From Odobenus rosmarus divergens (taxonomy: Eukaryota; Chordata; Mammalia; Carnivora; Odobenidae): a stretch of 64,000 nucleotides of DNA. Under the pieces are notes generated by a model. The model was not told the DNA's origin. It saw only the letters and a list, made by a program, of their open reading frames with translations, and ran no database searches. Location of the stretch: positions 587,907-651,906 of the forward strand of contig NW_004450287.1 of assembly GCF_000321225.1 (NCBI RefSeq). Direction: 5' to 3'. The translations under genes were made by a program, and so were the position numbers. Within the stretch, counting starts at the first letter, position 1; each line of letters starts with the position of its first letter. Shown in pieces: positions 1-64,000 of this stretch.

Positions 1-1872
1 TAAAATGATGAGGAAATGAGACTAGGCACAGATAACTTTGGATTGGAAGGGAAGAGACCCCTGAAGTGGGATTATACCCACGAAGGAGGAGCGTTTCACC
101 TCAATGGGGGAACCTCCCCAATGGCATGAGGACAATACAGATTAATGGAACAGAATAAGGTAGTTTAAAAAAAAAAAATGCTAGGCACAAGCATCACCTA
201 CTTCTTGAGTTACCTCAGATCAGCTCACCAAATGGCTCCAAATCAAAATGGTTCACTGGCTTTATTTTATTCTTAAATGATGGGACAGATAGGGAGATGA
301 AGAATAAAATAAGATATACCTCAGAATAATGCACTTGATTGGACATATTTGATTTTTGTAGGCAGCTTTTCTCTTCATCTTTTTCCATTTGAAAATCAGG
401 TTATATCCATTTTTCATATTTGGAAGCACAGTCAGAGGAGGAATTTTGCAGATACAGTAAAAATAAAAGTGAATTGCTCTTCTAATTGCCTTGCAGACTT
501 AGCTTATATGAATAATTATTCATAATCTTTTTTGATGCTGTAGTGTAATAAGTTTTTTTTCTTTTGATGGCAATAAAATAGGTTCATTTATTGAGGCTAT
601 AATGATCAAAATGAAAACTTGAAAAATGATGGCTCGTGCACTAGAGAAAAAAAGAGTTTGAATATTTAAAATACTAAACAGTAAAAAAGTGAAGTTTTTC
701 TCACTTCAAGCTTTCAGAAATGTTAGATGAAGGTGAATCCTGGGCACTTGGTTTTTGTTTTTTAATGTTAACACATTTTATCTAACCCCTTATATTCAAA
801 ATATTATTTCAATATACAATCAATATTAAAAAATTATTAATGAGATATTTTACAGTCTTTTTCACAGTGAAATTCAGTGTGTATACACTTGACGTATATT
901 TCAAATTAGATTAGCCACACTGCAAGTGCTCAGTAGCCACCATGATGCTAGCAAATTGGAAGAATCACACGGATTAAGAATATAAGAATATTCTTAGGAG
1001 AAGGACAATTTAGCAAAGAAATGCAGTCGATTTACATAATAAAGAGCTCAGAGGCGTAGGGCAAGCAGATTAGGGACAAATGCCTCTAGACTTGAGCTTG
1101 ACAGAGGGGTGGTGAGCTCTAAGTGAATAAGGTGCTGTTCAGTCCCGCTGAGTTGAGCAGTCAACAGGAGATTAAAAAGGAGGATTTTATGAAGCATTAA
1201 GGGTCTATGGGTCCTTTCCAAGGGGTTAAAAAAAAAAAAAACTAAAGATTTTGTTATTTTAAAATATTTAAGTTTGCATGGACCTCATTCTTTGTCAAGA
1301 GCACTGCTGTAAATTATAACCACAGGGTTAAAACTTCAAAACATTAAAAACTATTTTAAAGGAGAAGGGCTTTTAGTCAAAGGGTGGAGTTGGGGTGGAG
1401 GGTTTAAATCCCTAATCCACCCCTCTTTTCATTTTCATAGAATGTGACCGAGAACACTTCCCATTGCCTTCTCTATGATTAGCCATTGGGAGAGAAGCAG
1501 CTAATCTGGTGGGTTGGGGCCCTGACCCTCCCCAGGGCTTTCCTTTCTGGGGAAAGGGCCCAGATGTTCACAGCCACTGGCCCCACTCTCTTCCTGGGTG
1601 CTGTCAGCTGCTTACGGGCTCTCCCTTTGCGCTCCTCACACCCCTTGCTCAGCCTCTCTCAGGTGGTAAGAGACATATATAATCCCAGTACAGCACAGTA
1701 ACTGCTTTACTGGAGGCCTTAAATTCAAAGTAGCCTAAGAGCAGAAAGGAAGGAGGGGATCAGGGGTTTGGAGGTCATTCTTCACATCAGAGGGCCTTCT
1801 TTTCTACTCACACCCCTTATATAATGCCATTTTGTCATTCCACATTACTATGGAAATGTTATTTTCTCCCAG
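1..1872. other. Intergenic, AT-rich, no gene seen
   Basis: I see no coding exon or RNA gene here. Roughly 760-985 resembles an old, diverged eutherian interspersed repeat (a 'TTATTAATGAGATATTTTAC' core followed by a 'AAGTGCTCAGTAGCCAC' type end) that I cannot name with certainty. The short open frame near 1486-1701 has no recognisable domain and begins at a non-ATG codon. The rest looks like unique AT-rich sequence with several poly(A) runs. Confidence 0.5.
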
Positions 1873-2060
1873 CTTTATTTATTTATTTATTTATTTTAAG
1901 GGGCAGAAGCGGGAGGGAGAGAGTTGGAGAGAGAGAGCCTAAACAGGCTCCACACCCAACACAGAGCCTGACGCGGGGCTGGATCTCACAACCCTGAGAT
2001 CAGGACCTGAGCCGAAATCAAGGGTCGACACTTTAACTGACTGGGCCACCAGGCGCCCCT
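1873..2060 (-). repeat. CAN SINE (carnivore tRNA-derived SINE)
   Basis: Antisense copy. The tail appears as (TTTA)n at the left, followed by a GA-rich block, and the tRNA-like head reads '...ACTGGGCCACCAGGCGCCCCT' at the right. It is diverged from the younger copies in this window, so it is probably an older subfamily. No target-site duplication is obvious. Confidence 0.88.
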
Positions 2061-2061
2061 C

Positions 2062-2930
2062 TCCGAGGTTTACTGAGATACGATTGACATACAATATTGT
2101 ATAAGTTTAAAGTCTACAACATAATGATTTGATATGTGTATATGTTGCAAAATAATTACCAAAAAAAAAGATCAGTTAACAGTTCTATCACCTCACATAG
2201 TTACAAATTTTGTATGTGTGGTGAAAACTTTTTAGATCTCTCTCAGCAACTTTCAAATATACAAGACACTATTGTTAACTATAGTCACCATGCCGTATCC
2301 CCAGAATTAGTCATCTTCAACTGGAAATTTGTACCTTTGACCATATTCACCCATTTCCCCCGCCTCTCACACCCTGCTCCTGGCAATCACCATTCTACTC
2401 TCCGTTTCTATGAGTTCAGCTTTTTTAGATTCCACATATAAGTGAATTCTTACCGTATTTGTCTTTCTCCATCTGACTTGTTTCACTTAACATAATGTTC
2501 TCAAGTTTCATCGACATTGTTGCAAATGGCAGGATTTCCTTCATTTTTATGGCTGAATAATATTCCATTGCATATATAACCATTTTTTCTTTATGAATAA
2601 AGAAAAGTGTGTCAATGGGCACAAGTTATTTCCATATCTTGGCTATTGTGAAAAACATTGCAATGAACATGGGGGTGCAGAGATCTCTTCAAGATAGTGA
2701 TTTCATTTCTTTGGGATATGTATTCCAGTGGAATTGCTAAATTATAAGGCAGTTCTATTTTTAATTTTTTGAGGAACTTCCACACTGTTTTCCATAGCGG
2801 CTGCACCAAAATTTACCTTCTCAGCACCACTGTAAAAGGGTTCCCTTTTTCCTCACATCCTCCCAAACACTTGTTACATCTTGGCTTTTCAGTAATGGCT
2901 ATCTTAACAGGCAGGTACAGCTCTGACTGT
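2062..2930 (-). repeat. Old L1 fragment (3' end of ORF2 and 3' UTR)
   Basis: The + strand reads as the reverse complement of an ancestral mammalian L1 3' end. Minus-strand translations around 2425-2622 and 2612-2809 show decayed L1 ORF2 C-terminal motifs (for example MEYYSAIKMKEI). The frames are broken and the element is 5'-truncated, so it is a fossil. It lies directly beside the SINE that ends at 2060. Confidence 0.85.
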
Positions 2931-3985
2931 TGTAAGTCCTGCCCCTCTTCTCTGTTTCTGTCTGATTCTCAGTGGTCAAGGTCCTGCCATTTTCCCCAGT
3001 GATTCCTATGAGGTGATGTCCAAGTGGGCATCTTAGAAAGTACCTGACAATGATGGGGGAGCTGGATGTTCACCTTGGGTTCTTTGCTCCCCCCTGGAGA
3101 GACCTTAAGCCCAGAAGTGCCCCCTTGGTGCAGCGCTATGCAGTCCTGGGAATGGGGCAACAAAGTCGGAGTGTAGCTTCTCCTGTGACCCTTCTAATGT
3201 GGATCTCTGTGATCGGAGGGCAGGGGTAGGGGGCTGGGAGGGGTGTTGCTTCAGCCCACCCCTGAGTTTCTGGGATTTTTACAACAGTGTCCTATCTCTG
3301 GTCTTCTTGTGAGGAGAACTGAAGTTGGAACAGCCTATGTCACCATGTTGGTCTGTGTACTTGGTTTAAACTGAAAGAATGACATGTTGATTTGGGGAAA
3401 ACATGGCAATTCTTTTATATTTTCTAATATAAAAAGGAAAAGTTACATTCCTTTCTTTGAAAAGAAGTGCATGGCAATGCCGAACATTTTTCAAATCAAT
3501 AAAAAATTATTCACTAACCTTGTGAAGATGTATTTTTCCTCCACACATTTCCTTATCCTATAAACTACCAAAGTTTGCCTTTTTACCTTCTCTCTGCATT
3601 CCTACAACTGGATGCAATGGCACTTATTCCCTTTTTCATGGGATACAGTTAAGGGCAATAGTAAAAGACACCTGACAATACTGTCCAGCTATTCTGAGTT
3701 GGAGAAAGACTGAAACTTTGAGATATTACCTGGCCAAGTGGCTTTCTTCGCTTCTGGAGATGTTCTACAAACGTATTATTTTATATGTCTTGATTCTCTG
3801 CCTAGGCATTTGTAATAACCTGGGGTCTTCAAACCAAGCATAATTAACAGACAAGTGAATAATCAATAACAATATAGTCCGGTAGATACTGTAATAAAAG
3901 TAATATCAAAGTACAGCAATATTACAACACCTCATAGGGGCAGTCAGGGACTTGTCTGTGCACTAATGTCCATGGAAGGCAGTGC
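2931..3985. other. Intergenic, no gene seen
   Basis: The first part, to about 3360, is GC-richer and may be further decayed repeat. The remainder is AT-rich and apparently unique. No splice-flanked coding block or RNA gene is recognisable. Confidence 0.45.
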
Positions 3986-5015
3986 TGTTAGTTTTCTACT
4001 GCTGTAAAATAAATTACCACAAGCTTAGCAACTTAAAACAACACGTATTGATTATCTCACAGTTTCTAGGGGCCAAAGTCCTGGCTCAGCTTAGCCAGGT
4101 CCTCTACTCGGTGTCTTATGGGACTGAAATCCAGAGGTCGGCTCACCTGCATTCTCACCTGGAGATCCTCCAAGGCAGAATTCAGGTCATTGCAGCTGTA
4201 GGAGGGAGGTCCCTGTTTTCTTGTCGGTTGTCGGGCTGTCAGTCCAGGGCTGCTCTTGTTTCGTAGGGGCCACCCACAGGCCTTTGCCACACAGCGCTCT
4301 CCCCAGCCTTCTCAGACGGGGCAGTGGGGAACCAGATAAAGGAGATCTTATTCAAAATGGAGTCAGAAGCCCTGAAGGGGGAGCTTTCACGCACCTACCA
4401 CTCATTGCAGCCTGCTTAACCTGTGGGAAGAAGGAAGATAAGAATAATTTTGACAAGGGAGGACATTTTTTCACATAGGAATTTTCTCGCCTGCTTTTAG
4501 AGAAAAGAGGGGAGATCCCTCCCTGCCCAGCAACAATGCATGAACCCCAGCTTGCTGTCACTGAGAAACCACCACAACCTCCAACCCTCATTCTTCTCAG
4601 TGAACTTTGGTTCACATCAACTCTCTCCCACTTTCCTCTTAAAGCCTAAGAAAAGCTGACCTTCCCTTTGTTTCTTCAGACTTGCCTGTGGCTCACTGTA
4701 GCTTGCTTGTCCCAAATTGCAATTCCTCTGCTATTCCAGAATAAACTCATTTTTTTACCTAAATAAAATGCTTTTTGCTCTATTCAAAGTTACTAACAGT
4801 TTACTTCTTCAAGGCCAGCAGGAGAGTCTCCTCTCCCATTGGCTAAGGCAGGGTCTTATATAACTTAAGGTAACCACAGGAGTAACTCTCCCCTTTTCTC
4901 TACCATATTTTATTGGCCAGAAGCAAGCCACAAGTGTTGCCTGCACTTCAGAGGAGAGAATGACACAAAAGCATGACTCATTTGGAGGTCTTTTTAGGAT
5001 GTGTCTGCCACAAGA
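3986..5015. repeat. Unclassified interspersed repeat block, possibly LTR-like
   Basis: It starts with the widely dispersed mammalian repeat motif 'ACTGCTGTAAAATAAATTACCACAAGC...ACTTAAAACAACAC' (shortened here) and continues into a GC-richer stretch. Near 4741 it has an 'AATAAACTCA' poly(A)-like context such as is seen in retroviral-type LTRs. I recognise the style of the repeat but not the family. The open frames across it are fragments without domains. Confidence 0.45.
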
Positions 5016-5680
5016 TGACATGAAAATTTCATAAAGAGGAGGTCTGAGATGAGTTTTGTAGGTTGCCTATGATGGGAAAGAGATGAGGAAAAGACAGCCC
5101 AAGCAGGTTGAAAAGCCTTAGCAACAATAGAGCAGAGGAGGGAAGGTACAAAACACATTCTGAAATAGTAATTAGTCCTTAGAATGGAATAAAAGGACCT
5201 CTGTTCTTTCCACTTTGTGTGAACTTGTAGGAATTCCCAAAAAGAAGGTAGAGTTTCTGCCACCCCCAGTGATGTCTCTGTGTGAATTAGATAAAGACAC
5301 CCCTTCTCCCGGTGTGTACACACCACACCATAGACAGCTCGATGGCTGGGTGGCTGCAGGCTGAGCTCATCCCCAGCCCACTCTCCCCAGTCAACAGGCT
5401 ACGCCACTGTCTGTGGCGGCCCTGGAGGAAGAACTGTAGAGGAATTTGGGAAGTGGGTAAACTGGTGCTCGTGGGTAACCATCTCATGTACGTTCTGCCA
5501 CAGAGCCCCGTGGCACTTTAACATGACTCCTTCCAAGGCTTTCCACTGTCACCCATGGGCTGACCCTGGGGCACATTTCTGAACTGGCAGATCTGAGTAG
5601 GGAGAGGCATGGCAGTGGGGATACAGAGAATGGACACCAGAAGAAGGAAAGTGAATTTAAAATTAAAGAATGGAAAATTA

Positions 5681-5876
5681 GGGGCGCCTGGGTGGCACAG
5701 TCAGTTAAGCGTCTGCCTTCGGCTTAGGTCATGATCCCAGGGTCCTGGGATCGAGCCCCGCGTCGGGCTCCCAGCTCAGCCGAGTCTTCTTTTCCCTCTG
5801 CCCCTCCCCCTGCTCATGCTCTGTCTCTCTGTTTCTATCTCTCTCTCTCTCAAACAAATAAATAAAATCTTTTAAA
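5681..5876 (+). repeat. CAN SINE with 16-bp target-site duplication
   Basis: A full-length young copy: head 'GGGGCGCCTGGGTGGC', CT-rich region, then an AATAAAATCTTTT tail. It is flanked by the direct repeat AAAGAATGGAAAATTA at 5665-5680 and 5877-5892, which fixes the insertion boundaries. Confidence 0.97.
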
Positions 5877-5892
5877 AAAGAATGGAAAATTA

Positions 5893-7366
5893 AAGTTCTG
5901 GAGATTATTTTGCTATTTTAATAAAGTGGCAATTTTCTACAGGCCTTCGAAGCTCTAAACACTATTGTTTCAAACGAAGTTAGGTATAATATATTTCAAT
6001 ATTCATTAACTAAAATGATTTTAGATCTAACTCTATACATGGTATTGGGACCAAATACCATTTTTAGTTTTCAAAAAAAAAAAAAAAAACACAAAACACT
6101 ATTTATCAACTACCTATCATATGCTAGGCTTGAAACTTTATAAACAGTGCTTCAAGTAATCCTTACAAACCTGAAAAATAATTATTAATGTACATACCTT
6201 TATAGATAAGGAAATTGAGATGCCAGGATATGAGGTCCAACTCAGGGGTTCCATTCCCATGTATTTTGTGGGAATCATGCCTCTCAGGAGTTGTACAAGC
6301 TGGTCAGGTCAAGTATACCCACTTAACTGGAAAAGGAAACCCTGGTCCTTCAGCTCATCCTTAGTACTGCACCAAAAAGTTAACTTCCATTGCTTTGGAA
6401 TTTCAGGGAATTTTACTTTTCAGATTTGAGCAGTGGTTCTCTGGAGTTTCGTAGTTATTAGGTATTTTTTGAGCCCTTACCATATGTCAAACACAGTATT
6501 TGGTGTTCTACATGTTATTTCATCTAATCTTCATAGTTTTCTGATACGGATACAATCAAGCCCCCATTTCACAAACAGGGAAACTGAGATGACAAGTTAA
6601 TCAACCTGCCCATGAGAGTCAGGCAGTAATTGGTGGGTTCAAGATTGAACCCAGGTATCCTCGACTCATTGTGCAAAGATAAGCTGAGAAATTATGGGGG
6701 ACATCACACACTCCTCAGGCTAACTTCCCCACAATAGTTAATCTGAAAGTATCTTCACATTTATCTCTTTCCTATTTAAACTGTCATGCTACTTTGCAAT
6801 GATTTATCATCACACATCAGATTTTATAGTCACCTCCACGCAAATCTGTGGCTGATTAATTAACTAAAATTGGAAGACATTTTGATGATGAAAAGTGCTA
6901 AGCATTGCCATGAATAATAATTAGTGTGCTACTCCAACTAAATTATGTATGTCAGTATTGGGAATCAATCAGTAGAGGGAGGGTCACACCTCAGATGGCC
7001 AAACTAGATAAGATGGATTAGTCAAAGCAACACAAATGATTCAAACAGATATTAGCAGGAAAAACAAGAATAAAAAACAACAACAAAGCCTTACTGACCA
7101 CCTAGTATATGCTATGCACCATTCAGGATCCTGGAGACACAACGTTGAACAGGACAGAAATGATGACTGCCTCTGGGCGTCTTGCAGTCCAGAACGTGGA
7201 AGACAGGACAGGTGGCCCCCCACAAGGTGTTCCTGCAGTCAGCCAGCAGACCAGGAGAAAACAAGTACATGGCCAAGGTGGCTGTGATTCACAGCCTGCT
7301 CTCCAGTCCCTAAGGGGGTTGAGATGAAGTGAGGTGAGGTTGCAGTCTTAGAAGAGAACCGGGGTT
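5893..7366. other. Intergenic, with an old MIR at 6452-6670
   Basis: No gene seen. At 6452-6670 (+) there is a MIR-like segment with the order 'GAGCCCTTACCATATGTC' ... 'CCATTTCACAAACAGGGAAACTGAG' ... 'GAACCCAGG'. Around 7085-7180 is an old repeat of the type 'TATATGCTATGCACCATTC' that I cannot assign to a family. Confidence 0.55.
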
Positions 7367-7558
7367 GGGGCACCTGGGTGGCTCAGTTGGCTACGCGTCT
7401 GCCTTTGGCTCAGGTCATGATCTCAGGGTCCTGCAGTCGAGTCCCATCTTGGGCTCTCCGCTCAGTGGGGAGTCTGCTTTTCCCTCTTACTCTGCCTCTG
7501 TGCTCTCCTCTCTCTCTCTAAAATAAAATAAAATAAAATAAAATAAAATAAAATAAAA
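7367..7558 (+). repeat. CAN SINE ending in (AAAAT)n microsatellite
   Basis: Typical head 'GGGGCACCTGGGTGGCTCAG', CT-rich block, and a tail that has expanded into about eight AAAAT units at 7520-7558. Such arrays at SINE tails are common and length-variable. Confidence 0.93.
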
Positions 7559-8713
7559 GGCTTGAAGAAGAAGAGGAGGAGAACCAGGACAGGCAAGGCT
7601 ATGACAGGGATTCAGCTACTGAAATAGGCAGTGACCTACCCACAGGAAGTAGGCAAGAGCTTGGTTACTAGAAACAAATCAGGGCCTGATCAGCAGGAAG
7701 GGTAAAGTCAGGTTAGTCTTCAGGCCTAGAATTTTATAAAGCCCCCTGCAGCCTGTTAGAAACGGAAGTGCCCCCAGAGGCTGAGGTACACGTGAACCTA
7801 GGTTCTCCTGTGCAGTTGCGGCTGCTTGGGAACCAGAGAGCCATGAAGGGAGGAAGCCGGATAAGCCACCCCACTCTCCTAGGCTGTTTTCTTTCTAAGA
7901 TAGCTCACGACATTTCCATAGATGTAATGAGACACCCTGCCCCCGGAAGTCCCAAACCGGAAGTTACCCAAATGATAGTCACACACAGGGCTTTCTCTTT
8001 CCCTACCAAAGATATCTTTTTCTGAGCAGGAATTAGATGTCTCACAAGTTTTCTTGCCCAATTATTCTGCTTGGGAGTAACTGCCGCCTTCATTTCCAGA
8101 AGCTGGACTCCCAGTCCTTGCTCTAAGTGGTGAGTTTGCTTTAAAAAGGGAAGCAATCCTGAAGCAGGAGCACAGGCGGATGTGTGCTGTCTTGGATTGC
8201 AGGAGGCCCCTGCGACCCACTCAGTTCTCGGATTTGAATTCTTATCAGGGAGTCAATTTCTTCAAAGATGCCATTTCATTCCTTTCTAATTCTATGACTA
8301 ATCCCTTTCTATCCTGCAGAAGGCGACCGCATTTCTTTGCTTTTGCTGCCTTACTTTCTCGTTAGTTTTTGAGGTGTGATCAAGGAGTCATTTTCCTTCG
8401 GTGATGCTATGCGGATACCTGTAGGCTATAATCCCCAGTGGCGACTGGCACAAATTGCATTCATTTGATCAAACAAATAAGAATAACTGTCTTTCAAGAA
8501 GCAATATTTTCCCGAAGAATGCGATTTTAAAACAGGTTGTTTCAAGTGTTATTTACCCCATTTTCTTTAAAGACATTTCTTCTCAAGAGCGTAATTACAA
8601 ACAGTAAACTCATTTGCATCTAAGCTTGGAACTAGGCATTGCCAAAGCTGTCAAATATTTTACAAATATTTGTAAATGTTTCCATATAAGATACGTATAA
8701 AAAGGCCAAGTAA

Positions 8714-8898
8714 GGGGCGCCTTGGGTGGCTCAGTCAGTTAGGCGTCTGCCCTTGGCTCAGGTCATGATCCCAGGGTCGTGGGATTGAGTCCCATATTGG
8801 GCTCCCAGCTCAGCGGGAAGTCTGCTTCTCCATCTTCCTCTGCTGTTCCCCCTGCTTGTGCTCTCTCTCTCTCTATCTCTGTTAAAAAAAAAAAAAAA
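8714..8898 (+). repeat. CAN SINE
   Basis: Head 'GGGGCGCCTTGGGTGGC' (one extra T against the usual head) and a poly(A) tail ending at 8898. A probable imperfect duplication flanks it: AAAGGCCAAGTAA before and AAAGGCAAAGTGA after. Confidence 0.95.
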
Positions 8899-9168
8899 GG
8901 CAAAGTGACTCTTTTGTGGGCATGTGGTAAACATTCAAGAATCAAATATTCTACACACTCCTGATGACCAATAACTTTACAAGATTCTTTCATATGTTTC
9001 AAATTATTTTATCCACAAAACAGATCAGAGTTATGATGCCCATTTGGCCATGACATGTTCATGTTTATACACATGGACCCTGACCACAGCCCCGATCTCC
9101 TGACCTTGAGTTCATGTTCCTTTCTGAAGTGTACATGCTCAAAAACTGTTATCTAAAACACAAAGAGA

Positions 9169-9355
9169 GACGCCTGGGTGGCTTAGTCGGTTAAGTGTCT
9201 GCCTTCAGCTCAGGTCATGATCCCAGGATCCTGGGATCCAGTCATCATCTGGCTCCTTGCTCAGGGGGAGCTCTGCTTCTCCCTCTCCCCTGCTCATGCT
9301 CTGTCTCTTGCTCTGTATCCCTCGAATGGATAGATAAAATGTTAAAAAAAAAAAA
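9169..9355 (+). repeat. CAN SINE
   Basis: Head 'GACGCCTGGGTGGCTTAG' through a poly(A) tail. Flanking short duplication: ACACAAAGAGA before, CCCACAAAGATG after. It lies directly 5' of the plus-strand L1 tail that starts near 9376. Confidence 0.92.
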
Positions 9356-9512
9356 CCCACAAAGATGTGGGTCGTGGAATAAGTTAAATATGTGATGGGG
9401 ATTAAACAGTGCACTTGTTGTGATGAGCACTGGGTGATGTATGGAAGTGTTGAATATTGTACACCTGAAACTCGTATAACACTGCATGTTAACTAACTGG
9501 AATTTTTTTTCC

Positions 9513-10526
9513 CAAGATTTTATTTAAATTCAAGTTAGTTTTTTTTTAAGATTTTATTTATTTATTTGACAGAGAGAGAGATAGCAAGAGAGGGAACACA
9601 AGCAGGGGGAGTGGGAGAGGGAGAAGCAGGCTCCCCCTGAGCAGGGAGCCCCATGCGGAGCTCAGTCCCAGGGCCCGGGGATCATGAACTGAGCTGAAGG
9701 CAGAGGCTTAACGACTGAGCCACCCAAGCTCCCCTAAATTCAAGCTAGTTAACATAGTATAGTATTTGTTTCAGGGGTAGAATTTAGTGATTCATCACTT
9801 GCATATAATACCCAGTGCTCATTACAATAAGTGCCCTCCTTAAGGCCCATCACCCATTTACCCCATCCACCCACCTACCACCCCTCCAGCAACCCTCAGT
9901 TTGTTCTCTATAGTTAAAAGTCTCTTACGGTTTGCCTCCCTGTTTTTATCTTATTTTATTTTTCCTTCCCTTCCCCTATGTTCATGGGGTTTGTTTCTTA
10001 AATTCCACGTATGAGTGGAATCATATGGTATTTGTCTCTCTCTGATTTATTTCACGTAGCTTAACACCCTCTAGTTCCATCCACGTTGTTGCAGATGGCA
10101 AGATTTTGCTCATTTTGATGGCTGAGTAATATTCCATTGTGTGTGTATACACACACACACACAAACATATACACACACACACCACATCTTTATCTATTCA
10201 TCAGTCTATGGACATTTGGGCTCTTTCCATTTTTTGGCTATTGTGGAGAGTGCTGCTGTAAACACTGGGGTTCATGTACCCCTTCGAATCACTCTTTTTG
10301 TATCCTTTGAATAAATACCTAGTAGTGCAATTGCTGGATCATAAGGTAGTTCTATTTTTAACGTTTTGAGGAACTTCCATACTATTTTCCAGAATGGCTG
10401 CACCAGTTTGCATTCCCATCAATAGCCTAAGAGCATTCCCCTTTCTCCACATTCTCACCAACATCTGTTGTTTCCTGAGTTGTTAATTTTAGCCATTCTG
10501 ACCAGTGTGAGGTGGTTTCTCATTGT
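9513..10526 (-). repeat. Carnivore L1 fragment inserted in the L1 tail
   Basis: The + strand begins with a T-run and then 'AAGATTTTATTTAAATTCAAG', the reverse complement of a carnivore L1 3' end. It continues into decayed ORF2 sequence to about 10526. It is 5'-truncated. A CAN SINE (9541-9735) is inserted in it, and an alternating GT/AC tract occupies about 10140-10182. No intact reading frame remains. Confidence 0.85.
9541..9735 (-). repeat. CAN SINE nested within L1
   Basis: Antisense copy: (T)n tail at the left and '...GACTGAGCCACCCAAGCTCCCC' at the right. The near-perfect duplication TAAATTCAAGTTAGTT (9525-9540) and TAAATTCAAGCTAGTT (9735-9750) shows insertion into the minus-strand L1. 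Confidence 0.96.
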
Positions 10527-10770
10527 GGATTTGAATAAAAACTTTAAAAAATAAATAAATAAATAAAATACAAAGGATTTCCAATTAAAGCAAAACTGTT
10601 ATCTGCTTTATTTTTCAATATGTTCCTGTCTTATAAGGAAACTATTTATATTCTGAATTTTTAAAAATATTTTTTATGGAAGGTTTATTCAAAAAAGAAA
10701 AGCTGACTTCCGAGTAGTAGCTTGGTTATCACTTTTAATGATGTGTTTATATTAAAGACAATTCATAGTC

Positions 10771-11129
10771 TGTATTAGTCTGTTTGGACAGCTGTAACAG
10801 AATACCACACACTAGGTGGCTTATAAACAACAGAAAATTATTTCTTATAGTTCTGGAGGCTAGAAGTCCAAAATCAAGGTGCCAGCATGGTCACATTCTA
10901 GAGAGAGCCCTCTTCCTGGTTCATACACCATGCCTTCTTGCTGTGACCCCACATGGTGGTAGGGATGAGGTAATCTCTCCGGAGCCCCTTTTATAGGAGT
11001 GCTGATTCCATTCATAAAAGCTCTGCCCTCATGACATCACTTCCCAAAGATCCCATCTCCTAATACTGTCACCATTGGGGGGTTAGGATTGAACATATGA
11101 ATTTTGGGGGAGACATTCAGACTATAGCA
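10771..11129 (-). repeat. MaLR-type solo LTR (MST/MLT1-like)
   Basis: The + strand reads as the reverse complement of a MaLR LTR. It begins 'TGTATTAGTCTGTTTGGAC', contains 'GTGGCTTATAAACAACAG' and 'ACATATGAATTTTGGGGG', and ends 'ACTATAGCA'. It is old and diverged, with no internal retroviral region next to it, so a solitary LTR is the simplest reading. Confidence 0.85.
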
Positions 11130-14100
11130 TAGTCCTTTGGAATCTTCTTACTAGGTATTTTTACATTTTTCATATGTGGATCTCCTTATTATCATAAAAG
11201 AATTACAGAGAAATCCAGACTTATAGACATGGATAAAAATGCAGAGCAGCACAAGAAGTTGCCTATATTAAAATAGAAAAATCTTATGGCAGTGAGATAA
11301 ATTGCTGTTATCCTTAGAGTGGCTAAGGGAGGTGAGGTTCTCTCGGTAAAAATTCATCCTGAAAGGACTGGGTTCTTGCCAAGAATGCTCAGATGGCTAC
11401 CTCTTTATTGAGTTGGAAAATTTTATATCAAAATAGACCCTTAAGGAGACCCAAAAGTAGGCTAAAACTCTTGATTTTCTTCCTCATCCATGTAATCTTC
11501 CTGAGGTTTCAAACTGGGAAGGCTCATCACCAAGGACTCCTTGCCGCAGAAGACTCCTTGCCACAGACTCCTTGACCAGAAGAATACAAAGCTGCCCAGC
11601 TCTTAATCACTACGCAATCCTGCTTCTCATTATACTGTGTAAGTAAACACACACAAAGACACCCACACACAAGGTGATTTTCACATGCCAGTCACTGCAA
11701 TCAGGACGTTTGCATACTATTTTCTTGTGTCACCATTATAAGTGAGGCAGAACTTCATTATATTTTGTTCTATTTTTATATCAAAATTTCCTAATTTCAG
11801 AAATACAAATCTGAGCTCTATTAAACTCCCTCTTTGCTAGTACATGAGATGGTTATATAATTGGGTAAAAAATTAGGCCTTTTAAAAGAATTAAAGATGA
11901 AATTGCCCAAAGGAATAAAAATCGATGAGAGTAAAGACCTCCCAAGGAAGAAACTTGTACATCCAAAGTCAGTAAATGAGAGTAATTGAAGGCACTGCAA
12001 AGATGAAGTTACAGAGGCAGTTTCTAACAAGATTAAGGAATAAATAGCCCTGCAAAAGGCTTTGCTGTAAACTTCAGAGAAAATAAATCTATAAATAATT
12101 TCATTTTCATGCCTGAAAGTGTATTTGGAAGAACAAGGTTGCCAAAATTCTATTAAAAAACAGATATAGACAACCTCCGATGATGAGTGATCGTAAAGTT
12201 CAGCTTTGTAGTTCTGAACAGTGATTGTAAAAAGCCATTATCCTCTCTCTCTCTCTCTCACCCACACACACATATAAACACACACACTCATGCACACAAA
12301 CTTACACACTGACACACAAAATGCAATTTGCATTTTTATTCATAACTTAATCACTGATCAGATGCCTGTCCCATCATGTTTTGTGCTTTCTTTCTATCCG
12401 CTTCTTCATTCACAGGGGCATGGGGTCTTGCAACCATGAACGTTAGGTAAGTTATCAACTTTAATATGTTTCAACATAAATATATCAAAAATTTCCCTTT
12501 AAGAGATGCCAATATGCCATGCTCACACAAAATATATACACAGTGGGAAATATTAATATGTGAGATTTACTGAAGGCCTACTATGTGCCAGGCCCTTTAT
12601 AATTCTATGTGTAACACTATGTCTGCACTTTAATTTGAGGAAACCAAGACACAGAGATGTTAAAAGGTATGCACAAGTTCCTAGAAATAGAAGTGATGAA
12701 GTTAGGATTTAAACCCTTTCTGCCTGACCCCAAGAGACCTTATTCTTTCAGTAACACCAATCTGTCCTGTAAGTACATGAGACTCAGCAAAAGGGAGCCC
12801 ACAATCTCTAGGAATCTTTGTGACTAGAAAAAGTCACATAAAATGTTTAAGAATATCAAAACAAACAGAGTTGGAGAGAGAAGAAAAGTAAAGATCATAG
12901 ACTACCCAAGACATATTCATCTATGAAATAATTGTTTGTCTTTAAACAGAAGTCACAAAAAAGTTACATTAGGTTATTATTTGAACACACATAAAGAGCA
13001 ATCTTTAAAATGTCTACACAGACTTCGAAAAATGCTAAATTGTGTGGGCATCTTTTGAGACAACCAACGACTTCCTACTATGCGAGTTGATACGTGCAAG
13101 GCACTAAGGGCAGCGCATGGCTTATAGTAAATGCTATACAAGTGTTTGGTGCTGTTGTTGTTGTCTCTGATGATCTCCCCCTTCCCTCATCTTTCTCCTC
13201 CCCCTCCTCTAAAAATTGCCTCACTGCCATCTTTGGTAATGGACTCTTGCAGCCATCACCTTTCCTCCTCCTTGGCCGCAGATGGTTGAATCGGTAGTAG
13301 AAATCTGATTCAAACCATTCAGATTTCCTCTCCCAGGAATTTATTTGGTGATTGCACATCATCTCTGTTAGCATCAAGCTGAGTGGACAGTTAGGGGTCA
13401 GGGAAGGCCATTTTATAGTATGCACAAGTAAGTCAACCTGCTAAGAGAGAGGAAAATGAAGAAGCCGAGAGAGAAAAACAGCAGAGATACCTTGTGGACC
13501 CAGAGGGAGGAAGACAGAGAGAGTGAGGATGCAGTGGGTTGGAACGGATTTCCATTCCTGGCTCCAGCTCTTTGTGAGCTCTGACTTCACTTCCTCTCAC
13601 TAGGTTGGTGTTTTCTTTCAACATATTCCCATTTTTGCTTAAGTTAATTTGAATGGATTTTGATAAGTGGTAAAAGTGATTGCCAATTATAACAAAAATG
13701 CAGTCCAAAATAAAAGGTGACTAAGAAAATTTGAGGAAAAAACTCAAGATCCACATTCTAATTTACTTATTTTAGGAGAAAACACAAGGGTGACTTCAGA
13801 TTGAAGTTGTTCTTATAATGTTCTTGATAGGAATAATTCTACTTTGAAATCCATTGAGTATACTCTAGCAGTTTGAGAGTTAGACCTGTATACTTCTTTA
13901 ATGGCTTTCTGGAACATTTTCCTGTAAGCAGTGCTACTACAATGCACAAAATTGTATCTTGGTGGACTGAAAGGATTAAAGAGATTCTTTTATTAACCAA
14001 CTTTCTACTAAGAAATGACTTGGGTATTGGCCAAAAGAGAGGATTCTAACAAAGACTGCAATACCTGGATACTGTTGACACAACAGTGGGAAGTATTAAT

Positions 14101-17100
14101 ATAAGTTTTAGAGCAATCAGGTCTTTAGGAAAGCATATGTAAACTGGAAAAGAAATAAAATATCTTCTACTTCTTCCAGAGTTACTAATATTTCTTTGGT
14201 GTCAATACTGATAATTCAAAAAGAAATGTGAGCCTACCTCCAAGCATGTCCATGTAGGTATTCTGCTTCCTTGGACTTTATTTCCCTCACAAGCCATTAT
14301 TTGCTTACATGGAGCTCTTCTCAAGAAATATGCCTGAATCAAAAATGGACTGACAGCTCTATTTCCCCCAGTTTTATGTTAAATGCAATTGTCTGACTCA
14401 CACATCCTGTGAGTCTGGTGTAGCTGAAATTCTTGTCTCTTGAGAATTGCTTCTTATGACTGGTTTCAGATTTGAAGTGTGAAACCATGTTCTTGTGCTA
14501 TGGCTATAAAATGGTGAGACTGATTTCTATGATGAGTTTACAATAAAAATCATCTTTTCCCATTTTACGCACACATGCACACACACCATCCTGATTTACA
14601 CACAATTCTTGCATCCTGAGAGCCAGGCTGCAGAAGTTCTTCTTTCCACCTCACCGTCAGTAAAGATTTTCTGCCCTCCCTTCCTTCCATATCTGTACAC
14701 CTGTCCTGCCAGTCCACCACCACCTCCTGTGCCTCTCCAAGATCCCCTTCCTGGAACCTCTACTCCCAACCTCTGGGGTGATCTTGTCAGCCCTCCATCC
14801 AGGCCTGCTAGAGACCACTTCCCAAATTGTGGAAACTGAATTAGTGACCCGATGTAAGGTCTCCACTCATACTTCTGTGTATTCAGGAAAGGAGAGAGGA
14901 AAGATAAGTTATAGATAACCCCAGTTAGAATTCTGAATGTATCCTCAAGTGTAAGCAATAATATAAATAACATTATATCTTTAATGTAATTGGTATCATT
15001 CTTCAGTTCTTTTTATTCATTTATCCATTTACTTATTCAATGAAATATTTTTTGTTGTTGTCTACTATATTTCAGGCACCATTTATGAGTCTGGGAGAAT
15101 GGCCGTAACAGATAAAATTATGGGTTTTTTTATGGATTGGTGTTAATACATAAATATGATGAATAATTAGCAATGATCCTATAGGAAATTGTTCATAATT
15201 CATAATAATCTTACATACCACAATAATCCCATCAGTTGAAGAATTCCTATATATGTCTATATCTATACATGTATAAATACTAATTTCTTAGTCAAAATCT
15301 TAAAAGTTTATTTATTAATTCAGAGACATATAGCTAAGTAAATAGACATACTTAGTATCCACATACTATACCCCAGGAATTGGTATCCAGGCCTCAAATC
15401 ACTGGTAGTGACCTCTTTTCATTATTCCCCAAAATATCACATCAAATCTCTAACATATATTTTAAGTCTAAAATAAAGTTTCAATTCCAAAACATTGTTT
15501 AGGTTTCCACATAGGTAAAGCATAGTTGCTAAGGACATGTGCTTTGGAATCAGACCTACGTCCAAATCTTAGTAGTTTTGTCACTTTGCTCAAGTTATTA
15601 AACTCTCTTAGCCCTCAGATTTCAGAGCTCTAATGAAGATAATAGTACATATCATATAAGGCTGACATGAGGATTAAATTAAATTAAGTACTGTATATAT
15701 TAAGCCCACCATGCCTAGTACAAGGTAAGTACTCAAAAACTTATACTTATTGATATGAAATGGTTATACTTCATCTATTTGATAAGCCAAACATCAAAAA
15801 GAATTATTTGACTTGGAAGCTCTTGAGAAACAATAGATTACCATGTCCTCTTCTGATGAGAGTCTATTTGGAAGCTGGAAGTACACAGATCCTATTTTGT
15901 AGCTAGGTGGCCAATTTTATTTTTCTTTCCATCTCTGATTTTTATGATTTTATCATGCCTCATGATATGTGTTCCAATATTCTCCTCAACCATGCTTTAA
16001 GGAAGCAAATATAGTAATTCCATGAATACAAATACCACCTCAACCTGGAAAGTCATGTGAACACTCCAACCAAACTCCAAAAGAACAGCTGAGGGTGATT
16101 TTTTTAAATTACATCTCTGAATCCATCTGACCAAACCTAGGGGGCAGATATGGATCCAAATGATGTATGAACAGGCAGGTAACAATTCTCCATAAATAAT
16201 TTCCTTGCAGGACTTAGAAATGACAGTGATTGAGAAATAACATGCTCTTTCTCACATGAGCTATTAGCTCAGACATCTCTTTAACATCCCTTTTTTCTGC
16301 CTCTCTCCCCAGGGCAGCATTTCAATATATAAAGCTAGTCTGGAATGGGCATTTGCTCTGAAGGAGAAATACATTTATAAGCAGCTCTTCTTGAACAGCT
16401 TTTCCTGAACAGCTCTTCCTGAACAGGAAACAGCTCACATGCCTTTGTCCCAGGCATCCATCCTCCAGTTAGTTTCCTCAGCATCTGACCAATAAGAAGT
16501 TCTTCCAATCATGCCAACGCTAGGCAGGAAGGAAGAAAATTTATCTTTAATTGGCCTTCTTAGTGGAGAATTAGAACTACCCTTTTCCCAGTAATAAAAA
16601 TCCTTCCAAAACCCAAGGGGCAGGGGTGTCAATTAAAAGTTTAAAACTTCAGGCAGAAAGCAAGTCCCCATGACCACATGGTTGAAAAATATACCATCTA
16701 ATCCAGCATTGCAGGCCCCAGGGATGAGGAGTCACCCAAGGCAGGAAACCTCTGCCCATGTGGGAAAATTCACAGATACGAAATAGAGAGAGAATTCAAA
16801 GTTTCTCTGTTTTCATAAAATACCCTAGCCTAAAACATCAAATGCAGAATTCCTCCTTCACCAGAACCTAAAGAATCCATTATCTGCATGCTCTGCCTTT
16901 CACACAAGTAATTTTCTTTCCTTATTTGCATCTACTCAACTGAATGTGCAGGTCTTCTAGCATGACTTTGAAAATAAAAATTAAAACAAAGAAGACTAAT
17001 AATAATCAAGGAATAGACATAAAATAAATATAATTGTTTTATCTTGCCTTGTTTTTTTTTTTTTACATCTTATTTTTGAAGAATCCAAGTCCACATATAT

Positions 17101-17559
17101 ATCTTTACAAATGCTGTCCATTGGTCAGTAACCTTTACATTGAAAATATATTAAAATGGTCTCTGTGTACCTGTCTCTCTCATTAGTCTATAAGTTCCTA
17201 GTTACAGAATCTACGCCTTATACATTTTTGTAGTATGGCATAGGATAGTGTCTTGGAAATTTTGTCTCTGTTTTTAACCTGTTTACATTTAGATAAGACC
17301 TAACATGAAATTTCTATAGCCAAATTCAAGGATGAGTTTGAGTTAACATTATTTGAAATGAAGGCAGTTTGTGTCTGTCAAATACTAAAGAGAGCATCTA
17401 GCTCTGGTACCAGAAATACTTGTATGAACTTTTGAGCTTTAAAAATATATTCTTTTATATGACAAAGACAGCATTGTAAATTAGTGAGGCAAAGATGGAC
17501 ATTTTTAAATGGCATTGGAATAAAGGATAGCCATTTGGAAAAAGAAAAGTGAATTTTCA
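11130..17559. other. Intergenic, AT-rich, scattered MIR copies
   Basis: No gene seen. MIR-like segments lie at about 12548-12745 (+, 'CTACTATGTGCCAGGCCC' and 'GGAAACCAAGACACAGAG') and 15525-15738 (-, 'TTTGGAATCAGACCTACG' ... 'GAGGATTAAAT'). A probable L2 end lies near 17170-17260. A CT/CA low-complexity tract is at about 12243-12320. Small open frames (13078-13425 minus, 14596-14973 minus) lack recognisable domains. Confidence 0.5.
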
Positions 17560-18620
17560 TTTCACACTGACTCCAAGGAGATCCGAGATCTAAAATATAA
17601 AAATTAAATTAAATGAAGGAAATTATACAATAGAGAAATAAAATAAGGGTAAATTTCTTTATAACTTGGAAGCTGGAAAAATATCCCTGATTCACAATTT
17701 AAAAACAATAAAAGGAATAATAAGTTTGACTAAACTAAAATTTTTAAAAAACTTGTATAAGAAAAAGTATCATAAACAAAGACAAAGGACAAACTAAGAA
17801 AAGATATTTATAATTAATATCATAGACAAAAGAATGATATATTTATGACATGAAGAGATCCTAAAAATTGAGGCAAAAAACCAACAACAACCAGATAGAA
17901 ACATGGGCAACCAGTGAATAAATAATAAACAGAAGAATGAACCATATAACAAGATGCTCAACGTCAACGATACATGAAAATTTTATTAAGATATCACTTC
18001 CAATTGGCAAACATCCAAAATTTTGACAATATATATTTTATTTTGTTGGAACAACCCCATGGGAGGTAAGAATACAAAGAGTTAACAGAGATAAAGGAGG
18101 ATGTGACAGTAACTAAAAGAACTTCTCATGCATTTTCTTTTTAACTCAACAATTCCACTTCTAAGTATCTGTCAAGAAATGGCAAAATTATGAAATATTT
18201 TATGTACAAAGTTATTCATTGCAAAATTATTTTTAAAAACCAGGGCGCCTGGGTGACTCACTCAGGTAAGCACCTGGCTCTTGGTTTTGGCTCAGGGGCA
18301 TGATCTCAGAATCCTGGGATCCAGCCCAGAGGAGCTCCATGCTCAATGGGGAGTCTGCTTGAGATTCTCCCCTCTCTGTCTGCACCTCCCCCCTCTCTAA
18401 AATAAGTAAATAAATCTTTAAAACATTTATTTTTAAAACAAAAAGTGGAAACAACTCAAATGCTGATTAAATTAATTATGGTAAATTAACTAGTATATAA
18501 TCATAAAAAGGACTGAGGAAGATTGCTATACACTGATATAAAATGATCTCCAAAATATATAAAGTGGAAAAAATGCAAAAGAGCATATATATTATGCTAT
18601 CTTTTGTATAAGAAAAGAAT
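17560..18620 (+). repeat. Old L1 3' segment (+), interrupted by a SINE
   Basis: Sense-strand decayed L1 ORF2/3' region, with the typical L1 landmarks 'AACAATTCCACTTCTAAGTATC' (shortened) and 'GTGGAAACAACTCAAATG' flanking the SINE at 18243. It is highly diverged and has no intact frame. Confidence 0.75.
18243..18424 (+). repeat. CAN SINE (older subfamily)
   Basis: Head 'GGGCGCCTGGGTGACTCA', internal 'GGGGAGTCTGCTTGAGATTC', tail 'AAATAAATCTTT'. Flanking duplication: ATTATTTTTAAAAAC before and ATTTATTTTTAAAAC after. It is inserted into the old L1 above. Confidence 0.93.
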
Positions 18621-20536
18621 TTGCATTTATTTGGCAAATTACATTTGTAAAAAGGATTTTTTGTGCTAAACTTGCACTGATCACAACTTGTTACAAAAAA
18701 ATGGGTAGCTGTAGAAAAAAAAGATGGGAGAGGATGGAATGCGTTGGAATGAAGCAAGAGCCCTAAAATATGAAAACAAAAAGAAAAAACAAACTTAATT
18801 GTATATTCAGTTAGAGACATAAGTACACAAACACAAAAAATTGTTTTTCCACATAGTGTTTTGACTTTTCGTACCTAGTGGAATAGGATATATTTCATAG
18901 ACAAATAGAATTCAAAAGAAATCTTAGCAGTAGCCTATTTGTTGGTAATAATATTGGTAAGTTTATTTTGCCATTTTATATATATATGCAAATATGTAAT
19001 TAAGTTTAATAGTATTATATAGTAAAATACTCCATGTAAAAGTACAAAATCAAAAATTTGACTTAAATATTTTAATGTTAAATATGAATTTGAAATATTA
19101 TAAATTCATTGATTTTTTTTCTCCTTTGAAAAAATACAAGTGCCCTAGTTCTGTCCACTGAAGAGACCAAAAAGTCATGATAACCAAATAGTACTGAGCA
19201 CAACTAGCATTATGGTTTCCAAATGCCATTTCCTTCTAAAAGGATTCAGGGACTTCAGAGGAAAACCTGATTCTAAATGTGGATATGTAAATATACAAGA
19301 TGAACATTTTGCTGTGTCAAGGAGGAAGGAAATTGTCAAAGTCAAAGGGTCATTTCCAAAGGCCACAGAAGCCAACATGAAGGGGTGCCTATTGGCCAAA
19401 CTTGAAATGATTTGAGTGTCAAATACAATAACGAATGTAATTGTCTAAAACATTTAATATAGATGTATTTTAAATGAGTAAATAATAACAAGAAAGAAAG
19501 CAAATCTATTTAATAGACAACATTTTAAAAATCCTTACTTCAAAAAATATCAATTAAAATGATGAAATTCAGTGTCCATCTGCCTTTACTAACTATATTT
19601 CAGAGATCCAACATCATTCTTCTTAATAAGAGAAAGTTCTTAAAAAGAGAATGGTGTGAATGAATTTATGGGATTGTAACATAGAATTCTTAAAGACCCA
19701 TTTTATAACCTGAAATGAAATAATTGATTCAAACCTCGTCAATAGATGCAATCATTACATGACAGGGGCCTTTACAATGGAGGGAGGGATCAGGCTGCTA
19801 CCATCCAAAGCCCCCTGATCATTCGTGGCCTCACAAAAATTTAGACAATGCATGAACCTTAATGTATTGTGATATAAGGTACCCTGTGCCACCTGTGAGA
19901 GATTCTTACCAAAGAATTTAAGGGAATTACAATGAAGAGAATAAGGCACATCTACCTTAACTAAGATGGAGACACCAAAAGCATTACCCGTAGCCATTAC
20001 CCAGAAGTTTATATACCACACACATTCCACAGTCATAAGGGGTTTTTGAAAATAGCTGAAAATGCCCTCCTCCCTGATTACTGTCAGTCAGCTCCAGGAC
20101 AGGTAGCTCTCTCTGAGATCTGCAATCAAGCAGAAGGAAAGGAATAATAAAAAAGCACAAATCAATGAAATATGAAACAAGATACAATAGAAAAAAATCA
20201 ATGAAACCAACAGTCAGAAGGATCCAGAAAAAAAGAGCAAAGATACAAATTACCAATGTCAGGAATGAAAAAGAACACTTAAATAGAAATCTGAGTAGAC
20301 ATTACAAAAATAAGAGGGAATTAATGAACATTTGCATTACTTGAAAAACAGAGAACTCTATTTGCATGATACTTGTACAAACACACTAAAGAGGGGATGC
20401 AAATGAAATGGGATTCATAGCTTCTGGCATGTCTGAAGATTCAGTACCTCCCAAGAAATCTGAACTTTTCTGGGTGCCTGACTTTTTCTCCTTTCTTCAG
20501 AAAAGAAATAAGAATCCCATAGAAATACACAAAATG
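18621..20536. other. Intergenic, AT-rich, nothing recognised
   Basis: Very AT-rich sequence with short T and A runs and no recognisable gene. The minus-strand open frames 19984-20256 and 20415-20765 are low-complexity, and the second overlaps the L1 tail. I see no support for coding. Confidence 0.45.
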
Positions 20537-20832
20537 TTAAGAAAAAAAAAAAAGAAGAAGAAGAAGATAGCAGGAGGGGAAGAATGAAGGGGGGTAAGTC
20601 AGAGGGGGAGACGAACCAGTAGAGACGATGGACTCTGAAAAACAGACCGAGGGTTCTAGAGGGGAGGGGGGTGGGGGGATGGGTTAGCCTGGTGATGGGT
20701 GTTGAGGGGGGCACGTTCTGCGTGGAGCACTGGCTGTTATGCAGAAACAATGAATCATGGAACACTACATCAAAAACTAATGATGTAATGTATGGTGATT
20801 AACATAACAATAAAAAATTATTTAAAAAAAAA
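20537..20832 (+). mobile_element. Young 5'-truncated carnivore L1 tail
   Basis: About 296 bp of L1 3' UTR. It starts in an A-rich/GAA tract, contains the carnivore L1 landmarks 'GAGACGATGGACTCTGAAAA' and 'GATGTAATGTATGGTGATTA', and ends in poly(A). It is flanked by a perfect 16-bp target-site duplication, AGAAATACACAAAATG, at 20521-20536 and 20833-20848. The perfect duplication and intact 3' end point to a fairly recent insertion by target-primed reverse transcription. Confidence 0.95.
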
Positions 20833-20982
20833 AGAAATACACAAAATGAGCCAAATCAAGATGTAAAAAGAGCTTTTCATGTGAAAAACAAAATATTAAT
20901 AAAATTTCAAATTGGGACCATAGCTTGACTTGGAGAAGTCCTACTGAAAAAATACTACTGAAAATAGCACATGATGAAGAAG

Positions 20983-21200
20983 GAAGGAGAGCCTGGGTGG
21001 CTAGGTGGTTAAGCAACCAACTCTTGGCTTCCGCTGACCATGTCAGGGTGGTGAGATTAAGCCCCATGTCTGAATCACTGGGGAGTCCACTTGAAGATTC
21101 TCTCCCTCTGCCCCTCCCTCCATTCACTCTTGCACACACACACACACTCTCTCTCTAAAGTAAATAAATCTTTAAATAAATAAACAAACAAACCAAACCA
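20983..21200 (+). repeat. CAN SINE (older copy)
   Basis: Head 'GAGAGCCTGGGTGGCTAGG', an internal (CA)n stretch before the CT-rich part, and an AAATAAATCTTTAAATAAATAAAC-type tail. It is more diverged than the young copies. Confidence 0.88.
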
Positions 21201-21307
21201 AACCCAGAACCTTCATTGATCTATTAGCCTAAAAGCCCTGAGGAGGTAAATTGAATTAATAATATTTTTAACTTTTTACATTTTTATTTTTTTAAAAATC
21301 AAATTTA

Positions 21308-21530
21308 GGGATGCCTGGGTAGCTCAGTGGATTGGGCTCTCATTCTTGATTTCGACTCAGGTCATGATCTCAGGGTTTGAGATGGAGCCCTGCATTGGGC
21401 TCCAAGTTCAGTGGGGAGTCTGCTGGAGATTCTCTCTCTCTCCTTCCCCATGTCCCCATGTCCCTCCCCCCCACCCACTCACTTGCACTTTCTCTTTATC
21501 AATAAATAAATCTTTAAAAAAAATAATAAT
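21308..21530 (+). repeat. CAN SINE
   Basis: Head 'GGGATGCCTGGGTAGCTCAG', C-rich middle, and tail 'AATAAATAAATCTTTAAAAA'. An imperfect flanking duplication (TAAAAATCAAATTTA before, TAAAAATCCATATTTA after) marks the boundaries. No further CAN SINE is seen until 41130. Confidence 0.92.
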
Positions 21531-21599
21531 AAATAAGTAAAAATCCATATTTACAGGAAAGTCCCAAGAACTGTTAACTCCTCTATGCCCTTCACCTAC

Positions 21600-23200
21600 A
21601 TTCACTAATTGTTAACATTTTACACATTTGCTTTATATCACCCTCCTTTCTCTCTCTCTTTATATATATTATACATACTCATAAAATAATAAAATAATTA
21701 TTATTAATAATGCTATACCATTTGAAAGTTGGTTACAGATATTATGACCCTTTATTTTTATTTTTTTATTTTTGATCCTTTATTTTTGAATACTCCCATG
21801 TTTATCTTTCAAGAATATATTCTCTTACATAAACTCGGTACAGTCATCAAATTCATAAAAATCAACATTGATATAATGTCACAATATAATATACTGTAAT
21901 GCTATCACATACATCCTTTATATAATTTTGTTCTTGATCTAGAATCCATTCCAGAATCATCCATTGCAATTAGTTGTTATGTCTTTTTAATAGTTACTCA
22001 TCTGTCTTTGCCTTTATGACATTGATATTTTTTAAGAATACAAGTGAGTTGAGTTACACACTCTCCATCAATATGGGCTTTTTGATGTTTTGTCACAATT
22101 AATTTTTGTATGTTTGGCAGGAATGCCAAGTAACTGATGTTATGTCCTCCGTGTACCACATCTAGAGGCACATGATGTTTCTTTATCACATTACTAGTGA
22201 TGTTAACTTCAATTGCTTGGCTCAGTTGGCTTCCACAAGGTTTTGAGGTTCCATGTAAAATCATCAATATTTCCTCTGTAATTAAAAAGTAATCTGTGAG
22301 GAAATACTCTGAGACAGTTTAATTATCTCTTCCCCGTCAAACTTTTACCTAGTAGTTTTAGCATTTATTAATGATTCTTGCCTAAGTCAGTGATCACTAT
22401 GGCAGTTGCAGAATGGTGATTTTTTTCCAACTCTATCTTTCCTTCTACATTTATTGTATAAAATTCGATAAAGAAGAGCTTTTCCTTCTCACCCATTTAT
22501 TTATTTATCATCAGTAGAGACCCAGGAATTCTATTTTGTATAATGAATTCTTAGCCATTGCTGCTATATTTTTATTAATACTTAGATTATCCCAGATTTG
22601 GCCATTAAGATTCCTTCAAGCTGGCTCCTGTGCCCTTTTTATAATATCCATTAGTTTTTAGAACTTCCTCCCTTTTTGACTCAATAACGTGCTTCAGACT
22701 CATCTTGAATTTTCTGTCCCAGCCCTGGAATCAGCCAAGTCTCTAAGCTATTCAGAAACGATTACATGGTTTGTTTAATTCTACCTAGAGTGTTTGTTCT
22801 CATATCAATAAGTTCATGTCTCCTCAATATACACTCTCAAAGAATCTTTTTCCTATGTAATTAGATGGCTTTCTCATGCTAACTACATAAAAATGTGGTA
22901 TATACTTTGACAAGATCATCCTGCCCTAGCTCCTTTTAGTGGAGAATGGTATTTCAAAACCGAACTCTGGGTGCTAGCTGTTCTCATTATACCAGAGTAT
23001 CATTGCTTCTAAGTGCACTGAGTCGATAAAACTAAGACGCACAGACTTTTATTATACATACGGTATATTTTAAATCATGAATTAAGGAATGCATATATAT
23101 TTTTATACTGTGAATTTTTCTATGTTTAATTCTAATCTAATACCACAATATTCTTTTCCACCTTCCCAAATTTCTTGTTTGTGTCTCTCTCCTGCCACAG
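21600..23200. repeat. Ancient L1 (L1M-type) non-coding region
   Basis: The order of landmarks resembles a widespread ancient mammalian L1 3' region: 'TTAACATTTTACACATTTGC', 'TTGCAATTAGTTGTTATGTC', 'GTGATGTTAACTTCAATTGC', 'CCCAGCCCTGGAATCAGCCA' and 'GTGGAGAATGGTATTTCAAA'. It is heavily diverged, and I leave the orientation open. Confidence 0.65.
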
Positions 23201-26200
23201 AGGCATGCCGTCTGGCTCCCAGCAGTAAGATTACATTGATTCAGTTTCTCATTCGTAGGATGTATATACAAAATGATTCCAGAATTTCCACACCCATACT
23301 ATACAAACAAGAAACAATTAAGAAATGTTCAAGGTTCAAGGTTTTGTTTTTTGGGTTTGGGGGTAGTTGTTTTGAATTTGGGGCGAGGGTTTGCAGTTTT
23401 GTTGTCTTTAAACTGAGGGTATAGAATCAAAGCACTGTGTTTAAAAGTCATGGTATTTAAAATGAGAACAGTTAATATTTATGGAAGAATTTAATCCTCC
23501 TTATCTTAAAGTTCTACCCTAGCCTTAATTATGATATAATGTACATTACAAAATCCCCATGAATTCTCATTTTCTTACTGACCAACATTATCCTTACCAC
23601 ATTCTGATCTTATCAGGTGTTTTCAAAACCTAGTATCATATACAATCATATCCAACAGGTGCAAACTTTATTTCATAAAGAGATACCAGTGAACACACCC
23701 CTATATAATACATAACCAACAGACTGGTTATATAGGAAAATACACCAATGAAAGTCAGTTTTAGAACTGTACTGAAAACAGGGTCATTTCAAGTGTTTCA
23801 AACCACTAATGCTGTTCTTAAATTCCAGAACATATAATCCATGGATTTATACACCCCAGTGCAAGTGTACTAAGGATTTTACAATCTAGATATCAATTTC
23901 CCCTGGAGATCTAATTCAGGAGCAGGAAATTTACAGAAATAAAACGACAACTGCAACAGACAATTGCCATAGCTACTAACATTGCCATTTGTGGAATTTC
24001 TTATCTGGTCCTGATCCTCTAAAAAGTATTAACTCAAACACATCTAATGTATATGTTTCAATTGAACTCTAGGCCTCCCACAATTACTGCTGTTACATAT
24101 GTATCAAAGGCCTTGCGATCACCCATAGAAGGTCAAAAATGGAAAGGGACAGGTCACTAATCATGCAAATTATAATTCAACTACTTTGTCATAAATCAAT
24201 TCAGACCATCACATCATTTGTTTAAAACTACCAAAAATGTTCTTTGCAATTAGACCAATTACAATTAGGAAGCAACTGGTACCAGCTGATTATCTTTATG
24301 CCCTCTCAATACACACCCATGGGACTATTTTTCCTCTATAATTAGATGGGCCTTCCATGCTAATGACCTCAAAATATGACTTACACTTTGAGAAGATCAT
24401 ACTGCCTTTCTGAGGATTCAAGACAAATCCCTCTGCATCTCATATTTTTGGTGAGAAACCTGAGTAGGTAACTTATCAGAAAAGATCTAAGACACCAGAT
24501 ACCATGAAAATGTCGTCCTCGGATTAAAATGTGTGATCCCCAATTTACAACTGACTATAACTACATGACAAATAAAAGAGCTTACACTTTAGAAGTCCAC
24601 TCAACGTGCAAAAATTTGTTGGCTAGAATAGTTCCAGCTAATAAAATTGTCCCTGACTATTTACAGGCCAACCAAATCCTGAGGCAATACAATAACTAAT
24701 GCTGGAGAAACACTTCAGGAAAAGTGGAATCGTTTATTTGGCAGGGCGGGGGGTGGGGGTGAAGGGTAGAAAAACGGCACATAGTTTTTAAGGTTAGCCA
24801 AATTGATCTATGAGACTTATACTCCTGGTTGGTTCTAGGCAAATTAAAAACTAGATACAAAGTGGGATTGCAAATATTTCTTTTAACGTTATGATCATCC
24901 CCATTCATCTTGCCTTTTCTACTGAATCATATGCTTAAAAATTACCCCACCGCCACTCTACCAGCAGGACACTTGCTGATGTTACCACCCTCGAAACAAC
25001 TGAAGCCATGACAGCTCACTTAGCCCACTTTGACCAAAAGGAGGACAGTATAAGAGAGAAATGGTAGTCAGTCTAAGGAGGAGCATTCAGCAAAGTCCAG
25101 CCAAGAGTTCAGCAATAGCCATACCCAGAAACAAAACACATCATTTTCAGTCACAAGAGTTGTCAGAATACTCGTAAATAACTACAGTTGCTTTCCCTGA
25201 TAAATGCCTGTTTGCTTCAAGGAATATTTTCCCCCTGATAAGTTTTAACTAATAATTAAATACATGATGCTTGAGCTCAAGACTAATGTTACTGTCAAAT
25301 TGAATTTTTGATGAAATAGCTTTTTAAAAATCCTACCTACATCTATTAATTCAATTCCATTTGATAATAAAGCAGAACAGGGGTGAGGGAAGTTCAGAGG
25401 GTCAGAGAATGAGTTAATAAATAGTTAATGGAAAAATATCCCTGGAAGGCAGTATAATAAAACGCTTTTGCTTTTTCCTTCCCTAATTCTTCCTCCTCCT
25501 CCTGGTTGTGACTTAAAATAAACAAAGTTCTTAGGCAACTACTATTAACAGTGTGTATAGTGCAATGCTCATAGTGGGACTTCTGTTTAAAAAATAAAAT
25601 GGGGCCTATGGGATAAATAGAGTGAGTCATACTTCCCCTAGATTTCTCCTCCAAGCACTTCAGTATTGTCTCCATTTTGTTCCCACTCAAGTGTTGTAAG
25701 CTAAAATGCTGAGTGGAATCCCAAGGGGAATCAACTTCCCAGCTTCAGTGGTGTCCAACTAATGTCCTCCTTGGACTCAAGCTGTAAACCAACTCACAGA
25801 GAGAAGGAGAGAGTCATGGTAGTTGTTGCCAAGATAGCAAACAGTTTTTCAACATACCAATTTAATGTAAAGATTCAACTTATTAAATTTATATTAAGTC
25901 CTTCTTATGATTAGAGCAAATTCATTTTCAGAAAATTTCAATTATAAAACCATCAATAGGACTTACTAATTTCAATAGGTCATTTTGCTTCCGGATAAAT
26001 TATACTAATTACTAATGTAGAAGTCCCATTTGAACATAAAGAAAACCCTAGGTACAAAAAAAAAATGCTTTAACTAAGCATTCTTCATCTTTAAATAACT
26101 GATCTAAGAAGAAATAATAAGATATGTTCATTCACCATTGCAGAAAACAACTCTACCACGTTGGAAAATTCCTGAACAATATAGATTTCATTATTAATAA

Positions 26201-28605
26201 GGAACACTAACTCTCCCTCCTCAGAATGATTTTCCTTTTAAATAAACCATATTGGACAATGCTATTACAGGACATTTGATTCTTTTTACTTTTCATTAAT
26301 CTACAAGGGTTTAAATATAGCAAAATAGTCAAAATGTTAGTCAATTAACTATTTTTTCATCTTACTATTTTAGATGCATTTCTAGATATCTTCAGCTATA
26401 ACTGCATTCCCAACCACCTAAAAAAAATTCTATGGCCTTTTTTTTCCCCCCACAAACTTCCTTTGTAATCAACTGAGGTAAGACCAAAACAATTAATTCA
26501 ACTCTACCAATATTTTTCATATCTTACTAACTTTTAATAATTACTTTAGGATTCTTTCCCAGACACTTGATTATTAATAGCAGAAAATCATATGACTACA
26601 TTAGATTACATCAGCTAATCCTCCAAAGCAACTGTTCCTCCCCAGTTTGGAAAGAAATCAACACTTCAGGCCCCCTCACAGAAATAATACACAATACACT
26701 GTAACCCACAGTAATTAAAATCTCTGTTAGCACATCTTTGACTTCCAAAACTTCCTCTTACTGCTGTTAAAGATTTTAAAAAGTTAACAAGGGTCTACTC
26801 ATGTGAGTTCTATCCACCTATGTCTTTTAGGGAATGAGCAGCATACAAATAAAGAAACAATAGTAAACAGCTTATTCACTGCTCCCAACATGAGCTAAGC
26901 AAAGAAAGGTGGTTGAAAGTATCACTATGGTTTCATCCCACGTTCATTCCTTTTGAATTATGTTCAACAGTGTTTTATTATTGTTGTTATTAGTTCACAA
27001 GCATTTACTGACTTTCAGCCATGTGAATCATGAAGTCAAGCAATAAAAAGGATATAAAGATATACACTACTCAGTCCCTACCCTTAAAAACTTTAAATGT
27101 ATTGGAAACCATAAACATAGTATCTATAATTTATTAGGTATCCCAAGTTTTTTAGGCAGTTTATACATTATAACCCCTCAGTCTACCCCAAATCCTAGAA
27201 GGTAGGTAACTGTTGGCCTTATTTTACTTTTTATAGACCTAGTACCTATTCTTTAATTTGGGTATCCACCCATCCTTATCAAAACCACTTGCTTCAGGGA
27301 AAGCTGATTCTTATCTCCAGACTGCTGGGGCCTACTCTACTTCTATGTAGTTAGATGAATAAAAAGAAAAAAAGAAAAAAAAAACACCTTTTATTATCAG
27401 AGCCAGTTTGGTTGTTTTTTTAATACTTTGCAATTAAACACGCTGATACACAAGATAATATTTGTCCTCCAAAATTAATGGCATTTTCTTAAAGAAGTGG
27501 GGGTTACATTTTCTTTCACTGTGTATTTTTTAGACATTAGGGAGAAGGTTGGCTGATTTCATACTATAAAAGCCCGAAATTTCACTAAATAAATATTTGT
27601 TGGGTGAATGAATTAGCTGAACAAATGATGAATAAACTATTGAATATAAAATAATTCTCTGTTCCTGTTTGCCCCTACCCTCCCAGGCCAAGATCCATGA
27701 TTGAAATTGTTATGTTAAAAGAAAAGAAAGAACAATAATTGATTGTAATTCAGCTCTTTGAATTTATTTAGTTTTTCTTCACCACTTGATGACAACCTGC
27801 TATCTCTATATTCTATAGTAAAACATATTAACAACCTACCCTCTCCCCTTCTTGACATTACTTGAAAATCACGCAGAGCTGAGGTTAGGTGACTAGTGCC
27901 CAGAAAGTCAGAAATAGAAAAGAGACACACATCTGACACTTGCCCCTATGGATACTGACCTCCTTCTCATATTCCTATCCATTAGTAAGGCATATTCACC
28001 ATAGAATGAGAGATTAGACAGTAGAATGTGTGTTTTGTTTTGTTTAATTAGAAGTGCAAAAGATCTTATTCAACTGCTACTGATAATTGTTAAAGACATT
28101 AATGCCATGACTTAGGGATCTTGTTCTCCAAGGAAGTTAAAGAATATGTAAAGATGATACATAGCCTAAGGGGAAAGGGGGTGGTGAGGAGAAGAGGAAT
28201 ACTCTTAAGAGGAATACTCTAAAGAAGGAATACTCTAAAGAGTCACACAGAATGCTGAAGATCCTTCTTCTCATAACGCGTAACTACTCCGAGAAGGAAT
28301 TAGCTCTCACATTTAAAGTGGGAAATGACCATAGAAAGGTAGAAAATGGTTATTTATTTCCAGATCTTGCCAACTTCCATACTGCTCTATTGCTGTGTCA
28401 TAGTCACAGACCTGAACAATGACAGGAAAAATAATTTCTAAATCTTCCTGTTCAAGAAGTAATTTTATTGATCTCCACTTTATCTTTTATTTTTCCTATG
28501 ACTCAGCAGGTTAGAATTGCTCTAGTTCCAGTACTTTCTATCACTCAGCAAGATGTCCATGGGGTGTAAATGCCTTACAAGTTAATAGGAGGTGAAGAAA
28601 TTTAT
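23201..28605. other. Intergenic upstream of STMN2, mostly unique
   Basis: AT-rich, with no CAN SINE and no gene seen. There is a MIR/L2-like fragment near 27125-27235. A short imperfect tandem repeat at about 28196-28245 carries three copies of a 'GGAATACTCT(T/A)AAGA' unit. This stretch may contain distal regulatory DNA of STMN2, but nothing in it can be assigned from sequence alone. Confidence 0.45.
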
Positions 28606-28626
28606 TTCAGCACCAAGGAGAGTGCC
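28606..28626 (+). promoter_or_regulatory. STMN2: RE1/NRSE silencer of STMN2 (REST binding site)
   Basis: The 21 bases match the REST/NRSF recognition element: left half TTCAGCACC, right half GGAGAGTGCC, with only AA between them. It differs from the RE1 consensus I know at three positions (11, 15 and 18). From the rat SCG10 element as I recall it, it differs only at position 11. It sits 1667 bp upstream of the start codon, close to the position described for the SCG10 silencer. Known role: REST binds here in non-neuronal cells and represses SCG10, restricting expression to neurons. Orthology is inferred from motif plus position. Confidence 0.93.
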
Positions 28627-28944
28627 TGTTATTTTCAAATGGTTTTATGAGTTCAAAACTGCGTTATTCATGGGCTAGAAAGAAATTTTGAAATGTTATT
28701 TAATAGAAAGCTGCTAAGAATTTATTTCATCCATTCGCATAATCCCAATCATTTCTATAAAATTTAAAAATTGCCAACATTTTGTATATGTTCATGATTT
28801 CAACAATGTGCTATTCTTTTAGCTTTCAAACGCAAGGAATTAGCAATCCTTTGCTTTTTTTTCAAATGTCAAAAACCACAGTTTCTGAATGGATCTAGAA
28901 TGGAGGAAGGCTCAGTGAAACCACAGAAGTGTTAAATTAACAGA

Positions 28945-29072
28945 GATTAAAATCTCCATGAGAACAAGGTCTAAAATCTTTTTCACCCGTTGTGTCCTCA
29001 AAGCTTGGCACATGATAAATGCTCAATGAATATTTATGTGAGTCTTCTGAGAAAGAATGAATTAATGAATGA
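28945..29072 (+). repeat. L2 3' end fragment
   Basis: The order 'CTCCATGAGAACAAGGTC' ... 'GGCACATGATAAATGCTC' ... 'AATGAATATTTATG' ... 'GAATTAATGAATGA' follows the conserved 3' end of L2 elements. It lies between the RE1 site and the promoter. Confidence 0.65.
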
Positions 29073-29889
29073 TGTTCATTAAGTCAACCAAAATGAATTA
29101 GTGAATATCTTCTCTCTAATGAAAGGTCACTTTTTTGCATCTGATCTGGGAGATCCTCACACACCACATTGCTCTCAGCCTGAAACCTGAAAACATCTTT
29201 CTTTGGCCTATTATCAATGGAGTCTCTGGATCTCTGAAAAATCATGCTCCAGATCACACCTTTCATCTCCACAAAGCTTTCAGTATAAAGGTTTCTCCTT
29301 GAGACTTGCAAAAGTCACTGAGGTTTCAATCTCCGTAATCTTACATCTCCGAGGCAGAATGGCATTATCCACCTATGGTTCCTCCAATGCTCAAACCAAT
29401 GGTTCTGCCCTGTAACCAGATGGACAAGACACAGACACAGGAAGCTGACTCTCATCCTCCTCCATAAGGTCCCCAGGTAGACCATAACTATTTGTCCCTA
29501 TTCCCAACAGCCCAGACAGCTCCTTCCTTCTGTGCCAAGAGTAGAAAACACCAGGCCTCACTCTGTTGAGAGACCTTCAAGAGTCCAAGACATCTGAGTC
29601 CAACTGTGCTAAGAGACAAAGGGTAATAATGCATTTCTGTTTCAGGCTACCACCATAGCCAGACATGGGGTCACCCTGGGAGACCAGAAACTACCAAAAC
29701 AGGGCCAAAGGTGAAAGAGAAAACATGAACAAGTAAAACCACAATGTTTAAACAGATGTTTCCAATAGTCAGCAAGTTGTGAAGACTTCTCAAAGCTCTA
29801 AATCCTTTTTCCTTTTTATGTCTATTTGTGCAATAAAACATGTGTGAACAAAGTCAATCCTGGCTCCCAGGTAGACACAGTCCAGTTCT

Positions 29890-30272
29890 TAGCTCTTAGG
29901 AGGCTTCTGGGCTAAGCCTCCACTCTACTTGGACTGTACTATCAGGCCCCCAAAACGGGGGGGAGCTGCCAGGGAAGGACTGATTTCCATTTCAAACTGC
30001 ATTCTGGTACTTTGTACTCCAGCACCATTGGCCGATCAATATTTAATGCTTGGAGATTCTGACTCTGCGGGAGTCATGTCAGGGGACCTTGGGAGCCAAT
30101 CTGCTTGAGCTTCTGAGTGATAATTATTCATGGGCTCCTGCCTCTTGCTCTTTCTCTCGCACGGTCCCACTCTGCAGACTCAGTGCCTTATTCAGTCTTC
30201 TCTCTCGCTCTCTCCGCTGCTGTAGCTGGACCCTTCGCCTTCGCCACCGCTCAGCATCTGCACATCCCTACA
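29890..30272 (+). promoter_or_regulatory. STMN2: STMN2 promoter-proximal block and 5' UTR
   Basis: This block closely resembles the 5' part of human STMN2 mRNA as I remember it, from about the 'AGCTCTTAGGAGGCTTC' segment to the start codon. The 5' end is therefore uncertain: transcription could begin near 29890 or further downstream. Visible candidates are an inverted CCAAT box (ATTGG, 30027-30031) followed by an AT-rich TATA-like stretch (ATATTTAA, about 30039-30046), and a CT-rich stretch at 30196-30219 that could serve as an initiator. If the long leader is used, it contains upstream ATGs at 30046, 30076 and 30130. I cannot fix the start site without transcript data. Confidence 0.75.
30130..30225 (+). 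other. Upstream open reading frame in the 5' UTR
   Basis: An ATG at 30130 opens a 31-codon frame that ends at TAG 30223-30225, 47 bases before the STMN2 start codon. The predicted peptide is Leu- and Ser-rich with no known domain. A shorter frame (ATG 30046 to TGA 30106-30108) lies further upstream. Both matter only if transcription starts upstream of them. Coding function is unproven; a translation-damping role would be inference. Confidence 0.4.
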
Positions 30273-30291
30273 ATGGCTAAAACAGCAATGG
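30273..30291 (+). CDS. STMN2: Stathmin-2 (SCG10), coding part of exon 1
   Basis: Encodes MAKTAM plus the first base of codon 7, followed by the donor GTAAGG at 30292. Stathmin-2 is a neuronal phosphoprotein that binds tubulin dimers, promotes microtubule dynamics, and is needed for axon growth and repair. The start codon is preceded by CCCTACA; the next ATG is codon 6. The six residues followed by a phase-1 splice are the known STMN2 start. Splicing to 55232 completes codon 7 as GCC (Ala). The intron starts in a region that becomes strongly GC-rich about 500 bp further on. Only 19 coding bases lie in this exon, so it was identified from the joined product, not from an open frame. Confidence 0.96.
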
Positions 30292-30779
30292 GTAAGGCAT
30301 CGCGCCTCGTTCTCCCTCGGCTCGACCTGGAGCCCACCTCTCACCTTCTCTCTTAGAGCTTTGAAGGCATTCGGAAATATTTTATAAAGAAAAAGACGTT
30401 AATGATAAAACAGAAACCGGGAAGGACGAAGGCAGTTCTGGGGGTTTGGGAAGGGCAAAGAGAGGGTCCCTGGAAATCTAAAACTAAAATTTTCTTTTGA
30501 AAGGTAGAAGCAGGTAAGTTGCCCTCCCATGGGAAGAGAATTTGTTCTGTTTCCATGTTTAAAATTAGGGCTCAATCGTTGGGGGAGGGAGCTACCTTTA
30601 CTGTTTGCCTTAAATGGGGTTAAGGGACATTTTGGAAAGTGCTTTGTAACATCCTTTATTTCTTCTCTAGTTAAGAAAAAGAAAATGGGGAAGAGGAGAG
30701 GGAGGTGGCGGAAAGAAAAAAGAAAAATGCAAAGTCAAATCGGTCCCTCCTAGGTTGTTTGAAAGATGGGTGGAGACGG

Positions 30780-32600
30780 GGGGGTGGGAGCGGGTGGAGA
30801 ACGGGGCAAATTTTATGGTATTGTCTCGTCGGAAAAACCGCTAGTCCTGGGGCGCGGTGCGGGGAGGTTAGGGCGGGGGATGGGGTGCTACGCTCCTTTG
30901 TTTTAGGGAAAGGGAGGGGAAGGAGAAAGGAAGTCGGGGAGGGCATGGAGGGCGCGGGTGGGCAGCTGCAGGGGCGGGGAAGCGCGCGGTGGGGAGGGGT
31001 GGAGGGACAGCGGTTTCGCAGGCGCTGGGGTGGGGTTTCTTTGTGTGAGGACGAGCGGTCCCAGGGGGAGGCACCTGCAGCGCTGGGCGCACAATGCGGA
31101 CCGCCCCACCCTGTGCGAAGCCGCGCTGGCGCCCTCACTCCTCCCCCCTGCCGGGTGCAGCAGCTTAAGCCGAAAGAGGGCCGGGTGGGGAGCGCAGCGC
31201 GACACCCAGGAGCCCAGCCCTGGGGGGGTGGGGCGGACAGCAGCGCCACGCCCCGCGCTTGTCGCTCCTGACTCCGACTCGGCTTCCGAATGAGACCTGA
31301 CCATAGCCCCTGCCATCCCCACCCTGGCCTCATTGTTCTGTTTTACGGAGAGAAGGAAAAAAGTCGGTTAGCCTTTTTCTTTTTCAAAACCCACATTGCA
31401 TAGGGTGACTAGACATTGACGCGGATAAAGGCTTCTTAGAGCTCATTGATCGTTTTGGGTAAAAGCTTTGGGAACCTAGATAAGTGTAGATATAATAATA
31501 CAGATAAAAAAGAGGACAACTTCTTAAACTGAGCCACGTGAAATACCCGTCTTCTAGGTCAAACAGGGCCAAATAATGGCAATTTTCATAGGCTCAACCT
31601 ATATATCAGGGAAACAGTTGAGACACAGAGATCCCCAGCCGGTTGTGCGCCTCTAAGTGCCCCATGGTTCCAGCGTTCGGTGGCCCCCGGGGTGGACAGG
31701 CAAGGAGGGGCCCGATGTCTGGTGACTGCTGGAAACACCACCTCCCCCGGGAGCCGGTGCGGGATGCGGAGAAGCGAAAAAGCGATGGACAGGGCTCGCT
31801 CTGCACAGCTCCGCCCTGCCCCACCCTTTCCGCGGTGCTGAGAAGACCTCGGGCTCCGAGGCGTGGCGAAGAAACAGAGTTGGGGAGGGGCGGTTGAATG
31901 GTCTGCAGTCCTAGAGCCCCTTTTTTTTTCAGCCCTGCAATCCGGAACAGCCCAGACACCCCCTCGCTTGGCGCAGACACCCGGTGTTGCTCTGAGAGCT
32001 GGCGCCGAGCCCCTCCCAGCCAAGAGGGTGTCTCTGCAGAAAAGCTGGCTCGAGCCCCGCCCGGCCATACAAAGGCGCGGCCCCACCCCAGCCGGCGGCA
32101 AGACCGCAGAGGTGACCCCTTCCCAGTGGTGCGGGGAGGGTTTTCCTCTTCTTGCCCTCCCACAGCCCGCGGAGTTCAGGCTACTTTCCCCCAGCTGAAG
32201 CCCTCGGCCCGAGCCGGGTTCTCTATCATTTCCCGGGACGTAGACCCTTTGGATAGTCTCTCCGGAAGGGACCCTCGCTAATCGAGCAAGGCGCGGCTCG
32301 GCCCCACCCCTCCCAGCGGCTGCTGGGACCAGGCAGCCGCTGGCCGGGTGGGGGCGCACTTGGCGAGCCGGCGCGTGGAGCGCTGCCAGCCCTGCAGAGC
32401 CCAGCGCCGCGCCCTGTGCTCCCCTCCCCCGAGCTGGGCGCTCGCCCCCGCGGGTGCAGCCGGGGAGACGGGTTTCTGCGCAGTGTCCTGAGCTACCCCC
32501 GCTTCTCACAGTTCGCGATTCACCCGCAAGTCCAGAAAGGTTCTCAGAATGAGGGATGGGGCGGTCTCGCTCTGCGTTCTGCATCCCCACCGAGAGGTTT
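30780..32600. promoter_or_regulatory. CpG-rich island in 5' part of intron 1
   Basis: The stretch changes abruptly from the AT-rich surroundings to GC-rich sequence dense in CG dinucleotides and GC boxes (GGGCGGGG type, for example near 30871 and 30971). There is a quieter gap around 31330-31600. It begins about 500 bp after exon 1, so the STMN2 start itself lies at its edge. It contains long overlapping open frames on both strands, an ordinary effect of GC richness. It could act as a promoter or enhancer, or as a start site for an alternative or antisense transcript. The sequence alone does not show which. Confidence 0.8.
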
Positions 32601-35317
32601 CTGCTGCAGGAGGGTGGCTACAAACTCATCATTATCAGTATTATTTCAAATTATTATTATTATTACTACTTCATGACTCAATGGCCTTATTTGTTCAAAA
32701 GGTTTGAATGATTGAATTTGATTAAGGATTATTAACCCTTGTTGCACTCACTTTTTTTCCTTCTACTCTTCCCTTCCTTCTCCCCTACCCCTTAAAAAAA
32801 GAATTTTTTGTCCTGTTGTTCATTTTACATTATAAAGCGAATGTATTTTCAATTCCTGCCTGGATTACATATGTTCTTGTGGGTCGGATATTATGTGCAG
32901 GTGCTTACTAAGGGTAGGGTTTGTGTGCCAAAAATTGCTGGAAAATTCTCCACAGATCATTGTGACTGCAATGGGTAAAATTATGCATATATAATTGAGA
33001 TGTTATGATCTTCACTGTGTATTCCATAAGGTCATATCTATTAATCAATATATATAGGTTATGCACAAATTCTTAACTGTTTCTTTTCTTTCTTTTTTTG
33101 AAACTGTTCTTGCAATTGCTGATTCTTGATACAGTCTCAATCCTGCACAGAAACCTGGATCGTGAAATGGTAGCCACCATCCCATTAATAAAAATCCCAC
33201 CCAAAATATGACAAATGCAAGGGTCCTTTCTGCCATGAGTAAGCTGTATTTGCAAATCATGAAGAGAAGTACAACCTCTACAATACTAAAATAATGGATT
33301 TTGAAATCGTTTCAGTTGCAAAGCATAATCAATTAATCACCAGGGCGGGTGCTTTTTCCTGATTCATTAAACAATTATTCAGCATGATTGTACTAGGTGC
33401 ATATAGTATTCCCCATTATCTATTCTAATGAAGTGGGCACCTTCTAAATGGATATATCAATAACCTGAAGTGGAAAAATGAGAATTTGGTCAGGATTGCA
33501 AGATCAAACTGAAAGAGAAATAGCAGGAGCTTATCAATTAATTATATATATGGTTAATACCAGCTGAGTAAGCTGAGCCTGCAATAAGCACTATGTGACC
33601 CAATGTAGCCCAAATACATTTATACATGATGGTATAAATTAGTAAACCTGGTGGTGTTTATCTACACATTAAAATTCTCTGAAAGTATATTTTAAAATAA
33701 TAAATAAGATTGAATGGTTTTTAACATTAAAGTCTGGAATTTTTTTTCAGTCACAATTTGCAATGGTTTTGTGAAGTGACCTACAGATTTGTAGTCAATT
33801 ATTCTATCCTAAGGAGGAGGGGATTATTTTTATTGTTAGAACGATTGCCTCTGCTCTTAGTCATTAACATTTTTAGCAGGATTTTATTTGTTGTACTAAA
33901 AACACATTTACTTACTTTGGGGATTTTTAAAATTATTAATGGATAGATTGTGGAATAAGCATTCGGCCATTTGGGCCAAGCTTGTTCTCTGTGATGAAAA
34001 GGCTGCAAGAGGCTACATTTTGCCAGATTCCTGAGTGCCTGTCAGTCCTTTCAGAGTGCATAAAGCTGATTCACGCAATAAAATAGTTTTCCACCCTACA
34101 GTGTAGGATCAAAATAGTTACTTAATTCTGTGAATATCTAGTAGTTGCTATCATCCAGAATTTCAAGTTAAATCTGTACAGTTAAAAATGAAATGGGAGA
34201 TGAATCAATCACATATTTAATTGAGCATTTTTGTTATTAATGAATCCAGACCATCTTAAGGAAAATTCCTGATTTTATCAGTCACCACTGTTTTTTACTC
34301 CAACTGAACAGGACTGACTATATGCCGCATTCCACCTCAGGAGCTCCTTGCTCACAAGGCTGGATGACCCTGGCCCTGAGCAGGTGGCTACCTGCTCTGG
34401 GTGTGGCCACTCCCAAGCTGCTGAAACCTCATTCCAGCTCACACCAATTTCCTATTTGTTTCTTGGAGAAACACACACTATACTGTTGTCACAGGATCTG
34501 TGACCTTATATGAAAAATGCAAGAAATTTGCCACATAAGAAGAAAATACCAAATTAGCTGATGACCCAGATGTTTCCAGAACTGAGGCTGGTTCTCTTTC
34601 CTGGTTCTCTCAATTGGAAAACCTTAGAGTCCACATTACCTTTCACCCCACTAGAGGGCAATCTAGTTCTCTAAAGAAATAGGTGATTTTTTTTTTTTTT
34701 TAACCCAGTTTCAAATACTATTTAATAAAAATTTTTTTTTAGTCTGGAACATTCAATTGCTTACTCAATAAATTAATGCCATGCTTTACCCTACTGGATA
34801 AAAAGGGTTTTTGCACTTTTTCAAGGAGACTGACAAAATGAGTGGAAATGGGTGTTAACCCTGGTTAGTCATTCTCTTACGATTTTACTTTCTAGTTTTA
34901 TTACATTGCTATTATAATATTATTTATGTTACTTTTGGGAGTTTGTAGTGGATGAATGGTAGAAGATGGCCAGTAGTAATAGCAAAATTATTTAGGAAGA
35001 GAATGTTTTAATGTTTAAATAAAGGAATAAATTAAACAAAAATATAGTTTACTTATTCATTTATTTAAAATGTGCTGAAGATGTTGGGGACATACCCAAA
35101 TGTCAGTGTCCACCTTCAGGGAGCTTGCAGGCTAGCAGTTAAAACGTAGATACAAAGTGATACTGAGGAGGGAGTACCAAAAACAAGCATAAACTTAATT
35201 TTTAGGATCATCAAAAGTAGATTTTTTCTATGTTTGCATTGGCAGAGATTGTTTTTCTCTTATGTTTCACGTAACTATAATCCATCTATAAAATATTTAA
35301 TAGTTTCATATTACTGT
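32601..35317 (+). other. Intron 1 unique AT-rich segment
   Basis: Nothing recognisable as a repeat or exon in most of this stretch. It contains many TAAT/ATTA cores, for example at 33330-33420 and 33530-33560. The absence of SINE or L1 remnants is compatible with conserved regulatory DNA, but that is untested. Near 35060-35165 there is an old-repeat-like segment. Confidence 0.4.
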
Positions 35318-35465
35318 GCTCCTCAAACTTTAATGTGCATATGAATTATCTGTGATTTACATTAAAATGCAAATTCTGATACAGTAGGTCTGGTGGAGGC
35401 CAGACATTCTGCATTCCTAACAAACTCCCAGATCATGCTGATTCTAACCACGGAATATATCAGTT
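35318..35465 (+). repeat. MER5-like hAT DNA transposon fragment
   Basis: 'CCTCAAACTTTAATGTGCAT' ... 'TCTGATACAGTAGGTCTGG' ... 'GCATTCCTAACAAACTCCCA' ... 'ATGCTGATTCTAACCA' follows the order of MER5A-type elements. It ends about 200 bp before the cryptic-exon acceptor. Confidence 0.75.
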
Positions 35466-35669
35466 TTAGAAATAGAGAATTGTGATAGACATGTTCCTCC
35501 CATAATAAGCTTTGGTGTTAGGTCTTAATATTTTCAAATGCATGGCAATCTTTACAAAATATTTCACTTCCCCCTTTGTACTCTTAGGGATTTCATTCCT
35601 CTGGGAGTTATGTGTTCTCTGCCATCACTCTTTCTTAATTAGATTTTTAAAAATATATTCATATTGTAG

Positions 35670-35869
35670 GACTCAGCAGAAGACCTTCAAGAGAAATGTG
35701 GAAAATGAGAATTTGGCTGCGTGTGTGTGTATATGTAAGAAAAATGAATATGGCTTGTGGTACAGTCGAGAAAGATGATAAATCAATATTGCTAGCTTAC
35801 TGTTACTTACAGAACAATGTGCAGAACAAAGAGTTCAACTCACAACCTTTTAGTTATGGGATAATCTAA
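35670..35869 (+). other. STMN2: Candidate STMN2 cryptic exon 2a (TDP-43-regulated in human)
   Basis: From 35670 the sequence matches the human STMN2 cryptic exon as I remember it: GACTCAGCAGAAGACCTTCA against human GACTCGGCAGAAGACCTTCG, then similar sequence through the GU-rich tract and 'GATGATAAATCAATA'. It follows an ATATTGTAG acceptor and lies 5379 bases after exon 1, close to the human spacing as I recall it. In human neurons, loss of TDP-43 lets this exon be spliced to exon 1 and polyadenylated early, which removes full-length stathmin-2. Here the exon 1-fused frame runs 66 codons into the region and stops at TAA 35867-35869, unlike the short human product. The end given is that stop, not a proven exon end. 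Whether it is ever spliced in this species is unknown. Confidence 0.82.
35718..35739 (+). promoter_or_regulatory. STMN2: GU-rich tract, candidate TDP-43 binding site
   Basis: In RNA sense it contains (GU)5 at 35721-35730 followed by AUAUGUAAG. TDP-43 is known to bind UG-rich RNA, and the human cryptic exon carries GU motifs at the equivalent place. In this species the tract is one continuous (GU)5, whereas I recall interrupted motifs in human. Binding is inferred. Confidence 0.7.
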
Positions 35870-38800
35870 AATTTGCCTAATTCCATTTGCCATATAGTTA
35901 ATCCCATTTGCCATATAGATAATTCGCTACAAATACTCCACATACTGCAGAAACTAAAACAGATTGAACAGCACTAAAATTGCCTTTCAACATAGCCCAT
36001 ACTTGTTACTTACCAAATTATTCTAACAGAATTTCTTCCACATGAGAAAATTATTGATAATTTATTGAGTATGACTGCATACTTGAAAACAGATTATGTA
36101 TGTGTTTTCTCCTTACTTAAGCCAATGAAGGACCTCCATTATTCCATACTAACTTTTTAAGAAAGTCAACCTAAAGGAAAAAAAAAAAAACTGGTCTTCG
36201 AAGAATAGCACCAAAAATACCATATGTCAGTGCTCCCATGCAGTAGGGTGAATTACCACATTTCTGGAAATGCTATCCTACAAAATTATACTATACATAA
36301 AATAATCTCAAATTAGAAATACATATCCCAAATAGGGCACTGAAATCATAGTCCTAAATAAAACTGGCCCTAGAGTTGTAGGATATTTTATTAGGCAATG
36401 TGAGGTTGGATTAAGCCTCAACGTTTTCCATTCCTTTGTTGTTGTTGTTATTGTCAATCAACAGTTTTCCTCTGCCACTGTTCTCTTTCAAGATTCATTT
36501 TTCCAGCATAGACATAAATTTTAAAGTATCTATAAGAAATGATTTTTACTGATTGATTTAATCCTTATATGGCATATATAACATGCTAGGCACTAAGCAC
36601 TTTACACATTATTAGTTATATTAATCATCCAATAATCCTAAAAAGTAAGTGCTTCTACAGATGAGGAAACAGAGGCACAGAGGGGTGAAGTGACTTTTAC
36701 CTAAGATCACACAGTTGGATATGGAATTTGAGCCCAGGCCATTTGGTTCCAGAATCTGTCCCTTTAACCAGTACCAGCTACTCTTATAAATGCTCCATGT
36801 CAGAGGTGTTCCCACCATGGCAGTCAAACCTGTGAGACCGCCATCTTGTCTAACGAGGCTGAGATGGTCTTATCCTTTCTTAGCACAGACTCACTTTAAA
36901 GAGAAGATACCTTCAAACTGATGACTACTTTTAATTGCTAACCTGGGGCTTACTAAAATAATTGCTTTGATTTAGGCTTTTGGGGGAACAAGAGCTATGA
37001 GACCTTGGGGGTTGTAATGTATGGCTCACATGGCTGTCTGAAGGCTCAGCTAAGAGAGGAGCAGGGACCTCTGATGTGGACACACCATGATGACCAGTTC
37101 CAGAACGGGAAAAAAAAAAAAATCTTGACTTAATCTAATCAATGTCATCATGGTTATCACATTTTAAAAGGGACCCTTACCTCCTTCCATAGACACTAGA
37201 TAGTTAACTTTAATATTTTGTTTTATAAAATAAATCTAGAACTAAAAGAGATACACCACCCAGGCATCCACATTTAATATAATCATTCGGTATTACTTCA
37301 AGACTCTTCCCCTTATTACCGCAAAAGCAAGCAGACAGGAGGAAGGCTCTGAATCCCTTGTGAAACATTTTTAATTATCTTTTAATAAAGGAATCAGGTC
37401 CTGTCATTTGTCAAGGAGACATTTGCAGTAGTAAAACCTGTGTTTATATAACCCATTTTTATTAGCCATGATTAAAGATAACATTTTGTGTACATTTATT
37501 CTCACAAAACACTTTTATGTGAATATAAAGGTTAATTAATGCATTTCGGCAATCATTTTGCTAGTCATCTGGAAATATAGCTCCTCTAGGAATTGTACTT
37601 AAGAGAAGCAGCCATACATTATACTACAAAACCGTAACAAATATTTTAAGATTTTTCTCATTTGTAATTTTGTCGACCTCCAGTTTATAATATTTAGTAC
37701 TTGGAAAAATTGCAAAATTCAAAAAATTTGACCAGAAATAGATAATTAACAGTTTTTGTATAGTACATTAAAAAGAACATTGCCTGGGACTGATTTTTTT
37801 TTAAGCAAAATCATAAAGCAATGCCTGTATGAGTGCTTATTTAGCAGTTATTCTTTTGGAATAATTGTACTTCTGATGTCAGAGTTTGTACACCATCCAC
37901 AGAACAAGTAACTAGTGTAACAATAGATCATCAGAATATCAATCTTTCCACCTTTCAAGTTGCAGGTCTTTATATCAGGATAAAAAGAAAAGGATGAACT
38001 CTATCTAAACCTAGTTCCACAAATACTGGTATGAGAGAGCATTTTAAGCTGTAATTTTTTGTTAGCACTCTATTCCCTCTTTTGGAAGATTTTTTTCAAC
38101 ACCCACCGCCCCACTCCTCCACCCCACCCCTGTGCACCACAGCCCCAGTTTGATTTCCATTCAATAACACCACTCGAAGTGAACCTAATGATAATCTTTC
38201 AGTTCCGGTATCCTAGTAGACAGAAGCTTAACTCACGTGACAAAGCTCAACCTACAATAAACTGACTATTGCAAAACGGACACCAGGAAATCTCATCAAG
38301 ATGTTCCTTGTCACCACTTCCAGACTCCCATGGGAAGGGAGCCTCCTCAGGCAGTTGAGCTGACACGAGTTATCGTAGGCTCCCTTGGAACCTTGCTCCG
38401 AAACATACTGTCCTTAAGACTGCAAAGTTCTTTGGCACGCCCAACAGTAATATCTGTTGTTGTAATTTAAGTCTTGCAGCTTTCTCTGAGAAGCGCCAGT
38501 TAGCATCCTTCTCATCCTTCTCATTATCACCACTCAAACACATGAAAAATCACCAGAGTCAGTTCTAGTCCTTTTGATGCACAGATTACGTGATCCAAAA
38601 CTCCCGTCATTTTAAAAGTTTTTTCATTCTACTTCAGACTCACCTTTTCCTTTTATATTAAAAAGAGAGAAGACAAACAAAGAAGATTGAAAAATATAAA
38701 AGGTTCAAAAGAAATGTTAGATAGCATGATCTATCTATACTGGACCTTGTAGTTCTTAGAAAATATTCACTTCCTCTAGCCTTTTTAATCTTCACATAGT

Positions 38801-39484
38801 CCCTATGATATGGGCATAGTATACATGTTGCTCTGTTTAAAATGAGTCAATTTAAGCTCAAAGAATTTACTCAGTCAAGTTCATATGTGGTAAGCTTCAG
38901 GGCCAGGGCCAGAATATGTGTCTAATAAAGACATATATATATATATATAATATGTATTAGATATATACTCTATATGAATATAATGGTCTAAAATATATAG
39001 TAATAAAAAATAAAACTAATAAAATTTAGCACTTACTCCTGTAAGTCCTATAAGCAAATATGCACACATGAGGGAGGTCGTACACGAAACATATTTGCCT
39101 TTAGTCCAAAGTCATTAGTAGTTAATGACAAGACTTACCAAAGTAAAACAGATACAAGCACCAATTCTCTTCTGAAACTAAGTATCATGAGAACATAAAT
39201 AAACATCATTCTCTTGCTTGGGGGAATTTAGTCTTTTGTAGAAGACAAGATTCTGTACATACAAAAAAGTTGAATGCCAATAGTAGGAGCTTATAACCAT
39301 AACTGGAAGTCTCCACCATTTTAAAAATTTTACTGTACTACCCTACAATATTATAAAACAGTACGTAATGCTACACAAAGAATATCAGTTATGAAGTACT
39401 ACGATCCACCCAGAGGATACAAACTTGAAATATCTAACTAGTCTCCTCTATCAACCAATCCAGCCAGGGAATCCCTTAGTTAAA
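35870..39484 (+). other. Intron 1 after the cryptic exon, with an old MIR
   Basis: Two ACTAAA hexamers (35953-35958 and 35973-35978) are candidate weak poly(A) signals for the cryptic exon. The nearest canonical AATAAA I see is at 36357-36362. 35883-35897 and 35903-35917 form a 20-bp-spaced tandem duplication (CCATTTGCCATATAG). A MIR (+) lies at about 36550-36785 and a fainter one at 38790-38920. An alternating TA tract is at about 38932-38950. The rest is AT-rich with nothing recognised. Confidence 0.55.
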
Positions 39485-39648
39485 ATGTTTCTCAACCTTT
39501 ACTGAGCATCGGTAGCACTCAGCTCCCACCCCCAGAGGTTCTGATTCCCATTCTGTGGCTCTGAGGTGGTCTCAATAACTTGCATTTCTAACAAGCTTCT
39601 AGGGGATGCTGACGCTGCTGGTCCAGAACCACACTTGGATCAAACCTA
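39485..39648 (-). repeat. MER5A-like hAT DNA transposon fragment
   Basis: 'TTTCTCAACCTTTACTGAGC' ... 'CCACCCCCAGAGGTTCTGATT' (shortened) ... 'TTGCATTTCTAACAAGCTTC' ... 'GATGCTGACGCTGCTGGTCC' follows MER5A order. These elements are near-palindromic at the ends, so the strand is tentative. Confidence 0.75.
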
Positions 39649-39837
39649 ATGCTGGTGACCGTTGGGGTACCCGGCACAGTGCAGGGAGCGGCATGGCCCT
39701 CTAGTGTGATTTCCCTCCTTTGACCAGCTCTGCAACTCTGGACTCAAGAGAATAGAGGACTTAAACCCTAACAGCTCTGTCCCTCTCCACATGCTGCCGG
39801 TGTTGCATTGCTGGAAGAGCCCAGGAGCAGGATTCTG

Positions 39838-41045
39838 AAGCTCTGAGCCCTAGTCTTGACTCTCTCAGCTAGCCAACCTTGGTCAGGTCCCTTTCTTTCT
39901 CTGTGCCTCTGTTGTAACATCTGTAAAGTGGCGAGATCTTGCCTTGTCTGTTTCAGAGGGTCCTTTTCAGAACCAAGGAAACAAATGTGAAAATGATTAG
40001 TATCTGTCAAATACTATATAAATGGAACCCTTAGCATTATGTGTCATTGGATAGAATGCCTGGATATTTTACCCATGTACCGATGCACATTTAGTGAATG
40101 AATAACGAGAGAACAAGGAGCACAGAAACTGAGTCATTTGGGTTTTTTTTTTTTTTGAAAAACACTTCCTAAATAATAAATTGAAATAAAATGTTGAGTG
40201 AATTGCTTGGGCAACAGTATCTGATATTTTGGAGGACTTGTGCTTAGGTCCCACCCAAGATTCCTCTTTAAGATTCTTAAATAAATGCCAGTTGAGAAGA
40301 AGCAACTTACTCATGCAGAGTTTAATCTCTTGCAGTCAGTCCCCACTCGTTTTTTTCCCCAACCCAACCTTCTTTAAGGGAAGGGTGGGGAACAGTGGCC
40401 CAAGATTGGCAGCCATCAAGCTAAGAGAATTGCTGAGCGAAGCAGCGGTGCCCTCGCAAACAGAAATACAAAATATGAGAGGGTTGAAAAGGAAAATATA
40501 AACATCCAATAAAATTGTTCTGCTGGTTCCATGTTTGCCCCTTACCAGCACCACCTTGACATTCTCTACCCTCTGAGTCTGCCCCATCGAGCAGCCGTAC
40601 AAGCCCACTTAGACAAAGCAACCCGAGCCCAAATGTTCATGCGTGCTGAAAACTTGGCTTAAAGCTGCTTCCAAAAGTTAAAAACAAAAGGGGAACGCTT
40701 TGTATAATAGAAAAAAGCAACCTGTCATGGAGCTCAAACGAATGCAAAATGTTATGAAAGTTAAAAAGAGTCTATAAATTCCCCCCCGCCGCCAAAAGCT
40801 TAGGTCAGGAACATTCCTATTACATGAAAGAGAGCGCTCTGGCAGATTAAAGGTAGGTTGCATATTAGATGGACATTGTTTTGAAGCCTGCCCCACTACT
40901 CACTATCAGATAATCCTTGAGCAAATTATCGTTTCTATGCCACAATTTTCTCAAATATGAAATGGGGAAAATAATGCCACCGAAATGCCACCTAACATGG
41001 TTGATGAGGCTTAATTAAACAGTTGAATGTTAAGCACTTTGTAAT
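39838..41045 (-). repeat. Two MIR copies (39838-40025 and 40885-41045)
   Basis: Both read as MIR in antisense. The first has 'CTCTCAGCTAGCCAACCTTG' ... 'TCTGTGCCTCTG' ... 'ATCTGTAAAGTGG'. The second has 'CCTTGAGCAAATTATC' ... 'AAATATGAAATGGGGAAAATAATG'. The sequence between them is unique, with a CA- and AT-mixed composition and no gene. Confidence 0.65.
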
Positions 41046-41129
41046 AAAAAAAAATTAATCTCCTTCCAAGACTCCCTAAATAGATGATGAAAACACTAAA
41101 TAAAAGTAATCATTTAAAATAAACATCTA

Positions 41130-41317
41130 GGGGCGCCTGGCTGGCTCAATCACTAAGCATCTGCCTTCAACTCAGGTCATGATCCCAGAGTCCTTGGCTC
41201 CCTTCTCCATGGGAAGCCTGCTTCTCCCTCTCCCACTCCCCCTGCTTGTGTTCTCTCTCTCGCTGTGTCTCTCTCTGTCAAATAAATAAATAAAATCTTT
41301 AAAAAAATAAAATAAAG
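41130..41317 (+). repeat. CAN SINE with internal deletion and 15-bp target-site duplication
   Basis: Young-type head and tail, flanked by TAAAATAAACATCTA at 41115-41129 and 41318-41332. Compared with the other copies it lacks about 25-30 bases between 'GATCCCAGAGTCC' and 'CTTCTCCATGGG'. It ends the SINE-free stretch that began at 21531. Confidence 0.96.
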
Positions 41318-41728
41318 TAAAATAAACATCTAAATTCTCGTGATTTGTGAATTTCCACATGAAGTAATAAATCTACTAGAAATTACTTGGAATTTAAGAA
41401 ATGATCACTATTCAATTCTTTGTGATAGAGGGAGAGCTAATATTATATTTATGATGCAGCTACCAGTATAGTATATCTCCAAAACAAATCCACTCTGGGC
41501 AATGCCAAAATTAAAAGTACACTTTTCTTGCATTTATTTCTCATTTTGTTTTTCACCGTCATATTTCGTATCTCATCCTACTTCAAATATATATAAAACT
41601 CCAATAAAATTGACCGTTCTTGTCTGCCCAGTAAGGATCATCTACATAAAATGTCACATTCAGTAGAAATAATAAGAAACATTAAGATGTGAAAGTCTAC
41701 ACTAAGTTCTCTTACAGAGCAGGAAGGA

Positions 41729-41910
41729 AGGCACCTGGGTGGCTCAGTGGGTTAAGTCTCTGACTTTTTATTTCTGCTCAGGTCATGATCTCAGGGTTGT
41801 GAGATCTGCCCAAGCCCCTTGGCAGGTGCTCACGCATTGGGCATGGAGCCTGTTGGGATTCTCTCTCTCTCCCTCTCCCTCTGCCTCCCTGTCTCTCTTA
41901 AAGAAAAACA
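41729..41910 (+). repeat. CAN SINE (older subfamily)
   Basis: Head 'AAGGCACCTGGGTGGCTCAG', internal 'GGAGCCTGTTGGGATTCTC', short tail. Flanked by AGAGCAGGAAGG before and AGAGCAGGAAAGG after. Confidence 0.92.
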
Positions 41911-41991
41911 AGAGAGCAGGAAAGGGGGCATTATATCATGTAGCGCACACACACACATACCACACACACAGTCTCTTCTCCTTACAATCTT

Positions 41992-42191
41992 TTTTTTTAA
42001 TTTTTTTAAAATTTTATTTATTTATTTGAGAGAGAGAGACAGAGATAGTGAGAGAGAGCACAAGTGGGGAGGAGAGGGAGAAGCAGGCTCCCCGCAGACC
42101 AAGGAGCCTGATGTGGGACCCGATCCCAGGACCCAGAGATCATGACCTGAGCCGAAGGCAGACGCTTAACCGACTGAGCCACCCAGGCACC
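41992..42191 (-). repeat. CAN SINE with 17-bp target-site duplication
   Basis: Antisense copy. T-run and (TTTA)n at the left, 'CGACTGAGCCACCCAGGCACC' type head at the right. The perfect duplication CTTCTCCTTACAATCTT lies at 41975-41991 and 42192-42208. A (CA)n tract is just upstream (about 41946-41970). Confidence 0.96.
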
Positions 42192-42208
42192 CTTCTCCTT
42201 ACAATCTT

Positions 42209-45054
42209 ATTAATCCATCAGTTTCATGGGATCTCCACAGCACTTGGCTATTGCAAAATCCCTCCCCCCTGCTTCCTCAGTCTCTTCCCTAACTGGCACT
42301 CTCCTGCTGTCTTTCCATTTCCAACACCCTTCCTCCAGTTAGATCTTTTCTTTCAGACATAACTCCGGGTACCTTCTTATCTGGATCAATTTAGCCTTCT
42401 TCCTCTCCATCCATTAGTAGATGGAGCACAACAAAGACACTAGGGCCAAACAGTACGAATGTAATATTCCTTTGATGACTGTGGTGGGAAAAGACTATGG
42501 ATACGTAGGAGTTTCATATTATTCTTCAGTCATTCATGACAGTAACACCTTTTCAATCAATAGTGTTTCAGGTACCAGTCAATATAAATGTGGAAGATGT
42601 TAGCAGAATGTAATCATTAGAATAATAAAGATATCCTGAGAAATCAAATTAGCATTCATCTGGCATCTGACTTTACAAAGGCTGAAGGGAGGATAATTGA
42701 CTACCAATAGAAAAGAGCATTTTAAATATTTTGCCTCCAAAATTTCATATAAATATATGGTACATAAACTAGGAATTATATTTTTGACATAACTGCAGAC
42801 ATATTAATATGTGCTTACATTTACAAGTGTTGTGTAGTCCTTTTTCAAATTAGATACTGTTAATTATAGCAATCTCCATATAAAAATACTCAATATTTTT
42901 TCATTTAAAGGCCATCAAATACAGGTAATGATAGACTCCTACTTTCTCATAAACATAGAATAATGACAAAGGAGGAGCTTTATATGAAAGCATTAAAACA
43001 ATGTAAATCCTCACAAGTCCATAATACATCGCACCCGGTAGGAAAGTTCAGCTTTAAAGAAAATGTAGACGTTTCCTCATTTAAGAAAATCTAGCAGGGT
43101 TCTGAAATACCTAGCCAAACACAAAGTAGAGAGAAAAGAACTGCATCTCTCTATCAACCAAAAACTTGGCTTAAAAAAAGAAAAAAGTTTAGGAGTAGAA
43201 AAAGTAAATGAAAATGAAACAGTATTCAGGATGAAAATTTTTTTCTAAGTTCAGGGCTAACATGGAAGAAATGGAATTAAGTAGCTTTGAAAGAACTGGA
43301 TTTCGCTCACTGAAATTTTTCTTAAAATGAAATCTTAAAATAGTGTTCACAGTTGCAGTCTGTATTGGTTACAAATCACCACAAGCTATGTTACAATGTA
43401 CGTAAGAGAAGAGATGCGGAAAAACGTAACTTGCAGAGAACATGGGACTTTGTGTCCTGCTTGCCTGGTGGAAAGAAAGCTTATGCATCTAAATTAATTG
43501 CAAGGGGAAACTGTCACTCCTGACAAATAACAAATAGCCCCGAAGTTTTTCTACCCAGAAAACTACACGTTTTATCACTTCTGCTAAATTTTAGAAGTGA
43601 CTGGGGAATACATAGGGTCGTCAGCTAAGAAGCCAAATGGGATTTCTCAGAATTGCTTCTGAGAAAGGATTTGCTCTCCTTGAAGCAAATACTAGCAGCT
43701 TTCCCAAGTCAAGTTTTTCTTGATCTTTCCTTCCTATGAACTCTTATAGCAAATTTACTGTCTCCCAGTAAATGTGGGAATTGGCCATCTATCATCAAAT
43801 AGCACTTTTTGCTAACATCTTCCTGGTCATCTATTGCTTCCCTACTACACATGAGCCATCTACATGTCTCATGTGCTCCCTACGCTCTTTTTCCCCACTT
43901 AATTTTTATGGCAACCCCCCAAACAGGTTTCATTATCCCCACCTGACAAGAAAGGAAAGCAGAAGCCAAGGGAAGTTAAGTGACTTGCTCTGGGGCACAA
44001 ATGTTCAGGGCAGAGCTAGGTTTCAAATCTAGCGCTCACTTCCCTGCACTCCAGCTTCCTCATCATGCGCTGTTCTTACTTCCTGTTTTGCTGCAGACAT
44101 TTCTCTGTCTTCGATCCAACTATGCTGAGGGCTTTTAGGAAAGAACCATGTTCCACTTACTTTGTCTCCCCCATAGCACCTCTGTGGCTGGCAATAACAC
44201 TACTACTATTGGCTAACATGCATTGAGTACTGAACTCTGCAGGGATCTGTGACTATGCCAAACACTTGCGAGGGGTATTATCATCCCCGTTTTCACAGGT
44301 GAGAAAGGGAGAGAGGAAAAGTCACACACAGGATTTAAGACAAATCAGTCAAATCCCAGAGTTCACCTGGTTAACCACTATGTCTCTCTTGGACATCGCA
44401 GGAGCTCTGACTGTGTTCGTTGACTCGATGAGAATGAGATAAGGATGAACTAAGAGAAGCTGGCGGAATTGTACAAAACAATGTTCCACAACATTTCACT
44501 ATAGCCAAGCCCGGTAAAACTTCAAAAGGTCACTCAAGAACATAGATCAATTGATAGAAGAAGAATCTTCACCAACAATATCTTATATCAGTACAGCATT
44601 TCAGTTTCCCAACACACACCTAATTCAATCCTTACAACAATATCGTGTCTCCATTTTGTGGGTAAATAAACTGTTCAGGTTTAATAAATTGTTTAAAGTT
44701 GAAAAAATCCTGAGCGAGAGCATAAGTCTTCAGCTCCTATTCATATTCTTTCCATTGGGGGAAAAAGAAAACAACACTGCATATAAATGTAGAGGAAACA
44801 TTCCCTTGGCTCCTTCTTCTCCTTGAATAGAGAGAGTTGATTACCTGCTGTTGTGAAGAATAAAGGTGGTAGGGCTTTCTTCAATTTTGCCAGGGAACCA
44901 CACAATCATAGTTGTGCCATTAACTAGTGCCATTTTGAAACTATCCACACAGCTACAGCAAGGGGGTAAGTATTACCTGAGAGAAACAAACAACTTCAAG
45001 TATGCAGAAATACCAGTCTGTAGCATAAAACGACGCTAGTACATTTAGTGGAGA
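42209..45054 (+). other. Intron 1 segment with MIR/L2 remnants
   Basis: No exon seen. MIR-like pieces lie at about 43905-44065 (+) and 44205-44395 (+, 'TGCATTGAGTACTGAACTC' ... 'ATCATCCCCGTTTTCACAG'). A probable L2 remnant lies near 44085-44200. The open frame 42421-42603 has an ATG but no domain and no splice context that I can support. Confidence 0.5.
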
Positions 45055-45068
45055 GAAAAGTTGAACTC

Positions 45069-45258
45069 GGGGCGCCTGGGTGGCTCAGTCATTAAGCCTC
45101 TGCCTTCGGCTCAGGTCATGATCCCTGGGTCCTGCGACTGAGCTCTGCATCAGGCTCCCTGCTCAGCAGGAAGCCTGCTTCTCCCTCTCCCACTCCCCCT
45201 GCTTGTGTTCCCTCTCACTCTGTCAAATAAATAAAATCTTAAAAAAAAAAAAAAAAAG
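45069..45258 (+). repeat. CAN SINE with 14-bp target-site duplication
   Basis: Young copy, head 'GGGGCGCCTGGGTGGCTCAG', poly(A) of about 18 at the end. Perfect duplication GAAAAGTTGAACTC at 45055-45068 and 45259-45272. Confidence 0.97.
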
Positions 45259-46636
45259 GAAAAGTTGAACTCAATCTGGCTCCAGCATCTGGGCTCTTGA
45301 CTCTCACTCTATACCTACTTTTTTTTTTTTAAGATTTTGATATTGAAGAAAGACATTGATTTATTAAAAGCCTACCATCACTTTCATTTAGGACGCCCCT
45401 TTCCCACTTCTATTTTCCATTCTGTCCCTGCCACCAGCATCACCCCACCACTGATCACCCCCTAAGGGAGGCTTCAAAGCAATAAAGGTTATTAATCTGA
45501 TTTCTTCATCTATAAAATAAGAATAATAGATGATTTCAAGTGTTCCTTCCAAGTCTAAAATGCTGTGGCTAGTGATTCCAGTTGCCTTAGACTAAGTTGT
45601 CTTTTATATTTGTAATCCTGTTTGTAGCCGTGATGACGCCAGCTGACTAGAGTGCAGAGCCTTCAAGAGTGTTACATACTCTCTTTGTATGTTGCTTTAC
45701 GTTCCCTGCAGAAGTTCCAGTGTATGATCTGATGAATCCTATTTCAGAAAATGAGTTTTTACCTGGCAGATCTTGAGGAAGTAGCATTTAATTTCCAAAA
45801 CAAAAAAGCAATTTCTGTCCCCTAGCTGGATTAACCTGAAGGGTTTCTTTCATTCCTCGAGAACAAGAATGGACGCTGAAGATCCCACTGCAGACATGGT
45901 AACGTTAAGGTGCTTCACACTCACCTCCAAGGCTCTGTTACTCCCTCATCCTCCCAGAGCTACTCAAAAATAACATTACTACAGTAAATATTTTTAATAT
46001 CAGGTGGTTCTAAACCTTAACAATATTTATATTTCCTATTTTTTAAAGATGTATTTGTTCACTCTATTCTCCATAACACAGGGTGACTGTGGCACGTTGA
46101 GTGTGACTAGCAAAGTCACGATTTATTTTCAGTCAGAGGGTAAAACTGATTATTCAGTTTTCATTCACTATACCAATTACAGAAGCATGTAATGTGCAGT
46201 TTTTGAATGGAAGGCTGAAATAAAACTCTACTGAATGTGATTTAAAAATCTGACTTTTTAGTGTGCTATTAAGCAAATGTTACATACGGTGCATTTTAGA
46301 AAGTTTCATTAAATGAGATCCTGGAATTCTCATTAGGTTTTTGGAAGCAAGCAAAATGCTTGCCCTTCTATGAGGTTTTTGTAGCCGTTGTCTGAAATAG
46401 TTATTTTCTATTAATGATTTATGTACCATTTATTTCCTAAGAAAACATTTAGGGAGACCAGTATGAGTGCAGTTTGTATACTATCCAGATAAAGATTCTA
46501 TCCAGTGGAACTTTAAGAAATATTTGGCAGTAACACCAAGGTAAAATACTTTTATTCACGATTGATGCTAGTAACTAAGTAGCATGTATTTTGTAGAACA
46601 CACTCAGAACTAAAACAATAATATGGAGCTTTTTGA

Positions 46637-46829
46637 GGGCGCCCGGGTGGCTTAGTCGTTAAGCGTCTGCCTTCGGTTCAGGTCATGATCGCAGGGTCCT
46701 GGGATCGAGCCCCGCATCAGGCTCCTCAGTGGGGAGTCTGCTTCTCCCTCTCCCACTCCTCCTGCTTGTGTTCCCTCTCTTGCTGTCTCTCTCTCTGTCA
46801 AATGAATAAATAAAATCTTAAAAAAAAAA
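46637..46829 (+). repeat. CAN SINE with 14-bp target-site duplication
   Basis: Head 'GGGCGCCCGGGTGGCTTAG'. Duplication ATGGAGCTTTTTGA at 46623-46636 and 46830-46843. Young type. Confidence 0.97.
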
Positions 46830-46843
46830 ATGGAGCTTTTTGA

Positions 46844-48826
46844 ATGCAGAGAAACTTCACACCATTCCAAGGAAGTAGAAGTTTACGTAGAAACTCTTCA
46901 AGAAATATGCTTTCAACTTTTAGTAAGTCTTCAGACTGATAGAGGAATTCAATCAAGATTAACATCTAGGGCTTGTCACACAAATTGCTGTGGGGTCTCT
47001 GCTCAATCCTACTATTTCTTCACAATGTTTTCTGTAAATTAACGTGTTCCATTATATGAAGACAGCCAGCCCCATCTTGTAATTGACAGATAGGATTTTC
47101 TCTGGATTCATTTTCTGTATCCTTGGTATCTAAACCACTGGTCCATTCAGGGAAAAAGTCAACTGGCCCATTAAATAAGATAAAGTCATCCGAATCTTAT
47201 ATGACAGGTTATTTTTTTATTTTGCGCTTGTGATAAAAGTCTTGCATTTTCCATTTCTGAAAGTTCTTGCTTTTACTGAGACCATAGTAGGTAATTTACT
47301 GTATTTGTAGTTTCATACCATTTTATTCAATGCAAAGACACAAGACACAAACTTAATTCTAAAATTCATATGAAGTAGAAACCAGGTCTTATTTTCTGGA
47401 GAAAAGCCACACACTACAACAAAGTGTAAAAGGAAACCGATATCATTATCATTGATAACCAAAACATTTTTAATTCTAGAAATTGAGCCCACAAATGCAA
47501 TAATTAGTCTGGATAAGAAGTATGAGTTTTGGCTGAATTAAGAATGGATGGAAAGTATTTTTCCAGTCTTCACCGCAAAACAGTTAAAAAGTAATGGGAA
47601 GAAAAAAAAAAGTAATGGCGAGTGATTTAAATTACTTAGATGCCAGAGGAAGCCATTTTGCAGACGTAATTCAGAGAACATCGTGGTAGCCTCAGATGAC
47701 AGTTGCTTGCAGCTCAGGAGGCTCCAGGGAACGGAAGAGTCATCCCTATGTGAGAACTCTACTCAGCCAGATGAACAGACTCTCCTGAGTGTCTGAGGTG
47801 GCTCTCTCTCACTTAAGTCCCAGCCATCTAGCTATCATTTTAGGCTATCATTTTATTCATACTACCTGGCAGTGTTGAGGGCCTAAGAAAAGATATCCTT
47901 TAATACTCAACATTAGGTGGGCAATAAAGTCTTGAAATATAAACAGAATAAAGTGCTTTCATTACTCCTGTAAACCAGGGTAGTTTAACCTCCGTGTAGG
48001 ACTATAAGAATGTCTTTCATCAGAGGGAAAGAAAAAAAGGACAAAACCCTGCCTGATATAGTGGGATTCTCATTAAACTGGGCAGGAGCTTTAACTGGAA
48101 ACAAGGGTAAGGTGAGATCTCAGATTGGTACAATTTACTGCTCTTATTACAGTTTTTATCCCAAGGACTGATTCAAGTCATCCAATTTCTTTTCCTTGTC
48201 ACAGTTGCTTTGCCAAGAATCAATCATATTGAAATTTAAGAGCCTCATATGTTTCTGTACAACCCAGTGATGGGTTGTATAGCTTTGACCTTCTTAAATG
48301 TCCCTTAATTTGATTTGATATCTATTCCTGCAGGAAAAGTATGCTGTTTCAGCTATTCAAACATCACTCTTTCAAACCTTCCCTGGTCATTACATCTTAG
48401 GAAACCATAATTTTGGTGGGGGAGAGGTGGGTAGAATGAATGTAGACTGAATCCATTTTTGTACTAAGCCAATTAACATTACATCATCGTAGCAGAAATA
48501 TCTAGAACATTACCTCATATCAGTGATCTTCTGGGATGTTAAAATAGATTTTCAAAAATGTGAGATTTATTTTTCATGTAAATGTTGAATCTTCAATTAC
48601 ATGTTCATCAACTATATTCATCAACCATTTTTAAGGTCCAAATTCAAGCTAATATAGTATACAAGTGTTTTAAATAAAATCCTTTTCATCTATTTCCTCT
48701 TTAAAGAAGAAAATCACAGTGATAGAGCACCCAAAAGTATTTCTAAATAGGATGATAGATTTGACTTTTAGAAAATAATCTGACCTCAGGCTCTAGGACC
48801 CCAAAGCAGTCAAACTACCAAACGCA

Positions 48827-48828
<2 letters not shown>
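46844..48828 (+). other. Intron 1 segment, nothing recognised
   Basis: AT-rich sequence without exon, SINE or L1 that I can recognise. It ends at the (CA)n microsatellite. Confidence 0.45.

Positions 48829-48864
<36 letters not shown>
48829..48864 (+). repeat. (CA)18 microsatellite
   Basis: Uninterrupted AC dinucleotides over 36 bases in the sense strand of intron 1. In RNA a CA tract is a known hnRNP L target type. Any splicing effect here is inference. Length is likely polymorphic. Confidence 0.97.
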
Positions 48865-48866
<2 letters not shown>

Positions 48867-48896
48867 GCCAAAATCAAATTAAAAGAAGGATAAGGT

Positions 48897-49098
48897 GGGT
48901 GCCTGGGTGGCTCAGTCGTTAAGCATCTGCCTTCGGCTCAGGTCATGATCCCAGGGTCCTGGGATCGAGTCCCACATCGGGCTCCCTGCTCGGCGGGAAG
49001 CCTGCTTCTCCCTCTCCCACTCCCCCTGCTTGGGTTCCCTCTCTCGCTGTGTCTCTCTCTCTGTCAAATAAATAAATAAAATCTTTAAAAAAAAAAAA
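48897..49098 (+). repeat. CAN SINE
   Basis: Head 'GGGTGCCTGGGTGGCTCAG' and a poly(A) tail, with short duplication AAGGATAAGG before and AAGGATGAGG after. It lies 33 bases after the (CA)18 tract. Confidence 0.95.
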
Positions 49099-50566
49099 GG
49101 ATGAGGAGCTTAATTTATGACATGAAAAAAGAAGGTGCCAAAGAAAGAGCTGTAAGATCACTGATTCTGATCTATGTGGAGACTACATATTTAGAAGAGT
49201 AGGGAAATAATTATATATGTGTTTGTCTAGTTCATATTTTACTAAGTGCAATTAACCTCTCTGCTGCTTTAGTCTAATCTAATTCAAGATTTAATCTGAC
49301 TATTAAATCTCTAGTACCGATTGTACTGTTCTCCTTGGTGCTCTTTGTTCTTCAAAGAAGAAGATATTGCTCAGATTCACACACACACAAACACAAAGGA
49401 AAAAGAAAAAAATGAGACAATTCAGGTAATTGCCAGACAAAATATATCACTCTTAAAATATCCAAATAACTGATGCAAATGGGTTTTTTCCCATAAAATA
49501 CCTAGATAATTGCCACTTTCTCCACTTACCCCATTAGCTGTGATATGAATGTATAAGGATATATTCAGTCATATAAGAATATATATACTCACAGTTCCTT
49601 TTGAGAAACTGTTCCTGAGTTTTCTAGCCATCTCTGCACCAATATTTACTATCCAAGTAAAACATACAAGTAAAAAAAAAAAAATCTTTCTGTAAATCTC
49701 TGTACTTAACCTACAGTTGTATAGTCAGTAAGTCACATGTGGTAATTAAAGAACAAATGCCAAAGAAAAATGGGAAGAGAAAAAAGTCTTGGATTCTTTA
49801 TTTTCAAAGGCAGTAGTAACATATATCACTTTCTTGTTAAAAACAATATGTAGATGGTGAAGGTGTGTGTAATGCATCTGAACAGATTGTTGGAGGAAGT
49901 GAATGGCATTACGAGCAAGGCACATAGAGTCAGACAGACCTATATTCAAGCTGAACTCCACACTTTATGGTCTGTTGGATATTGGGCAAACTACCCCACT
50001 TCTCTGCATCTTTTTCTTTCATCTGTAAGTCTAGTCTAATTATAGTATCTTTCTCCTAGCATTGTTGAGAGGATTAAATGAGAAACGCATGCAAATATCT
50101 GAACTCGGTGCCTGATACATTCTTTGTGCTCCAAACCCAAATAGCAACTGCTACCATGATTCATAGTTCATTGTAGCCATTTGGAAGAATGGAAAAACAA
50201 TTAGCGTTCATACATCATTAGGTTAAGTGGGTATTGCTATAGAATATGGGTTGAATTTTAAATGAATTCACTAGAGAGATACACTAACTTGCAAACATTA
50301 ATAGTTAATGGCAAATGCAACCAACTATGAGAAAGATTATATGGAATTACCTGTTACTTCCCACATCCTCACAAACATGCACAGAACTCTACTTGGTGTT
50401 GGGGTGTAATGAAAAAATTAATATATGCCAAGTTCCAAAAACCAGTGAACGGGATTGTCAATTCAAAGTATGAAATATCAATAGTGAAATCTTATTCGCA
50501 CATTTCTAATAGCCTTCACGTTAGCTTGGGATTTTTCATTGCTGATTAAAAAAAAAAGTTTATCCT
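49099..50566 (+). other. Intron 1 segment with an antisense MIR
   Basis: A MIR (-) spans about 49918-50140 ('GAGTCAGACAGACCTATATTC' shortened, 'TCATCTGTAAGTC', 'GAGAGGATTAAATGAG'). Otherwise AT-rich, with no exon seen. Confidence 0.55.
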
Positions 50567-50750
50567 GGGGTGCCTGGGTGGCTCAGTCGTTAAGCGTCTG
50601 CCTTCAGCTCAGGTCATGATCCCAGGGTCCTGGGATCGAGCCCCACATCAGGCCCCCGGCTCCTCGGGAAGTCTGCTTCTCCCTCTCCCCCTGCTTGTGT
50701 CCCTCTCTTGCTGTGTCTCTGTCAGATACATAAATAAAATCTTTAAAAAC
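50567..50750 (+). repeat. CAN SINE
   Basis: Head 'GGGGTGCCTGGGTGGCTCAG', tail 'ATAAATAAAATCTTTAAAAA'. Target-site duplication not clear. Confidence 0.94.
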
Positions 50751-52333
50751 AAATATTTATCTAAATTCCATATAGTTCAACCCACACTCTATTTTCTGCT
50801 AGGCCGACCTATCCTACTGGACTCAGCTTTAGTGATCCTTTTTCTGGAAAGTTTCCTTAACCACCCATCTATAAGGATCTCTTGCCCTCTTACCTCTGCC
50901 CTTGACTCCAAATACAGTTATTGTTTATTATCTATTCTTCTTTCATAAGGTCTCTTGTGTCTATCTTCCCTTTCTTTTCCCTTTGCTATTCCCTACTATT
51001 TTCTTAAGCCATACCACATTACTTGCTGAACTTCATTCGGTTGTGTCTTAAGGGTATCTCTTGTAATGGGTCCTTCCTGCATAATAAAATGACTAGATAA
51101 ATCTTTCTAAGAAGAGCCTTTCATCAGGTAACCCCCCCTTTCAAAATGTTCAGAGGCTGCCTCTTGCTAAGATAATTGTAATGGCCAAATTCTGATAGTG
51201 AATGAGGATATTATTAATGGGCTTCAATCAGAACTATGCAAGCAAACAGGACTTCTAGCTAACTCACTCATTCTCACCTCTGTGCTTCTCAAATTTTCCC
51301 ACAGAAATATTCCTGAGAGTGGACTCAAAACAGAACACTCAAGCTTAAATTTCTTTTAAGTAACATGTGGAAAATTCATGATATTCTGACATTCTGGTAA
51401 AAAAATATCTATACCTATGGTTGTCTTAATGTAAACACAATATCTTAAGTCATAACCTTTTCACATGAACAAAAATTCAAAACATCTTACCCAACGTCTT
51501 AGAGCAAAACTGACCTCCAGGAAGTCTTTCTATCAGGACACAACTCCTGAAAACCTCATTGTCGTGTAGTCCATGAAAATGAAGTGAATGATGCTCCCTG
51601 TAGTTGAGTTATCATTTCTTGCATGAAGTCAACTCACTGCCCACCCATAAAAGCCTTCCAGATAGCTTCTTCAGAACCCCATTTCCATGTCAACAGTAAT
51701 GAACATACCTTCTCCCTTCCTTGTCTTCCTTAACACTATTCAGTCTTTACCATCCAGGTCCATTTGCTCTGGTTGCGTATAAAATACAAGTCACCCAATT
51801 AAATTTGAACTTCAGAAAAGCAAGGAATGATTTTTTAGTATGTCCCATGCAATTTTTGAATTAAAACTTAAGTAGGCATCTTGTATTTTTGCTTGCTAAA
51901 CCTGGCAACCGTTACTGTAAAGCCATTCCTGACCACTCTGCCCATAGCACCAAGGCTTTGAGGTTCTTCTGAATTTCCAACACAAATCATCTGTACCTCC
52001 ATTTGACACCCTATTTTGCATGTGTTTCTATCCATATACTCCATATTTTTATATACACATACTCCACTTCCCGGATTTGAAAGCTTCTTGAGAATGAGGA
52101 TACTATTATATTTCTTTGTAATTCCATAGTGCCTCACAGAAACTCCTGCCCATCAGTGGTGATCATAAATACTTGTTAATTGAGAGACTGACTTAAAATC
52201 AATGAGCAAGCTAGCCAACAATGATTTACTAAGCAATAACCTCCTTTCCCATCCAGACCTGTGCTGTGAATTTTTTCATAGATGAGTAAGATGTAGCATT
52301 TGCCTTCAGAGAACCTATAGTTTTGTAAACAAA
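50751..52333 (+). other. Intron 1 segment with an L2 end
   Basis: An L2-like 3' end lies at about 52075-52195 ('AAGCTTCTTGAGAATGAGG' ... 'GTGCCTCACAGAAAC' ... 'AATACTTGTTAATTGAGAGA'). No exon seen. The rest is unique and AT-rich. Confidence 0.5.
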
Positions 52334-52647
52334 AGGCCACATGTGACTTTAGCCTCTGGGTGCCAGTTTCATTTGCATAATCGGTGGTGGGGCAGGTGGA
52401 CTGTTAGCTAAATGATCTTTTAGGACCCTCCGAATCTAGCATTCTGTAGCTCTAAAACATATGGGTGTTGAATCTGTTTCCTGTTAGCCAACAAAAGATG
52501 GATTTGTCAGTAATGCCCAAATTAATCTTCTGGGAATTCCTGTCTTCCCAAGGTACTCACCCTCCCTTGGGTTACCATAATGATCAGAAGCCCCTGCCAA
52601 AAAAAGAAACATTACCCATGAGATTCAACATGTTAGGGCTTCGCCAT
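52334..52647 (+). repeat. Direct duplication, copy 1 (314 bp)
   Basis: From AGGCCACATGTGACTTTAGC to the segment ending TCGCCAT. It is repeated in the same orientation at 54028-54340, 1694 bp downstream. I count six substitutions and one A-run length difference across 314 positions (about 98% identity). It does not look like any repeat family I know. The copies flank 1380 bp of unrelated sequence. Confidence 0.95.
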
Positions 52648-54027
52648 CAAAACCCAGTAGTGACTGACCTTAGACAGTATGGAATCACATATAACAGTAT
52701 AAAATCAAGATTGTGTAGTACAGCCAACTAAGGGCAATGGGAGATCAATGTGGGCAGCACCCCTAAGAGAGAGAAACCCTGAGGAGGGAGGATGTGAATT
52801 GGGACTGAAATTTTGGCAAGAATTTAGATGAGAGGAGGGGATTAGGAAGGGCAATGCCATGTGGGGAAAGTTTGGGCAACTGTACCAAGTGAACAGGAAA
52901 CCCTTCTTCACTGGAGAGCGTGCCTTTGTTGTAGGGAAAGAGTCAAGATGTGCTTGGACTTTGGTTGCAAGTAGTTTTAAGGAGCTCCCTAGGATTCAGA
53001 GCAACTATATGAGTGAGAATCTATGCAATGGCTGCTACTGGGTATGTTCATGCCATGGAGAGTCATGGCCCTCAATAAAAACAATGTAAGGATTCTCTTA
53101 AGTAAGCACCCACAAAATCAATTGGTTTTGTCCCCAAACCACCTAGGAGAGGAAAAAACAAACTTTTTATCAGTCATGGTTATACATTACACATAGGGGT
53201 CCAAAGTGTTGGTCCTTGACAACCTTTACATCTTCTGCCTTCATTAACCTATCAAGTATAATAGAGCAGTGGCTAATACTAAAAATTATAGAATTTCATT
53301 TCCAAGAAACTGAAGACAGATGTTGAGGAGTATTCTTTTCAGTAGAAATTCATGTTCTTCTACAACACTATTTTAATCTGTTACTGTTCTATGAGATAGA
53401 GAATCTTATTTTATTTTTATTTTTGGGTTGGCCCTCCCTAATAAAGTTGGTGTCTCTAACATGTGCTCTGAATATGTGCTTAATTTTTCAAAATATTTTG
53501 GATACCATATTGCTTTCTCTTATTAAAAAAAAAAAGGCACCCACCTACAAAAACTTGCTGTTTTGAGTTTTATTCTTCATGGAATTAAATGTATTAAACC
53601 ACCAAATGTTTCTCTCTGACAGAAACTGTGATTCACACTAAGCATCCATGTAAAGACCTGCTTGGACCTTTATAAGTGACATAATTTTATTAACTAAATA
53701 AACAAATAAGACAAAGAAATATGGTTTCAGCCTTCTAAAATTCCAAAGGCATCCAATGAAATCTCTCAAAGTAGGTGTTAGCAGGACTGTTTGTGTTGCT
53801 TATTTTAAAGGAAATAAGCTAAACAGGGAGAAAAATTCTCTTAGAGTGACCCTCTGGATGTGTTAGGTTGAACCATATACAATATGGCAATATTTGATCT
53901 TTGCATGTGGTTCATTGATATGCAAGTATGTCCAGCCTTGACACATTGAACCTCATCCTAAAAGTAGAAATAGAAAAAGGCCTCTTGGCAATCTTGATAT
54001 TGATTGATTTACTGCATTTTTATCTGG

Positions 54028-54340
54028 AGGCCACATGTGACTTTAGCCTCTGGGTGCCAGTTTCATCTGCATAATTGGTGGTGGGGCGGGTGGACTGTTA
54101 GCTAAATGATCTTTTAGGACCCTCCCAATCTAGCATTCTGTAGCTCTAAAACATATGGGTGTTGAATCTGTTTCCTGTTAGTCAACAAAAGATGGATTTG
54201 TCAGTAATGCCCAAATTAATCTTCTGGGAATTCCTGTCTTCCCAAGGTACTCACCCTCCCTTGGGTTACCATAATGATCAGAAGCCCCTGCCAAAAAAGA
54301 AACATTACCCATGAGATTCAACATGTTAGGGCATCGCCAT
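54028..54340 (+). repeat. Direct duplication, copy 2 (313 bp)
   Basis: Partner of 52334-52647. Differences include TTTGCATAATCGG to TCTGCATAATTGG, GGCAGG to GGCGGG, CTCCGAAT to CTCCCAAT, TTAGCCAAC to TTAGTCAAC, GGGCTTCG to GGGCATCG, and a run of six instead of seven A. The ends are abrupt, with unrelated flanks on both sides. It lies about 0.9 kb upstream of exon 2. Confidence 0.95.
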
Positions 54341-55231
54341 TTGTTTATACTTTTCCACAAGTTAGTGCACAGTATACCTATCATTTCTCTTCCATTTTTC
54401 TTAATTTATTGATAATCAACAATGGTGAGAAGATTTCACCTCCTTATCTCTATCTGGTCCTCTCTTGTCCTGGTGACAACCAGCACTGATGAGATGCCTT
54501 CCCAGGTTACCTGGGCAGGAGGCCTCTTGACGGAGAGAGGGAAAAATGAAATAGGGAGGGGGAGTGAAGGAGGAGGGAGATCACTCACTGAACTCCTGCA
54601 GTTCCTTGGCAAGGTGGGCACCCAAACCGGGTTCCGCAGAGGAAACGAGAGCCTTATAAGATCTCAGATCTAGCTTTATGGTTGTGGAAAGAAGTTGCAA
54701 CAAGAAAGTGCACTCAGGGATAAAGAGAAAGCAGAAACGTAGATTCTTGGAGGATGCATCCACTTGAGAACATCCTGATGGCTCTCTGCTTGTCCCTGAC
54801 TGAATCCATGGCCACTCAGGCCGAAGCAGCAAAGGACACCTCCTGAATCATACTTATGTCCAGTAGACTTACATACACATGTACTCGGATGGACCTATCT
54901 CTCTGCTAATTTTGTCTGGTTTTGCTTCTTCCATGTCCTTTCTGTCTCTCCTCCCTGTCCTACTGGATCTTAATTTCTCTGACTTTCCTTTCTTTCTCTC
55001 ACTCCCTTTCTCTCACTTTTTATCTAACCAGCTATAATGTGTCATTTCTGTCCTCTGTAATAAGGAATATGCACTTGAGAGTCCTGTTTCAATCTCTCAC
55101 TTATATTTTACGAAGCTGTGTACTTGGCAATATTCATTCTGAAAGAGTCTGTGACTGTTACTTAGATGAAAACAGGCATTAAGAGGAAACTCAGAAAATG
55201 AAAGATACTAATCTCGAGTCTTTTATTTTAG

Positions 55232-55327
55232 CCTACAAGGAAAAAATGAAGGAGCTGTCCATGCTGTCACTGATCTGCTCTTGTTTTTACCCGGAACCTC
55301 GCAACATCAACATCTATACTTATGATG
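55232..55327 (+). CDS. STMN2: Stathmin-2 (SCG10), exon 2
   Basis: Encodes residues 7-38 plus the first base of codon 39: the second half of the split Ala codon, then YKEKMKELSMLSLICSCF through IYTYD. This is the membrane-anchoring N-terminus that sets STMN2 apart from soluble stathmin-1. Cys22 and Cys24 are the known palmitoylation sites that target the protein to Golgi and vesicles in axons and growth cones, and both are present. The acceptor is TTTTATTTTAG with a TACTAAT branch-site match 20-25 bases upstream. The donor is GTGAGT. The exon is 96 bases, phase 1 at both ends. A CT-rich stretch at about 54941-55025 lies upstream. No substitutions are evident against the human protein as I remember it. 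Confidence 0.97.
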
Positions 55328-55509
55328 GTGAGTTGCCTACAATAGAAATGCTCCTGCTAACAGCATTTGGAAAAACTTAGATACACTTATTTCTCTCTCA
55401 CAACTCCTGATAGAATTAAATCAATATTTTGTAGATCTCACTATTGACTTGTTGTGTCTAGCTATTTGGTCTTATTGATTGCCTATTGCTCAAAACAGTT
55501 TGAGGGTGT

Positions 55510-55855
55510 TTTGTTTTGTTTTGTTTTGTTTTGTTTTAAGTAAACTCTAAACCCAACATCAGGCTCGAACTCACAACTCTGAGGTCAAGAGTCACACATT
55601 GGGAGCGCCTGGGTGGCTCATTCGGTTAAGCACCAGACTCTTGATTTTGGCTCAGGTCATGATCTCAGGGTCGTGAGATCCAGCCCCATGTTGGGCTCCA
55701 CACTCAGCATGGAGTCCGCTTGAGATTCTCTCTCTCCCCCTCTCCCTCTGCCCTTTGACCCCCACGTGCTCTCTCTCTCTCTAAAATAATAAATAAATAA
55801 ATCTTTTTAAAAGAAAGAGCCACACGTCCAACGACTGAGCGAGCCAGGTGCCCCT
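55510..55855 (-). repeat. Old CAN SINE (-) interrupted by a younger SINE
   Basis: The left part (about 55510-55600) has a (GTTTT)5 tail-derived microsatellite and then antisense SINE body ('CAGGCTCGAACTCACAAC'). The right part (about 55814-55855) has the antisense head ('CGACTGAGCGAGCCAGGTGC'). The two halves are split by the + strand SINE at 55601-55813. Confidence 0.88.
55601..55813 (+). repeat. CAN SINE nested in an older SINE
   Basis: Head 'GGGAGCGCCTGGGTGGCTCA', body, and tail 'AATAAATAAATAAATC'. Flanking duplication AAGAGTCACAC before and AAGAGCCACAC after, both inside the antisense host SINE. Confidence 0.93.
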
Positions 55856-57714
55856 AAAACAATTTGAGTTTGATGCTAACAACAGCACATTAATATCTCC
55901 TAAGAAACAGAGGTAGATGGTTGTTACAAGCCACATCCAGCATATCAACATCGATAACATGTCTAAAGCTTTTCTTTGCAAATAATATAATATACTAAGC
56001 TTTAGTTAGACCAAACAGTAATTTGCAAGAAAATGCTTTATATTTAAGAAACTCAAAAGAAAAAATCAACAACCATCACTGTTTCCCCCTTATTATAGTC
56101 TTCATAAAGTTCCCATATTTTGAGTATGCATGTCAACAAGCTAACAAGTTCCCATGATAAAAGTGACTTACGACTGAGGCCCCAGATAAAGACAACAAAA
56201 AAAAAAAAAAAAAAGGCCTAAAGAATTGGCATGACTATGAACTTCACTGTAGTGCAACACTTTCCGTTGGATTTATCCAAGTTCATTCTACTTAGTTTGC
56301 TTTTCTTCCTGGCTCTGCCACTATCCACATGACCTCAGGCAAGTAACTTAGATTTTCTGAGGCTTATTTAACTTAGTATCTTCCTCCCACAGTTGTTGTA
56401 GGGTTTAAATGGTCTAATGCAAGTCAAACGCTTAGCACCAAGCCTGACCCCTTGTAAGCACTCAAAAATGGTAGCTATCATTGCCAATGATATCATCCTC
56501 ACTTAATTCAGTCATTGTAATTAAAATGTTTGAAAGAGTTCTATGTGTAGCAGTCAGAGCTGAGGTATATTTTGCTTATATACTGTTGGCTTATCATGTT
56601 TCTTTTCCATATATGTAAAGACATACATTAAAGACAAGCTGAAGGCATCTGTGGCACTTAACCCCTTCTGTGCCTTTAAAGGCTAGCCCAGGACTCAGAG
56701 CCTCTTTCCTTCCAAAGTTATGCTAACACAGCACAAGTGTCATAAATGCTAATTAACCATTTCATAAGGCAATGTCTTTCAGGGGAAAGGGTTTCAGTTT
56801 CCAACCCAAACTTTCATTAGAATGCAGGCTCAGTGCCCACTTTGTGTATGTTCATTCAGTCAACAGATAAATCGGACAGATGCTTCCTCAGCTCAATACA
56901 GCTGTGACTAGTAATCCAGCCACGTTGCTTCTGGGATTCTAATATCTTACCATGTGTTGTCACAGAGGCTCCAAAGATAAATACGGAACAGGCCTCTTCT
57001 TGGAGGAACTTAGAGCCGACAAGAGACATACGTGCAATATACAAATAATCAGCAAGCAGACCGCAGTGTGATTAAGGGCTAAACTCGAGGTGACCCAAAA
57101 TGTATTAGGAAGACAGGGAAAACAGTGACTGGTTCTACAGCTTTAGGGATTGAAGACAAGGGAAAAAGAAAGTCAGAAGTTATGGATAAGCTGAGTTTTA
57201 GAAGCTAAATAGATAAATTCAACATTGCTCGTGCACTGCTTCCTAGAAGAATTGGTAGAGCATGTCAAATTTCCAATAAACCTTTGTTATTTTTTTCTTC
57301 CCCATTTAGCCCAAAAATGCCTCCAGCCATGGTAATTTTCAAAAGATAAATCTAAATCTGTGCTACTTTATTTTCATGTGAAGCTCATGTTTATTCAAAA
57401 GGAAAATAAAGTTCAATTTAAAATCAGTTCTGGCTCATTTTTCCTAAGTAGGCTTGCCATTATTCGACTCCCGATGGACATTGTGGAATCTCCCAACACT
57501 GTAAATATTTATTCTGTTGGAATATATCTGTAATGATACTAAAGAAAGAGGTCTTGTATGTTCAAAACAATGTAGAACAAATAATCACAGGCAGCATTTA
57601 TTCCTATTGGCCAGAATAACAAGGCTACTCGCAATTGCCAGAATTCAAATTATTTAAATAAACCCCTGCTTCCCTGCTCTGTATGCTTGACATTCTCAAA
57701 TATTCATTCCTCAG

Positions 57715-57887
57715 ATATGGAAGTGAAGCAAATCAACAAACGTGCTTCTGGCCAGGCTTTTGAGCTGATCCTGAAGCCACCATCTCCCATCTCAGAAGCC
57801 CCACGAACTTTAGCTTCTCCTAAGAAGAAAGACCTGTCTCTGGAGGAGATCCAGAAAAAACTGGAGGCTGCAGAGGAAAGAAGAAAG
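57715..57887 (+). CDS. STMN2: Stathmin-2 (SCG10), exon 3
   Basis: Encodes the end of codon 39 and residues 40-96: [20 protein letters not shown], then the Pro/Ser-rich regulatory segment, then the start of the long tubulin-binding helix ending EERRK. Known phosphosites are visible: Ser50 (RAS), and the JNK sites Ser62 (PPSP) and Ser73 (LASP). FELILKP is the stathmin-family tubulin-capping motif region. The acceptor is ATTCATTCCTCAG and the donor GTAACT (slightly off GTAAGT). 173 bases, entering in phase 1 and leaving in phase 0. The donor is followed 25 bases later by a long pyrimidine tract. No change against the human protein as I recall it. Residue 97 onward lies beyond this window. Confidence 0.97.
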
Positions 57888-57912
57888 GTAACTTTTCCCA
57901 TAGGTTTTTAAA

Positions 57913-57976
57913 TTCTCTCTTTTCTCTGTCTCTTCCCTTCCTTCCTCTTCTTTCTCCCTCCCTCTCCTCCCTCCAC
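57913..57976 (+). promoter_or_regulatory. STMN2: Pyrimidine tract downstream of exon 3 donor
   Basis: About 64 bases almost purely C and T with several UCUU and CUCUCU cores in RNA sense, starting 26 bases after the exon. Such tracts can bind PTBP1/PTBP2, which are known to regulate neuronal exons. Function here is inference. Confidence 0.4.
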
Positions 57977-59040
57977 GCCCCACATATTCTAGCAGAGGTT
58001 CCAGGGGACATCTGCGTGTGAACCTGCAACATCCCAGCACGTGTAGGTCTTCAACATACATGGAGCCAGGCTAGTTCAAGTAAAAATTGCTGCTTTTAGG
58101 CTACTTAAAACCAAAGATTTGCACTAAAGAGCACTAAAAGAGCTTCAATACCTTAGTGCTCTTCTCCCTCTCTTGGATCCCCTATCACAAAAATTTCCCC
58201 ACCTTAGTCCACTGTGCGTATCCAGAAAAACAGCCTTAGGTAACTTAACTCCAGGGTTTGGAGGTGGGGAGGGGTACAGGACTGGTGATTCCTCCTTCTC
58301 AGGGTCTGCATCTCATCCCCAGTGTAGTGCATGGTTTTCCTTGAAACAACAGACCACCAGATCCTCCCCCTGAAATATCTCTGTCCGGATGCTGCTCACC
58401 CCAGGGTAAGGGCCCCAAGCTTGCCTCTGTCCTCAAGGCCTCACTTCCCGCCCTTGAAGTTAGTCCTTCTAAGATCAGGACCCTCTCAATCTATTAGTAT
58501 CCTCCTCTACCCAGTTCTAAGCCTTGATGGCATTTTTTTCTCTCTTTTCCATTGGTCCCTGTTTGTTTTAGAGCACTTTTCTTTTGCCAAATCTCTAATT
58601 TTTCACAATTAGATGACTAAGAAGCCATGGGTATTAAAAATGGAGGGCACTCAGAAATCCCAAGGACTCTACACATAAAGATAAAAGTTATGTCTGAATA
58701 TATCTGTACCAACCATGTGTTTGTTACAGTCCATCCCACCAAAATGCTCTTGACCAACCCAAATGGAATTATTTTTAGGTAATTCATTCCTATGTTGTAT
58801 TTTCCACTGACTTTATCACAAAGTATTTTTAGAAGCATGTAGTCATTAAGAATATGCTCCATGCACAATATTAATGGAAATGAAACTCTGCATTTATAGT
58901 AATTTTTTATTTTATTAATATATTGCCTATAAAAAGTTAGCCAATACATTCAACACCTCTATGTTGGATAGTTACAAAGAAAACAAAGATAGTCTTTCTC
59001 ACTGAATTCTCTAACAGTCAAAATGTGACAAAGCCAAACA

Positions 59041-59114
59041 CGTGTATGTGCGAGTATGTGTCTGTATAATGTGTGTACATATATGCACACACACATATAT
59101 ATACATACATATGT
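59041..59114 (+). repeat. Degenerate TG/CA/TA dinucleotide tract in intron 3
   Basis: Runs of TGTG, then (CA)n and (TA)n, with interruptions, 1.15 kb after exon 3. I recall a polymorphic CA repeat in intron 3 of human STMN2 at a similar offset. Equivalence is unproven. Confidence 0.7.
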
Positions 59115-61329
59115 AATAGCAGATAATGAGAAAAACTCAAAGATTAGAAGACCCCAGATTAAATTTTCTGAGCTAGAAAATACTTTTTGTTTTGATCTTT
59201 GTAGCTGAAAAATCTTCCTATGTCAGAAAAACATATGAAATACAATTTCAGTTTTCACTGAAGAGTGAGGTTCTCCAAGCATCTGACAAGTATTTCTTTA
59301 CATGTATGTTTATTATTATATTTGATCAACTACTGTTATCATTGATGTGGATTTTAAAAGGAGGAAACTGAGCTACTAACCCAAGTCTATGTACAGGAAG
59401 TTGCCTTAAAAAATGTTTAGCAGGGTTTTTTTGTTGTTGTTGTTATTTATAGCTTTCTTCTTATAGTAAAGCTAAATTAACTAACAGTTACAGTCCATCA
59501 AGACTGCTACCAGCAGATATAAGTAACTAACTACAACAGTAAGGGTGTGTTGCATTCAAAGCAGTTCAAGTTCTCTTGTAGGTACAGGTCCTAGGTTGTC
59601 ATACAGAGATGCTGTGACTTGCTTAGAATAGAAAGTCAGTGACTGAGCTGAGATTGAAACTTAGAGATGAAAATTCAACATCATGGTTCAGAATGTTGCT
59701 GGTGTTTCCAGGTAACGTATTTAATTTGAAGGATATTGTTAAAAGGAAAGAACAACCCAGAGATTATCAAAATTAACTGGGTATTCTCATAAAACTCCCT
59801 GAGTTAGCTAATTACAAATTCTGGTAAAATTCCTACACTGTGACGATGATAAATTATCAACAATTACACATTTATACAACTGAATTGAACTAGAAATTGG
59901 CCTCATGGCTAAAAGACATTTACAAATATAATCATCCAGCATCATGACACCAGGAAAAATCTTCTTTGAAAGCCTTTAAAATCAGTATTCCTTCACATGT
60001 CTGGTATTACTTCTTACAATTTTCAAGGCAAAAATCATTATATAGATTATGTCCTGGTAGTAGGGTTTTAATTAGAAGAGAATATAACTGATTAACAGAA
60101 AGTACCAACTTAAAAAAATCATTAATTGATTTTATTCTATTGGCTTGTGCCAACTTAATTAGTGCTCGTTAGAAGACTTGTTGATTCTCCTCCAAGAACC
60201 TCTAGCCAGTTCATATGTGTCAATGATTACCTTAATGAGGACGTGCATATAACCAAAACTCAATCCAACTAGCTAAAACACAAAGTGGGTATGTGATTAA
60301 AATATCTAGGAAAGGTTACAGCTTCAAAAACACCTGGATCCAGATCAAGCAGTACGGTCAGATAAACCTTTTTATATCATCATCAATCTCTTCCTGCCTC
60401 TAATTGGTTTCAAGACCAAGAAAGTTTAGTTTCCAACAGTCACTCCCAATTTATTTTCCTCACAAATTAGCCACTGGAGCAGAAAGAGTGCTTTTCTTTC
60501 CCAGTAGTTCTAACAAAAGTCCTGGGATTGAGCCTCAGTGTCCTGTCCTGGGTCACACGCCCAACCCTGCGCCCGTCCTCGTGGAGGAGGGGATGCGGCA
60601 CTTTGATTGGCTAGTCTGGGTCACATGACCTGCAGAGGCATTGAGGTAAGAATCCTGCAGAGAAATGTGGAGGAGTAGAGCCCTAAAAGAAAATTGAGGT
60701 GTTGTTATCTAAAAAGGGGAAATGGAATTTAGACAAGCAGAATGAGAGATAGCCACAATTTTTATCTGTAGAGGTTTAGCGTTAGTATAACAATTACAAT
60801 AACTATTTAGCTCACACACTATTCAATTGGTAATTCTCCTAGCCCTGCCAACATGAAAAAAGCAATCCCTGCAGCTATATAGAATAGAGCTAGCCAAGAG
60901 AAATATAATGGGAGCCACATATGTATTTTAAATTTTTCTAGCAGTCACATTTTAAGAAGTAAAGAGTAACATGAAACAGCCCTAGGTGGCTAGTAGCTAC
61001 TGAGTTGGACATACAAATAATTAGACCAGAAAGATTTTAGTGAACCATGGAGGAATTTTAGGCCTAACTTTTTCAAATTGGTACCAGGTAATTATTCAGT
61101 TCAACTTTACTATTTTTTTACATATTTTCTAAGAATTACATTGATATAGAAACTCAGAAAGTTAAAAAGAAACTGCCGTGCTATGATTTCAATCTTTACG
61201 TTATCAGAACAAACCCAGGTGAAGTTTAGGACCTACTGGAAGTAATAGGCTCTTCTAAATCTCACACTTTCTTCTTTGGCTCCCTCAGCTTTGTGTTAAC
61301 TTGTCAAGTCCTCACTGTGGGGAGGGAAC

Positions 61330-61555
61330 TTCCCTGGGCCCAACGTTCACCTGCTGGTCTCTCTCCTGGTGTTCAAGTTTATTATTTTTTTTTGTTTTGG
61401 TAGCACTTAGCACAATTAGTAAGCATATATTTAGCCTTAATACTCTCCCCCATTAGATTATAAACACCATGAAGGCATGGATTGTGTCTTTTGTTATTAG
61501 TCCCTAGGAATAGTTAGTACTGCAAATATTTTTAAATGAATAAGTAAATGATAAT
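61330..61555 (+). repeat. L2 3' end
   Basis: 'AGATTATAAACACCATGAAG' ... 'GCATGGATTGTGTCTTTTG' ... 'AATAGTTAGTACTGCAAATA' ... 'AAATGAATAAGTAAATG' follows the L2 3' end order. Confidence 0.6.
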
Positions 61556-63639
61556 TTTTAGAGCCAAATGTTAAAGTGGCAATATATCACTTGTTTTGAC
61601 TTTTTATTTCATCTTCACATCCTAAAACAAAATTATAGTCAATACATTTCCAAAGGATATCTTCTGAAAGTGCACTAAATAAATTATACAATCCAAAGAA
61701 TTCTTAGTCTGGGAAAATCACTTGATCAACAGATATATTAAGAATCTACTATTTGACAGGCCCTGTTCTAGCTAATAGAGATGCCTCATCAACCTTATTC
61801 CAATTGGGAAGAAATAGCTAATAAATAAGTATATAATACATCAGATGATACTGAATAAAGCAGGGCAAAGTTAACTGATAGTACTGGAGTGGAAGGCGCT
61901 ATTCATATGGGGTGATCAAAAAAGGCCTCTTAAATATGAGAATATTTGGGGAAAAAAAAGCATGAAGGAAAGTAGTAAGCCTTACAACTCTTCTCTGGGG
62001 GTAGAACTCTCTCTGGGGGTAAAGAGATTAGCAAGTGCAAAGGCCCTGAGGTAGGAGTGTGCTAGGACAGTTTAAGAACACAAAGTTCAGTGTGGATGAA
62101 GCAGAAGGAACAAGGAGGGACTAGTAGGAATTGAGGTCAGAAGGTAGCATTTTAATGACTTTGACTTTGACTTCAACTGAAATGGGAGACCACTGAGGGA
62201 AATAAAACCATTTCACTATTTGATGTGAATCACAGAATCTTTTCAGAAAAATATCTGCTTAAAAAAGCTGGGTGACTAGAAAAAAAATAGTGTTAGATAA
62301 CTAGAGAAGACATGAAAGTGTTCTAGACTAAGAGAATGGTTCTGAACTAAAGATACTCAGAGGTGAGAATGCACAATGTGTGTTTTCAGAGCAGTGGGTA
62401 GACCAGTGTTACTAGTGGACTTGGTTTGGGAGTTGGAGACTAGTGAGATGAGATTGTGAAGGGCCTTGAATCCCAGGTTAGGTCCTCAAACTGTATTACA
62501 GAAAACAGAAAAAAGTCACCAAAGGCTTTCAAAAATAAACAGATGTCCAACCTAGCCCAGGGGTCAGCAACATTTTGCCCTGGGTCCATTTCCTTTCTCA
62601 TAGTTACAAGTTTTTAAAGATTCTGCCTATCAAACATACTATTAATAGTAGTATAATATTAATATAATAATATTAGTAAATTAATATAATAGTATTAATA
62701 AATTCCTTTTGCCATGGTTATAATCAAAGGAATCTATAACTGTCAATATTTTTGATTATCATAAAAAATAAGCATTTTCTCACTAGATTGACTTAATTCT
62801 AACTCAGTGTGAATATAAAAATAGGCATAGACATAAAGGGGAAATATGATTTCTGATAGGACTTCTAAAACATAAAGAAAGCTATGAGCCCCTTTCCCCT
62901 CCATTGGTATCATCAAAAGGCCTGCTTCTGGGAGTTTAGGGAGTTTAGGGACCACATCAGGGAACCAGTGACCTGGGCTATGTTGCAGAGGCCTTCTGGA
63001 TTGACAGCTCGAGGGCTGCCATGGAGTCATGTCCACATGGGCTCAAACTCACTTCGAGATAAATGTTTTGGCAGTGTCCCCAATTCCTCACACCATCTGC
63101 TGACACTATTGCAGCGCAGGCCATCTGGTTACTAGGTTGGACAATCCTCCCTCAGGCTCCTTTGAACCAGAATTAATGCCCCATTGATTGGTTCGGAGAA
63201 GAAATTGGTTACACAAGAAATAAGCCTTTTTCCTGCTTTTCCTCCTCTCTTTGATTATCTCTTGGAATCAGCATTCGCCTCTATAAGAATTATCTCATGA
63301 GGTCAGCTTGAAGCTCATATTTTGAAATCAAAGTTTCCATACTGCAACTGACCCACCCGGGTGAAACACTTTAGTCATCCATCCTTTCAGCCAGCCAGCC
63401 ATTTATTCATTCAACAAACGTTTAACAAGAAACATCAGAGCGAAGCTAACCATATCCCAGTTGGCCCAGGACAACTCCAGCTTAGTCCTGTTTTTTCTGA
63501 TATCAGTATTATCATTTCAATTTCATAAGTGCCCCAGTTTGGACAACAAATTATATGGCCATCATAAGCCAACCATAGTGTTTAAGAGAATCTTTAAAAA
63601 GTACAATAGGTGAGAACATATGTTTAAGACAATACCTGC

Positions 63640-63825
63640 AAGCAAATTCTGGTTCTACCACATAATAGCTGTGTGACCTTGGACAAGTCACTAACCCGTC
63701 TATGTCTTATTTTACCCATCTGTAAAATGAGACTAATAATAGGACCTCTGTTGTGGAGTTAATGTGAGAACCAGAAGACCTATCCTACATGAAGACACAT
63801 GACAAGCACTGTGGGACAATTTGCT
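63640..63825 (-). repeat. MIR
   Basis: Well-preserved antisense MIR core: 'TTCTGGTTCTACCACATAAT', 'AGCTGTGTGACCTTGGACAA', 'CCATCTGTAAAATGAGACTA'. Confidence 0.85.
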
Positions 63826-64000
63826 ATTATTATGCAAAAACACATCTGGTTCCTGTCCATAGAGACTATATAGTCCAGCAAATTCACAATTTTTTAAATT
63901 TTATTTTATTTAAATTCAATTTAAATAAATTGAAATATATCCAAATGATGAAAGGAGACATAAAATAAAGGGCTAGAAGTGTGTTCACTTCCGAAGTAAG

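Follow-up and report, generated by a model that had tools for sequence, protein, structure and literature searches.

The question raised by this locus is whether a carnivore carries a counterpart of the cryptic exon of STMN2 (exon 2a) that is guarded by TDP-43 in human and cripples the gene in ALS. The STMN2 cryptic exon is reported as non-conserved in mouse (PMC8891019, PMC12697360, PMC10336091), TDP-43 control of STMN2 is treated as absent from mouse (PMC10336091), STMN2 is termed a human-specific target (PMC10901740) and mice have been humanised for studying its control (PMC12697360). Among the titles and opening abstract lines listed in literature searches, none compares STMN2 exon 2a with a carnivore, and an earlier notice, for example in a genome-browser figure, is possible. 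With a matching exon start and a GU tract in a carnivore, the age of the element can be put to the test. The original prediction had placed such an element in STMN2 intron 1 of a carnivore, here the walrus, within the stretch of 64,000 nucleotides that is referred to below as the window.

STMN2 was located on the + strand of the 64-kb window, where an assumed human STMN2 protein sequence matched at 55228-55326 (exon 2) and 57699-57887 (exon 3). The coding tail of exon 1, ATGGCTAAAACAGCAATGG, lies at 30273..30291 (+) and is followed by the donor GTAAGG, the last exon letters being ACAGCAATGG and the final exon base 30291. A human STMN2 exon 1 primer printed in PMC8891020 was matched exactly at 30207. 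Exon 2 (55232..55327, +, 96 nt) was delimited by the protein match and by reading the sequence, exon 3 (57715..57887, +) by the protein match with its start taken from the sequence, and the joined exons 1 and 2 translate as MAKTAMAYKEKMKELSMLSL and onward.

Several features of the surrounding sequence were also recorded. Carnivore SINE matches occurred at sixteen places in the window, of which thirteen were best with a musteloid/ursid consensus, two were tied between musteloid/ursid and felid, one was felid and none was canid; with these assumed consensus sequences, the repeats are those of a carnivore, probably of a caniform outside the canids. No SINE match reaching E 1e-5 against the three assumed carnivore consensus sequences was seen in the interval 21442-41129 (about 19.7 kb), which holds exon 1 and the exon 2a counterpart, the second-longest SINE-free interval in the window being about 8.5 kb (9735-18242). 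An antisense open reading frame of 334 aa (31586-32590, -) is located early in STMN2 intron 1 and may be a by-product of composition, as 28001-32000 is the most GC-rich 4-kb piece of the window (0.469).

The candidate exon start was placed at 35670 by the boundary between ATATTGTAG and GACTCAGCAGAAGACC, which stand directly side by side at 35661-35685. This position is 5379 bases past the end of exon 1 (30291) and within STMN2 intron 1, exactly the distance that had been predicted, and human exon 2a is presumably located about 5.4-5.6 kb past exon 1. As an independent human sequence, the analysis used a 93-nt NanoString probe directed at truncated STMN2 (tSTMN2) and printed in PMC9310392. The probe aligned without gaps at 35678-35736 with 49/59 bases identical, including 37/41 over its first 41 bases, and its last 34 bases, comprising the remaining GU part and a GA repeat, fall outside this alignment. 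The score at the locus was 68 versus a window best of 32 (+) and 42 (-) once the locus had been masked, while the highest score was 34 among 300 shuffled probes on the + strand and 39 among 60 shuffled probes on both strands with slightly different gap costs. The first 41 probe bases alone scored 62 versus 30 and 23 with the locus masked, and the highest of 300 shuffles was 42.

The exon 2a counterpart opens with a conserved segment (35670..35718, +) that is identical to human at 44 of 49 bases; 41 of these human bases are printed in PMC9310392 and the first eight are assumed. The resemblance claimed for the first 30 or so exon bases was upheld at 27/30 identical, again with the first eight compared to assumed human letters. 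Judged by this alignment, the exon start at 35670 is orthologous to the start of human exon 2a, this orthology covering the exon side of the acceptor junction. Since the exon start and the GU tract described below are orthologous in human and a carnivore, they are older than the primate-carnivore split, and to that extent the predicted age of the element stands, its use as an exon remaining a prediction. Neutral human-carnivore sequence is about 70-75% identical. Binomial values for the aligned blocks ranged from 0.00094 to 0.091 and are no proof of constraint because they rest on this assumed neutral identity and on blocks chosen because they aligned. Viral contigs and prokaryote contigs, examined in case a mammalian copy was present as contamination, gave 0 exact matches each, which is uninformative on mammals.

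Further likeness to the human exon, which we take to be 227 nt long with the printed probe inside it at position 9, was found downstream. A second conserved block (35752..35809, +), colinear with the exon start block, shares 49/58 bases with positions 126-183 of the human exon 2a sequence as assumed here; with its leading bases it scored 77 at the locus, and no other place in the window exceeded 28. A possible third block (35942..35961, +) is identical at 18/20 bases to the assumed human sequence around ATTAAA and has ACTAAA at 35953. When the 600-base region was shuffled 1000 times, its score of 30 was attained once; other intron pieces sampled gave at most 23. This third block is less sure than the second, and a cheap-gap alignment of the whole assumed exon put the human end at 35810-35845 rather than at the third block, with ATTAAA absent there too. 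The printed probe is stronger evidence than either of these blocks, since the assumed human letters may not be fully independent of the window, which had been read first. A 21-bp unit in tandem (2.2 copies, 92% match) at 35878-35923 separates the second block from the possible third.

The GU-rich tract GCGTGTGTGTGTATATGTAA (35719..35738, +), a likely TDP-43 site, is located just past the conserved start and contains an alternating GT run at 35721-35730, corresponding to bases 52-61 of the would-be exon. The tract had been predicted as part of the element, and this run proved to be the only alternating GT run of at least 10 nt on the + strand of the 64 kb, where three runs of at least 8 nt were counted in total. 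The run lies in a 20-nt alternating purine-pyrimidine stretch (35718-35737), and the pentamers GTGTG/TGTGT numbered six in the walrus tract versus seven in the human probe. Human exon 2a carries three ugugug motifs over 22 bp according to PMC10766724, and its GU-rich motif is given as 24 bp in PMC10336091. Three separate ugugug motifs were absent from the walrus element, which has the single 10-nt run at 35721-35730. It is plausible that the walrus tract is a TDP-43 site simpler than that of human, and we judge the locus as a whole to be an orthologous site, probably bound by TDP-43, whose downstream half differs from that of human. GT runs were also strand-asymmetric across the window, the - strand having eighteen of at least 8 nt and ten of at least 10 nt versus the three and one of the + strand, which could be a matter of repeat or microsatellite orientation or of avoidance of sense GU runs.

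Splice sites were scored with assumed frequency matrices and ranked among the 4242 AGs and 2951 GTs of the window. The intron end before the cryptic acceptor (35643..35669, +) closes with ATATTGTAG and has its AG at 35668-35669. The acceptor at 35669 is mediocre, with a matrix score of 4.66 that was equalled or bettered by 527/4242 AGs; the STMN2 exon 2 acceptor scored 8.62 (rank 72), and a rival AG ending at 35642, 27 bases upstream, scored 8.13, above the 35669 acceptor. Splicing to the rival AG would give a stop after MAKTAMDF. Acceptor strength by itself is no evidence, and the case therefore rests on the orthology of the exon start. Human cryptic splicing is driven by the acceptor and not by the polyadenylation signal, with TDP-43 acting as a steric block, as described in PMC10336091.

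Human exon 2a carries an in-frame stop and a polyadenylation signal, as stated in PMC8891019. Human exon 1 joined to exon 2a translates as MAKTAMGLGRRPSRER followed by the stop (first eight exon bases assumed, the rest printed). The early in-frame stop is missing in the walrus, where the place of the human UAG is TGG at 35699-35701, and the first in-frame stop if exon 1 joins 35670 is a TAA at 35867..35869 (+), which would yield a 72-aa product. The polyadenylation signal of human exon 2a is taken here to be ATTAAA. Both AATAAA and ATTAAA are absent from 35670 up to 36357, and ATTAAA is absent as far as 36700; the first AATAAA past the acceptor (36357..36362, +), 687 bases from the exon start, is also the only one before 36700. 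In the best ungapped match this human ATTAAA corresponds to the ACTAAA at 35953, and variant hexamers, among them GATAAA at 35777, ACTAAA at 35953 and 35973 and CATAAA at 36296, may provide a weak polyadenylation site. Because the human stop and polyadenylation signal were not found at their places in the walrus, it cannot be concluded that carnivores undergo the splicing failure seen in human; a transcript spliced into the 35670 acceptor would still be diverted, though along a different path.

We give even weight to the proposal, drawn from sequence, that the carnivore DNA starting at 35670, orthologous to the acceptor-side half of human exon 2a, is guarded by TDP-43 and has a differing outcome. 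TDP-43 would most likely bind the GU run and, once bound, would sterically cover the acceptor at 35669 as it does in human. Upon loss of TDP-43, exon 1 would be expected to join 35670 at some level. With neither an early stop nor a nearby AATAAA or ATTAAA, the transcript would run on to a polyadenylation site that is distant or non-canonical, or would exit through a downstream donor and be stopped prematurely in exon 2; by either exit full-length stathmin-2 would be lost from those transcripts. The guarded-orthologue reading draws on the printed-probe orthology with its controls, on the shared intron and similar distance (human distance presumed), on the placement within the element of the sole + strand GT run of at least 10 nt, and on the acceptor being what drives human splicing. 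Counting against it are the mediocre acceptor, the stronger AG 27 bases upstream, the one GU run versus three UGUGUG motifs, the absence of two human exon features and the fact that the human letters past the probe are assumed. More tentatively, and at a confidence that falls short of even, we suggest a wider scheme in which TDP-43 guards STMN2 in carnivores, the acceptor and GU tract being ancestral and lost in mouse, and the death of the transcript is lineage-specific, by early stop and polyadenylation in human and by long read-through or a frameshifting cassette in carnivores.

A substantial possibility, to which we assign roughly a one-third share of our belief, is that only the DNA is conserved, the locus being an inert intronic remnant that was never an exon in carnivores, and that the human exon arose when primates gained the polyadenylation signal and extra GU motifs. 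The mediocre acceptor, the open frame, the 687 bases lacking AATAAA/ATTAAA and the single GU run would all be expected of such a remnant. That run, however, is the only one of 10 nt or more on the sense strand and occupies the place of the human tract, and the exon start at 44/49 identical exceeds the assumed 70-75% neutral level, although this block was selected for aligning.

An improbable variant is a 65-nt cassette exon (35670-35734) ended by the donor-like GTAAGA at 35735..35740 (+), which is preceded by TAT beside the GU tract. Its inclusion would shift the frame, the joined exons giving 33 aa and then a stop at exon 2 bases 16-18, which leaves 78 bases of the 96-nt exon 2, and would lead to nonsense-mediated decay; the assumed human sequence aligns CT where the walrus has the donor GT. 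This donor is ordinary, however, and the cassette is therefore kept as a rival only: its matrix score of 5.86 was equalled or exceeded by 132/2951 GTs in the window (about 0.4 per 200 bases), the donors of STMN2 exons 1, 2 and 3 rank 50, 9 and 37, and its U1 pairing is weak at -4.3 (661/2951 as good) versus -9.7 for the exon 1 donor. A chance resemblance, which had to be considered as the original prediction was made with the human element in mind, is ruled out for practical purposes by the printed-probe score set against the at most 42 reached elsewhere in the window and, with assumed human sequence, by that of the colinear second block.

If TDP-43 guards carnivore STMN2, as the guarded-orthologue reading has it, carnivores would be natural, non-humanised animals for the study of stathmin-2 loss, and dog or ferret neurons are suggested as a natural test. 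The human cryptic-exon primer given in PMC8891020 had no exact match anywhere in the window, and a human assay for truncated STMN2 RNA could therefore miss the carnivore form.

Among known systems, the cryptic exon of UNC13A is similar in being intronic, TDP-43-repressed in human and reported as non-conserved in mouse, but it belongs to another gene, uses a donor as well as an acceptor and is reported as conserved in primates only, as given in PMC8891019. The closest system is human STMN2 exon 2a itself. The human exon has the UAG, the presumed ATTAAA and three UGUGUG motifs, whereas the walrus counterpart is without the UAG and the ATTAAA, has a single GT run and has a 72-aa open frame; the GA-repeat part of the human exon has no match in the walrus counterpart, and the donor-like GTAAGA is a feature of the walrus side. 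The two share the position in intron 1, the exon start, a GU-rich tract within the exon and a colinear downstream block.
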